DNA of 64,000 nt. Origin: Prostheceraeus crozeri. Lineage: Eukaryota; Platyhelminthes; Polycladida; Euryleptidae. A program made the translations under genes and the position numbers. The DNA lies in NCBI GenBank assembly GCA_907163375.1, contig CAJQUW010009202.1:62002-126001 (forward strand), written 5' to 3'. This document shows positions 1-64,000 of this stretch, one piece after another (position 1 is the stretch's first letter; each line of letters begins with the position of its first letter). The notes beneath the pieces were generated by a model. The model was not told the DNA's origin, searched no databases, and worked only from the letters and a program-made list of their open reading frames with translations.

Positions 1-245
1 TGTTTCATTATTCTGAAAATTGATAACGAACCCCTATGAAAGGAAATTTGAAACAATTTCCCTCAAGCCATCAACATTGGGTCCGCTGCAAAACTCGCAA
101 CTGAAAATATACCCTATCAGTTATCAGTTTCATACAAGTCTTAGTTAAAAGTGAAACATACCGTTACAATCACTTGAAAGGAGCCAGGGTACAGTTTATG
201 TAGATGCTATTGCAATTATAATCTGAGAAATATCCTCATACTTAC

Positions 246-521
246 TGTATAACAAGGGTAATTGCAGTACGTGTAGAACAAAAATCAGCGGAACAAATGC
301 ATTCAGATGCACATCAAAGGCATAGCCCCATTCAACATCTTCTCCGGCAGATCGATTTTTTCTTGGCCGCATAAATCGATTTACTGTGAGCCATGTTGCA
401 GTAGCCACAATTAAGCCAATTCCAATACAGTCCACAAAGATTACCCATAAGGCAAAAAATATGAGCGGCAAAGCACCACATCGATGTATTTCAAAAAAGA
501 GAGCAAAAATAAGCGATGTCA
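246..521 (-). CDS. unc-50: UNC-50 homologue, transmembrane exon; gene continues off the left edge
   Basis: This exon encodes about 92 residues with two hydrophobic segments. Between them lies the family hallmark: a VDCIGIGLIVAT stretch and a cytoplasmic DVEWGYAFDVHLNAF motif. The acceptor is a T-run plus CAG at 522-524 and the donor GTAAGTATG starts at 245. Both phases are 1, matching the upstream exon. The remaining C-terminal membrane segments of UNC-50 are not visible in positions 1-245, so the final exon or exons lie outside the window. This is a single-copy host gene under selection, which marks the rest of the window as intronic. Confidence 0.95.
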
Positions 522-1660
522 CTGAAAAAAAACATCATTGAAAGCAATCATTATGCACAAAAACAAGTAGAATTTACCTAAGTATATGTCACAACGCTGA
601 GACAAATTATCATTGCCACATCATTACCATTAGCATTAACTGCTATTAATCAAATTAAAATAATCTGGATAAAATAAATTGATAAGACACTGAATAAAAT
701 AGTAAGTCGTGAAATAATATAACATAACTTAAGTCAATCATTGTCGGATACTATGTATAATATAGTACATTTCTAAAATTGGCGCGACTAACAATGCAGC
801 CTAAATCAATTCCATTAAAGAATATTTCCTTGAATTATTAGCTTTCTGCAATTAATATGCTATTTCATGAACAAATTTCTTTGATTTTCTTTCATCAAAA
901 CTACCAAGAGATATTTGACTACTCATTAGGCGAAATCACGAGCATTTGAAGAAACTTGCAGGTGCCGAAGAGCATATTAATCAGCTAATGCGTCGCCATG
1001 AAATTTCTTGCAGAACTCCCGTCACGGATGTTCTTTCTAAACCAAAGCTAATTATGGCTGACATGCGGCTGTGAAGAACGCATGTGCACCTAAGATGCCA
1101 TTTCGTTTAATTGCAAAATCATGAATGAGATACATACACTACCATCTTATAAGCTTGTAAGCTTTTTCACTATATTGGTCGTAATAAGCACCTTTCCATG
1201 TTGAATTCATTCATGAGATGTTTAGTAGAGGCTTGCTGAAAAACATCCGGCTTTAAATTGTTTTATCAATTTCGATGTTATAATTCACATGATGATTATT
1301 CTATGAAGAACAATTCAAACACAATATATTTCAATGATAGGGTAAAGTCGGGTAAAATCGACAGGTGAGCTACTATTCCAAAACGATGTGTCACAACTGC
1401 AGGAACTCATCCATGTGGGCAGCAAATTGTACTGATAAGGTAATAGAAGCTTGATGGAACGCTTCTGATTGCCTCATTCGGACCGATATCAAACCGTGAC
1501 ATGAGTCGTCGAATAAAGCATACTGCCCCGACAAGTTCAAACCAGTAAACTCTTTCACGCGCCACCTGATAGCTAAGTGTTTGGCTATGGACTATATAGG
1601 GGGTGCAGTTTCACTGAATACTGATGACTACGTCTAATTCTTTGATTATTTTTAGTTATA
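522..1660. other. intronic spacer, nothing recognised
   Basis: AT-rich sequence inside the large third unc-50 intron. I see no coding potential above chance, RNA gene or repeat here. Confidence 0.6.
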
Positions 1661-3272
1661 CAGTCCGTTTCATAAATAGTTAGAAATTGATTAAAAAAGC
1701 AACACTTTATAGTAAACAGCAAGTTTTTACCTGTAATTGAATGAATTTGTTTCCTATATCATATTAAATATTTTCCTGCTATATGTTGGCCCAGTAAGGG
1801 CCTAGTCCTTAAACGGACTGATGGGCGCGTTTCCTAGTAGCCAGATTCGTCTTATATAAGTTCTATTACCTTTCGGATGCGATTAGGCATGCTGCCGATC
1901 AAATTTCTGATCATCTGTTGATCAATCTGATTCCACTCCTGCCTCACTAAAGATTCCAAGCGATTCAAACCATTGCTAGGAAGAAGTCGTCGACGAACTC
2001 GCCGTTTCAAGATAGACCAAACATGCTAGTTTGGATTCAAGTCAGGAGACCTTGCCGGCCAGTCTAAAGTTCGTATTCCTGCCTGCCTTTTATACAATTG
2101 AGTTGCCCTGGCACGATGGCATGCAGTATTGCCATCCATGAGAATCCAATTAGATGATGGATCACCTAAACTGAATGCTTAAGATCTTACAAGTTCTTCG
2201 ATCACTTGAACGTAGCGTTCGGAATTCATGTTTTCCCTCATAACTTGCAGTGACCTGCGACCATCACTCCAAATGGCTCCCCAGATGAGCAATTTCCCGC
2301 AATCGTCCTGACTCCTCGATGTAAAAAACAATCAGGAATGTCTTGCCCAGACTTCAGCCGAAGGCGTAGACCTGCATCTTTGAATTTTAATCAGACATCT
2401 GCCTCACCCGACCAGACAACACGTGATCACTGATTCCCCCAGTGGCAACGTTTTATTGACCACTGTAGTCTCAGTTTCTTATGTCGCTCGGACAGATTCA
2501 GCTTCGATGGTCTCTTGCGACTGGAATAGTTCACCTCCTAAAGTCGTTTCTAAACAGTTATCCTGGAAAGATTTGAACCTACTGAAAGCTCAGATAAAGA
2601 GGTAGAGGGATCACTATCGACCACACTGGTGATGTAGCAACTTGACCTGCGAGGAGTCAGCCGTGGTCGGCCAGAAGACCTTCCATCAGGACGCTGACAG
2701 CCTCTTCGCAACCAAAATTACATAGTACTTTTGGGAACCTTTAATTGTTGCGACACAGTGGCAACTGGCCGGCCACTTCGGATCAAAGCCTCAGCTTGAG
2801 CCTTAAGATAGCCTTTCTGGAAAGCTTTCAGTATAGCAGTTCGCATGTTACTCGTACTGAGAGACACAAAACAATTGAGATGAATGAATTCGATGTCTTT
2901 CGATTACACAGCATTGTTCAGGTCTGTCTAAACAAGCAGTCTAGACAATGCACAAGCACCGATCAACAGCAGCATAGTAAAGAAATTCATCTGTGTGAGA
3001 AAATGTGTGACTTGTCAGTTATGCATGCGTGAGAGTGATGAGTCACACTTTCTGGTTAGCGATGAAAATGAGAATTGAATTCCAAACAAATTGCAAAAGA
3101 TTGAAACATCATTTAGTCTCCTGACTGCCATATTTAGAGTATAGTCATGAAAGTTTCACAGGAGCCATCTCAGAACATGAGCTTGCTAAACATGTAAAGT
3201 TTGTTGGATTTGGAAACGACTTTCTATACGTAATTTACTTTTGCCCATTTCAATTATTTATGAAACAATCTG
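1661..3272 (-). mobile_element. decayed Tc1-like DNA transposon
   Basis: The ends carry imperfect inverted repeats (left CAGTCCGTTTCATAAATA, right complementary with a few differences), each next to a TA. The length, 1.6 kb, is normal for Tc1. On the minus strand a transposase can be followed through broken frames from about 2880 to 1850. The helix-turn-helix part includes a SGRPVATVSQ-like segment near 2780, and a GRPRLTPRRS-like hinge lies near 2670. The C-terminal catalytic block near 2050-2130 contains LDWPARSPDLNP. Multiple stops and a missing glutamate context show it is dead. Confidence 0.8.
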
Positions 3273-4935
3273 TATCGCCACAGGGAGCTGGTACAAATAT
3301 GTCGGGCAATATCGACACCGATGCCACTGACGACAGGCACCGAACAACATTTTTCAACAAAACATTGACTAAATACCTAGTGTTTTATCATTATTGTTTG
3401 CTAACAACTAAAACATCATTATATTAAAATAATATATTTCATATAATTTCCTTAATGCATCTAAATACATGTAATAAATAAACTATATTCAAATAATCAG
3501 ATCATTAGAAGCTATTTATTGGCCTTCATGATCCGGTAGAAAATCGCAAGTATTTTTACTTACATCACTTATTATAGTCAGCATTTTCACTTCTGTTCTA
3601 TAACAAACTAAAATAAGTTAAGGATTCTACTACTATCTGTACGTTCTGTGTCAAATCTACTGATATGTTACAACTGCACTACTTCATAGCATAAAGCTGT
3701 GCCGTAGTATATGTTCAGCGTGCTGTGTAAGAATGTCACTATTACATACAAATTCAAACATTGCGAGGCATCAATCAGTGAATTCGAACGAGGCCATTTT
3801 TTCAGTTCCTCGTTCATTTGAAGATTTTGGTCGATCGCTCAGTTCGCCGTTCATTTTAATTTTGCGGAGGCCGTTCAGCTCAAAGAAAAATATCAGTTCG
3901 CCCAGTTCTTTTACGTTCACTTGGCAAGACGGCATATTTATGGTAAAGCGCTTGTCGAATTTTCGGTAGATAAAGTATTTGCGCTTTTCAGCCGTCTTAA
4001 GAAAACCATAAAAGATCCCATACTTCACAATGTCAATCACAACGTCATGCATTTTCGAAACTTTTTAGATGGATAATTATATGAATTTTTTAAGTAATCT
4101 GATGGCATTCTTGTGTTCTCTCGGCCATTTTGGATTTTGCCATGTACAAAACGGACATTAAGATGCAATTTTTCTGTTAAGATATTCCAATTCCTGACGC
4201 TTTTAGCATTCTAGTGGTGCATCATGACTTTAGATAGACCGTTACATTTTTTCATAGACAATGTAGGGCATATCAACTGATTTTCATTCTGTCCGTTACC
4301 GACGTTCACAAACGGCGTCGGTTATGGAACATTCATTGAATATTTCGCACACTAGATAAACAGGTGCACATAAAATCGTAATGAGTTTCTCTTATTCAGT
4401 TGACATACATTCTGTTATCATGCACTGCGTTGCTATACATCGATGTTGATCTAACATTTGATTTGATAATTTCAAGGAAACGTAGGTTACGGGAGATTTT
4501 GTGGAAGGATTAGCGCAATTATTTGGATGATATTGATCGCCAAACATTGCGCATTGATTCAATATTACTGTGAATGAATGTACTTGAATCAATGAAGATG
4601 TCTCATTGGTTAGATTCATGTCCTGGTGTATCGGATGAAGATTGAGGGCGTCGGTTACGGGACATACCAAATTGAAGACATACACTTTTTGGACCCCAGG
4701 TTTTCATGTACATAGATATATCAACTTTGTACTGTTGAAAAATGAAATTGAGAAGGCTGGCTATATGGTCAAATTTATTTTATCAGTTTCAGAATAATAT
4801 TACATAGTGGAGATTGGATCGAATAAGTGGTGCTTGTGCTTAGGACAAACGTTTTTTAATGAATTTATAAATCTTCGATGATTTTTAGCCGTGTTCAATG
4901 ACTTTCTTCAGCCCATAAAACATTGTCTCGTATAC
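3273..4935. other. intronic spacer with an unexplained two-strand ORF
   Basis: Mostly featureless. Around 3733-4052 both strands are open: 78 codons on plus and 93 on minus, the latter ending in an acidic/lysine-rich stretch. The GC content is a little higher than in the surroundings. I recognise no family, and treat it as a possible old repeat rather than a gene. Confidence 0.4.
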
Positions 4936-4939
4936 TCAA

Positions 4940-5165
4940 TCAATCAATAGAGGTGCCCTGTCGACCACGAGCTCTTCGCCCCTCCACCTTCCCGGTAAGC
5001 ACCAGATGTTCCAGTTCCTTCTTACGGAGAACGTGGCCGAGAAATCATACCCTCCATGATACCGGCCTTGTGATGATGGCTCGCATCAACTGTCTCGTTG
5101 TTCCAGGCCGCTACAGCACTGTGTCAAACCGCACTTTCTTCGTCCAGGGTCATCTCGTATACTAC
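4940..5165 (-). mobile_element. LINE fragment (reverse transcriptase ORF C-terminus)
   Basis: Minus-strand translation gives an FLGHVLRKKELEHLVLTGK segment, then EGRRARGRQ. This is the zinc-knuckle-free C-terminal tail typical of many non-LTR retrotransposon ORF2 proteins. Frames are broken and only the tail is present, consistent with a 5'-truncated dead copy. Confidence 0.7.
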
Positions 5166-5169
5166 ACAC

Positions 5170-8100
5170 ATCAAAAAATATTGAAGGCGTGAAAATGAAT
5201 CATTTGATCCATTTTTGTTTAAGTAATCATTAGGAGACATGTTTTCGTCAGAAAGTGGGAGAAAAAACGGATTTACCTTAATGATACATCCTATTACCTA
5301 TAACTAAAATAAAAATAAAATAAATTCTGTAAAACACTACACGATGCCATAGACCATTGACCGTTCCGTTCACATAACAATATCTCCAATGATGTGAAAT
5401 TCCTTATACAATGTTGATAACAATTAGCAGTTGTCAACAATGTTTCAATATTATTGGACTTTAAGCTGGATGCCCGTAAACTAAGGGCATTTTTAAGACC
5501 ATTTTGCTAGGACTTTTGTGGTAGTGGTATTGGTACCTTATTAAAATAAAATTATTCAAGTATTCGAGCAAAATCGATTCAAGAAAAGCGAAAAATACTA
5601 GTACATAAGTCAAGGATTTTCGTCGAGTTTTCCGTTTTAATTTATGTTGCGATTTAATCCCAAACAAGTACCATTTACACTCACTCGTTTACTCACTCAC
5701 TCAGAACCTAGGATTCGTAGAACGTTTTTATAATTTGGTGACATTTTTAAGACTTTCAGGATTTTGCAATCATCCTGCTATTATTCCATTCGGGAAGCCG
5801 TCACTCTATTCAGTGACTAAAGAAGCCGAAGAATGCACAATGTTGACCAGCTATAAAGAAAACCCTAAAAACAGTCAACCCCACTACCCACATGTTCAAA
5901 CCACTGTCAATCCGTTGAATCCAGTACTATCTCCGTAAGTGGATGCTGGTCATTGATGAATTCAAAGTATATTCAATTCGATTGTGATGCAGGTCTAGCT
6001 TCTATTTTCTGGTCTCATGAAAACTACATGCTGGTGCATAAAAAACAGGTTTTTAATTTTTCAGTACGTGTTATTAAGCGGCTAGTAACAACTCCAATTC
6101 TACCAATTTAGCTATCGAAGAATAGTAAGGTACAAGTAAACCATCGCAGAAAAATTTTCACTTTAGGTTTCTTGTGTCTCCATATCTAGGATTGCCCTCT
6201 TCAAATAACCTTTTATGTAAAAAATAACTTGAAGGGAGGATATCTCCACAATAAAGAAATGTCGGGCCCCGCTTCAAAGATCGTTTCATATTCCCATCTG
6301 CATGCATATCAGTGACCTCGTGTGAGGTATTGTACAAAGTACAACGTAAAACAAGCAAATTGCAACTTCTAATTAAAAAAACATCTCATAGATTATTAAT
6401 CAAAATTGGATTTGGAATGTCTCATCTCTCAGGTAGTCTAATTAATGCTTTTACTCGTAGGTCCCTTCTTGCTTAAATGCATCAAGTCATGAGAAAGATC
6501 ATGAACGACAAGCAGCGACACTACACCACTCATGATGTGGAATAGAGATAAATTGCAACGAATAAATAATTAATCATCAAGTCACACCACTATTAGTCCA
6601 TTATTGCATGTTCCGCAGTGAATCACAGACACTGCAAATTTCAAGAAGTATGAACACTACAAAGAGCAACTTTGTAGATATTCTTCGGTTTTCTGATGAA
6701 GTCAGATTTATGTCAGTACATTCTACATACATCAAATCAAATTCGGTCGTTGCCCATACAATTTTTACTAAGTCCTGGATGACTTCATATATCCTTAATT
6801 CATGGGGATAACAACAAAAAAATACGTTCAAAAAATATAAGTGAATATTTACGGCGATACTTTTGAAACAAGCGAAGGTTAAATTTAAGGAATTGAAAAT
6901 ACGTGAATAAGGACTTATATGTACATGGTGCTAATAAGTTACACACATGAAAAAGATTCTTTGTCCTTTCCTAAAAAGCCTGAATATGAAAGGAATACAA
7001 GATTGATCTATTAATTTCTCTCGATATTCTAAAGATGGTCTCACAGACCATTTCTTTAACATCGTGAAGCACCACAGAACTACGATGAACCACAGCATCA
7101 GTGAATTTATGATCAGATGACTCCAAAATTTTGATGTATGGAATAAGTTCAACTTTATGTTCAATGTGGTTCAAGTTTATGTCTGTTCTTTTTTTACTTT
7201 TTCACACCGCAACAAACTTTACGCTCCTTCAGCTCACTTTTCAGTACTGTTAGTAGCATATTTTCACTTCGCTGTTGTACGAGGGAATTGAATAATGCAA
7301 TTTTGCTTTCATGGTTAACTTGTATTCGTTTCCGATCTTTTATTGGTTTTTCACTTCGCTCTAATTAGTGGCTCAAAATTGTACATGACTGAAAAACATC
7401 AATTTCGAAACTGATGCATTTGGAACGTTAATTCAAATACATTAAATAAAACTATTCTAACAAATAACATCGACCTCTAATTTGAAAATCGTGACAGAGC
7501 TTCTATCTCAGAATTATCACTTTCAGGCGGCTTCATTGAATAATTTGCAAAGCGCTGGAATTGTGCCTCATCAAATAATTGTCTAGACAATGAAAGCGAT
7601 CGTACGAAATGGTTCGTAAGTGACACTAAGTCTTCTAATCCACCTGTAAGAAGAGAATATGTTTCTGAGGCAGAGGCGAACCATTGTGGAGGTCAGTGAG
7701 GCCGCGGCCTGAAAGGGCCTGTGTCGATGACTCTGGTACTACATCTATATAAATAACTGACAATCCCAGTATATTATTTTCAAATTTCCGATTATATCAG
7801 AGAGGAATAACACTAATATACATTTCTTGGTTTTTGTTGCATGCAATATGGCAACTGGGTTATTCCACATCAAAACGTCAAATTTCGGAAAAAGTGAGTG
7901 GCGAAGGTTCTCAGATTTTCTTGAAATTCGCATATTTTCATCATTTGGGTCTATCTAGATGAAATCCAAAATATTTCGGAGAAATTCTATAGGGAAGGTC
8001 ACTTGCGTGGCCTTGACTTATTCAAATTTTTCTATTTTTAGAGAATTTATGAAAAATCATGTACATCTTTGACGGCCTGCATCACCGATCTCGCAGCGAA

Positions 8101-9278
8101 GTTGAGAAAATTCTTCTTGGACTGCTTAATTGATACCCAACCATAGATGTTCCAAGCGGAATCCATCACTTTTTCGTTGCGAGAAAATTTCTGTGGGCCC
8201 TCAAAAAAAAATAAAATTTTCAGATAATTTTTGAAAAAATCGAATTTTTTCTCCTCTGCAGTTATCTGGTCTTGGTTCTTCAATTGTCTTCACGCTGTCC
8301 TCCCTCGGATATCTGTGAATATCGGGAAACTTGGAGTACCTGAAATATTGTCCTCCTCTGTCTAGCGTACTGACTTCCGCCCAATTTTCACCAATCGAAA
8401 TTCTATGTCCAGGATGGTCCAGGATATGATCGAGTAATCGACAGATACCCAATCGTTTGTCGAGTAATTTTCTTCTTTAGTCAAATGAGAAGTACGTAAA
8501 TAAAGATCGGTCTTATGTCTAATTTGGCTTACAATAAGCTTACTATTCTTTTATCTTACAAAGGTAGAGATTAAAATGATCTACTTCTTAATTTTATGTA
8601 TCATGGCTTAATCCGGCACAATCTGCCGTCGACGAATTTTTCTTGCATTCATGATGGACAGATGTAATACTGTGAGGGGAGGACAAGATGAATTATAGAC
8701 ACTTGCGAGGAAAACTTTCCTTGGTGATTGCTTCCTATACGTGGGCGTTCAATGTCTTGAGCACTTCAGCCGAGTTGATTTCTGATCTCAACACGTATAT
8801 CTCCAATAGGCTTAGGCTTCCAATACATGTAGTTATAAGCTATTTTTCGCCCTTTCGAGCCGAACTGTTGAGTCCTTTTTTGGACGAAGCGCATCGTCAA
8901 CTGTAGCCAAATAGTATCGTGCTTATTTCAAGTCTTAGTATATTTCCTACTAATCAGTTATAGCGATAAATAAAAATGATGACCTCTTTCATGCATTTAT
9001 GCAACCATGCACTATGCGGGGAATACAGCGTTTCCAAAGTAAAATCTCTGAGAATCCGCGCAGGCCAAGTAAATCCGCGCAGATGGACCCTAACCCCCTT
9101 TACATTGCAGTTTTAAGACCATATTTGTGATTTTCTGGATTTCATTTTCTTGCATATTCAAAAATGAATCCTACACAGTGATGTGCAACTTTTACTTTCA
9201 ATCTTAAGTAGACTTTCGATGGAACTTGATTGGGTTTTATAACTGTTTCTATCAATAGGGTCAACATATTGTAACTAG
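5170..9278. other. intronic spacer, nothing firmly recognised
   Basis: AT-rich DNA with only short ORFs (for example 8201-8452 and 8047-8283 on minus, 8688-8906 on plus) that match nothing I know. No RNA gene or clear repeat was seen. Confidence 0.5.
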
Positions 9279-9417
9279 TACCGTAAGATGGGGTGAGTTC
9301 GCCCTCCGAGGCTAAGTTCGCCATGCATTAGATAACGAATGTGTTGTTTCTCCGAGCCGTTGTGAATGGCGCCATGTGATTGGGTGGCTGTACTGAGCAA
9401 ATCGCACCGGTCGTCCT

Positions 9418-10512
9418 TTGTTCATTAGGCACAACAAATGCTCTGCTTGTCATTTTCTTCTTGCTTTATGTCAAATAGCATGCCAAGAACATGAATTTGC
9501 GCCTGGTCATACGTACCGTCAGTATACTCCAGAGGGTATGGAAGGAGCTGTGGCGGCTTTACGAAATGATGGACAATCAATCAGGTCTGCGTCAGCCACT
9601 TTCAATGTACCAAGGAAGACACTAAGTGACAAAATCAATGCCAAGCACCCTTTGAAGTCTGGTGGGCGGCCAGTTTTCTCTCCCGTGGAAGAGCATGAAA
9701 TTGCGGAAACCAAGCAAGCTGTGGTAGACTGGGGGTTTCCTTTATCGCCTTTAGATGTCCGTCTCATGCTGAAGGGAGTTTTGGATAGAAAAGGAAGGAC
9801 TGAAACAAGATTTCAAAATAACTACCCTGGTGTGGACTTCATCAGAGGATTTGTGAAACGCAATAACATGACCCAAAGGCTAGCAGTGAGCATCAAACAG
9901 GCACGTTCTTCAGTTGGTGCGACTGAACTGAATAAATTTTATAATAACTTTAAAGATGTCTTAAGCAACATTGAACCGTCTAAATGTATTCGACTACGAT
10001 GAAACGAACATAACGGACGATCCTGGCTGTAAGAAAGTTCGTGTACGAAGAGGCACAAAAATGGTGGAATTATGTAGGGAGCATTCCAAGATCAGTATTT
10101 GCATAATGTGTGGTTCAGTCGACGGTGAGATGCTCCCTCCAATGATTGTGTATGAATCCCAGCATTTGTATGAGAGTTGGGTGACTGGTGGTCCTCCGGG
10201 ATGTGCATATGGCTGCACAAGTAAAGGTTGGTTTGATTCTGAGACCTTCATCAAATGGTTCAGGGAAATTCTTCTAGAAAGATGCAAAGATCTTTCAGGA
10301 AAGAAGATTGTGTTTGCGGACAATTTGGCATCTCTTTTTTCTGAAGAGGTAATATCATTGTGTCATGAGAATGAAACTTATTTTGCCTCATTAGTTCCTA
10401 ACTCAACTCATCTTATCCAGCCACTGGATGTGGCTGTGTTCGAAAGTATGAAACGGGCCTGGCGCAGCATTCTGGATCAGTGGCGATTAGAAAGTCAAAG
10501 ACGTGGTGCGAT
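9418..10512 (+). pseudogene. pogo-like transposase, N-terminal and catalytic part (split, frameshifted)
   Basis: This is the first part of the host transposon's transposase. An N-terminal psq-type helix-turn-helix is visible (about 9510-9670, with VPRKTLSDKI). A second DNA-binding segment lies near 9830, and then a DDE domain: FDYDETNITDDPG near 9990, FADNLASL near 10315 and IQPLDVAVF near 10420. Two faults are present. One extra base in the A-run at 9982-9984 changes frame just before the first catalytic aspartate, and the Polinton interrupts codon 10511-10513. The second catalytic motif has leucine where the family usually has histidine. No in-frame ATG is found before 9538, although homology seems to start earlier, so an upstream exon is possible. 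Confidence 0.88.
10507..10512. repeat. left target-site duplication of the Polinton (TGCGAT)
   Basis: Identical to 34228-34233 on the other side. A 6-bp duplication is the expected product of Polinton integrases. Confidence 0.95.
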
Positions 10513-11755
10513 AGTAGTAAGTAAAACTCCACTTCTGGATAGCGCAAGATGGCCGCCATCGCTGACGTCCCCCCCCTCTGGAACGGCAGAGTGTCGTGGT
10601 CGGCCGCCGTGGTGCTTCGGGTCTGAGTCCCCCCCCCCTCTGGAACGATAGAGTGTCGTGGTGGACTTGGGCGACCGCCAGGATTAGTCTTGAGGCTATA
10701 GTGTGTGATGTTTTTGGTGCAATCTGCTGAATGTTGGGTTGTAAAATGGGTTGTTTCGAGTGGAAGGAGTGGTCGGATGAGAAAACGGAGGTCGGATTCG
10801 TATTCAGCGTGAAATTCTGCATCGGTAGGGTGAGTTTCAAGGCAATCGGTGAGAAAAAATTTTCAACATTTTTCGAAAAACGACAGAGTTAGAATTTGGG
10901 ACGTTTTGGTGTGTAGCGTCAAAACGAAGCATCGGATGAGAAAACGGAGGTCAGATTCGGATTCAGCGTGAAATTCTGCATCGGTAGGGTGAGTTTCAAG
11001 TCAATCGGAGAGAAAAAATTTTCGGCTGACGTCCCCCCCCCTGGACAGCTTGCTTCGATTTTGGCTTCCAGTGGACGGATTTTGTCGTGCAATAGCTCGT
11101 TTGAAAGCTAAGAGTGAGACAAATTCAGTGAAAGAATCGGCTTGTTCCTATCTGTCTTCGTTCAAAAGTTAGAGCGGTTACAAGATTTTAGGTCGGAGCT
11201 CGCTCACCTGAAAAAATCCTAAGTGTCAGAGTGGCTTTGTATGGGTAAAATTTTGAAAATTTTCCAAAGTGTGGAATTTCGACCTGGGACCGTCACCAAA
11301 ACATTTTTCATCAAATTTCACTGACCTCCCCCCCCTCTGGACAGCTAGCTTCGATCTTGGCTTCTAGTGGACGGATTTTGTCGTGCAATAGCTCGTTTGA
11401 AAGCTAAGAGTGAGACAAATTCAGTGAAAGAATCGGCTTGTTCCTATCTGTCTTCGTTCAAAAGTTAGAGCGGTTACAAGATTTTAGGTCGGAGCTCGCT
11501 CACCTGAAAAAATCCTAAGTGTCAGAGTGGCTTTGTATGGGTAAAATTTTGAAAATTTTCCAAAGTGTGGAATTTCGACCTGGGACCGTCACCAAAACAT
11601 TTTTCATCAAATTTCACTGACCTCCCCCCCCCTCTGGACAGCTAGCTTCGATCTTGGCTTCTAGTGGACGGATTTTGTCGTGCAATAGCTCGTTTGAAAG
11701 CTAAGAGTGAGACAAATTCAGTGAAAGAATCGGCTTGTTCCTATCTGTCTTCGTT
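10513..11755 (+). repeat. Polinton left terminal inverted repeat
   Basis: Reverse complement of 32985-34227, about 1.24 kb. The outermost ~500 bp contains two G/C-run blocks and related TCGGATGAGAAAACGGAGGT motifs. Further in it consists of head-to-tail ~297-bp units starting at CTGGACAG (11041, 11337, 11634), each preceded by a run of about 8 C. The third unit runs past the inverted-repeat boundary on this side. Confidence 0.92.
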
Positions 11756-11869
11756 CAAAAGTTAGAGCGGTTACAAGATTTTAGGTCGGAGCTCGCTCAC
11801 CTGAAAAAATCCTAAGTGTCAGAGTGGCTTTGTATGGGTAAAATTTTGAAAATTTTCCAAAGTGTGGAA

Positions 11870-11990
11870 TTTCGACCTGGGACCGTCACCAAAACATTTT
11901 TCATCAAATTTCTCTGAACGAGGGGGGGGAGTCAGTGAAATTTGATGAAAAATGTTTTGGTAAAGGTCCCAGGTCGAAATTCGGAAGTTT
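11870..11990. repeat. fold-back at the inner edge of the left repeat
   Basis: The end of the third 297-bp unit (CAAAACATTTTTCATCAAAT and its neighbours) is followed after a G-run by its own reverse complement, forming a ~60-bp-arm palindrome centred near 11925. Confidence 0.8.
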
Positions 11991-11999
11991 TAAATTTTT

Positions 12000-12816
12000 C
12001 AAAATTTTCACCACACTGGAGCTCTCACACTTAGGAATTTTTTCACTTGTGGCATGTTACATGCACATGTGCTGACGGACCAACTTCCCGTGGTCATATG
12101 AGAATGGTTCAGGTGTCATATTGTAAAGAATGATGAGACGAATCGTTTGCAACAAACCGCATGTCGCTACGATGAATACTTTCGGAGATAGAGCCATTTT
12201 AAGTTTTCTTCCGAGCATATATAAACCCCCGACAACGTAAGTCTGATCACTTCATCGAAAGACGAGGTAAGCGACGGTCGTCGCTCTGAGCTCCCGATAT
12301 CGGGTGTTTCAAAGGACTCTATCTTTTGAAGTAGGCAAGCTATCTTGTTACTTCAAAGTTTGTATGATAGAGTTTGATAGTGTCTTTACTACTGATAAAA
12401 TTTTTAAAAAGTAGTATGAGTAGTAAAATGCGGAATTTTCTAAAAATTCTTAATTTTCACTTTTTTCAAAGTTTTAACATACAGACTAAGGTTTTCAAGT
12501 ATCCTGAGTTCAAATATGCTATCAGATTTGAAATTCAACTAAGTCTAAGGCAGCTTTGAGGGGTTAGATCCCAGCTACTGATCACTACCTTTGACTCGGC
12601 GTTCCTGTTACCACTTCGGGGCAGTGACAATGATGTCTTCAGCTGTAAAGAGCGGGTATCGGGGAAGATCTCTCACTTCCCTAGTGATCAGTACAAGGCC
12701 TTCGGGCTGTTGACGGGATCGAGTGCCACTCACTACACTCTTTAGGAATATGACTGTACTACATGATTCCAAACTTATACAAATTTCATTATCTTACAGC
12801 TAACGATAAATCTAAC
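12000..12816 (+). other. 5' leader region of the first Polinton gene, with a likely intron
   Basis: After the TATA box at 12218-12225 there is a donor-like GAG/GTAAGC (intron from 12267) and an acceptor TTATCTTACAG ending at 12799, 17 nt before the ATG used below. A 533-bp 5'UTR intron is therefore plausible. The small ORF at 12374-12559 has no recognisable content. Confidence 0.5.
12218..12225 (+). promoter_or_regulatory. TATA box (TATATAAA) of the first Polinton gene
   Basis: Canonical TATATAAA with CCCC after it. It is the only strong core-promoter signal upstream of the 12817 gene. Confidence 0.65.
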
Positions 12817-13983
12817 ATGGCTAATGACAGGAACCGCAAATACCATATTAAAATGTGCTCATGTGGGCGAGTTAATCGCAGTGCGGACGCCAAGGCGCAT
12901 GTCAAGAAGGCGGGCACCGGCCACATGATTATCTTGAATAGGTTTGCGTGCGTGAAGTGTAGAGTGCTGAAGGGTGATGAGGATGAGGCGCGTTTTTACA
13001 GAGTGCATGCTGACTGTAGTGGTGGTTTAGTGACTGATTTGAGATTTACGCAGTTGATTGTGGAAGAGAGGGAGCGAATGTTGGCGATCGAGCGAGAGGG
13101 TAAGGCTGAGAATGTTGTTGAGAATGATGAGTTGGCGAGAGCGGTTGCGTCGTTGGAGGGTGAGATTGAGCGAAAGAGAGTGCTTGAGAGTGATGATGAG
13201 GATGATGTGGATTTAGATAGGGAGCGTGTGAGGAAGCGTGTGAAGAAGTTGAGCTCTTCGTCATCGGAGGTGTCAAACATGGTCATCACCGACCCCCCGA
13301 AGAGCTCATCTTCCCCAAAAGTGAAGAGTGGTGGGATTCGTGTGCAGTCGGCGAGGTGGTTGAAGGATGAAGAGAAGAGGCATGTTTCGCAGCAGATGGC
13401 GCATGATTTGTTGGTGAATAAGTATGAGAGTTTGAAGAAAGTGAAGGATGAAGTTGTGAAGGAGTTGGATGAGTTAAAAAAGAAGGAACTGAAGTCGAAG
13501 GAGGTGGCGGATGAAAACATTAGAATGAGGCGTTGTGTGACTGATTTGAAGAATAAGACGCGAGAGTTGGAAGAGAAGAATGATGAGTGTGAGAAGAGGG
13601 CGAGTGCTGCGGAGAGAAGAATGAGAGATGCAGAGGCGAAGTTTGAGGAGATGATGAAGGAGATGAGTGTGTTGAGAGCGAGGAATGTTGAGTTGGAGAG
13701 GACTGTGGCTCGGCGGGGTGATGAGAGGCAGGCGTATGAGAAGTTGGAGCGCATGAGGGATGAGTGGGAACGTGTGAATGAGGATCGTTTGTTTGAGTTT
13801 CACATCCCTATTCGGGATAATCATTTGGCCGGCGAAGTACTCGTCAATCAAAATCTGGACGAGTCAATAATATGTTACAATGGTCATCCCACGAAAAAGT
13901 GTCTCCATGCCAGCCTACGAATGCGCGGTCACTTACACAAATTCTCGATTCGGAAACGCGCGAGACTACCAAAGGATGACTAA
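12817..13983 (+). CDS. Polinton coiled-coil protein with Cys-rich N-terminus, unknown function
   Basis: A 388-residue ORF from ATG 12817 (good context, AACATGG). The frame is open for 18 more codons upstream, but a splice acceptor at 12799 lies there, so the downstream ATG is preferred. The N-terminal ~70 residues have paired cysteines and histidines (CSCG, CVKC, HADC) that could bind zinc. The rest is highly charged, with a KRVRKRVKKL nuclear-localisation-like stretch and a long predicted coiled coil (roughly residues 190-340, full of E/K/R heptads). GAG/GTG-rich codon use differs from the AT-rich neighbours. A donor GTAAGT lies 4 nt after the stop (13988) with an acceptor at 14048, so alternative 3' splicing is possible. 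I do not recognise the family. The order suggests an early or regulatory protein. Confidence 0.7.
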   Translation: MANDRNRKYHIKMCSCGRVNRSADAKAHVKKAGTGHMIILNRFACVKCRVLKGDEDEARFYRVHADCSGGLVTDLRFTQLIVEERERMLAIEREGKAENVVENDELARAVASLEGEIERKRVLESDDEDDVDLDRERVRKRVKKLSSSSSEVSNMVITDPPKSSSSPKVKSGGIRVQSARWLKDEEKRHVSQQMAHDLLVNKYESLKKVKDEVVKELDELKKKELKSKEVADENIRMRRCVTDLKNKTRELEEKNDECEKRASAAERRMRDAEAKFEEMMKEMSVLRARNVELERTVARRGDERQAYEKLERMRDEWERVNEDRLFEFHIPIRDNHLAGEVLVNQNLDESIICYNGHPTKKCLHASLRMRGHLHKFSIRKRARLPKDD

Positions 13984-13987
13984 CTTG

Positions 13988-14048
13988 GTAAGTGAAAAAG
14001 TAAATAAGATAGTATATCCTATTCTAATACATATCATTTTCATTGCAG
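13988..14048 (+). other. possible 61-bp intron after the coiled-coil gene
   Basis: A strong donor (TTG/GTAAGT) and a pyrimidine-rich acceptor (TTTCATTGCAG) lie just past the stop codon. Splicing here would act in the 3'UTR, or in an alternative frame that is open from 13880. Confidence 0.4.
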
Positions 14049-14078
14049 ATCTTTGCCTGCCTTCACCACCCCATCAAT

Positions 14079-14226
14079 TTACTCCCGAGAACGAACCATC
14101 GGCTCTCTTAAGGGCCACCTAGGGGCAAGACATGATAGAACCTCCACGCGGTTTGCCCTGGGCAGTCTTCGGACTGGCGAATACTATCATTAAGTTGAAA
14201 CTGCTATCAGTCAACTTGAACGTTGC
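14079..14226. repeat. cassette repeat, copy 1
   Basis: First of three ~146-bp near-identical direct repeats (about 97% by eye). It contains GCCCTGGGC and CTTAAG palindromes and an inverted pair AAGTTGA...TCAACTT near the end. It ends 16 nt before a TATA box. Confidence 0.9.
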
Positions 14227-14241
14227 GTCGCGTTAGAGGGG

Positions 14242-14248
14242 TATATAA
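14242..14248 (+). promoter_or_regulatory. TATA box of the 14281 gene
   Basis: TATATAA, 33 nt before the ATG at 14281 and 16 nt after cassette copy 1. A TATA this close implies a very short 5'UTR. Confidence 0.7.
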
Positions 14249-14280
14249 ACCACTGCCTCTCATTTCATTTCATTTCAATC

Positions 14281-14547
14281 ATGCAGACGCCGAACAGTCA
14301 AGTCAGCTCTCCTCGCGGACCGCAGTTAAGGCCGCGAAATTTATTTGAGGAGTTTGTCAGGCTAGAGGAGCAAGACAGAGTTTTTAATAATCTTGCTCGG
14401 ATTGGCAATCCGATGACAGCAACTGCTGTCAATCCAACGGAATGGCGCTACATTCCACTTTTTAGCCATGTACCAGTTAGTGTGGAAGTCGACAGTGCTA
14501 CCAAAGAGAGAGTCAAAGACTCTCTCAGCAGAATTGGTAGGGTGTAA
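14281..14547 (+). CDS. small Polinton protein, unknown function (88 aa)
   Basis: Starts at ATG 14281, right after a TATA box and a CATTT-repeat leader. It is mixed in composition, with proline near the N-terminus and the charged central segment NLFEEFVRLEEQDR. No domain, membrane segment or signal peptide is recognised. It is bounded by cassette copies 1 and 2, so promoter, ORF and repeat form one module. Its own promoter and intact frame favour a real gene. Confidence 0.6.
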   Translation: MQTPNSQVSSPRGPQLRPRNLFEEFVRLEEQDRVFNNLARIGNPMTATAVNPTEWRYIPLFSHVPVSVEVDSATKERVKDSLSRIGRV

Positions 14548-14554
14548 GATGACG

Positions 14555-14699
14555 TTACTCCCGAGAATGAACCATCGGCTCTCTTAAGGGCCACCATGGG
14601 GCAAGACATGATAGAACCTCCTCGCGGTTTGCCCTGGGCAGTCTTCGGACTGGCGAATACCATCATTAAGTTGAATCTGCTATCAGTCAACTTGAACAT
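14555..14699. repeat. cassette repeat, copy 2
   Basis: Second copy, starting 7 nt after the stop of the 88-aa ORF. The stop and the repeat are in one frame that stays open across the repeat, but the same frame relation does not hold in copy 3, which argues against a coding role. Confidence 0.9.
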
Positions 14700-14765
14700 T
14701 ATGCAGTCGATTGCTATCCCTGAAGCATTCTGATTCGCTGTTGAGCAATTCATTGTTGAAAACCC

Positions 14766-14772
14766 TATATAA
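14766..14772 (+). promoter_or_regulatory. TATA box of the 14814 gene
   Basis: TATATAA, 42 nt before the ATG and about 67 nt after cassette copy 2. This repeats the arrangement seen before the 14281 gene. Confidence 0.7.
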
Positions 14773-14813
14773 GCCAGAAGATTGTAGCGCTTCTCATTCA
14801 ATTTGAAGTCACG

Positions 14814-15068
14814 ATGGAAGCGACATCTACCGACAACATTCCCGTCTTCACCGATGAAGACAATGCCATTCCCGAGTTCGTCATCCTCGACGAGTGGGAT
14901 GAGGAGGATGAGAAGAAGGGGAAGATCAAGAGGATCGTTTGGACGGATGAGGTGTGGACTCCAAATACCACCCGCATCCGAAAGGTGCCAGATGCACCAG
15001 CACGGCTTAGGCGGTATAGGGTATACGAGAACCTAACCGTCATACCTATTGACTATTCAAGCCAATAG
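14814..15068 (+). CDS. small acidic Polinton protein, unknown function (84 aa)
   Basis: Starts at ATG 14814 behind its own TATA box. The N-terminal half is acidic (WDEEDEKKGK region) and the C-terminal half is basic and arginine-rich (RLRRYRVYEN). No known domain. It lies between cassette copies 2 and 3. The same organisation as the preceding gene suggests duplication of a promoter cassette with exchange of the payload. Its sequence is not similar to the 88-aa protein. Confidence 0.6.
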   Translation: MEATSTDNIPVFTDEDNAIPEFVILDEWDEEDEKKGKIKRIVWTDEVWTPNTTRIRKVPDAPARLRRYRVYENLTVIPIDYSSQ

Positions 15069-15076
15069 TCATCTTG

Positions 15077-15224
15077 TTACTCCCGAGAACGAACCATCGG
15101 CTCTCTTAAGGGCCACCATGGGGCAAGACATGATAGAACCTCCTCGCGGTTTGCCCTGGGCAGTCTTCGGACCGGCGAATACTATCATTAAGTTGAATCT
15201 GCTATCAGTCAACTTGAACGTTGC
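15077..15224. repeat. cassette repeat, copy 3
   Basis: Third copy. Unlike copies 1 and 2, no TATA box or plus-strand ORF follows it. On the minus strand an open frame of 126 codons (15449 down to 15069) runs through it. Confidence 0.9.
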
Positions 15225-15561
15225 AAATGAAGTTCGGTGTAATACTTCCTTTCGACGGGCGTTCCTGTAAAGGGCGGCGGTGAAACCCGTAGCTATGTAT
15301 ACCGCAAGGGACATTCGGCAATGGTCAATCTTGTTAAACCTCTCTGCGTCATGTTTGCAAGTGATTGCCTCTGTCTCAACGTAGTATGCATTCGCGTCAG
15401 GGCGACATTTAGCCAACTGTCGAAGGTTGCCTAAAACTTTCCTTTGCATACGTTATGAGAACCATGAGTTCTACCTGTCTCTATCAATGAGACGAATTGA
15501 TGAATGGAATGAAATGGGAGGACACTCACGCGCCACACGCAACATAACACACTTCTCTCTT
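15225..15561. other. region after cassette copy 3, no confident gene
   Basis: A minus-strand ORF (ATG 15449 to 15069, 126 aa) has several cysteines and an unremarkable composition. Its last third is the antisense of the cassette, so it may be a chance frame. Its start codon lies within an ATGCAAAG, the motif found before other genes of this element. Confidence 0.35.
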
Positions 15562-15974
15562 CCGTAGTCTAACAAGCTCTTTACACATGGATCGCAGTCG
15601 ATTGCTATCCCTGTATCAGAAGTGTAAGCTATCTTAATTTTATTTGACACTATTTCATCTATTATCATCATCATCGCCCATATGAAATGTTATAAGATTT
15701 ACAAGTTAGACTAAGCGTGCTACTATTTCCAAATGAAAAAGTATACATGGTTAAATCATCCACTTAAGCCCATCCGTAGTCTAACAAGCTCTTTACACAT
15801 GGATCGCAGTCGATTGCTATCCCTGTATCAGAAGTGTAAGCTATCTTAATTTATTTGACACTATTTCATCTACCATCATCGTCCATATGAAATGTTTTAA
15901 GATTTACAAGTTAGACTAAGCGTGCTACTATTTCCAAATGAAAAAGTATACATGGTTAAATTATTCACTAAAGC
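15562..15974. repeat. tandem duplication, two ~205-212-bp units
   Basis: The unit starting CCGTAGTCTAACAAGC at 15562 repeats at 15774 with small indels and few substitutions. Each unit includes GCAGTCGATTGCTATCCCTG (15594 and 15806), a 20-mer also found at 14703. The sequence is non-coding as far as I can see. Confidence 0.88.
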
Positions 15975-16026
15975 CCCATTCAAGTAAGTCAGTATGAAAG
16001 CAAAGATAATACGAAATAAAAATTTA

Positions 16027-16464
16027 TTATGGCATGTATTTCAAAAGGTCTTCATCGTCAATATCGTCCCAGAGTCTGGCTTCACATAGATCACAAAAAC
16101 AGTTGAGCTGCTTTAAACGTTCTTCTGCAGCGTCCCTCACTTTCTCAATGTACGCCCACTCCGCCACGGTTCGCGGTTGGGAGTTAGGGGTGTACCACTC
16201 CCATATTTGATGCAAGTGCGACTTGCTGGTCATCTCCATCACCCCTTCGGCATCATATTGTAAATATTTCCACCGTATGCCTGTTAGGTCGGGCAACTCC
16301 TCTTCATCCTCCTCCGATAATGATAACTTTCGTATATTGTCGAGATTGTATGTCTTCTCCACCTTCACCTTTCTTGGTGCATTTGGTGTAACGAGCACCT
16401 TTGCTGATGTACATGGAGAGGAGAACTCCAATGCGGTATTTGGTGTTGTTGGAGGACTTGTCAT
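16027..16464 (-). CDS. Polinton protein, unknown function (145 aa)
   Basis: Starts at ATG 16464 and ends beside an AATAAA signal on the minus strand (TTTATT at 16022). The N-terminal third is Ser/Thr/Pro-rich, followed by a basic patch (APRKVKVEK) and an acidic run (SEEDEEELPD). The C-terminal half is tryptophan-rich and carries a C-x-C-x2-C cluster (CFCDLC) before an acidic end. No family recognised. It is transcribed divergently from the polymerase gene, sharing the ~480-bp region between them. Confidence 0.6.
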   Translation of the reverse strand: MTSPPTTPNTALEFSSPCTSAKVLVTPNAPRKVKVEKTYNLDNIRKLSLSEEDEEELPDLTGIRWKYLQYDAEGVMEMTSKSHLHQIWEWYTPNSQPRTVAEWAYIEKVRDAAEERLKQLNCFCDLCEARLWDDIDDEDLLKYMP

Positions 16465-16577
16465 GTTGTCTTTGAAATGCTGACTTTGAATAATGATAAC
16501 TTTAACATTTTTCTAATTCTTAAGTATACACAAGCAGCCAATCAGAATGAACATCCAATGAATGAAGAGAATGAAAG

Positions 16578-16584
16578 TATATAA
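16578..16584 (+). promoter_or_regulatory. TATA box for the polymerase gene
   Basis: TATATAA on the plus strand, 360 nt before the polymerase ATG. The leader in between contains repeated GAGACGTATAAGTGAAGT-like segments (near 16621, 16656 and 16701) and a donor-like GTAAGTT at 16771. Confidence 0.6.
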
Positions 16585-16942
16585 GCAAAGTGACATTCGT
16601 GTCATTTCACTCTGTCTTTGAGACGTATAAGTGAAGTGTTCTCTAGCAAATTCTATATTTGAGGCGTACAAGTGAACTGCTCTCTCGTGAATTCCAAATT
16701 TGAGACGTATTATTTGAGTGAAGTCTCTATCTTGTTGAAGTATCAACCTTAAACCTGATTTCGTTGAAATAGTAAGTTGAAAATTTCTTCACTCATCTCC
16801 GTCAAACGTGTGGTTAATAGCATCTTCCTCAATTTCAGCCATCAACTTCATCACCAACGCCCTCCCTTCTCGAGGAAAGTTTAGAGTCGTTGAGTCAAAG
16901 TAGGTTGTAACAATACACTGAGACTTGAACAGAGATGATAGA

Positions 16943-19900
16943 ATGATTTCTCTTTCAGGTGATGTGAGTTCCAGCTCAGGACTCTCGCGACAAGGCAACG
17001 AGTGGGAATGTGCCGACTGCGGACATATGTTTACAAGGAAGCACAGTCTCCTTCGACACATCAAACAACGTGTGTGTCAACGCAAAGCGGCGTCAATCTC
17101 CGGAGGTGAAGTTGATTCTGACGATGACATCTCCTTTCCTTGCGATTTGTGCCCTCTTTCTTTTGATAGTCACTTTCAGCGATCTTCGCACAGACTTCAA
17201 CACACGCATGCAAATGATCACTACACCAACGGTACCTCTACCATCTCCCTCATTAATGTTTCACATAATAATTTAGTACGCGACTACTGCATGGAGCCCA
17301 ATACTCAAATAGTAGATTTTCCTGAGTGGCTCCTTCAAAATTCAAACATTATCGAAGCGCTCTTCAACAATTTAGACAATTTTAGAATGAAGGCGCTCAT
17401 CTACCTTAAACTAAAATATATTAAGATAGATTTTCAAACGGGTCAAGTGACGGAGAGAATACAGTTTCATGTTCCTTCCTCTTCCGCAACCGAAGTTGTA
17501 GACTGCGAGTCTTGGCTAAATTTTCACATTCAATGTTTAAAATCAAATGTAGATAAATTCAATCAACGCGACAGCGCTCTCATTTTTGATGGTGTGGACT
17601 CAGCCATATTCAAAATTTCCCTATTAGAAAGTCATGCAGCTCGAGGCACATTTAAACTACCAAAAACGTTGTATAATAAGAAAGCTGTCATCAATGTCGA
17701 TTGTAAATCACAGTGTTTCAAATATGCAGTCCTATCCATCCTTCACTATAATGATATCAACGCGAATCGAAATCATACCTATAGCTATAGACAGTGGGAG
17801 GATGAACTAGACTTTGAAGGTTGTGATAGTAACAACATGAAAATCAAAGATGTAGAAACGTTCGAAAAACATAATAAGATTAAAATTGTCGTTCACGTGT
17901 GGGAGAAGGGGTTGAAGGGTGCCCGCTATAATTCACGTTCAACTTGTTATGAACGTGTAGTCAACCTCTTATTAGTAAAACAAGATGATAGCGAGGAATG
18001 GCACTACTGTGGTATTCCCAAAATCTCTCGCTTGTACACTCACTTGGGGCACTCTAAAAGAGGTGAACATTTTGTATGCGACCGCTGCATCCGCTCCTTT
18101 TGGAGTAAAGATAAATTTGAAACTCACTATGAATGGTGCAAGCGAGGTAAATTACAAATGGAACGCATGCCCAAAGATAAAATATTTTCACATAGGGATA
18201 ATGGTGACGAATTAAGTCCCCTGCGTGTCATTTACGCAGACATAGAATGCTACATTGATGATATCATCCACAAGCCAGCAGCCATATCCTGCTATGAAGT
18301 ATGGCATGACCACTTTAGGAATAGACAAAACAAAATGCATACTTGGCAAGGTGAAGATTGCATTTCAAAATTTCTAGAATTTCTCGATAAAGCTGCTAAA
18401 TTTCAACAATCATATGATTCCCAATTGCAGCGTAAGTCACTACATATGTCAGATGAAGACAAACAAAAATTTGAAAGTTGCACATCCTGTCCTAAATGTC
18501 ATAAAACGTTTGATGACGATAAAATTAAGAAAGTGCGTGATCATGATCACATCACTGGTAAATTTAGAAACGCACTCTGCTCCAAATGTAACTTTTCACT
18601 TAGGTTGAGACGTCGTGTACTACCCGTCATTTTTCATAACTTTAAGGGCTATGACAGTCATATGCTCATAAAAGGAGGGTTGAGCCAGATGAAATTGTGG
18701 CAGTTTAATGTAATAGCACAAACGAGAGAAAAATTCATGGCAATGACAGCAAAAGTACCAGTAGATAAAACTAAAGAAAATAAGACAGTCTTCTTCGAAA
18801 TAAAATTTTTAGATTCATTTCAATTCATGTCAGCGTCACTAGCTTCTCTCGTTCGTAATCTCAAGTTTCTTCCCCATAGTCAAACTTTGAAGAAACACTA
18901 TCCAAACTTAACGGATGAAATAATCACTCGCAAAGGAGTCTTTCCTTATGCGTATTTTAGCTCAATGTCTAAACTAAATGAAACAACCCTTCCTTCCATT
19001 GACAAATTCAAAAACGATTTGACGGGTGAAGATTGTCCAGTAGAGGACTATGAACATGCTCAAGAGGCATGGTTAAAATTTGATTGTAAAACGTTTGGCG
19101 ATTATATGATCGCTTACTTAGAATTAGATGTCATTTTGCTGGCTGATGTCTTTCAGGAATTTCGACGAGTGGCATTAGAAGAAGACAAATTAGATCCTGT
19201 CCACTTTGTCAGTCTACCAGCCATGTCCTTTAAATCAGCCTTTAAAATGACTGGTGAAACCATTCATCTCTTACAAGACCCGGAGATGTATAATATATTT
19301 GAGCGCGGAATACGCGGTGGTCTCACATTTGTAAATAAACATCATATAAAATCTGAAACAGTAGGTGATGATCATATCCACCTAAAGTACTATGACCAAA
19401 ATAATTTATATGGTAGTTCACTGTCTAAACCACTACCTCATTCCGAGTTTAGTTGGTTAAATCAAGATGAGCTTGAGTATTACTCCAACCCTTCAAACAT
19501 ACTGAAGATTCCAGATGAAGGTGATTGGGGATATTATTTTGAAGTGGATTTGATTTATCCAAATAGCATTAAAAATAAAACTGCTGATTTCCCACTCGCA
19601 CCTGAATCTGGCGAAGTGACTGAAGATATGTTTTCACCATTCATGTCACAATTTCATAATAACTTAACAGAGTGTGGACAGCCAAGGTACAAACCATGCC
19701 GCAAACTTTTACTCACCCAATATGATAAGAAAAATTATCTCGTACACTTCTGCATATTAAAATTCTATTTAGAAATGGGCATGCTTCTAAAGTCAGTTCA
19801 CCGCATTATCAAATTTAGACAGAAAGCCTTCCTCAAACCCTACATAGATAGTAACAGTCAAAAACGTGCACTAGCCCAAAATAATTTTGAAAAGGATTTT

Positions 19901-20743
19901 TATAAATATAAGAATAACAGTCTATTCGGAAAGACCATGGAGGATGTTAGAAAACGCATAAACTACAAACTAGTCACTGATGAACAAAAATATCACAAAT
20001 TGACCTCATCACCTCTTTTCATTGATAGAGACATCATCGATGAGGATCTTGTAGGTGTTAAAATGATTAAATCAGAAGTTGAGTTGTGCAAACCCATCTA
20101 TATTGGGCAAGCCGTTTTAGATTATTCCAAGCTTGAAATGTATCAACTCTTCTACAAAATATTAAAACCATGCCCTCTCGTAAAAGAGGTTCGCTTGCTG
20201 GGTGGTGATACAGATAGTTTCTTTTTAGGAATTACCACTCAAAAAGATTTAAATTTTAATGAAGTAGGCAAGTCATTAGAAAAATATTTCGATACATCTA
20301 ACTACAATCCCACTCATCCACTCTATTCCATACAGAATAAAGCCAAACTTGGTTGTTTTAAGGATGAAACAGCAGGAAAGGAAATAGATGAAATGATTCT
20401 CCTCCGTCCTAAAATGTATTCCATGAAACTAAAAGAATGTGCAGATAGTATTAAGCGTGCTAAAGGTATATCAAAATCCATTGTTCATAAAATGAAACAT
20501 CGGTCCTATAAGAAGGCCTATAAAAATAAAACTATAACGTTTGTCAATATGACAATCTTAAAATCTCAAGTTCATACTGTGAAAACGTACACATTTAAGA
20601 AACGAGCACTTTCAGCATGGGAGGATAAGAGGTGTTGGATAGGACATAACACATCTCTTCCACATGGACATCCTGACACAAACATACCTCCACCCAAAAG
20701 AATAAAACTCACGCTACCACATTCAGGAGATGTATTGACATAA
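16943..20743 (+). CDS. protein-primed family B DNA polymerase (Polinton pPolB)
   Basis: Replicates the element. 1266 residues from ATG 16943 (the frame is open 6 codons further, without ATG). Order: two C2H2 zinc fingers (about residues 25-90), a Polinton-typical NKKAVINVDCKSQCFKYAVL block (~245), a further C2H2-like finger (~380), and proofreading exonuclease motif I YADIECY (~431). An HNH/endonuclease VII-like zinc module with CPKCH, RDHDHITGKFRNALCSKCN follows (515-550). Then exo II NFKGYDSH (~566), exo III YLELDVILLADV (~722), polymerase A YDQNNLYG (~816), B NSLFGKTMED (~992) and C GGDTDSFF (~1087). All catalytic aspartates are present, with no stops or frameshifts. It converges on the 20923 gene with overlapping poly(A) signals. 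A 3'-splice-like TTTCTCTTTCAG occurs at the N-terminus, so the very first residues are less certain. Confidence 0.97.
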   Translation: MISLSGDVSSSSGLSRQGNEWECADCGHMFTRKHSLLRHIKQRVCQRKAASISGGEVDSDDDISFPCDLCPLSFDSHFQRSSHRLQHTHANDHYTNGTSTISLINVSHNNLVRDYCMEPNTQIVDFPEWLLQNSNIIEALFNNLDNFRMKALIYLKLKYIKIDFQTGQVTERIQFHVPSSSATEVVDCESWLNFHIQCLKSNVDKFNQRDSALIFDGVDSAIFKISLLESHAARGTFKLPKTLYNKKAVINVDCKSQCFKYAVLSILHYNDINANRNHTYSYRQWEDELDFEGCDSNNMKIKDVETFEKHNKIKIVVHVWEKGLKGARYNSRSTCYERVVNLLLVKQDDSEEWHYCGIPKISRLYTHLGHSKRGEHFVCDRCIRSFWSKDKFETHYEWCKRGKLQMERMPKDKIFSHRDNGDELSPLRVIYADIECYIDDIIHKPAAISCYEVWHDHFRNRQNKMHTWQGEDCISKFLEFLDKAAKFQQSYDSQLQRKSLHMSDEDKQKFESCTSCPKCHKTFDDDKIKKVRDHDHITGKFRNALCSKCNFSLRLRRRVLPVIFHNFKGYDSHMLIKGGLSQMKLWQFNVIAQTREKFMAMTAKVPVDKTKENKTVFFEIKFLDSFQFMSASLASLVRNLKFLPHSQTLKKHYPNLTDEIITRKGVFPYAYFSSMSKLNETTLPSIDKFKNDLTGEDCPVEDYEHAQEAWLKFDCKTFGDYMIAYLELDVILLADVFQEFRRVALEEDKLDPVHFVSLPAMSFKSAFKMTGETIHLLQDPEMYNIFERGIRGGLTFVNKHHIKSETVGDDHIHLKYYDQNNLYGSSLSKPLPHSEFSWLNQDELEYYSNPSNILKIPDEGDWGYYFEVDLIYPNSIKNKTADFPLAPESGEVTEDMFSPFMSQFHNNLTECGQPRYKPCRKLLLTQYDKKNYLVHFCILKFYLEMGMLLKSVHRIIKFRQKAFLKPYIDSNSQKRALAQNNFEKDFYKYKNNSLFGKTMEDVRKRINYKLVTDEQKYHKLTSSPLFIDRDIIDEDLVGVKMIKSEVELCKPIYIGQAVLDYSKLEMYQLFYKILKPCPLVKEVRLLGGDTDSFFLGITTQKDLNFNEVGKSLEKYFDTSNYNPTHPLYSIQNKAKLGCFKDETAGKEIDEMILLRPKMYSMKLKECADSIKRAKGISKSIVHKMKHRSYKKAYKNKTITFVNMTILKSQVHTVKTYTFKKRALSAWEDKRCWIGHNTSLPHGHPDTNIPPPKRIKLTLPHSGDVLT

Positions 20744-20892
20744 TCAACTTTAACTCAGTATTTTGATGTTGCTTTTTGTAGATATACATGGTTGTTTTAT
20801 GTATCGCATGAGATCGTTTCTTCCTTGTGAATATATGCCTACAGTCAGCCCATTCCCCCTATATCTGTGAAAAGACTTTTTCATATACATAT

Positions 20893-20906
20893 TTTTATTT
20901 CAATAA
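20893..20906. terminator. back-to-back poly(A) signals between convergent genes
   Basis: TTTATT (minus-strand AATAAA) and AATAAA (plus) lie 2 nt apart between the polymerase and the 20923 gene, serving both transcripts. Confidence 0.7.
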
Positions 20907-20922
20907 ACATATCACAATGACT

Positions 20923-22443
20923 TCACTTTGTTTTCCGAAACACTAACGTTATGAGGGATTTAGTATCTTTCACGTGGATGCACTCTTGTAAACCATTGGT
21001 AATTTTGATAGCAATAGAGGGTATAGTTTGTTTGATGACGGGATGATAGAAAATAGATTCAAACATCTTCTCGACTATTCCATATGAAGCGTCTTTATCA
21101 TGAATGAAATCGCGTAAAATGTATTCTTTTTTCTCGCCAACAGAAATAGGTAAAATCAAATCACTTTGAATGTAAAGGTGCTGTTCATGTTTATCAAGTG
21201 TCATTGGTGTTTCTATACCAATCGTATGCGCAGCAGCAAACACTGTTTGTAGCATTGAAAAACCAAAGAGTTTTTTCAAATTTTTACTCAATTGACATTG
21301 AATGTCATCACCCAGTCTCAGAACAACGCGTTGATTTTCAATTGAAAACGAAATGTGGTGTGTCTTTACATCATATTTACTTTTCATCACATGCTTCAAC
21401 TTCTGTTGTATATAAGGATTTACTACATGAATGAAGCTTTCAACTGTATGATATAGACGCGGCATTATATTGATAGCAACTTTAGATTCTTCATAAGACT
21501 GGTAAATTTTCTTGATGCGATCGCCATAGATGTCCACCCACCATTCATCATTAACTGAATCAGCTTTAGTGTGATATTCATGAGAAGCATACACCACACC
21601 GCTTCCAATAATAGGCGTATAATGTCTTACAAAATGACGCAAGGTTGGAGAGAAATAAACTGTAAGTTTGTCATTATATTTCTGAATAACCAACTTATTT
21701 TTGTCCGCCATAATGTTCTCTCCATACTTCTTACCCACAGTCTCATTCCATCGTTTTACTAACTCAATAAGTGATAAAGGTTGAACACCACGCTTTTTCA
21801 AAATGATGCGTTCTTCACATTCTACAACATCTTCATCAAATATTTTAAATCTATAATGAAATTTGTTGATTCGATTTGAATAAACTCTTCTAACATTTGG
21901 AGTAGCAATTGACATTAGATGTAGTCCATGACCAAAACCGAGATGTGGATAGAATTCATTATCCAACCTCAGTGTAAGACCTTTAGTAAAAGAATGAAAG
22001 CGGAGGAACTGTCTCCCACTCCAATGATAGATAGTAAACTCATAAGCTTTCTGATTTTTATTCTTCATGATGGAAGTATTACCACTGTTGAATGCCTTAA
22101 TAATTTTCTCATTCCCAAATGGCTCATAAGAATCTGATTTTATCTGAATCCATTCATAGTTCCACTTTCCATCTGACGTTAAATTGTATGGGAACTGAAA
22201 TGCATTATTCATCGTTATTCCATCATGGGTGCGAGGAGTCAATATCATTTCTTCCAAATCATTCACATTCTGAATATTGCTATCATAGCAAATACTAGAA
22301 ACGCCAACCTCCCATTCACCTTCTAAATGCAGTGGCCGATTTAATTCTACTCGATAGTCTGATGGTTTATTTTTGGGAAATTTATTCATAGAAGCATTAC
22401 TGGGCAAGTAGATTAGAAACGAGTCCTTATTTTCACTTTCCAT
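20923..22443 (-). CDS. Polinton-conserved structural/unknown protein, paralogue A (506 aa)
   Basis: ATG 22443 is chosen because its first residues line up with the paralogue's start. An in-frame ATG at 22473 would add 10 residues. The N-terminus has the pattern I know from Polinton proteins of unknown role: LPSNAS, then a short linker and LEGEWEVGVSSICYDS. The rest is beta-rich with no known catalytic motif, and shares a second segment (NIMPRLYHTVESFIHVVNPYI region) with paralogue B. Position among capsid and maturation genes suggests a virion surface or minor structural part. That role is inferred. ATGCAAAC lies about 35 nt upstream, and the next gene ends 39 nt upstream of this start. Confidence 0.75.
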   Translation of the reverse strand: MESENKDSFLIYLPSNASMNKFPKNKPSDYRVELNRPLHLEGEWEVGVSSICYDSNIQNVNDLEEMILTPRTHDGITMNNAFQFPYNLTSDGKWNYEWIQIKSDSYEPFGNEKIIKAFNSGNTSIMKNKNQKAYEFTIYHWSGRQFLRFHSFTKGLTLRLDNEFYPHLGFGHGLHLMSIATPNVRRVYSNRINKFHYRFKIFDEDVVECEERIILKKRGVQPLSLIELVKRWNETVGKKYGENIMADKNKLVIQKYNDKLTVYFSPTLRHFVRHYTPIIGSGVVYASHEYHTKADSVNDEWWVDIYGDRIKKIYQSYEESKVAINIMPRLYHTVESFIHVVNPYIQQKLKHVMKSKYDVKTHHISFSIENQRVVLRLGDDIQCQLSKNLKKLFGFSMLQTVFAAAHTIGIETPMTLDKHEQHLYIQSDLILPISVGEKKEYILRDFIHDKDASYGIVEKMFESIFYHPVIKQTIPSIAIKITNGLQECIHVKDTKSLITLVFRKTK

Positions 22444-22482
22444 ATTATTCACATTGGAAAAATATATTAGCATACGTTTGCA

Positions 22483-23880
22483 TTAACTCTTCATTCGGAA
22501 ATGGAGTGTGATACTTGTCACAGCATCTTTATGAAAAGGAATCAACGCACCAGCATCGTCATAAATGGCAATATCAATTTGTGGGATGTAGTTTGATTTC
22601 AGCTTTGTATAATGCACTTTCTTGAAAGTATGCTCAGATAAAATACTGCAGCTTTTTGGCTGGTATGGTATCATTGCTAGCAATGGAGCTTCAACATCTC
22701 CCACACGTACATCTTCACCAATATTGGAATATATCTGAAAATAGTTAATACGACGCGATAGCGACATGTCTGCGCTAGCTTTGGTTACAGTACCACTTTT
22801 AAAGATATTTTGATCAAAACCCAAAATGTCCATTAGAGTTTTATCCATAATTAGTTCAATACCTTTTCCACTTATAGTGAGAGACAAAGTACCTTCTTTT
22901 TCAGAAAATGAAATATGTTGCTCATTAATCACTTCATTTAAATAATCTACAACCAATTTAACCGAAGTAATAATGCGAGGCATCAACACTCTTGTTTCAT
23001 GTAAGATACCACCTAAAGGCTCTACACACTTTCTGTATAAAGATACGGTCCATTCTGTATCAAATTGATTTGACCTTTCACATGGTAAATGTTGCATATC
23101 AGATTTTCCATGAACAGCTGCAGAACGATGTCGTAAGAACTGATGAAAATCTTTTGAACAAACTAATACTAGATCATCATCATTTAATTTGCTTATTGCA
23201 ATATGATTAGATGATTTAATATAAGTCAATGTTGCCACTTGTTTGCCATCAACTCGAAGGAGATAATTAAATTTCTTCAATAATGTTTCAGGAGTCATGT
23301 TTGTCTTTCTTGGCTTAATCACAATCTTCTTCACCAACGTCTTCTCATTTCTTGGAATAAGATCTACATAATAAGCTTCCTCTCGATATATTAACTGTTT
23401 ATGACCACTTATGTGGTAATTAACGTTAAAATTATCATAGCTTGTTAAGGCGCTAGCGAGGTAGCCTAAATCATTTCTTAAACTTGGACTTAAACCAACA
23501 ATCCAATCTTTCTCAACTACATGATGTACATAATTATAATCATCATTGTGCGGAGTAAATTGGACAATATGTTTACTCGCTTTATTCAAGAAATCATATA
23601 TAAACTTTTTACATGATAAGAGATCTTTCTTTGGCCACTGTGGAATGTATACTCGGCACCCCTTTTCACATTGATAAGCAGCTGTACGCCTCATATTAAT
23701 AGTCATCACCTCATGATCAAAAGTATAGACACAGTTGCTATAAACAAGTTGAGTGACACCCACTTCCCAATTTCCATTTAGTTATTGTGCATGATCAATG
23801 GGAGTAGAAAAGAGTGCGGCTCGATTACTAGTAAATCTCTTTGTAGCCGCATTGCTAAGCAAAATATGATAAAACGACAT
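22483..23880 (-). pseudogene. Polinton-conserved structural/unknown protein, paralogue B, with an in-frame stop
   Basis: Paralogue of the adjacent gene, same strand and order of motifs (SNAATKRF near the start, then LNGNWEVGV, then LMPRIITSVKLVVDYL). ATG 23880 is the homologous start. The frame is open except for a TAA at 23782-23784, codon 33. No ATG follows soon after it, so this copy makes only a 32-residue peptide unless the stop is read through. The downstream 426 codons are otherwise clean, which points to a recent nonsense change. ATGCAAAG lies about 22 nt before the start. Confidence 0.75.
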
Positions 23881-23894
23881 TTTTATATTGCTGA

Positions 23895-23915
23895 TCTGCA
23901 ACTTTGCATAACATC
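23895..23915. promoter_or_regulatory. divergent promoter with ATGCAAAG motif
   Basis: Only 35 bp separate the ATGs of two divergent genes (23880 minus, 23916 plus). The gap holds CTTTGCAT, the ATGCAAAG motif seen from the minus strand, and GCAATATAAAA on the minus side. Confidence 0.5.
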
Positions 23916-24272
23916 ATGAAGACTTGGATTTTGGACTCTCTACAATATATCAGAGTTGATCGTGATGGAAACGTACATTTCAAAAATTCTCATGGTCATA
24001 CATCAAGAGGAATTACATTAACATGGCGACAATTTGTCAACCTCAATGATATCATGAGGGATTTGGAATATTTTGAAACATTAAGATTCATCTCCTTGGG
24101 TGATCAAGTTTGGCTTCAACATTACAGAAATGAAATTCAAATCTACCATTCTCATTCCGCAAACTGTTTCTCATTTCGCAAATACAATTGGGAGAAGTAT
24201 AGAAGATATATACATCGCTCCATCATGACATTTATTCGTCGTGAGTTCATCGCCCTACTATGCAAATCTTAA
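23916..24272 (+). CDS. PC4-like single-stranded-DNA-binding / transcription coactivator protein, copy 1
   Basis: 118 residues from ATG 23916. The segment LQYIRVDRDGNVHFKNS followed by RGITLTWRQFVNLNDIM has the PC4/Sub1 order: strands with an RV(x)n-GNV pattern, then a G-I-(S/T)-L-x(4)-(Q/W)-x2-L helix. A second half (GDQVWLQHYRNEIQIYHS, then FSFRKYNWEKYRRYI) repeats the same pattern, so the protein may be an internal pseudo-dimer. PC4 binds unwound DNA and supports TBP/TFIIA-dependent transcription. It sits directly upstream of a paralogue and of a TBP homologue on the same strand. The similarity is by eye and moderate. Confidence 0.6.
   Translation: MKTWILDSLQYIRVDRDGNVHFKNSHGHTSRGITLTWRQFVNLNDIMRDLEYFETLRFISLGDQVWLQHYRNEIQIYHSHSANCFSFRKYNWEKYRRYIHRSIMTFIRREFIALLCKS
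24263..24270 (+). promoter_or_regulatory. ATGCAAAT motif before PC4-like copy 2
   Basis: ATGCAAAT at the end of the preceding ORF, 25 nt before ATG 24295. Its position resembles the same motif upstream of five minus-strand genes. Confidence 0.4.
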
Positions 24273-24294
24273 TCAGACATGACTACCACACATC

Positions 24295-24945
24295 ATGAGT
24301 TGGAAATTAGATTCCCTACAACGTATTGAAACGGATCATGATCGAAACGTCTATTTCAAAGATTCAACTGGAAATGTGAGAAGAGAGTTTGCTTTATCTT
24401 ATCGTCATTTTCAATCTCTACATCATATCATGAAGGACTTGAAATACTTCTATATGAAAAGACATTCACGTATTGGAAATCGCATCTGGCTGCGCGTCAA
24501 CAATCGGCGAATTCAACTCTATCATTCCCAACTTCATACTAACTTCACATTTCATCAAGGTAGTTGGGAAAAGTATAAAAGGAAGGTACATCGCTCAATT
24601 TACTCATTCTTTCATCATGAAGCGCCATCGCTACACCATCGTCAACATTCTCCGTCGCTTCAGACTCTACACCAAAATCGATCTCACAACATTACACCAA
24701 CAGCTTCCAAACAGCAAGTATTACCCGGGCCGTCCTCAAATGTTAGTGGTGAAGATGAACAATTCACGGAATCTTCAACTCTTCCCAAATGGGACTGTAC
24801 AGATTCTCGGCGCCCTTTCTCATTCATCGGCGCAGTCAATGCGCTTAGAGCTACAAAGACTACTACGTCGGATATGGAAGAGGGAGAGGTGTGTGATGTC
24901 GAATCTGACTGTGGACAATATGGTGATCTCTACTCAATTGAGTGA
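24295..24945 (+). CDS. PC4-like protein, copy 2, with an acidic tail overlapping the TBP-like gene
   Basis: 216 residues. The first ~110 are clearly paralogous to copy 1: LDSLQRIETDHDRNVYFKDS, RREFALSYRHFQSLHHIMKDL, IGNRIWLRVNNRRIQLYHS and WEKYKRKVHRSI align position by position. The remaining ~105 residues are Ser/Thr/Pro-rich and end acidic (DMEEGEVCDVESD), with no match in copy 1. That tail is read from the same DNA as the first 110 codons of the TBP-like gene, in another frame. It may be a genuine activation-domain-like tail or a fortuitous open frame. Confidence 0.6.
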   Translation: MSWKLDSLQRIETDHDRNVYFKDSTGNVRREFALSYRHFQSLHHIMKDLKYFYMKRHSRIGNRIWLRVNNRRIQLYHSQLHTNFTFHQGSWEKYKRKVHRSIYSFFHHEAPSLHHRQHSPSLQTLHQNRSHNITPTASKQQVLPGPSSNVSGEDEQFTESSTLPKWDCTDSRRPFSFIGAVNALRATKTTTSDMEEGEVCDVESDCGQYGDLYSIE

Positions 24946-25162
24946 CAGTCTATCATTTTTGAAGATTCGTACCAGCAGTTACAATTTGTGTTATGAACCC
25001 GAACTTTTTCCTGCAGCTCTCATTAGTTGTTGGCTACCTGTGCATGTGGCAATCTTTCATAATAGTAAAGTGATCATTACTGGACTAAAATCTCATGTAC
25101 AAGCAAATGTGATCCTAGACTATCTCATTGAGTATGTACGTACCCAGCGGATTGTAAAATAA
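24617..25162 (+). CDS. TATA-binding-protein-like transcription factor
   Basis: 181 residues from ATG 24617, almost exactly the TBP core. Two direct repeats: residues 7-90 (TKIDLTTL, NSKYYPGRPQMLVVKM, LQLFPNGTVQILGA) and 98-175 (VDNMVISTQLSD, CYEPELFPAAL, VAIFHNSKVIITGLKS). These follow the TBP saddle strand by strand. YEPELFP is the family's most recognisable string. Repeat 2 keeps both DNA-kinking phenylalanines (F131, F147). Repeat 1 keeps one (F56), and the other position appears to be proline 40, so TATA preference may be altered. It has no N-terminal extension. The stop overlaps an AATAAA. It is third in a plus-strand run after two PC4-like genes, which suggests an element-encoded transcription module that recruits host polymerase. 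I know of no TBP described in Polintons. Confidence 0.9.
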   Translation: MKRHRYTIVNILRRFRLYTKIDLTTLHQQLPNSKYYPGRPQMLVVKMNNSRNLQLFPNGTVQILGALSHSSAQSMRLELQRLLRRIWKRERCVMSNLTVDNMVISTQLSDSLSFLKIRTSSYNLCYEPELFPAALISCWLPVHVAIFHNSKVIITGLKSHVQANVILDYLIEYVRTQRIVK

Positions 25163-25188
25163 AAAACAATTTTTCCAACATGATGTTT

Positions 25189-25650
25189 TTATTTCAAATC
25201 ATGATAGAACTTACAAATCATTTTTTCATTAGAGGATGGATTACATGAAAAGTTTTGAATAATAGATGCAAATCGAGATACATGTAAACGTTTTAAGATG
25301 AAGTACAGTACAAAAGCACCACACGTTGATGAAAGTGGATGTTGTAGTATGCGTTCATTTCGCTGATATTGACGCGTATGTTTTCTCAACCACTGCTGTG
25401 TTGGTATATTTGGAGGTTGAGCAAGAGAGTCAAATAGTTCACCACGTCGGTCTTCTCCAATAAAGATCGCTTTCCAATGCTCACCGCCTAAATTCTGTGA
25501 ATGAGTGTTTAGCACAATAAAGATGGGATAGTGATTTACTGCAGGTGGTAAGGTATCGAGTGAATAGACATTATCGAAAGCTTTCAACGTCGCTTCGTCT
25601 GCATTACGCTGCACTTTAGTCTTAATATCGTCAGCAGTCAACCAACTCAT
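25189..25650 (-). CDS. adenain-like (Ulp1-fold) cysteine protease
   Basis: Maturation protease of the virion, 153 aa. Catalytic set in order: His58 in GGEHWKA, Asp74 in ELFDSLAQPP, Gln103 in LQHPLSSTCG and Cys110 in the same block. Length and spacing fit the short Polinton proteases. The ATG (25650) overlaps the stop of the capsid gene as TAATG. Likely substrates are the neighbouring basic proteins, which carry Gly-Gly sites. A minus-strand AATAAA follows the gene (near 25184). It appears intact. Confidence 0.93.
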   Translation of the reverse strand: MSWLTADDIKTKVQRNADEATLKAFDNVYSLDTLPPAVNHYPIFIVLNTHSQNLGGEHWKAIFIGEDRRGELFDSLAQPPNIPTQQWLRKHTRQYQRNERILQHPLSSTCGAFVLYFILKRLHVSRFASIIQNFSCNPSSNEKMICKFYHDLK

Positions 25651-26927
25651 TAACGATTATACTGAAGAATCACGTCACGATACTTTGTAATTTCAATATT
25701 TGAATCGAAGACTGCATAAATTAATACATTGATCGTCTCAGGTAGTGTTCTTTTGAACGTCAAATCCAAACGAATATTATGAGGCACGTTCGCTTGACGA
25801 TAGGGTGCACTAATATCGCTGTCAGCAGTCAAATCAAATGCATAAATAGTATATCCACTCTTAAACTCTTTCATAGTCAGTCCGTTGGTGTCATCCGTAT
25901 TGTAAAAGCCAAAGACAGCCATAAAATCAACATAACTGCGCATAAATTGATCCGAAGCAAAATCTGGTTTGTAGGGTGGACCAGGATGACTCACACCAAT
26001 TACACGTAAAGCAATTTCACTTAACTGATTGTGTTTAAAATTGAAAGGATTCTTCTTTATATTACCATTAAATGCATCATTTTCAACCATTGCCACCATG
26101 AGGAGCTTCGGTGCTTCCGATGGAAAGAGGCCATCTTTCATGAAACTCTTTTGATCTTTCGGAATTGTAAAGGTGAGAAGCTTTGTATGCTGAACGGGGT
26201 AAATGGCATTTTGGCGGTTAAGGCCTTCAGCATGCCCTCTAATGACACTTGGATTCGGTACTACTCGACGAATGTAAAGTGCAATATCTTCCACATGAAT
26301 TCTAAAATTGTCAACTTTAGCAAATGCATTCAGCGCAAATTCAGGCTTATTCAATGTCAGCTTGAGTCGCATGCTGGTATTACAGAGTAAAAACTTTGAC
26401 TGTCTAAAGAAGTCTAAATTCAGCGGACCATATAGCTGACATACTTTACTATCTTTAATCATAGCAGATCGCTTTACAAAGCCACTGTTTGTTTCAACAT
26501 CAAATTTTCCTGCTTCATCTCTATACCATCCCATGGCTTCCATATGACTTTTTTGTGCTGCTGGATGAAACTGTGATACATGATTGAAATATGATTTATA
26601 GGGATAATCGCTTTGACCACCTTCCACCTGCTGCTCTCCAATCGTTAGAGAAACATCGCGAAGTAATGTAGTCAATGGTAAATTGTTCAGCCCAACTTTA
26701 TGTGTATCGTCAATAGCAGTTCCATCTGCTTGCTGAATTCTAAACCTCAAATCAAGCATCGCATAACTCAAATCTATGTAGTCATCACTACCACCAGGAA
26801 TAACAAATTCAATGGGGCCAGCATTCTCAGCTGTTCGAGGATGATAATCTACAATACTTGAACTAAGAATATCTGTCTGTATGGCTTGTTGATCGAACAA
26901 ACAAAAACCGGAAGTTTTACACTCCAT
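25650..26927 (-). CDS. candidate major capsid protein (double jelly-roll type)
   Basis: 425 aa from ATG 26927. The N-terminal half has the run found in Polinton capsid-type proteins (the F54H12.2-like group): GPIEFVIPGGSDDYIDLS, then a DLRFRI strand, LTTLLRDVSLTIGEQQVEGG, YPYKSYFNHVSQF and a long beta-rich remainder. It lies between the protease and a small basic protein, the usual structural cluster. Assignment to the double-jelly-roll fold rests on family knowledge. The alternative is a minor capsid protein. The ORF is intact. Confidence 0.75.
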   Translation of the reverse strand: MECKTSGFCLFDQQAIQTDILSSSIVDYHPRTAENAGPIEFVIPGGSDDYIDLSYAMLDLRFRIQQADGTAIDDTHKVGLNNLPLTTLLRDVSLTIGEQQVEGGQSDYPYKSYFNHVSQFHPAAQKSHMEAMGWYRDEAGKFDVETNSGFVKRSAMIKDSKVCQLYGPLNLDFFRQSKFLLCNTSMRLKLTLNKPEFALNAFAKVDNFRIHVEDIALYIRRVVPNPSVIRGHAEGLNRQNAIYPVQHTKLLTFTIPKDQKSFMKDGLFPSEAPKLLMVAMVENDAFNGNIKKNPFNFKHNQLSEIALRVIGVSHPGPPYKPDFASDQFMRSYVDFMAVFGFYNTDDTNGLTMKEFKSGYTIYAFDLTADSDISAPYRQANVPHNIRLDLTFKRTLPETINVLIYAVFDSNIEITKYRDVILQYNR

Positions 26928-26929
26928 GA

Positions 26930-27385
26930 TTAGAAGTTATAGCAGCGTCGTCGTTTAGCGCCTGATGAATGATTAGAGCCTCTGCGACGTTTGCGTGAAT
27001 GCCTTTTGACTGAAGATCGCACCTTACCAGCTCCGCGATGTTTCCTCCTTCCTTTTTTCATTCGTTTAGGTGATTTCTTTCCTTGAGTAACACCAGCAAT
27101 GGTCTGCTTCAATGTTTTTAAACCGCGTTCCTTCCCACGATTCAACAAACTGCTCTTAAAACTTCTACCTCTGGAAAGATCACTAGCAACATCACCAGCA
27201 AAGCCAACGGCATTACTTAAAACATTTCGTTTTAAAGATCTACCGACATTGGATATGAGAGGTGCTACAACAGATTTCAGTGCACCAAGTATGCTACCTC
27301 CACGTTGGCGGCGAGCACCGATGTAAATTTGTCCTCCGCCACTTACATAGGAGGGTCGTGAATAAAATGAGGCAGTTGGATTCAT
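26930..27385 (-). CDS. small basic virion protein (core/pX- or pVI-like), unknown
   Basis: 151 aa from ATG 27385. The N-terminus has a glycine-rich segment with RQRGGS (a plausible adenain-type site) followed by the amphipathic stretch ILGALKSVVAPLISNVGRSL. The C-terminal 50 residues are almost all K/R/H/S/G, suited to DNA condensation. This arrangement is common in Polinton structural clusters. ATGCAAAG lies about 30 nt upstream. It ends 3 nt before the capsid gene starts. Confidence 0.7.
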   Translation of the reverse strand: MNPTASFYSRPSYVSGGGQIYIGARRQRGGSILGALKSVVAPLISNVGRSLKRNVLSNAVGFAGDVASDLSRGRSFKSSLLNRGKERGLKTLKQTIAGVTQGKKSPKRMKKGRRKHRGAGKVRSSVKRHSRKRRRGSNHSSGAKRRRCYNF

Positions 27386-27426
27386 AGCTCAAACCCTAAA
27401 CATTGTTAGTTACAACTTTGCATGAA

Positions 27427-28439
27427 TCACTGTCGATCACTTAGATGAAAGATGTCGGCACGACGCATCCAAGAGTTCATACTTGAAGGATAACCAGTCC
27501 ATTTAACAAGACACCATTCTTCACCTTGCCGTTTTTTACATCGAATGATTTTCTCTACCAAATATGTTTCACTTTCAGTGACTACCTCAATCTCATCGCG
27601 GTAAAAGCTACCCTCAATTTCTTCATTATCGTAATCTTTCAACTTGTAGGTGGTCGGAGAGTCTTTTTGATTAATCCTTGATACTGTAAATACCTCCTCT
27701 GTCCAATTCGGGAGGTACCCTTTAGCAAAAACACTTTTCACTTTTGAGATACGAACTTTATCGCCAATTTTCACATCACTTTTCACATGAGTGCGTTTAC
27801 GTTGGAATGATTCGCGCACTTTATCTACATTGTCAGCATTTACATCTACTGGTCTGAGTCCAATAGAACGATGGATAGAGTGATTGTAGGCATGGAGTGT
27901 ATCTTGTAGAACCTTTGTCCAATTTTGTGTCAAGTTGGCAGTAAAATGTCGCCACAAGCGATTTTTTAATGTGCGATTAAAACGTTCAACGAGTGCAGCT
28001 TTATAAGCGCTCTTTACACTAAACAACTCAATGTCATGCCTCTCAAATAATCTTCTCACATGATGATTTTCAAACTCTTTTCCTTGATCACTCTGAATTC
28101 TTTTTGGAATGCGACCTTCTCGAAAAATTGTTTGGAAAGCTTTTGCTACTCCTTTCCCTTCTTTAGTTTTGAAATGGAGGCAACATCACACAAATCTGCT
28201 TGCCACTGTTCATCGATGTCATGAACAATATAATGGCGGGTGCGGTACTTCTTTTTCGCTTGTTTGTGGAGTGTATAGGTAGCCTGACCCTTTAACCATC
28301 GTTTCACTTGTGATTGTGGAAGACCACTCGCTTTTGATAATTTCTTGATAGATGCAAATCCTGCCGGATGTTTTACATCATAATAGATTGACTTCAAACG
28401 TTCAGTCGATGACAGCTGACTCTTTTTCCTCCTTCTCAT
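27427..28439 (-). pseudogene. retrovirus-type integrase with chromodomain, disrupted
   Basis: Would insert the element and create the 6-bp duplication. The start is taken at ATG 28439. Order: helix-turn-helix-like N-terminus (SGLPQSQVKRWLKG), first catalytic Asp in WQADLCDV, second in IQSDQGKEFEN, Glu in ALVERFNRTLKNRLW, an SH3-like segment (GDKVRISK, GYLPNWTEEVF), and a C-terminal chromodomain (EWCLVKWTGYPSSMNSW). The reading frame changes near 28175 and only about 36 residues separate the first two catalytic Asp residues instead of the usual ~55-60. A deletion of roughly 70-75 bp plus frameshift has therefore removed part of the core. Frame A stops at 28146. Frame B continues to 27427 without defects. 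Confidence 0.9.
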
Positions 28440-28617
28440 CTTTTTGTTTTCTTGCCTTTCTACATTTACAACAACTGCAGCATTTAGCTTTAGCGGTTTT
28501 GCGATCGTGTTCACATTGCTTAGGGGTTTCATTATGAGGGCTGGCGCAGCAAGTGCAAGTGACAACGACATTCACCTCTGGCGGCTCATTACATGGCAAG
28601 CAACACATCTGCTTCAT
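28402..28617 (-). CDS. small cysteine-rich protein (71 aa), unknown
   Basis: ATG 28617. It has 14 cysteines in pairs (MCCLPC, CTCCAS, KCCSCCKCRK), then a charged tail. It could bind two or more zinc ions or be secreted in disulphide form, but no signal peptide is seen. Its end overlaps the first 38 nt of the integrase gene in another frame, and its start follows the previous gene's stop by one nucleotide (TAATATG). The strongly non-random cysteine pattern argues for a real gene. Confidence 0.55.
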   Translation of the reverse strand: MKQMCCLPCNEPPEVNVVVTCTCCASPHNETPKQCEHDRKTAKAKCCSCCKCRKARKQKDEKEEKESAVID

Positions 28618-28618
28618 A

Positions 28619-29311
28619 TTAATAGTCTGAGAACATGTATTTCCTAGGAGGAGCTGTTTTACGTTTTCCTTTTACCAGTTTTAGTGGCGATGTAGATCTA
28701 CGTCGAGTTCTTCCTCTTGTTTGCTTAGTGAGTGTGGGAGGGGATGTAGCAGGTGACGTCTTAAACCAATTTGTTGGCATTTTCATCGCCTGAGGCATTG
28801 GAGTAGTAGCCACTGTTGAATCAAGTTCTTTCAATGTCTCATTATTTAAAGCAAATTTTGGCACATTATGCTTTTTCAATAGTTTAAGAAAGTATGACCA
28901 ACCAGGTGGAACATAGCCCTGACGGCGCTTTCTACGTGTCGCATACTGAATCAAGTCTTCATAACGTGAAGCATCAATCACTTTATTTTCATCTGTAATG
29001 ATTTCTCCTCTATCATTTACATTGAGATGGGGCTCAATACTGTTGAAAAGAGATATGGCATGTGCGCGAGATGCTAAAGGTGTAGCAGTCGATACAGAGT
29101 CACGCATCTTATTCTTCAAGTTTTTCAATTGCTCAACAGTTTCCGATTGTAATAATACAGCACGATGTGGATCTTTGATGTGAACATTTTGCTGATAATC
29201 TATTTCTTTCCTATACATTTGATTTGCAAGAGGTTGCTTTACTTGCTGCATGGCAGTCAATTGTACATATTCATCCTGAGGAATAACAATCATGCGAGAA
29301 TAAGAACTCAT
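28619..29311 (-). CDS. Polinton-conserved protein of unknown function (230 aa)
   Basis: ATG 29311 overlaps the ATPase stop as ATGA. An N-terminal coiled-coil-like part is followed by a segment of the type ITDENKVIDASRYEDLIQYA, then basic residues and GYVPPGWSYFLKLLKKHNVP. I know this pattern from Polinton proteins between ATPase and integrase, with no assigned function. The C-terminal 70 residues are basic and Ser/Thr/Pro-rich. Location suggests a role in packaging or the virion core. It is intact. Confidence 0.65.
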   Translation of the reverse strand: MSSYSRMIVIPQDEYVQLTAMQQVKQPLANQMYRKEIDYQQNVHIKDPHRAVLLQSETVEQLKNLKNKMRDSVSTATPLASRAHAISLFNSIEPHLNVNDRGEIITDENKVIDASRYEDLIQYATRRKRRQGYVPPGWSYFLKLLKKHNVPKFALNNETLKELDSTVATTPMPQAMKMPTNWFKTSPATSPPTLTKQTRGRTRRRSTSPLKLVKGKRKTAPPRKYMFSDY

Positions 29312-29925
29312 AGTTTGTAGATAATCATGGGAGTTTTCAAAATATCACTTCGAAATCTAAATTCTTCCGGACACTCTTGCGTAAAGTCAATGAATAAGTA
29401 ACCGTATGGTTTTTCAGTAGCTGCTTGAAAAATTTCAATTAAGGCTTTTGATCCTCTGGGTGCAACTTGTCGCGCTAAAATTTCAAATTGACTTTTATCT
29501 CGCGGATTCTTGAAAATAGCATAATAGTGTGTATTCAGGTTTCGTGTACGAGCTTCTTTTCCATCAGGAAACAAATTTTGTGTAATATAGATGATAAAAC
29601 ACCTTTCATGGTGTGCTGCGCGAGTGAACATATCTGTAACATCTTTTGAATTCTTACTTTCTTTTAATAAATCATCCAATACAACAACATCATTAGACTG
29701 AAGTTTATCCACTGGAATAATTCCTTCATGTCGAATAAAGTTGCGACTTTGCAATTCCTGAAACAGCGACGGTTGATAAATACCATAACACCAAATCACT
29801 CGATTGATAGGTTCCTTAAACAACTCCCTTCTTTTATCCAATAAATTCAGCGTGAAAACAGTTTTACCTGCATGAGATGGACCTGATACAGTCAGAACTT
29901 TATCACATTGAAGTCTGAAATCCAT
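29308..29925 (-). CDS. FtsK/HerA (A32-type) genome-packaging ATPase
   Basis: 205 aa from ATG 29925 (an upstream extension of the frame has no ATG). Walker A is GPSHAGKT at residues ~15-22, Walker B is DVVVLDDLL at ~85, and the sensor-like YITQNLFPDG is at ~114. The length is typical for Polintons. It drives DNA translocation into the capsid. ATGCAAAT lies 22-29 nt upstream of the ATG. It precedes the 28619 gene with a 4-nt overlap, consistent with coupled expression. It is intact. Confidence 0.95.
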   Translation of the reverse strand: MDFRLQCDKVLTVSGPSHAGKTVFTLNLLDKRRELFKEPINRVIWCYGIYQPSLFQELQSRNFIRHEGIIPVDKLQSNDVVVLDDLLKESKNSKDVTDMFTRAAHHERCFIIYITQNLFPDGKEARTRNLNTHYYAIFKNPRDKSQFEILARQVAPRGSKALIEIFQAATEKPYGYLFIDFTQECPEEFRFRSDILKTPMIIYKL

Positions 29926-29956
29926 TTTATTACTTTGAGATTCAACATTTGCATAA

Positions 29957-30298
29957 TTAACGCTTAGAGCCAAAGATATTACCCAATAGGTTGCCCACGG
30001 CAGGAGCTATCATTGGAAGTATTGCTGAAAGGAAACCGCCCTTTTGTGTTAGAGTTTTCCTCTTTCTTTGAAGGGTGACTTTAGGATTGGAGATGAAACG
30101 CAATTTCGTAGCATATCGCTTAAGTAACTTTCGTTGTTTTGGCGCTAATTTCTTCGTCCTCAACTTCCTCACATGAGAAATAATTTCACAAATGAATTTA
30201 TCGTTAGCATGTCGTATAGCATTGTATCGCTGATTTGCTTTCATTCGTCGGAGAGCTTGAATGGCTGAAGAAAACTTTTGACTTTTACGTTTCGCCAT
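29957..30298 (-). CDS. small basic protein with hydrophobic C-terminus, virion-like (113 aa)
   Basis: ATG 30298. Two thirds is lysine/arginine-rich. Then comes TQKGGFLSAILPMIAPAVG, a Gly-Gly protease-type site followed by a hydrophobic, possibly membrane-active helix. The design is reminiscent of adenovirus pVI-like peptides and occurs in other Polintons next to the ATPase. Function is inferred only. ATGCAAAT is found about 40 nt upstream. Confidence 0.65.
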   Translation of the reverse strand: MAKRKSQKFSSAIQALRRMKANQRYNAIRHANDKFICEIISHVRKLRTKKLAPKQRKLLKRYATKLRFISNPKVTLQRKRKTLTQKGGFLSAILPMIAPAVGNLLGNIFGSKR

Positions 30299-30349
30299 TT
30301 TCCGTGTTAGTCTTTGCTAAAACCTATCTTTACCACATTTGCATAGGTA

Positions 30350-30673
30350 CTAACTATTGCGACATAAGTGACACTCGAAATGAGCAATATCACAGTGGTT
30401 ACATTGGCAAAGTTGAATGCAATTACGTATGAAACAGCGTTGACAAAAAGCATGCTTACATCTCTTGAAGATGCGCTTTTCATTTCCATCCTTTCGCTTA
30501 CATACATCGCAACACATAGTTTCACCGTTACTGATGTCTATAGCAAGTCTTTTTGAAGATATGAATTTGCTAGCCTTTTCTAAATAATAGACGCATGTAC
30601 AGAAGGAATATACTTCGAGAGTGAGCAGACATAGCTCGAAAACCAGTTGTGCCACAATCAAGTACCACTGCAT
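30350..30673 (-). CDS. membrane RING-finger protein, probable ubiquitin ligase (107 aa)
   Basis: ATG 30673 (a non-ATG extension reaches 30679). The N-terminal ~30 residues are a hydrophobic segment (WYLIVAQLVFELCLLTLEV). After a short linker comes a RING-HC: CDVC, 11 residues, C-K-H-A-F-C-Q-R-C, then CQCNHC and CHLC. RING proteins pass ubiquitin from E2 enzymes to targets. In viruses they often remodel host defence or entry routes. The upstream gene's stop overlaps the region just before the ATG (TGAAAATG). Substrate unknown. Confidence 0.75.
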   Translation of the reverse strand: MQWYLIVAQLVFELCLLTLEVYSFCTCVYYLEKASKFISSKRLAIDISNGETMCCDVCKRKDGNEKRIFKRCKHAFCQRCFIRNCIQLCQCNHCDIAHFECHLCRNS

Positions 30674-30675
30674 TT

Positions 30676-31086
30676 TCAATTTTTCTTTATGGAAAGTTGA
30701 ATGTGAATATCTGAAATCGCTTCAATCACTAGACTGCTACCATGATGGTTAAATGCGTTAAGACGTTCAGCAATTTTTATCATATGTCTTTTAAAAAATT
30801 CTTGGGGGTGATCTACCACTTCCATTGAGTAAGAAGCAAAATGGAAAGAGCGACTTTCCACCTCTTGCTTTCCAAAATGACTAAACTTAATTTTCGCAAC
30901 TAATCGCGCCATGATAATGCTATCAGAGAATGTATTCATTAATTCTAGAAATAGAGTGCTAGCATCATCGACCACTGCTTCGATGTCGGTCTCATCTTTA
31001 TGAAATTTTATCACATAATCTTGAACAGCTCCTTTTAAACTTTGCCTATGAAAACGTAATGTTCCGCAGTCGTTTGAGAAAGACAT
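30676..31086 (-). CDS. Polinton protein resembling a domain linked to pPolB (136 aa)
   Basis: ATG 31086. The C-terminal half (EFFKRHMIKIAERLNAFNHH, then GSSLVIEAISDIHIQL) matches a pattern I associate with the region preceding or within Polinton polymerase ORFs (a long helix, then G-S-x-hydrophobic, then a beta strand). Here it is a separate gene far from the polymerase. No catalytic motif. It could be a polymerase accessory or ssDNA-binding factor. That is inference. Confidence 0.5.
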   Translation of the reverse strand: MSFSNDCGTLRFHRQSLKGAVQDYVIKFHKDETDIEAVVDDASTLFLELMNTFSDSIIMARLVAKIKFSHFGKQEVESRSFHFASYSMEVVDHPQEFFKRHMIKIAERLNAFNHHGSSLVIEAISDIHIQLSIKKN

Positions 31087-31173
31087 GATCGCCCTTTATC
31101 TAACCCATCCATTGCATGAAAACAACAACTCTTCTCATAGTAACATATATTGAATAACGGTAACAAGCATGTA

Positions 31174-31704
31174 TTATAAATCAATGGTTTGAAAGAGATA
31201 AAATAGATACAGCTGATAACTATCATACAGCGAGCAATGATAACCATACAGGACTTTGGCAGTGTTGAGGTAAGGAGGAAAGAAGCATTGGTTATGAACG
31301 TAGCTACTACAACGAACAGACAAAATAGGAACACACAAATCCTTAAAACGTTTCGTGACTTCATGATAATGTTGATTCACTCTACTATCCCAAGGTGGGA
31401 GCAAAATATCATCAATGATTAGATTGGGAAATACTTTCCTCTCCTTACCAGGATTATTACAAAAGATGCGTATAACATTGAAAGCAGCTAACCATCGTTT
31501 AAAGTCAATAAGAAGAGCACTTTCACAAGAAAAGCCATAGTCTTGCAAATATTTCAGATTAAGTCCATGAATGTGTTTTCTCGCCCATTGATCAACATTG
31601 GGATCGCAGTTGGCATGTTGATGATAGACACTAACAATCTGATATGTCCAATTGTTCATAGCAATAGCACTGAGCTCCTGTACAGGTTCACCCTCACAAT
31701 CCAT
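31174..31704 (-). CDS. DEDDh 3'-5' exonuclease-like protein (176 aa)
   Basis: ATG 31704. It begins MDCEGEPVQELSAI, giving the Exo I D-x-E (Asp2, Glu4) followed by strand-like sequence. A middle helix-rich part (HGLNLKYLQDYGF, FKRWLAAF) follows. Near the end is HCSLYDSYQLYLF, the H-x4-D of DEDDh enzymes (His156, Asp161). The middle Asp is less clear, with candidates in NNPGKE or IIDDILLP. It would be a second proofreading or RNA/DNA-trimming nuclease beside the polymerase's own exonuclease domain. Confidence 0.55.
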   Translation of the reverse strand: MDCEGEPVQELSAIAMNNWTYQIVSVYHQHANCDPNVDQWARKHIHGLNLKYLQDYGFSCESALLIDFKRWLAAFNVIRIFCNNPGKERKVFPNLIIDDILLPPWDSRVNQHYHEVTKRFKDLCVPILSVRCSSYVHNQCFFPPYLNTAKVLYGYHCSLYDSYQLYLFYLFQTIDL

Positions 31705-31756
31705 AAAAATGATGATAGAAGCCTAAAACGGAAATTTACACATCTAAGGAAACGTT

Positions 31757-31957
31757 CTACAACATATTACAAAATGAAGAATTACATCGATGCTTTTCAC
31801 GACAAAATACACAAATGATATGATGGCAACGAAGAAGTAAAATGTATCTAATAAGACCACGTCTACGACACTCAAAGCACATAAGCGAATTGTCATAGGG
31901 TAGAGTTAGGAAAGGACTAGCAATTCTCCTTCTTTGATTTGCGTTTTGATGTAGCAT
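31757..31957 (-). CDS. small RING-like zinc protein (66 aa)
   Basis: First ATG at 31957. A basic N-terminus, then CFEC, 13 residues, CHHIICVFC and a further C-x4-C near the end. This fits a minimal RING with C3HC-type spacing and is similar in layout to the 30350 RING gene. It overlaps the end of the 31917 gene by 41 nt in another frame. Its short length and incomplete last zinc pair leave some doubt. Confidence 0.45.
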   Translation of the reverse strand: MLHQNANQRRRIASPFLTLPYDNSLMCFECRRRGLIRYILLLRCHHIICVFCREKHRCNSSFCNML

Positions 31958-32692
31958 TCTTCTCCGACTTGCGCTTCGTACCACTGCTGTTAAGGATTTG
32001 ATCAATTATGTCGTCCACGTTGGGTGGTTTCGGAATATATAGTATGGATTCCATATGCATGGAGAGAGAGGCTATTTTATTATCCTTGTGTCGACCATAA
32101 TATAGCCCATTCACTTTGAAAAGGATATCCCAAGTACCTTCTCCGAGCTCATCACATCTGATGGCTATTGATTGATCTCCCTCCTTCTTATAGTAAGTAC
32201 ACCAATGTGATACCGGTAGGCAAATGTGATTACCATCCCAAATCTTTCTATAGGGAGTATCCTTGTCATCTCTCGCCTTCCACTCTTGAGCAAGAGGAGT
32301 AGGAATGTCCATATTTAATGTCACATACTCCTCAATAATATCAAGTTGGTGGCGAATGTACGGACTCACGGGGATCAGTATGTAGTCCCCATACTGATTG
32401 CGCATTATCTTGACATCCGTGGAAGGGAGCATTCCCGTTTGGAGTACTACGCTATGATCGCCATAACGCAAGACTTGTTTAAATTTACGCTGTAGCGGTG
32501 TAGGATTATGTACCTTGGTTGTTTCTTCCACTGGCCTCAGTTGTAGATGATCTGACCGTAGCGAACCTTGTAACGTTTGACCGCCATTTTGTCCTACTAG
32601 TGCAGCAGATGGAGTAGATGCCTGAAAATGAAAAAAGATTGTATTAAGTTTACGTTCAAGGGAGGAGAGGGAGGGAAGTAGCGACTTACCAT
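31917..32692 (-). CDS. Polinton protein of unknown function with a spliced start codon (235 aa)
   Basis: Two exons: 32690-32692, the ATG alone, and 31917-32621. The donor is GTAAGTCG from 32689, the acceptor TTTTCATTTTCAG ends at 32622, and the intron is 68 bp. The frame upstream of 32531 is open but has no ATG until the spliced one, which makes this model convincing. The protein has a short Ser/Gly/Gln N-terminus, a globular middle (YILIPVSPYIRHQLDIIEEY, LPVSHWCTYYKKEGDQ) and a lysine-rich tail like a nuclear-localisation signal. No family recognised. A TATA box lies about 100 nt upstream. Confidence 0.75.
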
Positions 32693-32794
32693 TTTAGTTG
32701 GATAATAGAACAGGGAACTAGAGAGAGAGAGAAAATGCGCGTCCGTCACTCGTGTGATTCAACGATGGAATGATTGTCACTGTGGAAGGCTCGC

Positions 32795-32802
32795 TATTTA
32801 TA
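32795..32802 (-). promoter_or_regulatory. TATA box (TATAAATA) of the spliced 31917-32692 gene
   Basis: Minus-strand TATAAATA, about 103 nt before the ATG. It is the only TATA-type signal in the right half of the element. Confidence 0.6.
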
Positions 32803-32984
32803 AAGAAATGCTTGATTCTCATTGGATGATGATCCTCATTGGACAATAACATCAAGCTGATTCCAAATCTGGCCTCCGTTTACCCATCCGAGCCTTCGTT
32901 TTGGTGCTACAGCCCAAAACGTCCCAAATTCTAACTCTGTCGTTTTTCGCCAATGTCCCAAAATCTTAAATGGCGTCTCACATC

Positions 32985-34227
32985 TAAACGAAGACAGATA
33001 GGAACAAGCCGATTCTTTCACTGAATTTGTCTCACTCTTAGCTTTCAAACGAGCTATCGCACGACAAAATCCGTCCACTGGAAGCCAAGATCGAAGCTAG
33101 CTGTCCAGAGGGGGGGGAGGTCAGTGAAATTTGATGAAAAATGTTTTGGTGACGGTCCCAGGTCGAAATTCCACACTTTGGAAAATTTTCAAAATTTTAC
33201 CCATACAAAGCCACTCTGACACTTAGGATTTTTTCAGGTGAGCGAGCTCCGAGCTAAAATCTTGTAACCGCTCTAACTTTTGAACGAAGACAGATAGGAA
33301 CAAGCCGATTCTTTCACTGAATTTGTCTCACTCTTAGCTTTCAAACGAGCTATTGCACGACAAAATCCGTCCACTAGAAGCCAAGATCGAAGCTAGCTGT
33401 CCAGAGGGGGGGGAGGTCAGTGAAATTTGATGAAAAATGTTTTGGTGACGGTCCCAGGTCGAAATTCCACACTTTGGAAAATTTTCAAAATTTTACCCAT
33501 ACAAAGCCACTCTGACACTTAGGATTTTTTCAGGTGAGCGAGCTCCGACCTAAAATCTTGTAACCGCTCTAACTTTTGAACGAAGACAGATAGGAACAAG
33601 CCGTTTCTTTCACTGAATTTGTCTCACTCTTAGCTTTCAAACGAGCTATTGCACGACAAAATCCGTCCACTGGAAGCCAAAATCGAAGCAAGCTGTCCAG
33701 GGGGGGGGACGTCAGCCGAAAATTTTTTCTCTCCGATTGACTTGAAACTCACCCTACCGATGCAGAATTTCACGCTGAATCCGAATCTGACCTCCGTTTT
33801 CTCATCCGATGCTTCGTTTTGACGCTACACACCAAAACGTCCCAAATTCTAACTCTGTCGTTTTTCGAAAAATGTTGAAAATTTTTTCTCACCGATTGCC
33901 TTGAAACTCACCCTACCGATGCAGAATTTCACGCTGAATACGAATCCGACCTCCGTTTTCTCATCCGACCACTCCTTCCACTCGAAACAACCCATTTTAC
34001 AACCCAACATTCAGCAGATTGCACCAAAAACATCACACACTATAGCCTCAAGACTAATCCTGGCGGTCGCCCAAGTCCACCACGACACTCTATCGTTCCA
34101 GAGGGGGGGGGACTCAGACCCGAAGCACCACGGCGGCCGACCACGACACTCTGCCGTTCCAGAGGGGGGGGACGTCAGCGATGGCGGCCATCTTGCGCTA
34201 TCCAGAAGTGGAGTTTTACTTACTACT
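32985..34227 (-). repeat. Polinton right terminal inverted repeat
   Basis: Mirror copy of 10513-11755 with very few differences, for example single-base changes within the 297-bp units. Inside it (about 32865-32985) is a diverged partial copy of the outer part of the repeat, so the internal end of the repeat has been rearranged. Confidence 0.92.
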
Positions 34228-34233
34228 TGCGAT
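34228..34233. repeat. right target-site duplication of the Polinton (TGCGAT)
   Basis: Exact partner of 10507-10512. Both lie directly outside the AGTAGTAAGTAAAAC... termini. Confidence 0.95.
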
Positions 34234-34756
34234 CCCCAAGGAATACATTCCAGGTTTGCTTAAACGTTTGTTTATCAAATGTGAAGACAGTTTCTCAAAG
34301 AATCTGAAAGCAGGATTCAAGACCTGTGGCTTTGTCCCTTTTGATCCTGTCATTGTGTTGAAAAAAGTCCCATCTGGAGTGCAAACGCAAGAATCCATTG
34401 GCAGAGAACTGGATGCAGAACTGATTGAAATGCTGAAGAAAAACCTCGGACAGGATCAGCCTAAACCAAAACGAGGAAGGAAAGTAGACTCCACAAAGCC
34501 AGAACCTGGTAAGAATTGGGCAACTGCCGAACGGCTGAGTACTGGAGAGCAAGCTGGCACCAGTGGAGCTAGTGAGCAAAGGGCGTCAGCTCCAACTACT
34601 GATGATGAAGATGACTGTTGTGGTGAGTGTGGTGCTCCATATATGGGCTACAAAGGGCATGATTGTTTTCAGTGCATAGAATGTGCAGAATGGCACTGTG
34701 GAGTGTGCAATGGAGCCAACAAAGATGCCTATTACACTTGTCATAAATGCACTTGA
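34228..34756 (+). pseudogene. pogo-like transposase, C-terminal part
   Basis: This is the continuation of the split transposase. It begins at the right copy of the 6-bp duplication and is in the same frame as the segment ending at 10512, so removing the Polinton and one TGCGAT gives a continuous reading frame. It encodes the end of the DDE domain (GFKTCGFVPFDP), a basic linker, and a C-terminal PHD-like zinc finger with ordered C-x2-C, C-x2-C, H-x2-C and C-x2-C pairs. It ends with TGA at 34754-34756. No defects are seen in this half. Confidence 0.9.
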
Positions 34757-35241
34757 CAAACTGGAATACTAACTAATTGAAATACTGTCAATTTTTTTGT
34801 TGATTAATGTAATAATGATGACCAGTCCTGTAATAGCCTATACTTTCATGTATTCTGTTGATTGATGAAAATAATTCTGAATTTACTTAGTTTTAAATCT
34901 TAATGGTGGGTGAACTTGTTTTAAAATATTTACTTGATAGTGGGAGAACTTCTTTTAAAAATGTAAGGGTGGGTAAACTAACCCCATAGAGGTTCAAATT
35001 CGCCATCAAATGAAATTAACACACAGTGGCGAACTCACCCCAACGGAGGGGGTGAGTTCGCCATCCTAGATATGCTGATCTGAGGGCAACAACAAATATT
35101 TCAATAAGCTGATTTGTATACCACTATATAGCACTAAGTCATGCCAAGATATGAGTAGGTTATGACTTATGTATCTCGGTTCTGGACTGATGTGCACACT
35201 AAAATGTCATGAAAACGTGGCGAACTCACCCCATCTTACGG
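34757..35241 (+). other. 3' untranslated and subterminal region of the pogo element
   Basis: AT-rich tail of the host transposon. It contains inverted GGCGAACTCACCCC / GGGGTGAGTTCGCC motifs around 35026-35060, matching the terminal sequence. These probably act as extra transposase binding sites. Confidence 0.7.
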
Positions 35242-35620
35242 TAGTACTGGTAGGTAACTATAAACAAAGCGTAGTGTAGTAGGTACTGAATCTTCAGTAA
35301 TAATCAAAGACTTCACAAAACAAAATTAACAAGAAACTATTCCGGTACCAATATCTCTCGAGTCAAGTGGCATGGTAATGTGACTACAACAAAAGGTCTT
35401 CATGATAATTATTGCAAAAAAATTCAAAAGTGGCCACATGGTCCACGTTTTACTACATTTCACGGTAACTGAGTGTGAAGGACATATAGCTTATCTGAAT
35501 GTAGATGTAGATGTACATATTGACAGAAAAATAAATCTTTTTTAAGAAAAATTGTATTCATCTATTGAATTTGTAACAACTTGAATTGAGGATGACAAAA
35601 AAATAGTCAGCACCAAGTGT
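35242..35620. other. intronic spacer, nothing recognised
   Basis: AT-rich sequence between the pogo element and a hAT relic. Confidence 0.5.
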
Positions 35621-35624
35621 CTTA

Positions 35625-36275
35625 TCATTGTCTATGACGCCTCGCATCCATCAGTGGTTCGGTCGAAGGCAAAGTTCTCTTCAACTTTCTTTTGGACTCA
35701 TCTTTTTTCGATGACACGGGAGCTGCATCTGTTATCGACTGTGCTTCTAGCATAAGCCTCTTGGCTGCCTCCATGTATTCCATGGCCGTTTTCCGCTTAC
35801 TCTCGGCGAGTTTCTCTGCGGATTCCTGTTCTTGCCTGACTCTTTCTCTTTCCATCTCTTTCTCCTTGGCTTTCAGATCTTCCTCTTTCTTTTTTTCTGC
35901 TTCAATGCGCTCCTTTTCCTTTTGCTTCAGATACTGCATGTAGGAATTCGATGCCTCATAGCAACGATCGAGCAACTTGCGTCCAATCGGGAACGTTGCA
36001 CTCTTGTATCCGCGATTTCGCATAAATAATTTCACTGTCAGAATACCGTTAAAGTTGGGATCCTGCAATCTGTTGCGGTCTGTGGTCAAAATGCGCTTCA
36101 TCGAGCTAAACAATCTTTCAGTGTCAGCGTTGCCATGAGGTAGAATAATCAGCTCACATTCAAAACGAAAAAACAATAGAATCCATTTACAGTGAGGGGT
36201 AGAAAAAATGGACCATCTGAAGGGCCAAAAGTGATACTTATGGTACTTGAGTGGTTTACTTATTCTCCCCAGCAC
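35625..36275 (-). mobile_element. hAT-like transposase relic, C-terminal dimerisation region with coiled coil
   Basis: Minus-strand ORF of 216 codons. LPHGNADTERLFSSMKRIL followed by LTVKLFMRN is the hAT C-terminal dimerisation block. A long K/E/R coiled coil (QKEKERIEAEKKKEEDLK and on) follows, with a basic end. Upstream catalytic regions were not found, and no terminal repeats could be assigned. It is probably a truncated copy, or the last exon of a domesticated gene. Confidence 0.7.
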
Positions 36276-36705
36276 TAGGTGGGCCTAATATGATGCAGAG
36301 TCAAACAAAGCGTGATTTGAAGTAAGTTTTAAGCATAAATAAGTTTTCAAGCAGCAGGGCAAATGTATCTTGATTCGCAGTCATTTTACAATCTTATGAG
36401 TAGAAAAGCTAAATTATCCTAATTTGGTTCCCATCTATTATTGAAATAATGCTGCAGAAGCTTTTTTCTTTTTCAACTGCAGAAATTAGCCCTTGCAGAG
36501 CATTCGATCGAGAGGAATCACGCTAATGATTAGTCGAGGGCGCACGTCATCACAAGCCAGACGAAGTGGCGCCCGCGATTATTCGCTGAGACCCTCCATA
36601 CACAGCAATCACAAAGTGCGATGAACTGATGGGAAATGTATTTACCTAATATACGCACGTATATCGTTCTCTCTTTCGGTTTGACTACAGTTTTACCACT
36701 GCAAC

Positions 36706-36736
36706 CTGATGAAGCGGACCTGATGAGTCCACGAAA
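36706..36736 (+). ncRNA. hammerhead-ribozyme-like core
   Basis: CTGATGA (36706-36712), a stem of GGAC pairing with GTCC (36716-36719 and 36727-36730) and then CGAAA. This is the order of conserved hammerhead elements C-U-G-A-N-G-A, stem II, G-A-A-A. Stems I and III are not evident. Similar motifs end Penelope-like retroelements. Confidence 0.45.
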
Positions 36737-36744
36737 ATTTGTAC

Positions 36745-39390
36745 ATTTCTTTTATTTTATCTAACAAAAAATATGCTCTATCAAATGTACTACAGAAGCT
36801 GTACATTAGGTGAACAATGTCTAATTTGAAATGATTTCTGTGAAAAACACCACGCTAAGATTCAGAACATAATTGGGTATTCCAAAATTTTAAAAGATAA
36901 GACATAGTGAATAATGAATAAAACTCCCTTCAATTGTCAAAATGATTTACGCCTATATATAATATATTTTGGTTTTTAGACCTATTTCAAATTGATTTAA
37001 GTGGACTGAATAAGCGATGATTTAGTAAGCTTATGCAATCGTATTGAAACTCTTATTTATTTCTCAATATCGTATAATTTTTATACTTCTAGGTCTATAG
37101 ACATTCAGGTTTCTTTTTCAGTGAATCATTTTTCATACATTTTGTTATTGTTATACACATGTACATAAACATCCATGCATACAAAATACACAATTGGCTG
37201 AAAAATAGTTTTGAGTGATAATGCTATATGGGCCTGTAAGCATAGCAGCAACTTTAAATACGGAGCTGTGTCGATGTTGAGAGATGTTAACTAGGCCTGA
37301 TGATGATTCCTGACATTGGATGAAATGGCAGCTATTCAGGTCTGTTTCCATTTTTCAACTGAGAATGCAATTCAATATTTAATTATTCTATTTAGCCTGT
37401 AAGGCAATTCGGCCTCATGGTCTGCGTAAGTCATGATCCGCCCCTGTCCTGAGGGCGACTTTTTTTTAAACAAAAAATGAAACTTTATTAACAGATGAAC
37501 GTCGTGCTTTATCTGTCCTGCTTGCGCAGCCCTTCGATTCATGTCGAATAATGAATGATTTGATGCTCAGCAGCTTGTACTTAAATCAATCTCGCAGGGA
37601 ACTCTCTTACGCGCTGAATGAACAGAAGATCATATGCTATTTTTTAAATTTGTCGCCATCTATAGTTGAATAACTACACTGACATCAAAGCAAGACATCA
37701 ATGCAGAAAACTTTTTTAATAATCCACGTAAAAGCTAGATTAAGTAATTCTAAGAACTGATTTTTCGGAAAACGTGAGATTTTTTTCGAGAGCTTGATGC
37801 TGAAAAATCACAAATTTTTTCCATGAGTCAGACTAAATAGCTCCTAATGAATATGTGATGGCATAAATGCCTCAGCTTCTTTATATCTGTAACATGCGGG
37901 TACAGGAAGTTATGGATCGGGGAATTTGTCTGGTTGACTGATAAAAAAATCTTAAAAATTGATTGCTTTTGCAAACTGGGTATACTGTATTTCTTTATTC
38001 CTCGAATAATAGACGCCTTCTATTAGTAGCCGTACCCCAAAAATAGAACTTTTTGATTGTGGCCACAAGATGGCTCACACAAGACAAGACATAGGTGTAT
38101 TATTTATTTGCCATTTTACACTTCGAATGATGGGAATATGTCGATTCTAGAAAATCACGCTCAATTCACGTGCATTTTCGTAACTTTTAAAAATTCACGT
38201 ACACAAGTGAAGTTTGCATACAATGGACACTCAAAGACCATTGCACAGTTAGTAAATTAAGATGTAGAAATCATGACCTGATGGTCATAACAGGCAGCTA
38301 TCGTAATCGCTTGAAATCATAGAAATAGATTGTTTAACTGAAGTTTACTAGAATGGAAATTGACTCAAGGTCGCGGCACATCCGGGAGAACTAAGTTGGG
38401 GCATGAAGAACCAATGAAAAGCTTAGAATTGCACATGTGACTGATTCGAACCCAATGATACAGACGTTGACAAGTGTATCTAAGTGAAAATGCGTGCGAT
38501 TTATGTGCCACTATTGTGTATTGCATGAAGCTTAACCTCCGTTCTAGAGGTTTTATTGTTGTCGATTTCTATGCTTGAAATAAAAGAAAGAGCATGCATT
38601 GTATGCGATGATTGAACAAGGAAACTATGTTTCATTTTATTTGTGAATGGTCGGTATACAATGACAACAGGACACTCTTCGTTCCATTTTAATCGATACC
38701 ATGGAACATGATTTCTATGACATACTATTAACTTAAGAATTAGGTAAAATTGCAAAATTGTCGAAATACATTAAGAACGCGAATGATGTTAGAACCAATC
38801 TATTGTACAATTGCGACCGATGACTAAGTGATTAATATTCATTTGCAGTGATTCAGACTTGGCAATAAAGCCTTCAGTCGAACGCTTATTTTCATGAGAT
38901 TAATGCGAAGTCCGGTTTTATGTATCCCCCTCCAATCTAATTGTTGACCGCAATAATTATATCAGAAGACTGCTATTGCTTAATTTCCCCCTCAGAAAAA
39001 GAAAGGAAATAGGTTCCTCTAAAAATCACAATTCAAATCTTAGCAGAGATGTAAATGCGATGCGAACGCACAGGGCTCGACATCTCAGCATTGCATCCTA
39101 AGTTTGAATCTTAATAAGGAATGTCAGTTCAAAATACAGAGGGGAAAATGAATTACACGGAAACTTCTAAACATTTCATTTATTTTTCTCCCGGAAATTC
39201 TAAGCTATATTGCACTTCGCCCCGAAAATGAGAGCAGAGGTAAGTAAGAAGAGCAAAACCGGAACAACAGTTCATTCAATTAATTAACCTTCTCCACTAA
39301 TTTGATCTTATTACAGGTAAAAGATTTTGATTTTTTTATTTATACATTCATTACGCGAAATGAACCACGTACATGTATATTATGCGTATT
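36745..39390. other. intronic spacer, nothing recognised
   Basis: AT-rich, with only short ORFs lacking recognisable content. Confidence 0.5.
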
Positions 39391-39394
39391 CTTC

Positions 39395-39445
39395 ACTTGT
39401 TTCGAACCACTTTCGGCTTGGGTTTTAGCCATCTTTAAGTGCATC
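39395..39445 (-). repeat. hammerhead-like / Penelope 3'-end-like motif
   Basis: On the minus strand AAGATGGCT, a 7-8-nt loop and AGCCGAAA form a stem with the GAAA placed as in hammerhead motifs. The CUGANGA half is degenerate (CTTAAAGA). Confidence 0.4.
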
Positions 39446-40040
39446 TCGATTACGAACTTTTAATATACATATAGGTCACAGTGTTCATCCGTTTACATTT
39501 TTGTCTGATATTTACGTAATATTCATATTGACATTTTATAAGTTGCTGAAATTGTCTGACATTTTGAAAATGAGATAAAAAACATGATTGTTTACATTTT
39601 CATCCTCTGCTTCCCCGAGCACCAGAACATGTTTTTATGGTCATTCATTTCACTCCATCTCTGCGAATACAGTCATTCATCTCAATTCATGATCGATTGT
39701 CATCTTTCATCACCTTATCATTTGTCATTTGCATGTATTTTCATTTTGTGAAAAAGTTACGTTTCTGAGTTCTCTTCAAGAGCTTTTATTCTAATTCTCG
39801 AAGAAATCAAATGCATGGGTATTGGTAATTTCTTCATATGTCAGTAAAAGAAACGTTCAAATCATAGCTCTTGTAAAATGAATACAATAAATTGCATTCA
39901 GTAACAATGCATCTTAATCATGGATGCAATAACATGCATCATATGCAAATTTCATTCAAATAGCCGATTAATAATTCTATTAAAAAATTTTATATGACTG
40001 AATCAATTGACAACTATTATAACATTTACAATCTACTTAC

Positions 40041-40106
40041 CAATTAATCCGCAGGTCATTAAGACGAGAAAGGCTGGGTCATCTCTCGCCCATTGGTCAC
40101 GAGTTT
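40041..40106 (-). CDS. unc-50: UNC-50 homologue, internal exon
   Basis: This 66-nt exon encodes TRDQWARDDPAFLVL followed by the start of the first hydrophobic segment (MTCGLI). TKDQWARDDPAFLVL-type sequence is the signature of UNC-50 proteins. The acceptor is TTTCAG before 40106 and the donor GTAAGTAG starts at 40040. It enters and leaves in phase 1. Its last base joins the exon at 246-521 without breaking a codon, so the intervening 39.5-kb intron contains no further coding exon. Confidence 0.95.
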
Positions 40107-40179
40107 CTGAAATCAATCAAGAGAAAATATCATCGAGCATATCAAAATACCTCGCAACTTGATCAGAACTCTTTGGGGT

Positions 40180-41480
40180 TTTATTCCCCCTTAACAACAT
40201 CGTGGGGAATCTCAGCAGCTGGCATGAGGCGCGTCCACAGGTGGAGGATAGTGGAATGGCCTTCAGAGATGAAGATTAGCTGCGAGTTAAATAAGGAGTC
40301 GCGGAGCAGAGTGGCAAGATCACCACAGGAGAGGAGTTGACAGCAGACGCTGCAAGCTGTAAAACATCTCATAACACAATGACGGCCTGCTAGAAGGCGA
40401 GTGCGGCCACCTTTCAAAAAGCCTAATTAGTAGGGGGTGCAGACCAAGCACCCTAGCACTAAAATCGCACATTTTAGCATTCAATTTCTGCAGGTGAAGA
40501 AACAGCCCAATTCGGTGAACTTTCATCGAGACACTAACACTAAAACCAACATGATTCTGAAAATTTTCAATAGTTGCAGATTAGATACGGAACTAAAACG
40601 TACAAAAATAATTAAAAAAATTATTTAAAACTTGAATTTCAAATATGCATACATAACAAGCAGATAATTTCAAATTCAAAAACTTTGCATTTGTGAATAT
40701 TTCTATATTGATAGGAAGAATCCTTTATATAATCTCAACTTATTTAATCAAGAATTGATGCCGCAATATACATTAGAAGTGAATATATACCGATATCAGT
40801 CAAAATATTCCAAAAATTCAGATTTTTAAAAAGATGTCACACCAAAAGTATAGTGCTGAATTAATTTTCCTTTGGTCAAAAGTTGTAAAATCCATTGAAA
40901 GTAAGTTATCAAAAAATCTGGTGACCATAGCTTGCTTGGTTTAAAAGACATTAAAAAAATTCGCCATGGGGAGCAAAAAAGCCCACCCTCCACCCCATTG
41001 GGGCGAGGGTTAAGCGAAATTCGAATCTCCAATAATGGTAATCTAATTACCCATCCACTAAACCATATAAATAGAACTATTACACACCGGAATTATATGC
41101 TGCATTTCTCCAGGACGGAGGCGGTCAACGTGGCGTCAATCGCAGTCTTCTCCAGTCTCAGAAACCCTGTTCTCAAATGACATCCAATAAATAATAAATG
41201 CAAAAATTCATCTACACACTCCCCGTTCAACACTACTGTGATTAATTGCTACATCCCAACGAACTGAGATAAAATGAGCTGAGATGAATTCTAGTGACCA
41301 GGGCAACTACATCACAAGTGCTCCAAGTGACTTCCTGGTGTTTAGTGGTGATTTCAATACATCCGTTAGGGAACCCTATCAGATCGAAGCCGTCTGCCTG
41401 AGAGCTCACTATCGGCCAACCTCACGATATGATAATGGCGACAGACTTACTTCTCTACTTTCTCGCTATTGACCAGTGAC
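40180..41480 (+). mobile_element. LINE relic: 5' leader and endonuclease fragment
   Basis: 40200-40360 resembles the leader of the LINE at 46293 (GCGCGTCC..GGTGGAGGATAG-like run). At 41284-41480 the frame encodes DFLVFSGDFNTSVRE and later RYDNGDRLTSLLS, the D-x-N endonuclease block and the following DNGDRL segment of non-LTR ORF2 proteins. The middle has been lost or replaced. It is dead. Confidence 0.6.
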
Positions 41481-41489
41481 CCCTAATAA

Positions 41490-43440
41490 GAGAGACATCT
41501 TCAGATGTGGGCAAATGGCGGACTCACTAAAAAGCAGATCGCTTTTATTTGCCTGAAACAGCTTCGAATGTCTTCTGCAACATCTTTCAGGGCATTTCGG
41601 GAACATCCTTCCAATCGGACAAGGCACTGTTTGTCTTGTCTTCAAAAGTTCGACTATCCGAGTTCGGCAAACCCTATTCGCAAACAACCTAGGATTGCTT
41701 TAGGAAAGCTGAGCTTCAACTGTACAATCAACTTTTGAAATTGAATTGGCAAATACGACATAGATATGAGATCCTACTCAAGAAGGAGAACCACTCAAGG
41801 ATTGAAACCCCTTCGCAGAATTATTGAGACGAATGAAGGTCACTTGCTCCACGATCTGATTCCGGATCGTCTCCCTCAATGCAAGCAATTTCGACTGCCA
41901 ACTATCCGTAGTTAAAAGTGTGGAGATTTCTTTTTTCCATACATTCTCTCCCTTTTGAATAATTTGTGATAGCAGAATGATTTTATTATAGCTTGCTTCA
42001 TAACTTCTCACAAGTCTAACCCGTGATTTCTTTATTTCCTTTTTTAAACAGTACACATATTCTCTCCTTTCTATTCTAACTACAGAAGGCTGCCAAATTC
42101 TGCCCCTCCGGTCATATACCTGCTCAGAAAGGGTCACCTCTGGGTCAGATACGGCGAAGTTTAGAAGTCATGAGTTATACTGTGTCAATAATATCTTGTA
42201 ATACTGTGTCAATAATATCTAGTATTACTGTGTAAATAGTATCTAGTTATACTATGTAAATAGTAAAAAATATCTTTCGTTATATAGATGCAATATGTCT
42301 ATTTGTCTACCTGTACTTATACTTACAGTAACTTGACTATTTCACATTTCCATCCCAAAAGGCATATTTCCTTCTCCGCTTTTCAAATACTCCGTCTTTG
42401 AAGTTTTGCTGAAGTACATCGCTGATGTATAGGCTGTTCTTCTTAACCAAACTTTGATCATTGAAGAGATAACTTTCCGAAAGCTGTTCTACTTGCAGTC
42501 TCTAACGATCTCGTTAAACCACAGGCAGTTTAAATATTCAAAAACTAAAAAAAATTACAATAGCCTTGTTGCTAAAATCATGAATGGTTTTCAAGCTGAT
42601 CAAAAGATCACTTTGCAATACCCAAAAACTGATTTGAAATTAGGTCTTCATTCTCTATATGAAAGACGGAAAATGCTAGATTTGCATCTTTTTTCAATGC
42701 GTATTATGTAACATTATTGAAACTGATTTTTGGAAATATTTTACTTCACTTCCAACCTCATGCTCTGCTAGAAGTTGTGCCAACATTCCGTGCCAAGTTT
42801 TGACAAAATTCCTTCCTCTCACAAAGACATTGAGCAATTATTTTTTCTCCTTTTTGGAACTTGCTACCAGCTAAATGTGTTTCTGCACCATCTTTTCAAC
42901 GTTTTAAAGCAATATCAAAATCAGAAATTTTTCTTTGTACTTGATAGATATACTCTTTTCTTTCCGAATCCTGTAAGCGCCTCCCGGGGCCACGGGCCGC
43001 GTTCTCTGTAAAATTGGTGAAAGTCAATTTTTGAAGAATAAATTGCTTAATCTTAAATCCGGGAGTGAATTTAGATCGGCGTGTACTGAAAAGAAAGCTT
43101 TCATTGAAGCCAATCTAAGGAAAAAAGAATTCAATGCAGAATGCAGAAATATTGAATATCGTGCAAATCGAAAAAATGGTACAGTTCGTCACAATTATTG
43201 CTATGGTCGACGAAAGGTGTGAGTACCGCCAAATGAGTATTGAGCTAACTTCGAAATGCAGGCCTGATGGCAAAGCAACAAACTATCCACAAGCATTTGC
43301 CAGTTTTGTGATTCAAGTGAAAAAAAATACTGGCAAGACAGTCAGTCTAAAAACTAAACCATTCCAATTGGTAAGTTAAACCATTAAATCAAATGATGGT
43401 TTCTTCTCCGAATAAAATACTGACATATTATTGAATGAAA
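41490..43440. other. intronic spacer with a short tandem repeat
   Basis: Between 42178 and 42265 about four imperfect ~25-bp units (TACTGTGTCAATAATATCT type) are repeated in tandem. The rest is unrecognised. Small ORFs at 42454-42711 and 42775-43011 match nothing I know. Confidence 0.55.
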
Positions 43441-43451
43441 TTCGAACTTAC

Positions 43452-43477
43452 GTTTTCTGTAGTGGAAGTTCCTGTAC
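43452..43477 (-). CDS. unc-50: UNC-50 homologue, 26-nt micro-exon
   Basis: Twenty-six bases are flanked by a clean acceptor (GGATTTCAG, ending 43478) and donor (GTAAGTTCG, from 43451). Entered in phase 2 and left in phase 1, it completes a valine, then encodes YRNFHYRK and the first base of the next codon. That is exactly the piece of UNC-50 missing between the exons at 51.1 kb and 40.1 kb. The phase, sequence and splice sites all agree, so I am confident despite the tiny size. Confidence 0.93.
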
Positions 43478-43894
43478 CTGAAATCCATAAAAAGTCACAA
43501 TACAATATATTTTTTTAATAATTAGCAATCATAATATCAGAATGCACATTTCTATAATATCATTGCTGTATTTTAAAAAATATCTGTTCACCATATTTCA
43601 AAAAGTAACCAATGACAATTTCACTCAAAACGAAAATTGTGCCCAATTACAAAATCATTTTTCCATATCCACATAGCTACTTCGCGGCCTCTTTTCAAAG
43701 AGACCAAGTAAGAACTAATAACTGTATAACTCGAGGGTCAAAAATGGAAATAACGAAAAAGATGAAAAAGCTAAAAAAAAACAAAGGTAACCTGGCAGAA
43801 ACACATGGGACAAAAACACTTCAAATCATCAACTATCCATAGAGCTTCGTAGAACGCTAATGACGGCCTTCCTTTAATGCTTCAACACTAACAG

Positions 43895-45255
43895 ATGTTG
43901 GAAATGCTTATTCCACAACATTGCTGTTCTTTGAAAGAAGGATCTCTTACAATGTTCAGTCAACATGTACAATTAAGACAAGATGTGGGCCAAACAACAA
44001 CAAGTCTACTTGATTTCCTAGTAACACTGAATGCGTCAAATGAATCAGAATTTGAATTTTACCGCAAATCTGATAGAAAATATTTGTTTGTGAATTATCA
44101 CTCACATGTACCAGACAGTAACAAAGCTAACTTCATTAGAAACGAAAAAAAGAATCGCAGAACGATGTTCCAAAAATCTAACTCAAAACAAACATAAACA
44201 ATTTCGATGATATTCTACGACTCAACAGTTGTCCCGAAAATATCATGCGTAACACGAACAATAATCGTAAAACACTTAAACCAAATAACAAAAAGGAGAA
44301 AGAAAAACACAATTTTTATTTCAATTTTCCATTTATTTCTCAGAAAGTTGATAAACAATTACAGAATATTTTTCGTCGAGAAAATTTGAACGCAATATTA
44401 GCAAGAAGGTCAAGAGCTCTTATATGTGTACTGAAACAACCTAAAACAAACCAAGATTGTCATTTAGGAAATTGTCCAATTAACAACAACAAAATCTGCC
44501 ATCAAAAATTTGTGATTTATCAGCTGAACTGTGGTGAGTGTGGTAACTTCTACATTGGAAGCACTATCAGACCATTACATATCCGTTGCCGTGAGCATAA
44601 AACAAACAGCAAGTCTTCCATGTATAACCATCTTCTGGAATGCCACGGTTGCAATTTCTCCACAACCATTCTTTCCCACGATAGTGATCCATCAAACATT
44701 GGACGTGAAGAATATTACATAAGAATAGTGAAACCCACCATCAACAACAAAATCGAGCTCAACAATTATTCAGATTTTCTTTTTGATTAAAATTTTCCAT
44801 AATGTAAAAGTCATAACACAAAAATTCTCTATAATGTAAAAATCATAACACACGACAATATTTTATATTACAACGTTATCAGATTTCTAATTCACACCTC
44901 ATATATCTTTGAATCTCTTAACTCTGTGCTAAGTACATTAGATTCTTCTAATTATTTTGTGGCTATTTTATACTTGTATGCATGTACTGATAACTCATGC
45001 CTTTTGTATTACCAATCCATTACTATGTCCTATGTGTTTTCCTATCTAGTCAGGTCATCATTAAGATGCTGTTGGTACTATGTAACCCAATACTACCTGT
45101 TTCATAGCCCATCCCTCCTTTTATATTCAGCCTATACGTCATCATGACAGAGACTTTTGTACATAGACGTCAGTGAGAATTTTGAATTTTATACTGAACC
45201 TGCTAATTTCCTTCCCTTTATACCTGAAGATAGTTAACGGATGTTAACAGACATG
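43895..45255 (+). mobile_element. Penelope-like element fragment (RT tail plus GIY-YIG endonuclease)
   Basis: The frame at 43895-44197 encodes FEFYRKSDRKYLFVNYHSH, the thumb region of Penelope-type reverse transcriptases. The 44245-44790 frame carries a GIY-YIG endonuclease: FVIYQLNCGECGNFYIGST, R-x-EH and an NIGREEYYI motif near the C-terminus. At 45224-45248 a CTGAAGA followed by a GTTAAC/GTTAAC stem resembles the hammerhead-like ends of this class. The RT body is absent upstream, so this is a 5'-truncated copy. Confidence 0.75.
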
Positions 45256-45759
45256 AATTGTAATAAATAACGAAAATAAAATCAAGATCTTTCAATATCG
45301 GTTCTTTCCAATTCAATTCAAAAGTAATTATAAAGATGTAAATCATAAAATATCATTGTACAGTGAACACAGTGAAATCACATGTGAACAAGTATCAAAA
45401 ATTCAACAAAATCTCAATGCACATGCTGCTATATAGACGAGAATGCCACAATCTGGAGAATTCACAAATGACCGAAAAAGATTGAAAAATAATATGATTA
45501 ACAAATTGCAGTACGATAACGCACTTGTACACTCTCAAAAAAGACCACAAGCAGCACTCATATCCTGTCGCTGGCCCTCCTATTAGTCCAACATGTGGAG
45601 TTCTAATAATCCATCTAATCAGTCCAACTAATTCCCCTAATAGTGCTTAGATTATTCATTGACTATCTTACTATCAGAAATATGGATCAATGATAAATAC
45701 ACGATCTGTCTAAATACAGAAGAACTGATTGTAGAATTCAATGCGGTAAATGAAATGAA

Positions 45760-46280
45760 TATCAAGAAAAATCTCGTAATCGGATCTAGATGTCAAAGCA
45801 CTATATCCAAGTTTGGATACTGAATTCTCCGTGCAAAAAAAGTGTGCGATATATTCTTTAAGTCCGAGATAGATTTATCAGCAATAGATTTTAAAGAAAT
45901 TGGACTGTATTTAGCTTTAAATAAGAGCAAGGAAGAGCTTGAAAATGCTGACTTGCGGAAATTCTGTCCAACAAAAAAGTCTAACTTGAGAACACCACCA
46001 ACTATTACAAGCAATGGTATGGAAGAATCTAAATATACAGAATTTTTATTAGGCCTATATGTAACAAACTAAGAATGATAGCAGAAAATGACACAACAAA
46101 AATGAGCATTGCTACAAAAGCGATGGAAATTGGATTACTTGCTGTCATGAAGGATCATGTCTACAAATTTTACAAAACTATCAAACTGCAAAAAGAAAGG
46201 AGGAGACTGACAGGCTTGATTGCAGATATTTATTATCTGTTGGGACCAGAAAATGAAGAAAAGACATAAATAATATGGAA
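45760..46280 (+). mobile_element. Penelope-like element, 5' piece of reverse transcriptase
   Basis: Frames at 45790-46072 and 46075-46270 encode a Penelope-type RT segment (VCDIFFKSEIDL, KEIGLYLALNKSKEELENA, RTPPTITSNGMEE, later RLTGLIADIYYLL). There is one stop between the two frames. It continues at 49313 after a LINE insertion. Confidence 0.75.
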
Positions 46281-46292
46281 TGCATTATGATG

Positions 46293-49200
46293 TATCCCGC
46301 GCTGGGGTTACACGGCATAGGGACGCGTCCTCAAGGTGGCGGATAGAGGAAATCCTCTGCAGGGGATCGTGTCGAATAATACAGAATAAGGCACCGCGGA
46401 CCCACGTAGCCTAGGAGAGGGAAAACTCCGATACTAAACCCGGGCAGGCCCAGCTCGATAAGTCGTTCGTGCGAAAGACAATCGGCCTAGGAAAAGGAAA
46501 ATTCCGAAATCAAGCCGTCGTTTTCGGAGTAACGCCCCTTCGACTATAGCCCTTGATTCCTCTCATGAATAGAACATATGAAAAGAAACCGATCAGCGGC
46601 GTAAACGGGACTGACATCGATAATGTCAGTGTCGTGCTCGGAAGGAGAAACTCGGAGGTACCTCAGTCCGTCAACATGCGAAACCCTCTGAACAAACGAT
46701 TTTTAAATGTCGCCACATGGAATGTGCAAACTATGTTTCAGCAAGGGAAACTGGAGGTGATCAAAGCGGAAGCATCGAGACTCAAAATTGATATTCTTGG
46801 ATTAGCAGAGACCCATTGGACAGGAGATGGTAAACTAAAAACCTCAGAAGGATGGGTAGTATACTACTCCGGAGCGAATATCCACCGCGCAGGAGTTGGT
46901 TTCCTTGTGTCCCCAACAACGAATAAGGCAATCAAAGAAGTCATGCCAATCTCAGACCGTATAATCAGTATGAGGCTTGACGCAAAACCTACTCCAATAA
47001 CATTAATACAAGTTTACATGCCAACGTCAACCAGTGAGGAAGATGAAGCAATGGCGGTTTATGAAGATTTACAAAATATAGTCACGTCAACACCATCAAA
47101 CCACAGACTGATAGTGATGGGAGATTTTAATGCGAAAGTCGGAGAGAGAACACAACACCCAACCTGCGGGATGTTTGGACTAGGTGAACTGAATGAAAGA
47201 AGACAACTGTTACTATATTGGATGTCAGACAATAACCTTATTGCGGTAAACACTTGTTTCCGTCATCGTCAAAAAGAACGATTAACCTGGATATCCCCTG
47301 GTTGGCAGTACAAAAACCTGATAGACTACATAATAGTGAGAAGACGACACATGTCTGAAGTTCAAGACTCAAGATCTCTACCAAGCGCTGACTGCGACTC
47401 AGATCACCGAATGGTGTGGGCAAAGATCGTTGGAAAAGCTTGGTGTAAACGACACGAAGGAAGGAAAGTCAAAAGGAGAGACTACTCGGTTCTAAAAAAT
47501 GAAAGAACAAGAACTGAATTCGAGGATAAGCTAAAGGAAAGAATGACTGATAAGGGATGGGAAACGTACAAAGCATCAATGCTGGCGACAAATAAAGAAT
47601 TCTGTCCTCTTAAAAACGAAGCCAGAAAACCATGGGTTGATGATGATTGTTGGAAATTGATGCGGAAGAGAAAAGACATAAGGAGACGAAATCCAAACAG
47701 TGACGAACATCGCGCGGCGTCAAGAATTGTGAAGAAGGCATTGAAAGCAGCCACACGTAAATGGCACAAAGATAGATTGAAAGAGGCTCAAGAAGCACAT
47801 AAAGAAGGCGATTCAAGAACCACATACAGTATCATCAAGAGAGTTTGCAAAGGACGGCCAACACAACCCGGACTAGGCTTAAAAGATGTATATGGGAATA
47901 CTCTGTTCGACACGGAGAAAATTTGTAAAAGATGGTGGGAGTATTGCTCTGAATTATTTGGCAGTGCTGGGACCATTCAGGATGATATAGACAGATGAGA
48001 TGTGGAGCCAGAGGTGCTGGAAAGTGAAATCGAAGCTGCTGTAAAAAAGCTAAAACCTAATAAGACAGCTGGTATGGATGCAATTCCAGCGGAAGCATTA
48101 AAAGCAGGAGGATCAACCACTGTGCAGGTCATGAAGAGCATCATTCACTGTGTTTGGAGAACAGGAGAATGGCCACAAGATTGGACAACGTCGGAACTGG
48201 TGCCACTTCCTAAGATCACTGGAACACAAGACTGCACGAAGTTCAGAACAATAAGTCTAATCAGTCACGGTTCCAAAATTCTGCTAGAAATATTGAGAAA
48301 AAGATTGCAATACTATTTAACTCCTGAAATTGCCGAAGAACAGCTTGGATTCGTAGCCGGAAAAGGAACATCAGATGCTTTATTGACAGTTAAGGACATA
48401 ATTCAAAAAACAGCAAAGAAACAAGAAAGTGAGCTACGGATACTCTTCGTGGATTGCGCTAAAGCTTTCGATTCTATATTTCTTGACAAATTATGGTCGA
48501 CATTAGCGGAGATGGGCGTCCCACAACATCTGATTTGGCTCCTCAAGACCCTATACGACAAGGCAACAGGAGTTATTAGAGTGGAAGAACAAAGAACAAA
48601 ACCATTTCGATTTCAAAAAGGTGGATGACAAGGCTGTCTGTTATCCCCGCTACTATTCAATGCCATCGGAGACGCTACTATTCAATGCCATCGGAGAAAT
48701 GATCATGAGAAGTGTTCACAATAGTGGAAAAATTCAAATATCTGGGCTCGTACATCACGAAGGACGGAAGTAGCACAATTGACATCAGGGCCAGGTTAGA
48801 GCGGGCGCGGAGTATTGCAGCCACCCTAACGGAGATCTGGAGATCGGCAGACCTCAGCATGAAGCTGAAAGTGCAGCTGGCCAAGTCTTTGGTTTGGAGC
48901 GCTGCCTTGTACGGATGCGAGACCTGGACGATCCGAAAAGAAGAAGAAAAGAAGATAAAGGCTTTTGAAATGTGGTTGTGGACTGAGAGACGCACGAGTC
49001 AGTTGGACTGAGAGACGCACGAATGAATGGGTAAGAAGACAGATTGGAGTTTCTGAAGAGAACGGAATGCTGGAACATGTGAAAGAAAGAAAGCTGAGGA
49101 AACACGGACATTGGAAAAGAAGAGGAGATAGTTTAGTGTTGGCCACAATCGAAGGAGAAGTGTGTGGTAGAGGAAGACGAGGGAGAAGAAGAGCAGAATG

Positions 49201-49312
49201 GGTGACGAACATCATGGAATGGAGTGGAGTGTAGGAATCGACCGCGCAAGGAAAACGGTAATGGAGAGGAATACCTACGGCCCTCGTAGGGCTATGGTGT
49301 GACGAATTGAAC
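46293..49312 (+). mobile_element. LINE (APE-type non-LTR retrotransposon) inserted in the Penelope-like element
   Basis: Flanked by an imperfect 12-bp target duplication (46281-46292 and 49313-49324, one difference). The 5' leader 46293-46550 is GC-rich. ORF2 starts near 46553: apurinic endonuclease (NVATWNVQTMF, GLAETHW, MGDFNAKVG, SDHRMVW), linker, and reverse transcriptase (KPNKTAGMDAIPAEALKA, ELVPLPKITG, LFVDCAKAFDS). TGA codons break the frame at 47996-47998 and 48626-48628. The Y-x-D-D catalytic block is deleted around 48650-48710, next to a 26-bp tandem duplication. The C-terminal tail resumes at 48712-49234 in shifted frames. It is inactive. The endonuclease is of the type often labelled craniofacial-development-protein-2-like. 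Confidence 0.9.
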
Positions 49313-50450
49313 TGCATTATTATGAAGAGATATGTCGATGACATTACTCTTATACTACATAAGGGGTCAATGAAAGTTGAGACAAAAAGTATCGAGAACA
49401 AAGAAAAGGATGAAAATACAATGGCTCTAGTGAAACAAATCGGAAATGAAATTCATGAAAGCATTCATGGAAGCATCATGATAATAAATTACCAATTTTA
49501 GATCTGAAAGTATGGATTCAATCCAGAGATAAAGCGCAGACCAATGTGATACCACATGAGTTCTACACGAAAGAAGTTGCGTCCAAAATGATGATACATG
49601 CTAGATCAGCTATGTCGTGGGGTATGAAGCGCACAGTCATTACACAACAAAAACTTCGTGTTTTTCTAAACTACAGCAGACATTAACCATGGAAAACAAC
49701 GGCAGAAGATGTGAGTAAAATGATGAAGAAAGTTCAATTTTCTGAATATAACAAACCATTCCGTGCTCAAGTGTTGAAATCAGCCTTACATGCCTATAAC
49801 AGTATGATCGAAGACGAGAAAAATGAAATCCGACCGTTACATAGAGCAATTTTGTGGAGATACAACAAGAGGAAAGAAGAAAAAAAGAATGATGAGAAAA
49901 TTGTGTCATTCATAACAGCAACGCCTAATTCTATTCTAAAACGGGAATGTTAAGAACAAATAAAGAAGTGTGGATTGAAAATGAAGATCATTGAGGAAAC
50001 AGGAGCAACTATAAAATCGAAAATACAGAGATCGATTCCATCTAAAAAGAATAAATGCACGACTGAATGCTTAGTTTGTACATCTAAAGGAGAAAGAAAT
50101 TGTCAAGCTATGACTGTTACATACGATATAAAATACAAAAAATGTCACGAAGTGTATGTCGGAGAAACGCAAAGATGAGAGGAAATGAACATATGAGACA
50201 ATTGGTAGAAAAGCAGGAAACATCTGTTTTAGGGAGACATTGCAGAGAACAACATAACGGAGAAATTCAAGAAATTTTTATGAATGTGACGGGAGTGTAC
50301 CATAATAATGCGATCAAAAGACAAATTGCGGAAGGTGTAGAGATCAGAAAGAAGTGCAAAGAGAACATAAAATTAATAAACAATAAGAGAGTGGAGCCAG
50401 CCAAATTTGCCAAGTTCATCCATGCAAAGAAATTGATAGATATATAATTG
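49313..50450 (+). mobile_element. Penelope-like element, 3' piece (RT core and GIY-YIG endonuclease)
   Basis: Continues the 45760 piece. It starts with the catalytic KRYVDDITLI block (49316 on), then ILDLKVWI and HARSAMSW segments, and ends with a GIY-YIG domain (CLVC, KKCHEVYVGETQR, then RGNEHMRQL and RHCREQHNG). Stops at 49501, 49685, 49953 and 50178 show decay. A degenerate hammerhead-like motif lies further on, at about 50740-50765 on the minus strand. Confidence 0.75.
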
Positions 50451-50769
50451 TGTCATCAAACTGTGCAATGATATTTTATGATTATTATATGATCTTTATA
50501 ATTACGTTACTCTAAGATACACAATCTATTATCTGATGTGTGTATATAAATTTCAAACTTGATCATTCGTTTATGATTGATTGATTTATAAGGCCGGATC
50601 GGTGAAATACATTTCGAAGTTAAGTAAAAAAAAAGTGCGTCAAAAGATCTTATTTTGCTTGATATGATGTTGGAAAGAATCAGGAATATTTTGATGTTAA
50701 ACGATTATATAATTGATATAGTATACAAAATTTTTCAGTCAGCATTTTCAGACCATCTTTAGGTAAAAA

Positions 50770-51085
50770 ATTCAATAAAGGGTTAGTAGTGCTATGTGAG
50801 CAATTCAAACATAAAACATAGTTTAACTTAATTCGAGTAGGGTCTGGCAAGAATGACTAATCAGGGCCTTTTCACTATACCATCTTATTTTGCATTTTAT
50901 AGAGCAAAGAACAATCCAATTATTTCGAAATCTGTTTTCACGAAAGAAAAATTAATAGCGGAAAACACGTTATGACTGAATGTACATTATGCCCGTATTA
51001 ACTTTTCATGATTTGTAGTTTTAACTGGTCTCTAAACACCCCTAACAAGCTACTAAGACAACCGACCAGCTTTGAGAATTAAATA
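50770..51085. other. intronic spacer beside the first coding exon of unc-50
   Basis: Nothing recognised apart from the donor side of the exon. Confidence 0.5.
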
Positions 51086-51090
51086 CTTAC

Positions 51091-51335
51091 ACTTTTTGCG
51101 GAGCAATTAGTAAATAGAACATTTGCCAAAGTGCATATTCGAAGTCCATATGACGAAATTTGAAAATTCGACGCAGATATTTTGAGCGCTTTTCGGCAGC
51201 AGTGAAACATCGTCTGAAACTGTTGCCTCCATCAGCTCTGTCAGTTGGGGATAATGGTGGACTTCCACCGGATGATAAGAAAGAGATGGAGGCAGGTTCT
51301 GGACTTATGGGTGCAACTCTTGTTCTTCCTGTCAT
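51091..51335 (-). CDS. unc-50: UNC-50 homologue, first coding exon
   Basis: This exon encodes the N-terminus of UNC-50, a conserved multi-pass Golgi/ER membrane protein needed for trafficking of some receptors (Gmh1 in yeast). The recognisable part is the end, with KYLRRIFKFRHMDFEYALWQ followed by MFYLLIAPQKV, which is the family's conserved cytoplasmic segment. The start is ATG at 51335, just after a good acceptor (TTCTTTACAG, exon edge 51343). The first ~45 residues are low-complexity and variable, as usual for the family. The donor GTAAGT begins at 51090, leaving phase 2. The reading frame would stop within one codon past the donor, so splicing is required. Any upstream 5'UTR exon was not located. 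Confidence 0.93.
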
Positions 51336-51343
51336 CAAAATTC

Positions 51344-52195
51344 CTGTAAAGAATGAAGAAACGATTTCAAATACTTTTAACAATTCAAATATCTATCGTT
51401 GTTGAGAAGTGATATTTATAGGTGTAGTTCGGCCACTTTTACACATCGCTTTTATTCGCTCTATGAATACTAGCCGCATCCCTGATCCCTGTTCGTCACC
51501 TGATTTTATCTAATTCATCAGCATCATCAACGCTGAATCGAAAGAGATAGCGGACCGTGCGTACATAGTCAGAGTCGATACTATCTACGCTGACGGAAAT
51601 TTGATTGACCTATCTCGAATATCCAGCGCTCCCTCATCCTCACACAAGGAAGAATTCAGCAAACGAAGTAAAATACATATTTCATCATTATGTGAGCTGT
51701 TTTTCACACCTATGTAATGTACAAATATATGAAGTCTTTGCATTTGATGGATATCGTTTTCATATAAGCTTAGTTAGGCCTACAAATAATTTTCATGAAA
51801 TATTGGGACAGAGATATGATATCTTAGTATATTATCAAAGAATCATGTCAAATTACAAAAATCAGAAAGTTAACAAGCTCACTGAACATAAAAATCCTTA
51901 AAAGCTCTTAAAATGATTGATATGATTCTTTGATAATATACTAAGGTATCAAGTAAATATCTAAAAAAGATATTTATGATTACCGTAATAATAATTCTCA
52001 ACTTCATTACTAACATGCGGGAGTTTCAGATAAAGATTGTTGAGGGAGAGCTATATTTTGATTACATCGCGGAAAATTGAAAGATTGTTGAATTTGCTAA
52101 CGATGAAGTTGACTATAGGCTAAAGCGCATATTTAAACAAGAAGGTTTAAATGAACGAATAACACATAAAGCCAAGACATTGGGAAATCATCTTT
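51344..52195. other. sequence upstream of the unc-50 coding exon
   Basis: Probably an intron in the 5' untranslated region, because 51344 is preceded by an acceptor rather than a promoter. The matching 5' exon was not found. Confidence 0.4.
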
Positions 52196-52199
52196 AATT

Positions 52200-52420
52200 C
52201 AATCAATTACAAGAATGTAAAATGACAATGTCATGTCGAAGACAAGAAAAAATATGCCATCGCAAAGTGATAGCATATAAACTTACATGCCGTAGCTGTT
52301 ATTCAACTTATATTGGTAGCAAAATACGACCACTGCATATATGCGTATAAAAGAACACATGAAAAGTAAATAAAATCATCTGTTTGTAAACATCCAATTC
52401 AGTAGTCAAGCAATGACATC
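52200..52420 (+). mobile_element. Penelope-like GIY-YIG fragment
   Basis: Translation gives KICHRKVIAYKLTCRSC, then YIGSKIRPLHI, clearly related to the endonuclease at 44500-44600 (KICHQKFVIYQLNCGEC, YIGSTIRPLHI). It is short and frame-broken. Confidence 0.7.
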
Positions 52421-53059
52421 ATGGCAATAAGTTTGACATCAGTATCATCGGGTCCAATATCGATGAAGCCAATCTTCACCTTCGCGAAGCGATATTTATC
52501 CAACAAACATCAACTCCAGATGTGAAATGGATTGCCTGACAGAATTTCTATTCCTCTGATTTCCTTTATCTTTTCTCTAGCAATCATTTTGCATCTGAAT
52601 TTTATACAAGATTTGTTTGTTAATGATACGATAACTAAAATCTTTAACACATATATATTTGAGTTCATTGTAGATAGCTTCGTGAAGATAGAAATCAATT
52701 GGAAATAATTTATTACACTAATGTAAGTTTACTTGGCATTCCCTTACTTTTCAATAATTTACATTGACTGAGCCAACGCATTTATCACAATTACACCGAA
52801 GTCTGTGGTCAGCCAAAGTAGTGCTAATTTTGCTATTAAAGGACAGACTGTGTTAATTGAAGCGGAATTTATAAGGGTGACTGGTCTGACCACCGTTATC
52901 ATCATGGCAAAAATTGCAAGTGAACTTGTAAACCAAATATACTCATTGACAAAATTTTTGAAACATTTACTTCTTTAACTTCTTTCATTTTTGACTGGTA
53001 TATATGATACCTTGATAATTTAGTCACAATCTCCACCAAGTCGCTAGCACAGAAAAACA

Positions 53060-54110
53060 ACGCATGTAGCAGATTCACCTTTAATAGCGCGTGTGCCCCA
53101 CTCTAGCTCCAATACATTCAGTAATCCGAGATGGCATGGATTCACAAAGTTTCTGAATGAAGGATGTTTCAAGGAGAAGCCACTGTTCTGTCAGTCTTTC
53201 AGAGAGAATCTTCAGGGACAATGGTGGAAGTGAATAGCGGTCTCTCACTCACCGCCCAAGCTAGTCCCAGACTTGTTCAATGGGTGACAAGTCAGGTGAG
53301 CGTGCAGGCCAGTCAAGGGTTTGAATGTTCAATCTCCTAACATTGGCAATGACAGCCGAGGAGCGATGTGGTCTGTCGTTGTCGTCTTGGAAGACGAGAT
53401 CCTCCACCCTGACCACTGGGGCAGCAATAGGAAGCACAATTTCATTGAGATACCTCTCTCCAGTCAACGTGCCTTTGATGATGACTGCTGTCGTTCGTCC
53501 GCCATGCCAAATGCCACCCCACAGCATAACACTTCCACCACCATATCTGTCGTGTTCTTTAATACAGCATGGGGCAAAGCGTTCACCTGGAAGACGATGC
53601 ACTCTGACACGACCGTCATTGAAATCCAGAGTGAATCTCGATTCATCGGTCCACAAGACTTTCTGCCAGTGATGGTCATTCCATGAGCGATGGGCATCAC
53701 ACCAGGCAACTCGTCTTCTGCGGTGCTCAAAACTCAAATGGAATTAGGACAGCTGGTCGTCGCGATTGAATTCCAGCTTCTCACAATATTCGGTAAGCCG
53801 TTCGAACGCTACAGTCTATATTTGAGGCATTTTTCCAGTGTGCCTAGTGTGCCAGTGTGACTAGCTTTGGGACTGACACAATCTATTCCTCTTTGCACCT
53901 AAAACTAGACGTGCGTCTGTCCTTCCTGCAGACTTTCTTGGTCGACCAGATCTCTTCTTCTTTTCAACATCTCCTTCTGCTTTCCATCGACACCACCACC
54001 TCCAAACAACGACTCTCGATAGTTGCAGCTCTTCGGCAACACTCGCACAACTTCTACCAAAACGAATGTAGTAACCGAAATTAATACTTTTGTTTCAATG
54101 CAGTGCAATT
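53060..54110 (-). mobile_element. Tc1/mariner-like transposase relic
   Basis: The minus ORF 53737-53261 encodes the catalytic domain of Tc1: LWTDESRFTL (first Asp), VMLWGGIWHGG, LVFQDDNDRPHRS (second Asp) and LDWPARSPDLSPIEQVWD (Glu). An N-terminal helix-turn-helix with KKRSGRPRKSAGRTDARL can be read near 53900-53960 in another frame, so the gene is frameshifted. The end of the protein is broken near 53260. Terminal repeats were not identified. Confidence 0.85.
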
Positions 54111-54114
54111 TCAA

Positions 54115-55030
54115 ATGCTTGAGTACCAGCTGTTGTTACTTAGAAACGTTTTAAAATTCATAATTTTTGTATCTTACGCTCAGGTCTCTTTTACTATGAA
54201 CAGCTTGTGATCACTTAGATAACTGCAATATAGCTTGAATTTACTACTTTACTTGGCTGGATTTTGCTTAATGGGATTTATGGTTCCTACAAGTTATTAT
54301 TACAATTAAACTACTTTTACTACGATATTACAAATACCGGTCACTACATTCCAATAGCCATACCTCTGGTAAACTGATCGTGTGCCATTTTATTTTACAA
54401 AAGCTGGATTTCAGTTCACGTTTATGTTCAATTTGTAAAAGCAATTGTGACAGTTGTATCGATATTAAAATTTGAAATTTGACCACCATAGATCTTTCTC
54501 CATTCTCTAATGTGTTGAATGGTAATACATAGAAAGCGAGATATTGCATCATACCTGAGAAAAAAATGAAACAAACTTCAATTCAAGCCAATGATAGTTT
54601 GTTTCATTAATTATGTCAATGAGTATATTTATTTAAACAAGTGCAATTAATAGGCAACCAGCTACATGCAATACAATTTTTGTGCTTTTTGATTTTAGGT
54701 TTACATTGGAGACTATTATATTTGACTTCTGGGTACGACTCGACGTTAAACTGAATCCCCCTTGTCAGATTTGTAGATTTGTAGCCCGACGCATCAATTA
54801 TATGACTAAATCTTTCAGAACAACATCAGTGTATACTAGAGAAGTTTGAGTGATTCGCTAAGTTTTTGAAATACGAATATGTATTTATAAGTAGTGTACA
54901 TAGAACATGCGTAATACCAGTCATCATAACGAGATGGAAAGTATCTGATTATTAAATAGAATTATTACTCGACCTTGTTTCCTGAGCAGGTGAAGTACAG
55001 AAGTTGCATATCAACTTATAGCCCCTAATT
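54115..55030. other. spacer, nothing recognised
   Basis: AT-rich, no coding signal. Confidence 0.5.
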
Positions 55031-55129
55031 CTTATCAATAGAAGTGTCGAAATGTCGAAAAAAATGAAGAACAAAAAGTTCGGAAAAGCCATGAGAGGAG
55101 AACTTCTAACCTTTTAAATGTCTTTTGCA

Positions 55130-55760
55130 CCTCAATGGAGAAGCACCGTGAAGGAAACCCCCTTGCACATGGTTTCATTGACCTGGAAAAGTCACCTGAT
55201 GCAATTCTACATGAGATCCTTTGGAATTGCAATATCCAGAAGGAATATGTAAAAGTGATCCAAGACAGGACTACGAAAGTGAGATCCAAGCAAGACCTAA
55301 GTGATGCGTTCGAAGTGAGTGTGGAACCAAGGATCCGCCATCTCTTTCTGCTGGTCATGGAAACGATCTCGAAAGCAAAAATATCAAGTCCACTTTGGGA
55401 ACTCCTATACGCAGATGACATTCCTCTAGTGGATCGATCGGATCCAGCTATGGAGAGGAGGTTGAACCTGTGGAATCACACCATCGAGGATTATGGACTC
55501 ACTACAAATGTTCATAAGACGGGGTACATGGCAACTGAAGACCGTGACGAATCGATGTTCCTACAATCAGGACAGGTGATGAAGGTCGATCTCCTTAAGT
55601 ACATGGGATCTGTGATAGATAAAGACAGCTCTATCGACAAATACGTCAATAGAAGGATCCAACCGCCTTGGGGAAGCTGAAGAAGACTAACAGGGGGACT
55701 GTATGAAAAGAAGATGCCGACAATATTGAAAGCAGATGTCTAAAAAAACATGGTTTCAGA
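55130..55760 (+). mobile_element. LINE reverse-transcriptase relic
   Basis: A 181-codon frame with HGFIDLEKSPDAILHEILW (RT motif A, the catalytic Asp context altered), LLYADDIPLVDRS (Y-x-D-D), HKTGYMATEDRDE and LLKYMGSVIDKDSSID. About 60 residues between motif A and the QG-x-LSP block are missing. It is dead. Confidence 0.8.
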
Positions 55761-55964
55761 ATTTGACAATTTTGTTGGTTAGGGTAAATGTGAAGGACCC
55801 TTTTCTAAGAGTTGCAATTCATTTTCTTCAAAATCTGATCTGAAAGATTCTTTAACCCGTCAGCTTACTTTAGATTATCTTCATCGTTCAAGCAAAAAGC
55901 GAAAGCGCTCCCTGTTCTTCTAATCGTCTGTATATTCGTATTGAAATAAAATATATACAAAAAA

Positions 55965-56005
55965 CCCCCGACGTTTCGTCATGCTAGGACTTGTTCACAG
56001 GTATG
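55965..56005 (-). repeat. hammerhead/Penelope-type 3'-end motif
   Basis: Minus-strand CCTGTGAACAAGTCC followed by GACGAAACGTC. A GAAAC trinucleotide box next to a short stem is typical of the ends of Penelope-like elements. Confidence 0.35.
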
Positions 56006-56269
56006 GATTGACAAAGCCACGCTCAGGGTTTCAAATTGGCTTATAAGCACGAATGAACACTCGTCAGCTCCTCTTTGCGTCAATGCAAGGTTGATGAATG
56101 TTAATAAGCTCAGCTTCAGCAATACGGGTAGATGAATATGATTGCCGCAAACAGAAGACTTTTCATGAAGCAATTAAGTATGAAGTTATCTTCTTAAGAT
56201 ATTTATTACTGATTTTTAGTTAGCCAATAAGTTTATTAAGAAGACACATCCGCACTTTATTACAATACG

Positions 56270-57590
56270 GGTAGAAACTGATGACATTAAGACATTGCAT
56301 GAGCGTCTGAAGTCTTCTGTCGAGCTATTCATGGTAGAAGAACAAGTGGGCTTCCGTAGAGACAGCAGTACTGTGCAACAGATCATTGCTGATGGTCTGC
56401 TTCATCGATTTCTCTAAGGCCTTCGCCAACATTCGGCAAGACGCCATGTGGGCAGTACTGAAATCATACGGAGTTGATCAGGAATCGCAATGCACCCAAT
56501 AAAAAACGCTAAATTGGAAAAAACGGGGCTTGAATGCATACATTTGAAATATTTACATTAGACTAATAAGACGGAAAAACGGAAAATTGCGATCGCTGGA
56601 GTGGATGTTAACATTATCCACATTTCGAAGATCATGTACTACACTGCCAAGGCTGCAGTTAGACTCGGAAATGAAACTGGTGACTGGTTCAGACAAGGAT
56701 TCCAGACATGGCAATCCCCTATGAACTTACTTTGCTGTGCCTGGAACGTGCTATAACAATGCGGCAGGGGTGCCAATTCAGCTACGGCCTATCAACAATC
56801 CAAGCCTTGCCGATGATACAGCACTTTCGGATGAAAGTCGCTGGGAACTGTAGCATATTCCTTCGCTTCTTCAGATGCAGGAAGATGTGGCCGTAAGATC
56901 AACACCGATAAAATGGAGGGATTAGTGATAGTGGAGACAAGTAGCAGAGCTTCCGACCAACAGCAATGCTATCGAAACAGTCCACAAGTTCACCTATCTT
57001 GGAATCACGATAAATGGCGAGGGATGTACGATAAAATTCGTCAAGGCATTGTCATGGCATTCAGGACGTTAGCAGGTTTTGACAAAATATGGAGGAGTCA
57101 CGTGATAAGCACAAGAAGTACACTTGTATCATGCACGGTGTTGCAATCGTGTGTTTCTTATGCTTGCTTCGGGAGCGTGGACGCTGAGAAAGGCCGATAA
57201 GCGACGTCTCGATGCCTTTGAGACGAGATGCTTCCGAATGATTTTAGGTGTTATGTGGTTTCACGCACCACCGATTATGAAGTCCTGAGAAGAATAGAAC
57301 CTAAGTTACTGCTAGTGTAGATGATCAAGAATCGTGAAATGAGACTGTTCGGCCACATCTGCCACATGAAAGATCATTGCACACTGAAGATGCTGTGAAG
57401 TGTTGTTTGGGATCGCGAATGGCAAAAATCGTTGAGATAGAGCCGATCCATGATGTGGTGGACAAACAGCATCTTGAAGGTTGGTCGAAGCTGACCTACA
57501 CGTGACAGCTAGGATGACAGAGGAAACGCGAAAAACAATTGAACGCGTAATTGAGGGCACGAGCGAATGATTCGATTTCCTCGCAAATCA
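56270..57590 (+). mobile_element. second LINE relic (RT and C-terminal tail)
   Basis: Fragments in several frames: VEEQVGFRRDSSTVQQI near 56335, CFIDFSKAFANIRQDAMW near 56400, a KINTDKMEGLVI segment near 56900, then an IRQGIVMAFRTLAGFDKIW-type thumb and DKRRLDAFETRCFRMILGV near 57195-57245. This order is the second half of a non-LTR ORF2. Heavily decayed. Confidence 0.7.
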
Positions 57591-57701
57591 AGCAAAGTGA
57601 GCAAAGTTATTAAAGGGACTAACAGTCTGTTTAGTTAGCAGTTCTAACCAGTGCATTAGAACTTTTCGATGTAAACGAACGAGGCTCTTGGCCGTTCACC
57701 T

Positions 57702-59739
57702 CACCTTTTCAAGATTAATTTCAGCCAAGGTAAGATTAATTTCAGATATCTCAACTTTAATTTTAGTCAATGTTAATTATATTTCAGATACCATGACATT
57801 AATTTCAGTAATGGTAAGTTATATTTCAGAAGCTGTGACATTAATTTCAGCTATGGCAAGATTCATTTCCGATATCATAATTTTAGATTCAGTCCACGTA
57901 ACATTAATTTCAGCAGTACTAATCGTCAACTATAAATGAACATGTGGCAATCAAGCAATGAATAAAAATCTCATGAAAATGATAAAAGCAGAATAAGGAC
58001 AACATGATGATAATGAAATGCATTGATATTATAATATCGATCACTTTAGTGATGCACAATTTGTTGATCAATTTGATAAAGAAGAACATCTTTGTCTTAT
58101 ATGCTTACAGACCATTGCGCATGTATACTTGCTGGATCTGTTTTAAATATTAAAATCTGTTAAAATGGGAAAAGAAAAGCTATTGCAAATTTTCGACTAA
58201 TCACCAAATTTTATAATCAACATCCTAACGAATAACTTTTGGAATAGCTAATGAGCATCGATATTGTTATCAATTTTATTTGCTTTTAGTTCATGTTTAA
58301 TTTCATTATTATCGTTCATTTCATCATTTGCTAGAAACTGCCTCCCGGATAAGACAGTAATTGCTCATAGTAAGTTAGCTTCGTGTGGCATACCTTAGTA
58401 TTACCCTATACCTGTTTATTCTCCCGGATAATTAAGTTTGATATTGCACTGATAAGGTAGCTATAGCCTTATAAATTGAATTACTTTCCAGTTGAAAGCA
58501 AAGTTTTCAATTTCATGATAATTGAAAATTTTGAGCATTGACTCGCATATATAATAGCTACGTAGACAAATATTTTATTGATTTAGGTAAAGATGACTTT
58601 GTATTTCTTTGATTATCATTTTTGAAAAATATAAGCTTATTATTATAATTATTATATAAACTCGTAGTATACATTTTATTTGCATAACGTGATCTGAAAT
58701 GAATAAGAGATCAATATGTAAAAAAAGTACATTATTTACCCACTAACACATCTTGCATATACAAAGCGAGAGGATGGAAGGACACAGAGTGGTTAATGCA
58801 TCTCATGCAGTCTTGAGTCGGTATATTACCAAACGCTGAAGTAACATTCTCTTCCAACAGTCTCAACCGTTGTTCACCAAGTGGAATTGTTGCAACACTT
58901 ATTGAAGGATTCTCCAAAGTTCTCTTTGCCATTGTCTTCACTTTACTCCAGATGTTCTCTAACTGGTTCAGCATGGGAGAATATGGAGCTAATTTCAGTA
59001 CAGTAACTCCACTGAAACCTTCCCCTGCTGTCTGGTAGAACGATTTTAGCCCGATCACCAATGCGAGCCCAGCCTTTGGTGCGTTTACAAAATAAGTTGA
59101 AATTTGTTTCATCGATGTAAATCATTTCTTTGCCCTCACGTAACTAGTTACATAAAGCAAAAACACATTCCCGGCTTTTTCTTTATTGATGTCATCGTTC
59201 ATGCCAATTGGTTCTATTCTAGGTGCATCTTTTTACATGAAATTAGTCTACTCAAGATAGTTTCCGACTGTAGCAGTCGAAACACTGATGTCAAAATGAC
59301 TCGAAACTTTTCTAACAGCAGATTTTAGTGCTAGTTCGATATCTTCTTCGAACCAGGAAACCAACTGATCTATTTGCAGCTCCGAAAGCGCTTTCGCTTT
59401 GCAACCACCTTGTTTCTTCTGTTCGACCTTGCCTTGCCTTATCTAATGATTTTTCAGATCGCAGTTGTTTTCCTTTATGTCTAGCATAGTAGAGGTTGCT
59501 CTCAAGTCTTCTCCTCTATCAGCTGTTCACTATAGACTCTTCACTTTCTTTAGAAATTGTCGCTGATGCAGTTGACATTTTTAGCTTTGATAATGAGAGC
59601 TCTCGGATTCTATGCAAATATCAAAATGGCTGCTGAAATAAATGTCATAGCATCTGAAATATAATTAACATTGACTGAAATTTACGTTGAGATATCTGAA
59701 ATTAATCTTAACTTAACTGAAATTAATCTTGAAAAGGTG
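57702..59739 (-). mobile_element. IS630/Tc1-like DNA transposon with repeat-built inverted ends
   Basis: Both ends begin CACCTTTTCAAGATTAATTTCAG-like sequence in inverted orientation. The left end continues as ~8 imperfect ~30-bp units of the ATTAATTTCAG type (57715-57925) and the right end has at least three (59650-59735). A minus-strand transposase remnant at 59125-58732 has YIDETNFNLF (first catalytic Asp region, 59120) and LAPYSPMLNQLENIWSKVK (glutamate block, near 58975), in two frames. It is about 2.0 kb and non-functional. Confidence 0.7.
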
Positions 59740-59799
59740 TAGTAAGCGAATGAGCTTAGCAAACGGGATTTCCTGGCAACTGCCACTGAAATGAACGAA

Positions 59800-61430
59800 T
59801 AGCGTCAATAACACAAGCTTGTCACAATTGGTCATTCGTCCGGTTCACAATTCTTCTCCATTCCACTTTGTTCTGCACGATCTTCTTCCAATAGGTGATG
59901 TTCTTTCTCCCTTCACGTAATTGGCTGCACAGTCTTCTCATCGCATCCTTGGGCGCCCGCGTTGTCTTCTACCTTCCACTTGCATCGCCTAAGCCTTCTT
60001 CGGTAGTCTCTCGTCCTCCATTGACCTCCATTGCCTTCCAAGTAGTCTCCATCCTCTGCAAATGACCTGCCCATCTTAATCGGTTGTCCTTGATCTTCCT
60101 TGTCTGCAATCCCACTTCTCGCATCGAATCATTCAAACTTCTCCCTTCGATCTTCCGAACCCCGCAAATTCTCTTTATCCGATTGTCTTCGGTCGCTTGA
60201 AATTTCGCCACCTGCTTATTCGTTAATCACAGTGTTTCCAATCCGTAAGTGCATGCTGAGACAACACATAACTCTAGTACTTTTCACTTGATGCTTCTAC
60301 CGATTCTGTCACAGAATTAAATATTTTGCTTATCTGCTTCGGTTTGCTAGAAATGTGATCAATACGAAATCGACGGCACATCGAGGAACCTATTAAGTTG
60401 GCAAAAAGGAATTCCTTATACCTTACAGTGATAGGAAAAAAGTCATGCGTCGCTTGCGGATTAATGTGAGTTCCAGCAAAAAGCTTCGATTGCCAAAATT
60501 CCTTCAGATTCGAAGAATTCAGACCATTGCGCACAAGTTTTCTTCATAATGTTGGCCCTTCCGATCATTATTAAAAAAAGTAGCAGGCGTGGGAGAATTA
60601 GTTCACTTGATGTTTTCACATCCCATCCTCATCATTCCTCACTGATATAGTGCATACACTGAATCGAATGCTAGCAAAGACAGTGATGTGTATTTTGGTG
60701 TGTGCGAAGTGATATCACAGCACGCACGCCTCTCTCACTCTCTCGTTCCTCTACTGACAGCTTATTGTTTGCGATTTCCAATAGCAAGCGATACACGAAT
60801 TATCCATTCGAGAAGGAGTAAGTTGTCTAATACTGTGATGTGCCATTTCGATATTAAGGTTAGATACTCGTATGATTCTTCCATTCTAGGAAACCGAAGA
60901 CACGAGCAGATAAATCTAATTTTGTGGATTCTGCGGTCTTCCAGCACACCTGCTACTTTCTTATGAGCCTCAATACCCGCTCTGATTCTCCTGTCGCACT
61001 CACTATCCACCTTGCCATCTTCCTCAACAAGTCCACCCAGATAGATAAATCTGTCCACTTACTGTAGCTCACTACCGTCTACCTTAATACTCAGTGGCTC
61101 ATGTTCCTTTTGATAATCATCACCTCAGTTTCTTCTTCATTCATCTTTAAACCATGGTCTTTAAGTGTCACTTTCCAGTCATTGACCTTGTCCTCCAAGT
61201 TTGATTCAACTTCCTATAATAATGCCAAGTTATCTACATACAGTACATCAACTTTTTCATCGGGTCCTGTCTTTTTACTTTTACTCTTTTACTTCTCATA
61301 GCTATCTGAGAATGTCATAGAACTTTTGGAGATCGACAAAAGCCACCACTTTCATCGCCTGAGCTTCAACCGTCTTTCCCATATTTTGACGTGGCGCAAA
61401 CATAGCGTCTGCAGCAGTGGTCGGATTCTT
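59800..61430 (-). mobile_element. third LINE relic, minus strand
   Basis: From right to left: VVAFVDLQKFYD (RT motif A, near 61345), YVDNLALLQEVESN (Y-x-D-D variant, near 61240), HGLKMNEEETEVMII, FIYLGGLVEEDGKVDSECDR (61050) and a tail with DNRLRWAGHLQRM (60100). Several frameshifts and insertions. Dead. Confidence 0.75.
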
Positions 61431-61434
61431 AAAT

Positions 61435-62450
61435 TTTGAAAAATTCGTGCATCATGAAAATTTTCGTGCATCATTTCTGTAATGTCAATAATGCATTTCT
61501 CGATCATTTTCACCCTACGCATCTGAATTAAATACTCTCATGTACATACATACATGCATATGTTACTTTCAGAGGTAAAATCTTAGAATGAGCAATGTGA
61601 TCCATTTTTGGGGCCTCCCTTTATATGGCTGGACTAAAAATGTAGTCATCCCTAGCCCCTAACACTGGTGTATTCTGGATGTCATCCGTTAACTGACCAC
61701 ATAGACGTTATCCAGACAGGCGTTACGTACGAATATGAATAGTATAATAGGTAATACGTAGTATTCATCTCGACACATCAGAACCTGTATTGTTTCAAAA
61801 AATAATTTTGATTATTCACTCAAACAATGCACAAAAAGTTGCATATAATTCCACGAGGTATCAAAACCACAAGCACGTATGATGAATGCTTTTGTCGCCA
61901 TTTAGGTGCATATAGGCCAAACCATTTCAATGGAAAAATATTCACATCCAGAGAAGTCGTGCTGTGAACGTCATTGCATGTTGAAAGACATAGCAATTTC
62001 ACCATTCTACTCATAGTATAATAGGAATGCATGCGAATGCCCAAAAATGAAGGAATTAAAACGAATACCTGTGCTTGTTTTCAAATTATCTATAAACAGA
62101 TCCCTCGCCGTGGATGTTGCTTATTCGGATACTCGTTTATACCAAGAAAAAAGTATTCATCGTCACAAATTGCACGAACTTTCTAGGTACCATAGCTGTT
62201 ACAATTTGTACATTTCTATATGTTATCGTTGCATCACGTTTATACTAGCATGGTGGGGCTTAGAAAATATTCCATGAGACAAAACACTATATCGTTCAAC
62301 AATTTTTCGCGTGCACATAGTGATCAATTCATATTACTGCACATGATGACTGCTTTACCGGCATAGGTACAAATTACAGTATCTGATGCTTAACTATGCA
62401 TGAGTTAAACAATGTTAATTTCTTTTGTGTATCTTTGCCATGGCAGAGAC
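61435..62450. other. spacer, nothing recognised
   Basis: AT-rich, no convincing coding or repeat structure. Confidence 0.5.
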
Positions 62451-62499
62451 ACCCAATTCCACCGCCTTCCTCTTCAGAGCGCTTTGGGTGAAACGCTCA

Positions 62500-63020
62500 G
62501 CTTCCCTTTATTTTTTCTTAGTGAGAGATTCTTGTTCTAGCATAAGGCGATGAATTTCCTCATTTTACTTTGCCCTTTTCTGCAAGTCCTCCAACAATCG
62601 ACGCTGCTCTGATTGGACTTTCATCTTATCGTTGATTTCCTTTTCTTTATACTCCAGGTTTTGCTCCAAATCCGATATTTTTTGTTTGTTTTCTTGGCAG
62701 CTTGTTCATCTGCGAGAATGTCCATTTCAAGCTTCTCTTGTTGAGCAGCTTTTGCTGTATTTTCATCATCACGGAGTCTCTCAATGTACGATGCATGAGC
62801 ATTAAAACCTAGGTCTTTCAGAGCATTTGTAAAAGGAATGCTTCTCACAGTCCAGTTGTTTGTCATCAAGCAAGACCGGCTGACCAATAACGCTATCATC
62901 GTATAAGGAGCAAGGCTGCTTTTCTTAGTGACTACATCAGACAGGTTGCTAAACAACCCTTCCACTTCAGCGTTTACATGTGGTAGGACAAGAATGGCTT
63001 TGACCAAGTTCACACAGGGT
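62500..63020 (-). mobile_element. second hAT-like C-terminal relic
   Basis: The minus ORF 63013-62621 encodes LVLPHVNAEVEGLFSNLSDV, followed by the hydrophobic helix block of the hAT dimerisation domain, then a charged coiled-coil-like tail. Architecture matches the 35625 relic, but the sequence is distinct. Confidence 0.65.
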
Positions 63021-64000
63021 TTCCGCGATTTTCAAAGATCATTTTTCCTGGAGTCTTCTAATGAAATTTCCAGACGTTTTCCAGGAGGTTTACATGATTG
63101 GATTTACAAACGAATGTTACAGAATTCGTAATATACCAGGTGCAAGTTCTTTGCATTACATATGGGAGGGATACAATAACTGATTTTACAATAGCTTCAA
63201 CGTATGTTTCCACTCCAGCCTTAAAACGAATCCCGAATGAATCTGAACAGGCCGCCTTAAAATTCATGAACTCTGGTCCTGATAAGTAATTTATGATTTC
63301 TGACGATTAAAATACTTCAGGCGCTCGGAGTACGACGTTCCACTGTGGCTGAAACGCACCGTTGATCAATTGGTCCATCCATGAAAACTCGTCGGTATTA
63401 CTAAGTACACAGGCCTCACAGCAAGTAAGCATGTACAAATAGGAGGGTTAACTTGCGATGGTCAATAAGTGCAAAAATAGGACAATGAAGATGTCTTTTT
63501 AACTTTTTTTTTGCTCCTTGCTATTTTCTTGAAGCTTTGTTCCTTTCTCTAAGTGATTGAAGCGACGCCATGAATTTCTGTAAGATTTCTGGGATTCAAT
63601 AAATGGGCATCGAATTTCGAATCCTTTAATCGAAGATCGAATGAAAACCCAAGAAGCAATGGTTGGGAGGACAAGCATCTCTTCGATTAAACTAAGTTGG
63701 CACAAACCACAATTATGAATTTTGATCGGTGCCATAAACGCCATTGACTAAAAAACTTGAGACTGAGGAAAATTCGGATATTTCTATTTAATTGACGCAA
63801 ATATGATTTCTTGAGGCATCGATGTCTTTTTGCGTCAGAGAGTGCAAAACACATTTTCATAAAGGACTGTGAGAAAGCCATAATTCAGATCGGTAGTTGT
63901 GGTGTGTACCAGAGTATACTCGCTGAACTATTATAGAGTTCTTGCATGAAACTAACCTATATGTCCCTTTCATTCAAGGTTGTCATTCATTCTCTGTATG
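63021..64000. other. spacer with unrecognised minus-strand ORFs
   Basis: Small overlapping minus frames at 63499-63744 and 63687-63881 are Lys/Arg-rich without a known domain. They could be further parts of the neighbouring hAT relic. Confidence 0.35.

Follow-up and report, generated by a model that had tools for sequence, protein, structure and literature searches.

A TATA-binding protein homologue with an altered first repeat, encoded by a Polinton of the flatworm Prostheceraeus crozeri

Virus-encoded TATA-binding proteins (TBPs) are known in large DNA viruses. Giant-virus TBPs include those of CpV-BQ1 (PMC12085832), YSLPV (PMC4602308) and a megavirus (PMC11464507). For CpV-BQ1, a giant algal virus with both a TBP and TFIIB, the authors propose that these two proteins redirect host RNA polymerase II (Pol II) (PMC12085832). 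The Polinton protein described below resembles the giant-virus TBPs in being virus-encoded and, for CpV-BQ1, in the role proposed for it; compared by description, these viruses differ in having large genomes that also encode TFIIB (PMC12085832, PMC4602308, PMC11464507). Mirusviruses are likewise DNA viruses that encode a TBP, in 59% of cases, and differ in being large viruses (PMC10132985). Putative mirusvirus elements of an alga carry sporadic TBPs (PMC10675990).

The nearest functional model with a studied mechanism is KSHV ORF24, the TBP mimic of beta- and gammaherpesviruses, which is alike in being a viral TBP-like factor and directs host Pol II to viral late promoters (PMC12529657). The excerpts of that paper describe the four intercalating phenylalanines of TBP and the role of E188 in TFIIB binding; the second TFIIB residue is printed there as E184, and the mapping used here gives E186. 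ORF24 needs all four phenylalanines, its N-terminal lobe is the better conserved one, the acidic residues for TFIIB contact are missing from it, and it carries an additional DNA-binding domain (PMC12529657). The Polinton family is the reverse of ORF24, in that its C-terminal repeat is better kept, its TFIIB residues are retained and one phenylalanine of its N-terminal repeat is lost.

Adintoviruses and animal Polintons have a type B polymerase, an rve integrase with a chromodomain, a virion-maturation protease, an FtsK-type ATPase and capsid genes (PMC11071296, PMC8363768). They share the first two with the element studied here, in which the other three have weakly matching or candidate counterparts. 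They differ, compared by description, in that TATA and TBP are absent as terms from the main texts of these two papers. A look-up of terms in the main texts of PMC11071308, PMC10120064, PMC12220804 and PMC7805220 gave no Polinton TBP, and the excerpts of PMC7786948 name host TBP only. The first-pass annotation of this locus was aware of no description of a Polinton TBP, and the literature searched contained none among the matches listed.

The window analyzed is the whole stretch of 64,000 nucleotides from the forward strand of the P. crozeri assembly GCA_907163375.1 (contig CAJQUW010009202.1, positions 62,002 to 126,001), and all coordinates refer to it (Table 1). The element has the terminal inverted repeats and the 6-bp target duplication expected of a Polinton/Maverick. 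Each block of the left repeat pairs with the right end at 100% complementarity, and the register shifts between the two blocks. When the host flanks were joined without the element, a single open transposase frame was obtained (DDE_1, 2.4e-21, in the left part), so the insertion looks recent. This pogo-like transposase ORF, which occupies positions 10061-10512 and 34234 onward, has a cysteine-rich end that appears PHD-like by eye. Host-side retroelements were also observed: an ORF with endonuclease and reverse transcriptase at 46553-48628 (+), which is LINE-like, and a GIY-YIG ORF at 44245-44790 (+), which may be Penelope-like. Scanning the window for Rfam families and tRNAs gave no hits.

Table 1. 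Coordinates of the Polinton, its ends and its candidate genes in the window
Feature	Position	Strand	Basis or remark
Whole Polinton, 23,715 bp	10513..34227		Inverted-repeat ends and target-site duplication
Left target-site duplication, TGCGAT	10507..10512		
Right target-site duplication, TGCGAT	34228..34233		
Left terminal inverted repeat	10513..11631	+	Blocks of 125 and 1,002 nt
Right terminal inverted repeat	33110..34227	-	
Protein-primed type B DNA polymerase, assigned by motifs, plus endonuclease VII-like domain	16943..20743	+	D..NLYG, N..FGK, DTDS; Endonuclease_7
516-aa ORF, probable virion protein (inference)	20923..22473	-	No convincing profile match
407-aa ORF, probable virion protein (inference)	22483..23706	-	No convincing profile match
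First tandem partner gene, 118 aa, no recognizable fold	23916..24272	+	5 database proteins
Candidate promoter motif TATGCAAA upstream of partner ORF (tentative)	24259..24266	+	Also at 29948 and 30338 on the - strand
Second partner ORF, 216 aa	24295..24945	+	N-terminal domain related to the 23916 ORF, and overlapping tail
TBP homologue, 181 aa, two TBP repeats	24617..25162	+	Pfam TBP, A1 profile against solved TBPs, residue table
Ulp1/adenovirus-type cysteine protease (weak match)	25189..25650	-	Peptidase_C48 0.0013 and Peptidase_C5 0.044, both below curated cut-off
Probable major capsid protein, 425 aa	25650..26927	-	Size and place only
rve-type integrase with C-terminal chromodomain	27427..28571	-	Chromo at 2.7e-7 exceeds its cut-off; rve_3 at 0.0023 does not
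Packaging-type ATPase (weak match)	29308..29925	-	Pox_A32 0.029 and AAA_14 0.023, below cut-off (ORF from 29973)
Adenovirus protein X (mu)-like core protein (weak match)	29957..30298	-	Adeno_PX 0.0023, below curated cut-off

The polymerase was assigned by three polymerase motif patterns. Its ORF, taken from position 16925, matched Endonuclease_7 in Pfam (8.1e-7), and no PolB profile from Pfam or NCBIfam and no solved structure matched it. The candidate for the double jelly-roll capsid protein of a Polinton gave no match in Pfam, NCBIfam or the PDB and no convincing match in PHROG. For the capsid candidate, the polymerase and the partner gene, no relative was confirmed in viral_contigs. The integrase in this copy is split over two ORFs in different frames, though the element otherwise looks recent. 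Other ORFs include a coiled-coil-like one of 406 aa just inside the left repeat (12763-13983, +), for which no convincing family was found, and two small cysteine-rich ones, at 30350-30673 (-), which fits RING-like spacing, and at 31757-31957 (-), which is RING-like by eye only. The Polinton setting that the first-pass annotation had given to the TBP gene is borne out by the inverted repeats, the TGCGAT duplication, the polymerase motifs and the chromodomain integrase.

The 181-aa ORF lies where a TBP homologue had been proposed, and it is confirmed as a true one by profile comparison. It matched Pfam TBP (PF00352) at an E value of 9.9e-21 and 73.8 bits (curated cut-off, 22.9), in two stretches that correspond to both repeats; an E value of this size rules out chance similarity. 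Ten NCBIfam models for TATA-box-binding proteins also matched (best, 1.2e-18), none of the 10 reaching its curated cut-off. In the PDB, 35 distinct solved sequences were found at E <= 0.001 (best, 4.2e-13), all of them named TBPs or TBP fusions. With the family profile A1, the best match among solved TBPs was an archaeal TBP chain (1e-24), aligned over positions 10-185 in one stretch, and the other solved chains for which alignments were shown matched in two stretches each. The predicted two-lobed saddle fold of the protein rests on these alignments over both repeats.

The intercalating phenylalanines F56, F131 and F147 of the protein correspond to yeast F116, F190 and F207, and the fourth place, at the first intercalating position, is occupied by proline 40. 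Three of the four phenylalanines expected of the TBP family are present, as are both TFIIB-contact glutamates of the second stirrup, E186 and E188. The homology itself is not in doubt; the ORF is not called a canonical TATA-reading TBP because of the proline at the first intercalating position. The first-pass annotation had read the motifs CYEPELFP and IFHNSKVIITG, the three DNA-kinking phenylalanines and proline 40 from the letters, and all of these were found in the product or its alignment. Of the checks that it had named, the Pfam search agreed with its reading. Two points were absent from it, namely, that the change from Phe to Pro is a family trait and that the TBP ORF shares 329 nt with an upstream ORF read in a different frame.

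A search with the single protein yielded 61 relatives. The profile search with the family alignment yielded 1,144 matches at E <= 0.001, of which at least 120 usable ones were listed; among the matches beyond these 120, some may be cellular TBPs. All 62 members of the A1 alignment matched Pfam TBP. Four of the 120 listed relatives carry the name TATA-box-binding protein in their source, indicating that single members of the family have already been annotated automatically. Contigs of at least 10 kb carry 17 of the 138 listed relatives, and no listed relative has a contig of more than 24,690 bases. These sizes fit an element of about 24 kb, without proving a Polinton context. No TBP relative was confirmed in viral_contigs (searched with the single protein and with the A1 alignment), in genome_contigs or in the phage records.

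Residues were tabulated for all 139 family sequences (the 138 listed relatives and the TBP ORF product), with no motif filter; since the relatives were gathered by similarity to this product, distant family members may differ. Positions follow the numbering of yeast TBP. The family is similar to cellular and archaeal TBPs (PF00352) in having two repeats, most of the repeat-2 DNA contacts and the TFIIB-contact residues. In repeat 2, the DNA contacts N159, V161 and F207 were found in all 139 sequences, F190 in 138 and T215 in 137. At the TFIIB-contact positions, E188 was invariant (139/139) and E186 was present in 135 sequences, the other 4 having Asp. There were also departures in repeat 2: every sequence has a gap at position 205, a DNA contact, and is one residue shorter there than cellular TBPs; position 213 was Ile in 117/139; and Pro187 was kept in just 38/139.

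Repeat 1 retained F116 in 139/139 and N69 in 115/139 (with 23 gaps), and its DNA face was otherwise changed from that of cellular and archaeal TBPs. Phe99 was replaced by Pro in 133 of the 139 sequences, position 114 was Gln in 135 (L114Q), Val122 was replaced by Gln in all, and Thr124 was replaced by Leu, Met or Phe, again in all 139. Phe was kept at position 99 by eight of the nine other viral TBPs compared, which came from IMG/VR and had no virus group assigned. An acidic shift was also detected, with Glu in 109 and Asp in 10 of the 139 sequences at position 138 and Glu in 81 at position 133; in yeast TBP, these two positions carry basic residues and are associated with TFIIA and further contacts. 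Judged by the aligned residues, the family has mostly canonical repeat-2 DNA contacts, retained TFIIB residues and a consistently rewritten repeat-1 DNA face. Such uniform conservation indicates a selected function.

In the phylogenetic tree, the 46 sampled family members formed one side of a 100/100 branch, with the 5 cellular and 9 other viral TBPs on the other, and the family has a long branch of its own. The family rows were drawn from the 139 sequences (length of at least 160 and the GRP motif required; P0001-P0004 and 42 others chosen at random). Of the 12 viral rows, 9 were used, two near-copies and one fragment being left out. Membership in the sampled IMG/VR viral TBP clade was excluded by this tree. 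The root was placed at the midpoint for drawing, and a long-branch warning applies, including to L002 relative to the family. Because of the long stem and some long viral branches, the tree does not settle the deep origin of the family, which may be an old lineage of its own.

Upstream of the TBP gene are two tandem genes, the product of the second sharing 44% identity over 112 aa with that of the first, indicating that they are tandem relatives. The five database proteins found for the first are one identical protein (P0140) and four relatives. Neither partner gene had a convincing Pfam or PDB match. A PC4 coactivator fold was considered from likeness by eye; profile searches gave it no support, and it is not claimed.

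The tail of the second partner ORF overlaps TBP codons 1 to 110, and with them repeat 1, in another frame and is Ser/Thr rich, with nine acidic residues and one basic residue among its last 30. The overlapping frame is open for 108 codons. It was stop free in 63 of 50,000 shuffles of the synonymous codons of the TBP region itself, and the observed open length was reached in 3 of 20,000 resamplings from the codon usage of the element. None of 15 other gene-frame combinations used as controls was unusual for its own gene. The third-position GC of the TBP gene was 0.56 inside the overlap versus 0.31 outside. The ORF is probably dual coding with TBP repeat 1. The alternative is that the frame of the tail (24619-24945) is open by chance, with the true end of the partner gene close to the start of TBP. 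It would fit a tail without a known homologue and the long alternative frames that arise by chance elsewhere, such as one spanning 102 codons in the polymerase gene, which is much longer; given the shuffles, the resamplings, the controls and the GC contrast, it is considered unlikely.

The N-terminal extensions of relatives were compared with the partner C terminus in the shifted frame. This analysis covered 131 of the 139 sequences (those with the GRP motif) and included 24 long extensions, of which 3 without the core Met were dropped and 21 counted. A fit was found in 224 of 375 cells, compared with a mean of 85 and a maximum of 116 in 500 shuffles, a contrast that is overstated by the shuffle because the 21 rows are related and the cells are not independent. 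Some extensions fitted poorly, P0049 in only 1 of 18 cells, and several columns fitted in just 4 to 6 of the 21 rows. In addition, the longest contigs of P0141, a relative of the first partner, and P0002, a TBP relative, are both 1,771 bases long and probably one contig. Based on the shifted-frame fit and these contigs of equal size, the order of partner and TBP genes looks conserved among relatives.

Promoter candidates were sought upstream of 20 element ORFs. Among 7-mers, ATGCAAA ranked first within 60 nt upstream and was present for 5 of the 20. Random sets were at least as extreme in 19 of 1,000 cases at 60 nt, 141 of 1,000 at 80 nt and 259 of 1,000 at 100 nt. Of nine shifted controls, one (+150) outscored ATGCAAA with another 7-mer. 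With at most one mismatch, TATGCAAA, a motif picked after looking, occurred upstream of 7/20 ORFs versus 0.83 expected. TATAAAA showed no clear enrichment, with 1 exact occurrence against 0.13 expected and 3 against 3.2 when up to one mismatch was allowed, and TATAAA with at most one mismatch was mildly enriched (13 versus 7.5 expected, 20 ORFs). A common promoter motif of the element ORFs is a suggestive, weakly supported lead.

The retention of the TFIIB-contact residues and of most repeat-2 contacts, together with the changed repeat-1 face, suggests a protein able to dock host TFIIB and Pol II while recognizing an altered site. In the reading that we favor, with a probability of roughly 0.6, the Polinton carries the gene for a viral TBP from an old, separate family, and this TBP acts as a promoter factor recruiting host TFIIB and Pol II. 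The protein would bind element promoters through a modified TATA-like site and bend them by intercalating three phenylalanines where TBP normally uses four. Its repeat-2 stirrup would dock host TFIIB, and host Pol II would be brought in via TFIIB, probably for virion genes. The scanned ORFs of the element showed no TFIIB-like gene, so host TFIIB is assumed as the partner. Both tandem upstream genes are probably coexpressed with TBP and may be cofactors; the second has the acidic tail and shares DNA with repeat 1. From the TFIIB-contact residues and most repeat-2 DNA contacts being kept, we infer that steering of Pol II, as proposed by the first-pass annotation, is the best-supported role. The acidic positions 133 and 138 and the gap at 205 count against it, as they indicate that not all host contacts or repeat-2 contacts are kept, and so does the weakly supported promoter motif.

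The same residues bear on other roles. A protein that ties up host TFIIB or displaces host TBP by competition, lowering host transcription instead of activating element promoters, could also keep its TFIIB-contact residues while much of its repeat-1 DNA face changed, but a pure TFIIB decoy needs neither F116 nor repeat-2 DNA contacts of such uniformity, and this role is regarded as decidedly unlikely. Linear protein-primed elements need end-bound proteins, and with three of the four bending phenylalanines conserved, the TBP homologue might instead bend DNA for replication initiation at the terminal repeats or for packaging, rather than for transcription. There would then be no obvious reason to keep the TFIIB-contact glutamates, which makes an architectural role quite improbable. 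Some transposons carry captured genes, and the TBP gene could be such a passenger, recently taken from the host. Its product is only 21% identical to yeast TBP, nearly all of the 139 family sequences have the same changes, and the tree sets the family apart from the five cellular TBPs by its long 100/100 branch; recent capture is rejected on the tree and is hardly credible.

A broader version of the Pol II-steering reading is tentative and, on balance, doubtful. It holds that Polintons, or a large branch of them, have a half-rewired promoter system, in which the C-terminal half of an ancient viral TBP docks host TFIIB, the altered N-terminal half recognizes a site specific to the virus, perhaps similar to TATGCAAA, and the acidic tail of a partner transcription factor is encoded by the same DNA of the locus.

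If the promoter-factor role is true, an element of about 24 kb would have obtained a promoter-recognition factor through changes in mainly one of the two TBP repeats, with TATA reading and TFIIB docking separated naturally. Such a role would also show how the genes of the element are controlled in the host nucleus and provide a marker for finding more such elements. The long, separate branch of the family bears on the origin of viral TBPs.
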